Below, in pieces: positions 1-12,394 of a DNA stretch of 12,394 bases. Position numbers and translations under genes: made by a program. Location: assembly GCA_002478865.1 (NCBI GenBank), contig DLJZ01000023.1, positions 1 through 12,394 of the forward strand. The letters are read 5' to 3'. Position 1 is the first letter of the stretch; each line of letters starts with the position of its first letter. This stretch comes from Hungatella sp. UBA7603. GTDB taxonomy: Bacteria > Bacillota > Clostridia > Lachnospirales > Lachnospiraceae. The notes under the pieces were generated by a model. That model worked only from the letters and a program-made list of their open reading frames with translations, made no database searches and was not told where the DNA came from.

Positions 1-91
1 TTAACTTAATGACATTGACTTGACAGGGGGCATATCAGAATCCACACACAAAAATTGACAAAGAATACAAAAAGTTTCCCTTCGTCATTTA

Positions 92-1108
92 TTATCGGTG
101 AAACTGAGAATATACTCCACTTGGAACCACTCCGCCCCGGTATTGTGCCATCTCACTAACTGTAACCATCTGATATCCTGCTGCCGCAAGCTTTGGAATG
201 ATTTCTAAAGCCGCCGCTCCTGTCTGGGAATATAACTCATGCATAAGGACAATATCTCCATCCTTCACGTGACTTAACACAGCATTTACTGTTTTACTTG
301 TATTTCTTGTTTTCCAATCCAGAGTATCAATACTCCACATAATGATTGGTGCATTGACATTAGCAAGAACCGTATGGTTTTTCAGTCCACCCGGCAGCCT
401 TACAAGTGCAGGTCTTACGCCACTGGCTGCAAAGACTGCATCGTTACAGCGGTTGATCTCACTTTGTATCTGAGCGCCATTTAATTTAGTCAGATACTTA
501 TGGTCAAAGGTATGGTTCCCGATTTCATGTCCTTCAGCCACCATACGTTTCAGCTCTGTCTGATAGGCTGCTGCTCTGCTTCCTACCACAAAAAACGTTG
601 CTTTTCCTCCGTACTGAGCAAGAGAATCCATAATCTGATTTCCCACCGGAGCGTAAGGGCCATCATCAAACGTAAGGGCTACCATAGGCAGTGCTGGATC
701 AATCTGTCTTCCAGTTTCTGCTGGTTGTGTTTCCGGCTGCGTTGCTGGTTGCGTCTCTGGTTGCGTCTCCGCTTGTGTTTCCGCTTGTCCACTCTCTCCT
801 GTTGCCGACTGGGAAGTGCCACTTCCCTGACTGCTCTCTCCTGCTTTCTCTTCTTGTGTTTCCTGGGTTGAGTTACTTTGTGATTCAGCTTTAGCTTTTC
901 CAGGCTGCTTTGATATATTTCCGTTCTCATCCACCCATCTTGCAACGCCAGGACCCTGGTTTTCATCTATCCAGCCAAGTCTTACATCCGCCCTGTCTGG
1001 AGCCGGCGCAGTCTCATCTGCCATAGATGAAAATGGTGCGGCTGGTACAAAGGCTATTACAAGTGCTATAGCCATTAAAATACTAATCAATTGTAGAAAT
1101 TTTTTCAT
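92..1108 (-). CDS. Secreted polysaccharide deacetylase (NodB / carbohydrate esterase 4 family)
   Basis: Predicted metal-dependent deacetylase of N-acetylated cell-wall or surface glycans, acting outside the membrane. The 338-residue protein starts with an uncleaved-looking signal segment (MKKF, then a hydrophobic stretch to about residue 28, AxA-like region near 24-31). Residues about 70-135 are a Ser/Gln/Glu/Thr-rich linker, and the NodB domain runs from about 140 to 322. Visible CE4 motifs are TFDDG with catalytic/metal Asp148-Asp149, the metal-binding HTFDH (His199, His203), RLPGG at 237-241 in place of the usual RPPYG-type motif, DTLDW (Asp264, Trp265) and the late LMH (His290). The start is supported by AAAGGAG about 9 bases upstream. 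The gene is monocistronic, and no convincing terminator lies in the 91 bases downstream. The family is clear; the exact substrate (peptidoglycan GlcNAc, MurNAc or another glycan) cannot be read from sequence. Confidence 0.9.
   Translation of the reverse strand: MKKFLQLISILMAIALVIAFVPAAPFSSMADETAPAPDRADVRLGWIDENQGPGVARWVDENGNISKQPGKAKAESQSNSTQETQEEKAGESSQGSGTSQSATGESGQAETQAETQPETQPATQPETQPAETGRQIDPALPMVALTFDDGPYAPVGNQIMDSLAQYGGKATFFVVGSRAAAYQTELKRMVAEGHEIGNHTFDHKYLTKLNGAQIQSEINRCNDAVFAASGVRPALVRLPGGLKNHTVLANVNAPIIMWSIDTLDWKTRNTSKTVNAVLSHVKDGDIVLMHELYSQTGAAALEIIPKLAAAGYQMVTVSEMAQYRGGVVPSGVYSQFHR
719..781 (-). repeat. Tandem ETQP-type codon repeat in the deacetylase linker
   Basis: Residues about 110-130 of the deacetylase repeat the unit ETQP/ETQA with single-residue variations, giving an imperfect tandem array with a period of roughly 12 bases. 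It sits in the extracellular linker between the signal segment and the catalytic domain. Such linkers usually act as flexible wall-spanning spacers, and their copy number may vary between strains. Confidence 0.7.
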
Positions 1109-1141
1109 TTGCCATCTCTCCTTTAACAGTTACTAACTATT

Positions 1142-1147
1142 ACTATA
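1142..1147 (-). promoter_or_regulatory. Candidate -10 element for the deacetylase gene
   Basis: On the minus strand a TATAGT hexamer preceded by TG one base upstream lies about 35 bases before the deacetylase ATG and upstream of its AAAGGAG. No good -35 hexamer is visible at 17 bases, so this is only a plausible vegetative promoter. Confidence 0.3.
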
Positions 1148-1189
1148 CAGGAAAGAAGAAAGAATTGGAAGAATATTACTAAAAAAGTA

Positions 1190-1233
1190 AAGAGTCTTAA
1201 AGGAAGTTTAAGCATCATCCCTTCAAGACTCTT
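1190..1233 (-). terminator. Rho-independent terminator, minus strand
   Basis: AAGAGTCTT at 1190-1198 pairs perfectly with AAGACTCTT at 1225-1233. One mismatch inward, AAGG (1200-1203) pairs with CCTT (1220-1223). Read on the minus strand, the hairpin is followed by TTACTTTTTT, as expected of an intrinsic terminator. It would end transcripts coming from the DRTGG gene or from a small unit starting near 1352, and it separates them from the deacetylase gene. Confidence 0.7.
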
Positions 1234-1258
1234 ACTCACTTCAAAATACGCGAATGAA

Positions 1259-1321
1259 TCACTTCACAAGCAATGCCAATGCAAAGCTTAATAACATAAT
1301 GGCCCAACTGCTAAATTCCAT
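1259..1321 (-). CDS. Possible 20-residue hydrophobic peptide (tentative)
   Basis: ATG at 1319-1321 to TGA at 1259-1261 encodes a 20-residue peptide: MEFSSW, then an unbroken hydrophobic run rich in Leu, Ala, Ile and Met, ending in Val-Lys. That is the composition of a single short membrane helix. A TATAAT hexamer lies about 38 bases upstream and a good terminator begins 26 bases downstream, so promoter, ORF and terminator would form a compact unit. Against it: there is no recognisable ribosome binding site and no good -35 element. It may be chance coding inside a small RNA or a 3' untranslated region. Confidence 0.15.
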   Translation of the reverse strand: MEFSSWAIMLLSFALALLVK

Positions 1322-1405
1322 GTTCGACTGTCTTTTGTTGTCAGATGTACCCTGACTTATTATATAGAAGAAATGCGCTTTTCCCGGGTTTAAAACTTCC
1401 GTTCT

Positions 1406-1756
1406 CTATCTCTTTATTAAGAAATTCTCTGTCTTGTGAAAGAGAGTCATAGCCGCCTCAAACACAGGCATGTCCGTTCTAAACACTGTTATTCCATGCT
1501 CTTTCGCTTTCTCAATCGCCTCACCCTCTATACCAACCCCTTCTGCCAAAATAATGCAGGAAGCTTTCACCAAGGTAGCAACAGCCAAAGTATTCCTGTT
1601 TGCAATGACCGTTACCCAGGCACACCCCCTTGGTGCTCTCCCCATGGCAAGGCTTAAAAGGTCACAGCAAAAGGGGGTGGATATCTCTTGATCTTTGCAG
1701 TCTCCTTCATTCATTAATTCAAATAAACCGCTCTCAATCAACTGTCCTATCGTCAT
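1406..1756 (-). CDS. DRTGG-domain protein, hydrogenase-cluster associated
   Basis: A 116-residue soluble protein made of one DRTGG-type domain, the fold also found in regulatory segments of some phosphotransacetylases and CBS-domain proteins. Stand-alone copies are known companions of clostridial [FeFe]-hydrogenase operons, but their function is not established. Visible features are the N-terminal MTIGQLIESGLF, a Cys-Cys pair at 30-31, a Gly/Ala-rich core with VTVIANRN and the LAEGVGIEGEAIEKAKE segment, and the C-terminal TDMPVFEAA. I chose the ATG at 1754-1756 because AAAGGGGG lies just upstream. A longer in-frame ORF would add 22 residues (up to 1822) but would run through the candidate promoter. 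The gene diverges from hydC, with the shared intergenic region carrying palindromes, so co-regulation with the hydrogenase is likely (inference). Confidence 0.8.
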   Translation of the reverse strand: MTIGQLIESGLFELMNEGDCKDQEISTPFCCDLLSLAMGRAPRGCAWVTVIANRNTLAVATLVKASCIILAEGVGIEGEAIEKAKEHGITVFRTDMPVFEAAMTLFHKTENFLIKR

Positions 1757-1797
1757 TTTATCCCCCTTTTTCTCTTTATTCATAAAAATAAAAGCAT

Positions 1798-1817
1798 TTG
1801 TGATAATTATAGCACAA
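1798..1817. promoter_or_regulatory. Candidate operator palindrome over the DRTGG promoter
   Basis: A 20-base inverted repeat, TTGTG-N10-CACAA, with further symmetric TA dinucleotides inside. It completely covers the extended -10 element of the divergent DRTGG gene, so a bound protein would block that promoter. The arms resemble Rex-type redox repressor half-sites (TTGTGA), but the overall length is 20 rather than the usual 18 bases. The regulator is not identified. Confidence 0.4.
1806..1814 (-). promoter_or_regulatory. Extended -10 promoter of the DRTGG gene
   Basis: On the minus strand the sequence reads TGCTATAAT: a perfect TATAAT at 1806-1811 with the TGn extension at 1812-1814. It lies about 50 bases upstream of the chosen ATG. 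No strong -35 hexamer is apparent, which is common for extended -10 promoters. The element falls inside the TTGTG...CACAA palindrome at 1798-1817. Confidence 0.5.
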
Positions 1818-1864
1818 ATCAATTCAACATCATAGGAACATTACACGTAATCTTTGTTATTTTT

Positions 1865-1882
1865 TTGTCGAATGTAGTACAA
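1865..1882. promoter_or_regulatory. Candidate Rex-like operator upstream of hydC
   Basis: TTGT-N10-ACAA has exactly the 18-base span of Rex operators (TTGTGA-N6-TCACAA type), but only the outer TTGT/ACAA positions match and the inner half-site bases do not. It lies 73 bases upstream of the hydC ATG, just before the candidate hyd promoter. Rex senses the NADH/NAD+ ratio and controls fermentative and hydrogenase genes in clostridia, so the site makes physiological sense. The sequence match alone is weak. Confidence 0.3.
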
Positions 1883-1907
1883 AACTATAGATTTTTTATC
1901 AATAACA

Positions 1908-1916
1908 TGGTAAAAT
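1908..1916 (+). promoter_or_regulatory. Candidate extended -10 promoter of the hydCBA operon
   Basis: TGGTAAAAT combines a TGn extension with a good -10 hexamer (TAAAAT, 1911-1916), about 39 bases before the hydC ATG and upstream of its AAGGAGG (1942-1948). The -35 position (TAGATT near 1888-1893) is poor. An alternative is TTGTCG (1865-1870) with TATAGA (1886-1891), but that spacer is only 15 bases. Confidence 0.4.
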
Positions 1917-1954
1917 ATCAGGTACATTGCACAACAATTTTAAGGAGGTTATTT

Positions 1955-2449
1955 ATGACTTGTATAAAGCAAGGTGTCCCTTTTCAAGGGACTGCAGAGC
2001 AGGAAGCTGCTTTAAAAGAAGCAATCTTCCTGCTTAAGGACGCAAAAGGGTCTCTTATGCCTATCATGCAGAAGGCACAAGAGATTTACGGTTATCTTCC
2101 AATCGAAGTTCAAACCATGATTTCCGATGAAACAGACATCCCACTGGAAAAGATCTATGGGGTGGCTACTTTTTATTCTCAATTTGCGCTTCAACCAAAG
2201 GGTAAATATCAAGTATCAGTCTGTCTTGGCACTGCCTGCTACGTAAAAGGCTCTGGCGATATCTTTCACAAACTGGAAGATCTCTTAGGAATTACCAACG
2301 GGGAATGCACCCCAGATGGTAAGTTTTCTCTTGATTCCTGCCGCTGTGTAGGTGCCTGCGGCCTCGCCCCTGTCCTTATGGTCAACGGGGAAGTTTATGG
2401 AAGGCTGGCGGCTGATGATGTTCCTGACATTCTGGCCAAATATGAGTAA
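1955..2449 (+). CDS. hydC: Bifurcating hydrogenase subunit C (NuoE-like [2Fe-2S] protein)
   Basis: Small electron-transfer subunit of the trimeric NAD(H)/ferredoxin-linked [FeFe]-hydrogenase, homologous to the 24-kDa NuoE subunit of complex I. The 164-residue protein has the family architecture: an N-terminal helical bundle (residues about 15-65, with LMPIMQKAQEIYGYLP), then a thioredoxin-fold [2Fe-2S] domain. The four cluster ligands are Cys90 and Cys95 (CLGTAC) and Cys131 and Cys135 (CVGAC); Cys129 is an extra nearby cysteine. Its length matches HydC/NuoE proteins. I set the start at 1955 because AAGGAGG lies 6 bases upstream. The 30-codon in-frame extension back to 1865 would run through the likely promoter. 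It is first in a five-gene operon with HydB and HydA. Family assignment is firm; the bifurcation role is inferred from the partners. Confidence 0.93.
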   Translation: MTCIKQGVPFQGTAEQEAALKEAIFLLKDAKGSLMPIMQKAQEIYGYLPIEVQTMISDETDIPLEKIYGVATFYSQFALQPKGKYQVSVCLGTACYVKGSGDIFHKLEDLLGITNGECTPDGKFSLDSCRCVGACGLAPVLMVNGEVYGRLAADDVPDILAKYE

Positions 2450-2461
2450 TCCAAACGGTAT

Positions 2462-3019
2462 ATGATGAAAGAGATTTCTTACCATATTCTGGATGCGGCA
2501 GAAAACTCCCTTCGGGCAGGCGCTCATCTAATCTCCATCCTAGTTTGGGTGGATGAGAAAAAAGACTGTCTGACTACCATTATTACTGATGATGGAGTGG
2601 GAATGATAGAAGAAGTTTTACTCAGGGTCACAGACCCGTTTTTTACCACACGAACCACCAGAGGGGTGGGGCTTGGCATTCCGTTTTTTCAATATGCGGC
2701 GGAAATAACAGGGGGAAGTTTCTCCATTTGTTCAGAACCGGGGAAGGGAACGAAAGTGGAAGCAGTTTTTTCACTATCCCATATCGACCGGATGCCTCTT
2801 GGTGACATGAATAGTACCATAGAGACATTAATTCTATGCCATCCAGACAAGGACTTTTTCTATACCTACCGTTATAATGATTCATCATTTGAATTGGATA
2901 CAAGAAGCTTTCGCAGCATTCTTTTAGATATCCCTCTTTATGAGCCGGAAATATCTGCTTTTATAAAGGAATACTTACGGGAGAACAAATCGGAAATAGA
3001 TGGAAATGCGGCCATTTAG
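2462..3019 (+). CDS. GHKL-family ATPase without histidine-phosphorelay domain (anti-sigma-kinase-like)
   Basis: A 185-residue protein whose first ~105 residues form a stand-alone GHKL/HATPase_c domain. Visible signatures are the N-box (DAAENS, Glu14-Asn15), the G1 box DDGVGM (43-48), the lid motif DPFFTT (58-63), the G2 box GVGLG (68-72) and GKGT (94-97). There is no dimerisation/phospho-acceptor His domain, no receiver and no membrane segment, so it is not an ordinary sensor kinase and is closer in design to SpoIIAB/RsbW-type Ser/Thr kinases. The C-terminal ~75 residues match nothing I recognise. The gene sits 12 bases after hydC with a poor ribosome binding site (translational coupling likely); ATG at 2465 is an equally possible start. 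From memory, ATPase genes of this kind occupy the same position in other clostridial and acetogen hyd operons. Its substrate is unknown. Confidence 0.85.
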   Translation: MMKEISYHILDAAENSLRAGAHLISILVWVDEKKDCLTTIITDDGVGMIEEVLLRVTDPFFTTRTTRGVGLGIPFFQYAAEITGGSFSICSEPGKGTKVEAVFSLSHIDRMPLGDMNSTIETLILCHPDKDFFYTYRYNDSSFELDTRSFRSILLDIPLYEPEISAFIKEYLRENKSEIDGNAAI

Positions 3020-3042
3020 GGTCGTTTTATTGGAGGAATAAC

Positions 3043-3420
3043 ATGAAGACTCTTGAGGAATTAAAGGAAATTCGAGATAAAATGCAGAGTCAGGTCAGTA
3101 TGAGAAAAGAAGATCACGCACGCACACGTATTCTGGTGGGTATGGCCACATGCGGTATTGCAAGCGGGGCAAGACCTGTTCTACAAACACTATCAAACCT
3201 GGTTCAGGAACACCATATGACAGACCGGTTCACCGTTATTCAGACCGGATGCAATGGCTTATGTCAGTACGAACCCATTGTAGAGATTTTGGAACCCGGA
3301 AAAGAAAAGATCATTTACGTCAAGATGACTCCCGAAAAAGCGGAAGAAGTATTTCAGGAGCATTTTGTAAAGGGTCAGGTTCTGGAACACTACACGTTGG
3401 CTTCTGCTAACGCACAATAA
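3043..3420 (+). CDS. Thioredoxin-fold [2Fe-2S]-type ferredoxin with only three cysteines
   Basis: A 125-residue protein with about 27 N-terminal charged residues followed by a thioredoxin-like ferredoxin domain of the NuoE/HydB N-terminal type (residues about 28-110). The second half of the cluster motif is intact (TGCNGLC, Cys70 and Cys74). The first half reads MATCGIASGA and supplies only Cys37, where HydB's N-terminal domain has the pair Cys9/Cys14. The whole protein contains three cysteines, so either the cluster has a non-cysteine ligand or no classical [2Fe-2S] cluster is bound. It is clearly related to the first ~85 residues of the next gene, hydB (compare VIQTGCNGLC with VVQTGCHGLC). 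A strong GGAGG lies 8 bases upstream of the ATG. Its position between the ATPase and hydB suggests an accessory or regulatory hydrogenase component. Confidence 0.85.
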   Translation: MKTLEELKEIRDKMQSQVSMRKEDHARTRILVGMATCGIASGARPVLQTLSNLVQEHHMTDRFTVIQTGCNGLCQYEPIVEILEPGKEKIIYVKMTPEKAEEVFQEHFVKGQVLEHYTLASANAQ

Positions 3421-3434
3421 GGAGGAATCAGGAG

Positions 3435-5222
3435 ATGTATCGTTCACATGTATTGGTTTGCGGCGGCACAGGGTGCACCTCTTCGGGCAGCCAGCAGATA
3501 ATGGCTAAATTAGTGGAAGAACTTGGAAGACAGGATCTTTCTGAGGAAGTATCCGTTGTACAGACCGGTTGTCACGGTCTTTGCGCATTAGGACCTATTA
3601 TGATCGTTTATCCGGACGCATCCTTTTATGCTATGGTAAAGGAAGAAGACATTCCGGAAATTGTAAATGAGCACTTATTAAAGGGACGGCCCGTAAAGAG
3701 ACTGCTATATGAGGAGACAGTAACTCCCTCTGGTATCAAAGCATTAGGTGATACCGATTTCTATAAAAAGCAGCACAGAATCGCCCTTAGAAACTGCGGC
3801 GTCATCAATCCAGAAGTCATTGAGGAATACATTGGTACCGGCGGTTATCAGGCACTTGGAAAAGTTCTCACTGAGATGACTCCTGATGAAGTAATTCAGG
3901 AACTTTTAGACAGCGGATTAAGAGGAAGAGGCGGCGCTGGTTTCCCTACCGGATTAAAATGGAAGCTTGCAAAGCAAAATGATGCGGATCAGAAATATGT
4001 TTGCTGCAACGCGGATGAAGGTGACCCCGGTGCATTTATGGACCGTTCCGTTTTAGAGGGAGATCCCCATGCACTTTTAGAATCCATGACCATTGCCGGT
4101 TACGCCATTGGCGCATCCCAAGGCTACATATACGTACGTGCAGAATATCCAATTGCCGTAGATCGTCTTAAAATCGCCATCAGCCAGTCCAGAGAGATGG
4201 GTCTTTTAGGAGACGATATCTTTGGAAGCGGATTTTCATTTGATATTGATCTTCGTCTCGGAGCAGGTGCTTTCGTATGCGGAGAAGAAACTGCACTTAT
4301 GGTTTCCATCGAAGGTAACCGCGGTGAGCCAAGACCACGACCTCCATTTCCAGCCCAAAAGGGTCTTTTTGGCAAGCCTACTATTTTAAATAACGTAGAA
4401 ACCTACGCAAATATTCCTCAGATCATCTTAAACGGTTCCAAATGGTTTGCTTCCATGGGTACAGAACGTTCTAAGGGAACCAAGGTATTTGCACTTGGTG
4501 GAAAGATTAAGAATACAGGACTTGTAGAAGTCCCCATGGGAACCACTCTTCGGGAAATCATTGAAGAAGTTGGTGGAGGCATTCCAAACGGGAAGAAATT
4601 TAAGGCAGCTCAGACCGGTGGACCTTCCGGCGGCTGTATTCCAATGGAACACTATGACATCCCAATTGACTACGACAACCTAATTGGCATTGGCTCTATG
4701 ATGGGCTCAGGCGGTCTGATTGTTCTAGATGAAACAGACTGTATGGTGGACATTGCTAAATTCTTCCTGGAGTTTACAGTAGAAGAATCCTGTGGCAAAT
4801 GTACTCCATGCCGCATCGGTACCAAGCGTATGTTAGAAATCCTTGATAAGATCACGATGGGTCACGCTACTCTCGAGGACGTAGACCGCTTGGAAGAGCT
4901 TTGTGATTATATTAAGGCGAACTCTGCATGCGGTTTAGGCCAGACAGCTCCCAATCCGGTACTGTCAACCCTAAAGTTTTTCAGGGACGAATACAATGCT
5001 CATATCATAGACAAGACTTGTCCAGCCGGTGTGTGTAAAGCGCTTCTCTCCTATCATATTGATTCCGAAAAGTGCAGAGGCTGTACTATCTGCGCCAGAA
5101 ACTGTCCAGTTCAGGCTATCTCCGGTTCTGTTAAGAACCCTCACATCATTGACCTTGATAAATGCATCAAGTGCGGGGTATGTATGGAGAAATGCAAATT
5201 CGACGCTGTATATAAAAGATAA
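3435..5222 (+). CDS. hydB: Bifurcating hydrogenase subunit B (NuoF-like flavoprotein)
   Basis: Flavoprotein subunit that exchanges electrons with NAD(H) and is the likely bifurcation centre of the HydABC complex. Domains of the 595-residue protein: an N-terminal thioredoxin-like [2Fe-2S] domain (Cys9, Cys14, Cys46, Cys50); the NuoF core with the glycine-rich NADH/FMN region GRGGAGFPTG (164-173) and the CNADEGDPGAFMDR flavin segment (191-204); an SLBB region; the N3-type [4Fe-4S] motif (Cys453, Cys456, Cys459 and Cys499); and a C-terminal two-[4Fe-4S] ferredoxin domain (Cys547/550/553/557 and Cys577/580/583/587). A further pair, Cys529 and Cys534, lies between the last two domains and may hold a metal. 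Length and order match HydB of trimeric hydrogenases. GGAGG upstream supports the start. The stop is followed 17 bases later by the hydA ATG. Confidence 0.96.
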   Translation: MYRSHVLVCGGTGCTSSGSQQIMAKLVEELGRQDLSEEVSVVQTGCHGLCALGPIMIVYPDASFYAMVKEEDIPEIVNEHLLKGRPVKRLLYEETVTPSGIKALGDTDFYKKQHRIALRNCGVINPEVIEEYIGTGGYQALGKVLTEMTPDEVIQELLDSGLRGRGGAGFPTGLKWKLAKQNDADQKYVCCNADEGDPGAFMDRSVLEGDPHALLESMTIAGYAIGASQGYIYVRAEYPIAVDRLKIAISQSREMGLLGDDIFGSGFSFDIDLRLGAGAFVCGEETALMVSIEGNRGEPRPRPPFPAQKGLFGKPTILNNVETYANIPQIILNGSKWFASMGTERSKGTKVFALGGKIKNTGLVEVPMGTTLREIIEEVGGGIPNGKKFKAAQTGGPSGGCIPMEHYDIPIDYDNLIGIGSMMGSGGLIVLDETDCMVDIAKFFLEFTVEESCGKCTPCRIGTKRMLEILDKITMGHATLEDVDRLEELCDYIKANSACGLGQTAPNPVLSTLKFFRDEYNAHIIDKTCPAGVCKALLSYHIDSEKCRGCTICARNCPVQAISGSVKNPHIIDLDKCIKCGVCMEKCKFDAVYKR

Positions 5223-5239
5223 TGGAGGGAGACCGCAAC

Positions 5240-6982
5240 ATGGAGAATATTACAATTAAAATCAACGGTATTGACGTAAGCGCTCCGGCAGGCTCCACCA
5301 TCCTTGAGGCTGCCAGACTTGCTCATATAGAGATACCAACGTTATGCTTTTTAAAAGAAATCAATGAAATCGCTGCATGCCGCATCTGTACCGTAGATAT
5401 CGGTGGCGGAAAGCTTGCAGCTTCCTGTGTATACCCAATCAATGCAGGAATGGAAATATGGACCAATACACCTAAGGTTCGTGATTACAGAAAGAAAACC
5501 CTGCAGCTTATCTTATCAAACCATGACCGCTCTTGCTTATCTTGTGTGAGAAGTGGAGATTGTGAACTTCAGACTTTGTGTAAAGAATTAGGAGTGGATT
5601 CTGAGAACCTCTATGATGGAGATAAGACACCATCCACTCTGGATGAAAGTGCTACTCACATGGTTCGTGATAATAGTAAATGTATCTTATGCCGCCGCTG
5701 CTCTTCTATCTGTGAAAAGGTTCAGGGAATCGGCGTAATCGGACCAAACCAAAGAGGATTTGCCACCTTTATCGGCTCCCCATTTGAGATGGGCCTTGGT
5801 GAAACAAGCTGCGTTTCCTGCGGTCAGTGTATTGCTGTCTGCCCAACCGGTGCTCTTTATGAAAAGAGCAGCATAAAAGAGGTTGCTGCTGCCATCGCTG
5901 ACTCAGGTAAGCATGTACTTGTTCAGACCGCTCCTGCCGTACGTGCGGCACTTGGCGAGGAATTTGGCTTCCCAATTGGCACTAATGTAGAAGGAAAGAT
6001 GGTTGCTGCTTTAAGAAGACTTGGCTTTGACAACGTTTTTGATACCAACTTCGGTGCGGATCTTACCATCTTGGAGGAAGCACACGAATTCATTCATCGA
6101 GTGCAGCATGGCGGTGTTCTTCCTATGATCACTTCCTGTTCTCCTGGCTGGATTAAATACTGTGAGCACTACTTCCCTGAGATGACAGAGAACTTATCCT
6201 CTTGCAAATCTCCTCAGCAGATGTTTGGCGCCATTGCCAAATCTTATTACGCAGAGAAGATGGGATTAAATCCAGAGGACATCGTTTCCGTAAGCGTTAT
6301 GCCTTGTACCGCTAAGAAGTTTGAGATTGGAAGAGACAATCAAGCTGCAAATGGTAGCCCTGATGTGGATTACACCATCACAACCAGAGAGTTAGCCCGA
6401 ATGATCAAACAAGCTGGTCTCCGCTTTGAAAATCTTCCAGATGAATCCTTTGACATCCCACTAGGTATTGGTACTGGTGCTGGAGTTATCTTTGGAGCCA
6501 CCGGCGGAGTTATGGAGGCTGCTCTTCGAACTGCTGTGGAAACTCTTACTGGAGAAGAATTGCAAAAACTTGAATTTAACGATGTGCGTGGTATGGAAGG
6601 AATCAAAGAAGCCTCTTATGAGATAGGTGATTTGAAAGTCAACGTAGCCGTTGCCTCCGGCCTTATCAATGCTAGAGATTTATTAAATCGCGTAAAATCA
6701 GGGGAAGCAGACTATCACTTTATTGAGATTATGGGTTGTCTTGGTGGATGTATTGGTGGAGGCGGCCAGCCTCAGCAGCCAGGTTATGTCCGCAACACCA
6801 CAGATATCCGTGGCTTGCGAGCAAAGGTATTATATGATTCTGATGCAGGGAATAAGATTCGTAAATCTCATGAAAACCCTGCAATTAAAGAGCTTTATAG
6901 TACCTATTTAGGAGAACCAGGAAGCGAAAAAGCTCACCATCTCCTTCATACCACTTATGTAAAAAGAAAAATCAATTCCTAA
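5240..6982 (+). CDS. hydA: Catalytic [FeFe]-hydrogenase subunit A of the bifurcating complex
   Basis: Catalyses reversible 2H+ + 2e- = H2 at the H-cluster. Domains of the 580-residue protein: a plant-type [2Fe-2S] ferredoxin (Cys36, 47, 50, 63); a His-ligated [4Fe-4S] domain (His95, Cys99, 102, 108); a two-[4Fe-4S] ferredoxin (Cys148/151/154/158 and Cys191/194/197/201); and the H-cluster domain from about 225. The H-cluster motifs are L1 TSCSPGW (298-304), L2 MPCTAKKFE (Cys356) and L3 EIMGCLGGCIGGGGQP (Cys500, Cys504). L1 has Ser301 where most enzymes have a second Cys. An ATG at 5222 overlaps the hydB stop, but the GGAGGGA at 5225-5230 places the true start at 5240. Overall layout resembles HydA/HndD of NAD(P)-linked multimeric hydrogenases. 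It is the last gene of the operon, with a terminator downstream. Confidence 0.95.
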   Translation: MENITIKINGIDVSAPAGSTILEAARLAHIEIPTLCFLKEINEIAACRICTVDIGGGKLAASCVYPINAGMEIWTNTPKVRDYRKKTLQLILSNHDRSCLSCVRSGDCELQTLCKELGVDSENLYDGDKTPSTLDESATHMVRDNSKCILCRRCSSICEKVQGIGVIGPNQRGFATFIGSPFEMGLGETSCVSCGQCIAVCPTGALYEKSSIKEVAAAIADSGKHVLVQTAPAVRAALGEEFGFPIGTNVEGKMVAALRRLGFDNVFDTNFGADLTILEEAHEFIHRVQHGGVLPMITSCSPGWIKYCEHYFPEMTENLSSCKSPQQMFGAIAKSYYAEKMGLNPEDIVSVSVMPCTAKKFEIGRDNQAANGSPDVDYTITTRELARMIKQAGLRFENLPDESFDIPLGIGTGAGVIFGATGGVMEAALRTAVETLTGEELQKLEFNDVRGMEGIKEASYEIGDLKVNVAVASGLINARDLLNRVKSGEADYHFIEIMGCLGGCIGGGGQPQQPGYVRNTTDIRGLRAKVLYDSDAGNKIRKSHENPAIKELYSTYLGEPGSEKAHHLLHTTYVKRKINS

Positions 6983-7046
6983 AATCGTTGGGCTAAGAAA
7001 CATATAGCCACAATTTAAAATTCAAAAATTGTTTTATCATCATATA

Positions 7047-7091
7047 AAAAGCATCCTGATGGCTTGTAACGCCAATTCAGGATGCTTTTTT
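7047..7091 (+). terminator. Rho-independent terminator of the hydCBA operon
   Basis: GCATCCTGA (7051-7059) pairs with TCAGGATGC (7077-7085), extended inward by TGGC/GCCA across a two-base bulge and followed by TTTTTT. The 5' arm is preceded by AAAA, so it may also work in reverse. It lies 65 bases past the hydA stop and isolates the hydrogenase operon from the spore coat genes. Confidence 0.88.
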
Positions 7092-7163
7092 GTTCCATTT
7101 TTAAGAAATCATATTTTGTATCATACATGTATTTTCTAAATTAATGAGAATTTTAAACAAAGT

Positions 7164-7192
7164 GAATGGTTTAAGAGAAAATCTCCATACTA
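7164..7192 (+). promoter_or_regulatory. Candidate SigG-type sporulation promoter for the coat genes
   Basis: GAATG (7164-7168), a 17-base spacer, then CATACTA (7186-7192) matches the forespore SigG pattern gHATR-N17-CATnnTA. It precedes a two-gene coat unit, and CotF-like genes in Bacillus are known SigG targets, which supports it. The caution is spacing: transcription starting about 7 bases after the -10 would begin at or just inside the GGAGGTG ribosome binding site (7198-7204), leaving almost no leader. Confidence 0.4.
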
Positions 7193-7211
7193 AGATTGGA
7201 GGTGATAAAAC

Positions 7212-7385
7212 ATGAGCCCAAAAGAATTAATCTATATTGAAGATGCTCTCGGACATGAGAAATTTCTAAAAACACAGTGTCAGGAAGCAGCACAAAATTT
7301 GCAGGATCCAGAATTAAAAGCCTGCGCACAGGAAATTCTTCAAAAGCACCAACAGATTTTTGATAGCTTCTATAATTTAGTGTAA
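7212..7385 (+). CDS. Small CotF-partner spore coat-like protein
   Basis: A 57-residue acidic, helical protein beginning MSPKELIYIEDALGHEKF, with two cysteines (23 and 38) and a Gln-rich second helix. Short helical proteins of this kind typically precede CotF-family genes in Clostridia and are annotated as spore coat or coat-F-like. The start is supported by GGAGGTG 7 bases upstream. Thirteen bases separate its stop from the next gene, whose ribosome binding site overlaps this stop, so the two are co-transcribed. Assignment rests mainly on the neighbour and on general resemblance to the CotF helical hairpin. Confidence 0.7.
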   Translation: MSPKELIYIEDALGHEKFLKTQCQEAAQNLQDPELKACAQEILQKHQQIFDSFYNLV

Positions 7386-7398
7386 GGAGGAACCGTAT

Positions 7399-7644
7399 AT
7401 GGATGACAAGATTATTATGGAAAACCTGCTCAACACAGCCAAGGGAGTTTGTGACTTGTATATGCATGGAACCATTGAATCCCCTACTATGAATGTACAC
7501 CAAGCATTTGATACTGCATTAAATGACAGTTTATGCATTCAGGACAGCCTTTATAAGAAAATGTCCGCTAAGGGATGGTATACCACAGAACAAGCAGAGC
7601 AGCAGAAAATAACCAAAGTAAAAAATCAGTTTGCAGGAATGTAA
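7399..7644 (+). CDS. Spore coat protein F (CotF) family protein
   Basis: An 81-residue protein of the Coat_F family, which forms ferritin-like helical bundles in the spore coat or the forespore. Visible family features are the first helix MENLLNTAKGVCDLYMHGTI, the central segment with HQAFDTALNDSL, and the diagnostic C-terminal YKKMSAKGWY (kM..kGWY) followed by a Gln-rich tail. Its length is typical of clostridial single-domain members. AAGGAGG overlaps the stop of the preceding small gene. The unit is framed by terminators on both sides and carries its own candidate sporulation promoter, so it is independent of the flanking hydrogenase operons. Confidence 0.88.
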   Translation: MDDKIIMENLLNTAKGVCDLYMHGTIESPTMNVHQAFDTALNDSLCIQDSLYKKMSAKGWYTTEQAEQQKITKVKNQFAGM

Positions 7645-7687
7645 TCACTTATCATAACATAGTCGATTAAGTTCAGAGCAAATCTGT

Positions 7688-7738
7688 AAAAATGCGTCTT
7701 GACGTGACCTTTAAGAGGTCCAATCAAGACGCATTTTT
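7688..7738. terminator. Bidirectional terminator between convergent transcription units
   Basis: A 15-base perfect stem: AAAAATGCGTCTTGA (7688-7702) pairs with TCAAGACGCATTTTT (7724-7738). A second small stem, GACCT/AGGTC (7706-7710 with 7716-7720), lies in the loop. A-run and T-run flank the GC-rich core, so it can terminate the spore coat unit on the plus strand and the hydrogenase/HydS operon on the minus strand. Confidence 0.88.
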
Positions 7739-7787
7739 ATAAGAATTCTATTATATCACATGATTTTAATTTTATAATAGCCGTTCC

Positions 7788-9239
7788 TTAATGCCTGTGC
7801 ATTGGCACCATCTCAAGTCCCTGGCTCTTTAAGTTTTCATGAACTTCTCTTCCATCCGCCTGTCCGATCAAAAGATCTCTGGCTTTTTTGGCTTCGTTTT
7901 CATTCTTATGTCTTGCAGGACCACCGACGCATCCACCGGTGCAGACCATGCCTTCAACAAAATCCGTAGGAAGCTTTCCAACCTTTAAAAGCATGAGTGC
8001 CTTCTTGCACTCTGCCGCACCATTACACTTCATTACCTGGATATCCGTATTTTGTTCTGTCTCTTTCAGACATTCTAATACGGCTGCGGTTACACCGCCT
8101 CCATTTCCAAAACGCTTGCCAAATACAGAAGCCTGCTGGTACGAATTTTCTTCTGGTTCTAAGTCTACTCCCTTTGCCTGGATCATGGCATAGGCCTCTC
8201 CAAGAGTCAAAACATAATCCGCATTGTCTTTTACATTTAGGTCAAGACTTTCGCTCTTCTTTGCAATACATGGGCCGATGAACACGGTCACTGTATCTGG
8301 ATCTTGTTCCTTGAGCATTCTGGATACGGCACACATTGGAGATACGGTGGTAGACATATTTTCAAGCAACATAGGATAATGCTGTTTGATCATATTGACA
8401 AATGCCGGACAACAAGAGGTGGTCATCTTCTTGCCTTCCTTATAAGCTTCTGCCCACTCCGCTGCCTCTGCTGCTGCTGTTAAGTCACCACCTAAGGCAA
8501 CTTCCACCATGTCTTCAAATCCAACTTTCTTTAATGCGGTTTTCCAGCTTGCCATAGTAATATCGGGTCCATACTGGCCTTCCGTAGCAGGAGCTACCAT
8601 AGCAACTACCTTTTTCCCTGCTTTAATCAGCTTTATTACATCAGCAAGAAACGTCTTTGTTCCAATGGCTCCAAAGGGGCAGCCATTGACACATGCTCCG
8701 CACTGAATGCATTTTTTCTCATCTATAACAACAATGTCGTTTTCATCCATTGTAATGGCATCCACCGGACAACTTTTCTTGCAAGGGCGTGTCAGATCTG
8801 CGATGGCATTATAAGGGCAGGCCTGGGAGCATTTCCCGCATTCTTTGCATTTATCCGTGTGAATATGGGCGCGGTCGTGGCCCATGGTGATTGCACCAAA
8901 ATTACAGGATGCCTGGCATGCTTTTCCCATACAAAGCTGGCAGTTATCCGTAACCACATAACGGGCGATGGGACAGCCCTCACAGGCAGAGTTTATGACC
9001 TGTACGATATTTGTGGTGCCCTTCCCGCTAGGGCATAACCCCTCCGCAAGACGAACTCTCTCTCTGATAATTTCCCGCTCCCTGTAAATGCAGCATCGAA
9101 ACTGAGCTTTTGGACCTGGAATGATGTGATAAGGAATCTCATTTCTACCTTCCTCTAACCGATCCTCCCAAACATATTTTGCCACCTCAAGCAGTACGTT
9201 GTGTGTAATGCGTTGTAATGTTGCGTCACTTGTTGCCAT
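7788..9239 (-). CDS. Monomeric [FeFe]-hydrogenase, group B type
   Basis: A 483-residue hydrogenase probably exchanging electrons with ferredoxin in the cytoplasm. The N-terminal ~115 residues are a cysteine-rich region (Cys49-50, 69, 86, 89, 100, 103, 108, 112). Next come [4Fe-4S] ferredoxin motifs: CKECGKCSQACP (131-142), an incomplete CKKSCP element (153-158) and CIQCGACVNGCP (177-188). The H-cluster domain follows, with L1 TSCCPAF (Cys276-277), L2 GPCIAKKSE (Cys324) and L3 EGMVCTGGCVGGPARH (Cys433, Cys437). The shortened L3 without the GGGQP ending and the L2 GPC separate it from HydA and fit the group B enzymes common in Clostridia, whose physiological role is unsettled. AGGAGG lies 7 bases before the ATG. 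It follows the phosphatase gene by 53 bases in one operon and ends before the bidirectional terminator. Confidence 0.9.
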   Translation of the reverse strand: MATSDATLQRITHNVLLEVAKYVWEDRLEEGRNEIPYHIIPGPKAQFRCCIYREREIIRERVRLAEGLCPSGKGTTNIVQVINSACEGCPIARYVVTDNCQLCMGKACQASCNFGAITMGHDRAHIHTDKCKECGKCSQACPYNAIADLTRPCKKSCPVDAITMDENDIVVIDEKKCIQCGACVNGCPFGAIGTKTFLADVIKLIKAGKKVVAMVAPATEGQYGPDITMASWKTALKKVGFEDMVEVALGGDLTAAAEAAEWAEAYKEGKKMTTSCCPAFVNMIKQHYPMLLENMSTTVSPMCAVSRMLKEQDPDTVTVFIGPCIAKKSESLDLNVKDNADYVLTLGEAYAMIQAKGVDLEPEENSYQQASVFGKRFGNGGGVTAAVLECLKETEQNTDIQVMKCNGAAECKKALMLLKVGKLPTDFVEGMVCTGGCVGGPARHKNENEAKKARDLLIGQADGREVHENLKSQGLEMVPMHRH

Positions 9240-9292
9240 AATTTTCCTCCTGTAACTTCCACCGAAGTGGCCGTGTGAATATCCTTTGTGTA

Positions 9293-10474
9293 CTAATAAT
9301 ATGTGATTGTAACCTTTTTCCCCATTTCTTCTACCGCATGCTTAAGCTGATCCACAAGATTTTGGCGTATGCCAAGATCAAAGGGTAGACCTGGGTTTTG
9401 ATACGCACTATTAATTGCCATTCCAACATACAAATTAAGCTCCGTACAGTCCTCAATCAGCATCTTTGCGACCAAAGAGCCTCCATTTTGTTTATCCAAC
9501 TCCTTAAAGTATTCCTCTGTCACGGACTGATTTTTTACAAACTGCTTTAAAAGCTTTAATACCCGGTTTAGGGTCAGTACGCCTTCTGTCACAAGCTCCA
9601 CCCCATCAAGAGTGGCAATGGGGGGAATATCTGGGTCATAGTAATGAAGGGAAACAGAAAGCTTCTTTCCAGTCTCTCTGGATACAATATTTGCACTGGT
9701 TCCCCCGCAGACGATTCGCTTGGTGGTATCATCCCCTGAGAGAAACTCGCTTACCATTGAGACATCATCCCGTTTGCTTTTAGGCGGTCCAGTCATTAAA
9801 TGTACCGGCTTCCTGTCGATGATCCTCATAACTGCAACTGTGGTATCATCACCGGGCCGGTACTGGTAAAGCTCATCACAAGCCGTTGTAAGGGCTGAGG
9901 CAAGTCGTATGGCTGAGATGGTCAGACGATACTGCTTTACCGCATAAGCAGCCACATCTTCCCATAGCCACCCGAAATTAAGAAGCTGTCCCACTCCCGC
10001 ATGAATGGTGCCATCACTCAAAAGAATCAGAGCATCTCCTTTTTTAACCCGAAACCTGTATTCATTGATTGTCTTATTTCGTATGATCCTGGTGTTTTGA
10101 GGAATCGGGATTAGGCTCCCATCCCGGATAAAGATACAGCTTGGGTTGTCAAACTCCACTAAATAGGCCTCACCGCTGTTAAACACCTGCAAAATACTAA
10201 ACGTGGAGTAAGCCACCTGCCGCACCTGACAAACTGGAAGCGTCTCTACTATGGTTTCCACGCATTCCTCTAATGTGGCTCCATTTAAAAACATGGTGCC
10301 AAGGATTTTGGAAGTCATAGTCGCCAAAATGTTTGCCTTTACTCCGCTCCCCATTCCATCGGCCAGAATCATCAAATTGGATTCATCCGTTTGCAAAAAT
10401 TCCACTTTATCCCCGCAAAGAACTTCATTGAACTTATTAAGGCTTTTGTATGCTGCATCCACTGTAATTCCCAT
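9293..10474 (-). CDS. SpoIIE/PP2C-family protein phosphatase coupled to HydS
   Basis: Predicted Mn/Mg-dependent Ser/Thr phosphatase. The 393-residue protein has a SpoIIE-type catalytic domain in residues about 1-218, with the metal-binding motifs LADGMGSG (Asp39), LLSDG (Asp154) and GDDTTVAV (Asp209-Asp210). Residues about 222-393 form a second region (containing CGGTSANIVSRETGK and TEGVLTLNRVL) that I do not recognise. There is no membrane segment. The ATG at 10472-10474 overlaps the last base of the hydS stop (TGATG); GTG three bases upstream is an alternative start giving a 4-base overlap. This coupling suggests near-equimolar synthesis with HydS. PP2C-type phosphatases are known neighbours of PAS-linked group C hydrogenases, so it is the likely output of H2 or redox sensing (inference). 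Its phosphoprotein substrate is not in the window. Confidence 0.88.
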   Translation of the reverse strand: MGITVDAAYKSLNKFNEVLCGDKVEFLQTDESNLMILADGMGSGVKANILATMTSKILGTMFLNGATLEECVETIVETLPVCQVRQVAYSTFSILQVFNSGEAYLVEFDNPSCIFIRDGSLIPIPQNTRIIRNKTINEYRFRVKKGDALILLSDGTIHAGVGQLLNFGWLWEDVAAYAVKQYRLTISAIRLASALTTACDELYQYRPGDDTTVAVMRIIDRKPVHLMTGPPKSKRDDVSMVSEFLSGDDTTKRIVCGGTSANIVSRETGKKLSVSLHYYDPDIPPIATLDGVELVTEGVLTLNRVLKLLKQFVKNQSVTEEYFKELDKQNGGSLVAKMLIEDCTELNLYVGMAINSAYQNPGLPFDLGIRQNLVDQLKHAVEEMGKKVTITYY

Positions 10475-12207
10475 CACCGAACCTCGCTTTCGCTTCCTTC
10501 ATCCAATAAAGATCTGCAAAGCTTCGTCAATGTGGTTTTTGTCTCTGCTGTGGTTTCCCCCAACAGTCCTGCGATTTCCTGGGCCACCATCATCTGCTTG
10601 TGGATAACCTTCTGAGCCAAATCAATGGTCTCCAGCTTTTTTTCGTATTCCTGCTTTGCAAGTTCTTCTTCTCTCGTAATATCGATAAATGTAGCTAAAA
10701 CCATATCTTCTTTTTCAACATAAACAATGTTCTGCATGGTGGAAAAGCCATATTCCCCGTAGCTTACCTTTTTTCCATGAATCTTTTGATGGGTTTTATA
10801 TACCCATTGGAAATCAGAAGGATCAATAAACTCGTATAAATACATGGTTAGAGCCTCCTGTCTGCTCTTTCCAAAGTATTTCTCGCCCATTCCAGAAAAC
10901 TCCAGGATCTTCATGTCTTTATCCACAATCAGTACAATATTTGGTGAAGTTTCCAACACAAGATTAGAAAGGGATTCTGCCTTTTCACTCATAAAAGGAA
11001 TGCACATATTAAGTTCTGCCTTCTTCTGAAATACAGCGATCGCCTTTTCACGGCATGTGGAATAACCGCAGGCTCCGCAGTTTAGCTCATCCTCCGGTTT
11101 AAGTTTTCCTGTCATCTTAAAAATCTCTTTGATCTGGGCCTCGGTGGGCAAAACATCCTCTGGTGCCCGGTTCATAAAATGCTTTTGAAACGATATCTGG
11201 TCCATGATGGGATCAATCTCTTCCCATGGAACCGGTTCCTTCTCAATAGTTTCTTCCATATCCAGCTTTACTTTAAACCGGGAGATCTTCTCATCTTCCA
11301 CCAATGGGCCGTTAATGCAGCCACCGGAGCATACGTTCATCTCAATAAAGCAACCTTCCATAGTTCCCTCTGTTATGCTATCACAAAGGTCCATACAGTT
11401 GCGAATGCCATGGACATAAAGTTTCCGGTAATGGTCTCCTTCCGTTTCCGTCGCCAGCACGGAACTTATAATTCCGTTGGTGACAGGGTAAAGGCGGTTT
11501 ACTCTGGGGTTCTGGTTGGTAAATGGGATATCCTCACACGATTCGATAGAAATCCCTTCCTCTAAGAGCCATCTTTTAATATCAACAAAGCTTAAGACCG
11601 CATCAATATATCCAGCGTGGCGGGCATCCTCTGCCTCCTTCTTCTTGGCGATACAAGGACCGAGAAACACCACCTTTGTATCATAACCCATCTCTGTCTT
11701 CAAAAGCTTTCCATGAGCGATCATAGGCGATACTACTGGTGCCAGATAAGGAATCAACTGCGGATAATAAATCTCAACTAAATCATTGACGCCAGGACAG
11801 CAGGTGGTGATGATGGTGTCCATCTTTCCTTCCCTTAACAGCCGAGTATACTCTGCCGTCACCAGGGCGGCCCCTTCTGCGGTCTCTCTGACATCAGTAA
11901 AACCAAGTTTTCGCAGTGCTCCGTTTATCTGGCCAATGGAGTCGTATTTTAATAGCCCCATATAAGATGGTGCCAGGGAGATTATGGTTCTCTCCCCACG
12001 GCTTATAAATTCCTTGACCAGATCCAGATCACTGATCAGAGTTTTGGCAGACTGTGGACATACCTGCATGCATTTACCACATAAAATGCATTGATCCGGC
12101 ATGATCTCTGCCAGTTCGTTTTTGATCATGACTGCCTTGACTTCACAGTTACGAATACATTTGTAGCAGTGTTTGCATTTGGTAGCCTTGAAATCAATGA
12201 TTCCCAT
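10474..12207 (-). CDS. hydS: Putative sensory [FeFe]-hydrogenase with PAS domain (HydS-like, group C)
   Basis: Proposed H2/redox sensor rather than bulk catalyst. Domains of the 577-residue protein: an N-terminal two-[4Fe-4S] ferredoxin (Cys11/14/17/21 and Cys40/43/46/50); an H-cluster domain (about 70-320) with L1 TTCCPGV (Cys136-137), L2 GPCIAKKKE (Cys185) and L3 EMNVCSGGCINGPL (Cys293, Cys297); an Fe-S domain of the CGACGYSTC type (Cys377, 380, 385, 402); a PAS domain (about 411-515, SPNIVLIVDKDMKILEFS); and a C-terminal predicted coiled region to the end. No kinase or DNA-binding output domain is present, so the signal probably passes to a partner, with the overlapping SpoIIE phosphatase as first candidate. 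I prefer the ATG at 12205-12207, 8 bases after GGGAGG; TTG at 12213 is too close to that site. The upstream ferredoxin gene ends 2 bases before this ATG. Confidence 0.88.
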   Translation of the reverse strand: MGIIDFKATKCKHCYKCIRNCEVKAVMIKNELAEIMPDQCILCGKCMQVCPQSAKTLISDLDLVKEFISRGERTIISLAPSYMGLLKYDSIGQINGALRKLGFTDVRETAEGAALVTAEYTRLLREGKMDTIITTCCPGVNDLVEIYYPQLIPYLAPVVSPMIAHGKLLKTEMGYDTKVVFLGPCIAKKKEAEDARHAGYIDAVLSFVDIKRWLLEEGISIESCEDIPFTNQNPRVNRLYPVTNGIISSVLATETEGDHYRKLYVHGIRNCMDLCDSITEGTMEGCFIEMNVCSGGCINGPLVEDEKISRFKVKLDMEETIEKEPVPWEEIDPIMDQISFQKHFMNRAPEDVLPTEAQIKEIFKMTGKLKPEDELNCGACGYSTCREKAIAVFQKKAELNMCIPFMSEKAESLSNLVLETSPNIVLIVDKDMKILEFSGMGEKYFGKSRQEALTMYLYEFIDPSDFQWVYKTHQKIHGKKVSYGEYGFSTMQNIVYVEKEDMVLATFIDITREEELAKQEYEKKLETIDLAQKVIHKQMMVAQEIAGLLGETTAETKTTLTKLCRSLLDEGSESEVR

Positions 12208-12209
12208 GA

Positions 12210-12394
12210 TCAAAGCCTCCCTATAATTTCCCTGTCAAAAAACTCCTTCGTGTCTTCTGGCTTTAAAGAATACAACTGGCCATCAACGGTCACACAAACA
12301 CCGCTCACGCAATTGCCGCTGCAAAAGGAACCGTTTAAATCCACCTGTTCCTCCAGATGACGCTCCTTTACCATAGACTGAAGCTGTGCTACAA
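12210..12394 (-). CDS. Thioredoxin-like [2Fe-2S] ferredoxin, C-terminal part (truncated by window edge)
   Basis: The last 60 codons of a gene entering from the right edge, ending TGA at 12210-12212. The visible part reads as a thioredoxin-fold ferredoxin C-terminal half: LNGSFCSGNCVSGVCVTVDG carries a C-x3-C pair (plus a further Cys) followed by a beta strand and a short helix ending FFDREIIGRL. The first two cluster cysteines would lie beyond the window. It sits immediately upstream of hydS in the same operon, so it probably passes electrons to or from HydS. Small proteins of this type are known companions of HydS-like genes. The start and total length cannot be determined here. Confidence 0.7.
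   Translation of the reverse strand, partial: VAQLQSMVKERHLEEQVDLNGSFCSGNCVSGVCVTVDGQLYSLKPEDTKEFFDREIIGRL

Follow-up and report, generated by a model that had tools for sequence, protein, structure and literature searches.

Background

The closest described counterpart of the protein considered here is HydE of Acetobacterium woodii (Awo_c27000), a histidine-kinase-like ATP-binding protein whose gene lies in a bifurcating hydrogenase operon between hydC and hydD, in an order that the locus numbers give as C-E-D-B-A, and Clostridium thermocellum has a protein described as being of the same kind, Cthe_0339, within Cthe_0338-0342 (PMC3315566, PMC10472528, PMC3990059). In the published account, HydE 'may be involved in assembly or signalling' (PMC3315566). 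Sensory hydrogenases are reported to be usually encoded upstream of the trimeric bifurcating enzymes, 'often separated by a histidine/serine kinase', and the same source (Carere 2012, citing Calusinska 2010) places group D M2e sensory hydrogenases lacking a PAS domain near bifurcating hydrogenases and kinases (PMC3561251). Such sensors are still called 'putative', with little direct evidence for their role (PMC8924675). Another relevant arrangement is the hfsABCD operon, defined by the order small HfsA, PAS hydrogenase, serine phosphatase and group B hydrogenase (PMC11837493), which is found in Thermoanaerobacterium saccharolyticum and has its counterpart in hydS-hydA2 of Ruminococcus albus (PMC5707799, PMC11837493). 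The partner-switching systems SpoIIAA/SpoIIAB/SpoIIE and RsbV/W/U/T offer a further point of comparison.

Here, we analyse a stretch of 12,394 nucleotides (the window) from Hungatella sp. UBA7603 (GCA_002478865.1, contig DLJZ01000023.1, positions 1 to 12,394, forward strand), in which a group A6 electron-bifurcating hydrogenase operon and an hfs operon are convergent. A preliminary description had proposed that a GHKL kinase in the first operon and a phosphatase in the second oppose one another in a single H2-responsive switch. That interpretation is partly supported as a whole, and its pairing of kinase and phosphatase is mostly not supported.

Results

The open reading frames, which lie where the preliminary description had placed them, are as follows.

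1409..1756, minus strand: DRTGG-domain protein type 2 (DRT2), start ATG at 1756, divergent from the hydrogenase operon (PF07085, 22.2 bits; fold)
1955..2449, plus strand: NuoE-like [2Fe-2S] subunit with a thioredoxin fold, in the place of A. woodii hydC, starting with the ATG at 1955 preceded by AAGGAGG as read in the sequence (PF01257, 166.5 bits)
2462..3019, plus strand: GHKL ATPase, by position the equivalent of HydE in A. woodii, which is distinct from the maturase HydE (PF02518, 47.5 bits)
3043..3420, plus strand: small [2Fe-2S]-fold protein resembling thioredoxin, in the place of A. woodii hydD (PF01257, 27.3 bits)
3435..5222, plus strand: HydB/NuoF-like FMN, NADH and Fe-S subunit (Complex1_51K, NADH_4Fe-4S)
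5222..6982, plus strand: HydA, NADH-dependent [FeFe] hydrogenase group A6 (NF040763, 893 bits, cut-off 765)
7788..9239, minus strand: HfsD/HydA2, monomeric group B1 [FeFe] hydrogenase (TIGR04105, 601 bits, cut-off 450)
9293..10474, minus strand: HfsC, SpoIIE-type PP2C phosphatase (PF07228, 55.9 bits, cut-off 25)
10474..12207 (or 12213), minus strand: HfsB/HydS, sensor-type [FeFe] hydrogenase with FeS and PAS domains (Pfam)
12210..12392, minus strand: 3' part of a small thioredoxin-like [2Fe-2S] protein, HfsA position (ORFs flanking an N)

In gene order, the phosphatase operon corresponds to the known hfsABCD (HydS/HydA2) operon; it differs from those of T. saccharolyticum and R. albus in that it faces a hydABC operon. 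Its first gene, equated with HfsA by position, is represented by ORFs flanking an N that lies immediately beyond the end of the window, and the type of its product was taken from the sequence because there was no Pfam match. As previously described, a SpoIIE-type phosphatase overlaps a PAS-linked hydrogenase, the ATG of HfsC sharing one base with the upstream stop (TGATG). HfsC is a SpoIIE/RsbU-type PP2C phosphatase by its PF07228 score and its Asp motifs: LADGMGSG, LLSDG and PGDDTT can be read in the sequence, DGMGSG and SDG align with SpoIIE, and we take these two and GDDTT to be metal-binding. Its profile matches in the PDB are SpoIIE, other serine phosphatase and RsbX chains. HfsB (PF02906, 192 bits; PF04060, 42.6 bits; PF00989, 28.4 bits) joins a hydrogenase domain to a PAS domain, as do group C sensory [FeFe] hydrogenases. 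In place of the Ala of TmHydS it keeps two neighbouring Cys (TTCCPG); 17% of sensory enzymes are reported to carry Cys there (PMC10055695). Using its H-cluster and its PAS domain, HfsB probably reports H2 or redox state to the neighbouring HfsC; the earlier suggestion of such a signalling pair is supported, and a similar path has already been proposed in print for R. albus HydS (PMC5707799).

The lone GHKL ATP-binding protein of the facing operon is real and widely conserved, since it has 4,230 homologues at E<=1e-3 and a constant operon position, between the NuoE-like gene and a small HydC-like gene, in most mapped relatives, which argues against a chance reading frame. The earlier account of a stand-alone protein without a His-phosphorelay domain was correct: HATPase_c (residues 9-105, 47.5 bits) is the only above-cut-off Pfam match in its 185 residues, a second HATPase family (PF13589) stays under its cut-off, and no His-box/DHp or receiver domain was matched in the Pfam scan. 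With HATPase families alone matched, it lacks the phospho-acceptor domain of a sensor histidine kinase, and histidine-kinase models score up to 48 bits, far under their own cut-offs. Its AlphaFold model (pLDDT 91.9) comprises an ATPase fold and a C-terminal helix/strand part, and the best VIA matches are MutL/TopoVI-B ATPases; its fold is that of a GHL ATPase (MutL/TopoVI-B/GyrB). GHL ATPases carry a catalytic Glu at the N-box, and in SpoIIAB/RsbW a Glu four residues before the N-box Asn is the catalytic base; the GHKL protein has Asp11 instead, invariant together with Asn15 in 83/83 aligned sequences. Its earlier assignment as a SpoIIAB/RsbW-type kinase was also rejected on scores, the SpoIIAB model reaching 23.7 bits against a cut-off of 135, and a profile of the 83 sequences retrieved no SpoIIAB or RsbW chain from the PDB at E<=1e-3 (best match KinB, 60 bits). 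No STAS domain was matched in the Pfam scan of ten window proteins, in agreement with the preliminary description; a SpoIIAA/SpoIIAB pair of this genome sits on contig C22.

In relatives, GHKL belongs to a conserved clostridial block attached to hydrogenase or sometimes Rnf genes, which encodes DRTGG1, a SpoIIAB-like kinase, an H-cluster protein without a PAS domain, DRTGG2, a PHP phosphoesterase and GHKL. The five block genes are consecutive in 28 of 40 class loci, and of 48 fully flanked named loci 45 contain DRTGG2 and 43 contain any given one of the remaining four. RnfC is the next mapped gene after GHKL in three of the 40 loci, and Rnf genes occur in six. The block kinase is predicted to be a SpoIIAB-like serine kinase, its closest family being SpoIIAB (48.6 bits, under the cut-off of 135; PDB SpoIIAB, E 1e-10), with E54/N58 invariant in 19/19 sequences. 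Among 92 sequences of the H-cluster protein, four Cys that we take to be the cluster ligands are retained at at least 95%, and Ala occupies the C299 position in at least 70%. Residual-distance correlations peak among DRTGG1, the kinase and the H-cluster protein (0.49-0.72), and that between GHKL and DRTGG2 is only 0.27, a figure that carries no significance test. The window DRT2 scores slightly under the PF07085 cut-off of 25.2 (a type-2 relative reaches 43.7 bits), and its AlphaFold model (pLDDT 92.9) has the DRTGG fold, matching 2ioj (DRTGG; best Foldseek match, TMq 0.73, E 3.7e-4) and 3l2b (E 9.5e-4). It retains all 14 invariant columns and deviates at 7 of 10 nearly invariant ones in a 50-row alignment of which it is itself one row.

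The most constant companion of GHKL is the small DRTGG protein, not the phosphatase of the facing operon. Giving counts as both / first only / second only / neither, GHKL and DRTGG score 83/2/1/61 in a class-level sample of 147 genomes (93 with a strong A6 hydrogenase) and 38/0/0/112 in the family, where a DRT2 homologue occurs in 38/38 genomes with GHKL and 0/112 others; GHKL and the kinase score 77/8/1/61 in the class, and the kinase is found in 36 of the 38 family genomes. The suggested partnership between GHKL and the DRTGG protein is supported by these counts, which co-inheritance of one operon would also produce. GHKL can occur alone, since one single-contig genome (G036) keeps it and the hydrogenase with DRTGG and kinase absent. 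For A6 and GHKL the counts are 76/17/9/45: GHKL is missing from 17 of the 93 strong-A6 genomes, in one case (G123) probably owing to a contig gap, and a strong A6 HydA is missing from 9 of 85 GHKL genomes.

The genomic linkage between GHKL and HfsC that a shared switch would entail held in the family and failed in the class. Family counts are 28/10/8/104 (OR 36, with hydrogenase presence not controlled), 13 of 22 same-contig pairs lying within 15 kb and six more pairs on different contigs. Class-wide, 46 of 85 GHKL genomes lack HfsC and 13 of 52 HfsC genomes lack GHKL, leaving a weak association (OR 3.2, p=0.003), as also between kinase and HfsC (34/44/18/51, OR 2.2, p=0.04). Among the 93 strong-A6 genomes, however, GHKL and HfsC are independent (33/43/7/10, OR 1.1, p=1). 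HfsC lies within the available flanks of only 19 of 80 named GHKL loci (16 of 48 fully flanked), in several orientations; at one locus (L092, genome G084) it immediately precedes DRTGG1 and the SpoIIAB-like kinase, and GHKL is placed after HydA.

Of the block, only DRTGG2 and GHKL remain in the window and in two sister species, the same loss being present in three separate assemblies (window, L113 and L114), and no orthologue of the SpoIIAB-like kinase was found in the window's genome (67.9% complete). Constraint was judged against 18 disjoint pairs that have the full block, of which 15 gave a defined omega. GHKL omega is 0.28 and 0.15 in the window pairs compared with a full-block median of 0.07 and maximum of 0.14, whereas HfsC stays at 0.03-0.045; DRT2 gives 0.20-0.23, the lower value falling within the intact-pair range (maximum 0.27). 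The GHKL/HydA dN ratio is 2.5 and 6.0 (intact median 1.9, maximum 4.5), the 2.5 of the window-L114 pair being within the intact range, and the DRT2/HydA ratio is 5.5 and 24 (intact median 2.3, maximum 5.4). After this one loss event, then, constraint on GHKL relaxed and that on HfsC was unchanged, and the window GHKL and DRT2 remain open and under purifying selection.

Discussion

On balance, we lean towards two regulators of H2 metabolism standing side by side, the hfs pair and a GHKL/DRT2 remnant of the block, and not halves of one switch. The regulatory role near H2 metabolism that had been proposed is plausible, and GHKL and DRTGG2 are most likely the residue of an H2/redox-responsive regulator, for which we infer the sensing, the phosphorylation, their target and the direction of effect. 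The larger, uncharacterised block probably senses hydrogen: its H-cluster protein would sense H2 or redox state, the SpoIIAB-like kinase would phosphorylate a DRTGG protein (a candidate site being the Ser conserved in the motif D-[LM]-[LM]-S, close to where a helix starts), and the DRTGG proteins would relay the state to the ATP-dependent GHKL protein. GHKL may then tune how the flavin-bearing subunit that oxidises NADH (HydB or RnfC) is assembled or how active it is, with PHP resetting the system. Sensor, kinase, DRTGG1 and PHP have been lost in the window's lineage, and therefore any switch there would be vestigial or fed from elsewhere, the GHKL/DRT2 pair persisting under weaker purifying selection. 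Besides the points noted above (co-inheritance, GHKL without DRTGG or kinase, A6 genomes without GHKL and the reverse, the low GHKL-DRTGG2 correlation, the single loss event and the DRT2 omega and GHKL dN ratio within intact ranges), two observations count against this reading: MutL/TopoVI-B ATPases, the best VIA matches of GHKL, are not protein kinases, and, for the hfs half, hfsD alone, without hfsC, is reported to have sufficed to raise ethanol yield in T. thermosaccharolyticum (PMC11837493).

The window GHKL resembles A. woodii HydE by position and description, and the block resembles the clusters with PAS-less group D M2e sensors but differs from them as described in the relevant passages, which mention no DRTGG, PHP or kinases beside Rnf (PMC3561251). 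In the literature surveyed we found no biochemical study of GHKL or of its DRTGG, kinase and PHP partners, and a full-text search combining DRTGG and hydrogenase led to one paper, whose DRTGG passage deals with an AAA-DRTGG protein close to genes for lactate dehydrogenase. More tentatively, the six-protein block could be a partner-switching system, with DRTGG in place of the STAS anti-anti-sigma factor, an H-cluster in place of the usual sensor and, as output instead of a sigma factor, HydABC or, at loci where Rnf genes adjoin the block, Rnf. The likeness to the SpoIIA and Rsb systems lies in the relatives' SpoIIAB-like GHKL kinase and the window's SpoIIE-type phosphatase. Unlike those systems, no STAS gene was seen (perhaps DRTGG proteins serve instead), the block has a presumed H-cluster sensor, a PHP protein and no sigma factor gene, and the window's own GHKL is not SpoIIAB-like.

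It is rather unlikely that GHKL is a chaperone-like assembly ATPase for the flavin and Fe-S subunit of HydABC/Rnf, with DRTGG as a nucleotide- or state-sensing cofactor and no phosphotransfer. The strong-A6 genomes without GHKL argue against this, as do its closer co-occurrence with DRTGG than with HydA, its place after HydA in L092 and the presence of a SpoIIAB-like kinase and an H-cluster protein in its block. Less probable still is that the window GHKL and DRTGG are decaying leftovers with no present role, in operons that adjoin merely because hydrogen-metabolism genes cluster; the loss of four block genes and the dN ratios raised above intact-pair medians fit this, but both frames are open and under purifying selection, and DRT2 keeps its invariant columns despite its other deviations. 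That GHKL and HfsC act as opposing kinase and phosphatase on one shared phosphoprotein, with HfsB giving the H2 signal, is very improbable in spite of the family linkage, the weak class-wide associations and the arrangement in G084, given the independence among strong-A6 genomes, the scarcity and varied orientation of HfsC near GHKL, a GHKL that is not SpoIIAB/RsbW-like and its relaxation while HfsC was unchanged.

How fermenting and acetogenic clostridia adjust their hydrogenase and Rnf activity to H2 has long been asked, and the answer bears in practice on ethanol yield, acetogenesis and rumen H2. Our analysis removes a tempting but unsupported GHKL-HfsC pairing, names the constant partners of one H-cluster protein (DRTGG, SpoIIAB-like kinase, PHP and GHKL) across a class sample, places their block beside HydABC and, in some genomes, Rnf, and identifies a lineage with a natural loss of the block, where constraint on the remaining GHKL has relaxed. 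If the partner-switching reading is true, H2 or redox state would directly tune bifurcation or ion-pumping.

Gene organisation of the window

The window lies at the start of contig C6 in a 3.1 Mb draft genome of 30 contigs that is 67.9% complete. The closest named relative found for the GHKL gene is Lacrimispora algidixylanolytica (94% identity), of the family Lachnospiraceae; in the genome searches, 'family' is read as Lachnospiraceae and 'class' as Clostridia. The layout of open reading frames and domains confirmed the observation in the preliminary description that GHKL sits within the hydrogenase operon and faces a phosphatase operon.

1756-1409, minus strand: DRTGG gene, divergent from the hydrogenase operon
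1955-2449, plus strand: NuoE-like protein, hydrogenase operon
2462-3019, plus strand: GHKL, hydrogenase operon
3043-3420, plus strand: small thioredoxin-like protein, hydrogenase operon
3435-5222, plus strand: HydB/NuoF-like protein, hydrogenase operon
5222-6982, plus strand: HydA of group A6, hydrogenase operon
Minus-strand operon, in transcription order: small [2Fe-2S]-type protein (runs off the window), HfsB (hydrogenase, FeS and PAS), HfsC, HfsD

Two small Coat_F (spore coat) frames lie between the convergent hydrogenase operons on the plus strand (7212-7385 and 7399-7644), the second scoring 62.4 bits against PF07875 and the first 21 bits, under the cut-off of 25.7. A polysaccharide deacetylase (PF01522; 92-1108, minus strand) carries a long Gln/Thr/Glu-rich low-complexity stretch N-terminal to its catalytic domain. 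Just beyond the window end, at about 12395-12430 of the window's own locus (L008), an N breaks the small gene heading the hfs operon, the full length of which is unsure.

Shared control of both operons by Rex was considered and rejected: with up to three mismatches allowed, L008 holds four matches against 1.9 expected, a number reached in 26 of 200 shuffles, and none lies upstream of either operon. The window gave no Rfam match to a known RNA regulator at gathering scores, and the scans returned 19 promoter-like sites (22 expected) and 16 terminator-like sites (10 expected).

Co-occurrence of GHKL with HfsC and DRTGG

The class sample comprised 147 genomes, each at least 90% complete except the window's own. 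Orthologues were called at E ≤ 1.3e-16 for GHKL (next match 2e-11; 85 of 147 genomes), E ≤ 3e-24 for HfsC (next match 6e-11; 52 of 147) and E ≤ 1e-5 for DRTGG (84 of 147), HfsC being counted as present for a contig-edge fragment in genome G054 and for matches of 27-29% identity in G142 and G055. A strong group A6 HydA (E ≤ 4e-209) defined a subset of 93 class genomes.

Genomes with GHKL and partner / GHKL only / partner only / neither
Class, DRTGG (n=147): 83/2/1/61; the sole DRTGG-only case is at a contig edge
Class, kinase of the DRTGG block: 77/8/1/61
Class, HfsC (n=147): 39/46/13/49; OR 3.2, p=0.003
Class with strong A6 HydA, DRTGG (n=93): 74/2/1/16
Class with strong A6 HydA, HfsC (n=93): 33/43/7/10; OR 1.1, p=1
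Family, DRTGG (n=150): 38/0/0/112
Family, HfsC (n=150): 28/10/8/104; OR 36, p=4e-15

The preliminary description had proposed that GHKL acts as a kinase opposed by the phosphatase HfsC in a single H2-responsive switch. The weak class-wide link between the two genes vanishes once hydrogenase content is fixed, leaving that switch unsupported, and the class counts, including those of the strong A6 subset, argue against HfsC as an obligate opponent of GHKL. Within the family the association is strong, with both genes on the same contig in 22 of 28 genomes (13 at most 15 kb apart, 19 at most 50 kb), but as this sample was taken regardless of HydA it does not separate a neighbourhood kept by descent from functional linkage. 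The DRTGG protein, which the same description had brought up only in passing as a possible target, is strongly linked to GHKL in class and family alike. The block kinase is present in 36 of the 38 family genomes with GHKL; set aside as SpoIIAB-like (E 1e-15 to 1e-17) were weak matches in the class genome G114 and family genomes G227, G234 and G268, and second matches in G068 (class), G158 and G233 (family). HfsC is present in 5 of the 8 GHKL class genomes lacking this kinase, compared with 34 of the 77 that have it.

The DRTGG block and its reduction

Of the 84 further class genomes with GHKL, 39 supplied the 40 loci that we mapped, the first 20 being the best-scoring and the rest picked for variety. 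Five genes stand in a row in 28 of these loci, encoding DRTGG1, a SpoIIAB-like GHKL kinase, an H-cluster protein, DRTGG2 and a PHP protein, usually beside NuoE, GHKL, a HydC-like protein, NuoF and HydA. One kinase match in locus L104, SpoIIAB-like with 26% identity to the first row, was dropped before alignment A3 and is retained in the map and tally. RnfC is the next mapped gene after GHKL in 3 of the 40 loci, and Rnf genes occur in 6: GHKL precedes RnfC-RnfD in L096, L097 and L101, and Rnf follows the hyd genes in L088, L095 and L100. Among named loci, of which the best 80 of 205 confirmed were considered, 48 have full flanks; of these, 45 hold DRTGG2 and 43 each hold DRTGG1, the kinase, the H-cluster protein and PHP. 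HfsC occurs in 19 of the 80 (16 of the 48); at 11 of these loci it faces the hydrogenase operon and at 8 it lies elsewhere. The sole HfsC locus among the 40 mapped in the class (L092, G084:C19) has HfsC immediately upstream of DRTGG1 and the kinase. Cluster c8, a membrane protein of roughly 280-320 aa that looks SPOR-like on inspection, was found in 9 of 41 clustered loci; in several class loci (for example L093, L101 and L102) its gene lies ahead of the block or of the hyd genes.

The same reduced locus is found in the window, in L. algidixylanolytica (L113) and in [Clostridium] aerotolerans (L114): DRTGG2 is the only other block gene beside NuoE-GHKL-HydC-NuoF-HydA, with hfsDCB facing. Since three assemblies from different species agree, an assembly artefact is unlikely to explain the absent block, and searches of the window genome (67.9% complete) for the kinase and PHP found only weak paralogues. 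Selection was compared against 18 disjoint full-block pairs, in which omega was undefined for three GHKL and three DRTGG2 pairs. GHKL omega was 0.28 (window-L113) and 0.15 (window-L114), whereas the 15 defined pairs had a median of 0.07 and a maximum of 0.14. DRTGG2 omega was 0.20 in both window pairs, compared with a median of 0.10 and a maximum of 0.27 in the full-block pairs. Scaled to HydA dN, GHKL dN was 6.0 and 2.5 (the latter not unusual; median 1.9, maximum 4.5) and DRTGG2 dN was 24.1 and 5.5 (maximum 5.4). HfsC omega was 0.03 and 0.045, compared with 0.00-0.05 in intact pairs having HfsC, drawn from another background set (the first 14 found, some sharing loci). Relaxed GHKL alongside unchanged HfsC suggests that constraint on GHKL follows the DRTGG block rather than HfsC, as seen in one evolutionary event.

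Discussion

The facing operon has the gene order of hfsABCD of Thermoanaerobacterium and of hydS-hydA2 of Ruminococcus albus. Passages of PMC5707799 report that deletion of hfsA or hfsB raises ethanol yield about 1.8-fold and that high yield needs hfsC and hfsD, and cite Zheng et al. for a HydS signal passed via PAS to a neighbouring Ser/Thr kinase. One half of the proposed switch, HfsB-HfsC, is thus already in print. A passage of PMC11837493, in contrast, reports that hfsD alone suffices without the rest of the operon, which speaks against HfsC being required; what HfsC does is therefore unsettled. The window HfsB (10474-12213, minus strand) keeps two adjacent Cys at its first H-cluster motif (TTCCPG), while the block H-cluster protein has mostly lost the first; their catalytic competence may differ.

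Sensor hydrogenases beside kinases and bifurcating hydrogenases are described in part of PMC3561251. No description of the block was found in the literature searched, which lay mostly outside subscription journals, and the DRTGG passage of the one paper returned by a full-text search of the same scope for DRTGG with hydrogenase concerns a different protein; the block may be partly described in Calusinska 2010. By position rather than sequence, GHKL compares with a gene of the A. woodii operon in table rows of PMC10472528 and with Clostridium thermocellum Cthe_0339 (within Cthe_0338-0342), annotated as a histidine kinase in a passage of PMC3990059. Profile scores and searches rejected GHKL as a SpoIIAB/RsbW kinase. 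By structure, GHL ATPases alone appear among the 50 VIA matches listed, which does not exclude histidine kinases, and the top-ranked Foldseek match is a histidine kinase.

In the block kinase, the SpoIIAB N-box residues Glu and Asn are retained, and D-[LM]-[LM]-S is kept in both DRTGG types (95 and 97 sequences), near a helix start in the DRTGG2 model; we take its Ser to resemble the phosphorylated Ser of SpoIIAA. DRTGG2 shares its fold with the HPr kinase N-domain and with the DRTGG domains found in AF1212 and a CBS-PPase. The H-cluster protein (about 430 aa), in which no PAS similarity is visible by consensus rather than Pfam scan, keeps the motifs CP, PC and C..GC (92 sequences), presumably as cluster ligands, with mostly Ala preceding the first. 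This Ala is shared with T. maritima HydS, as described in part of PMC10055695. Residual-distance correlations, with NuoF and HydA removed (52 loci, excluding L008, L113 and L114; no significance test), are highest among DRTGG1, the kinase and the H-cluster protein (0.49-0.72), followed by DRTGG2-PHP (0.53), PHP-kinase (0.44), GHKL-PHP (0.42) and GHKL-DRTGG2 (0.27), with HydC about zero or negative against all.

Taken together, the kept kinase N-box, the DRTGG motif and fold and the H-cluster motifs lead us to propose a partner-switch-like path, by which H2 or redox state would reach the DRTGG proteins. These may in turn act on GHKL, which would act on the subunit of HydABC or Rnf that oxidises NADH; we infer the sensing, phosphorylation, target and sign of such a path. 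The placing of Rnf genes at some GHKL loci suggests that the same regulator may serve Rnf.
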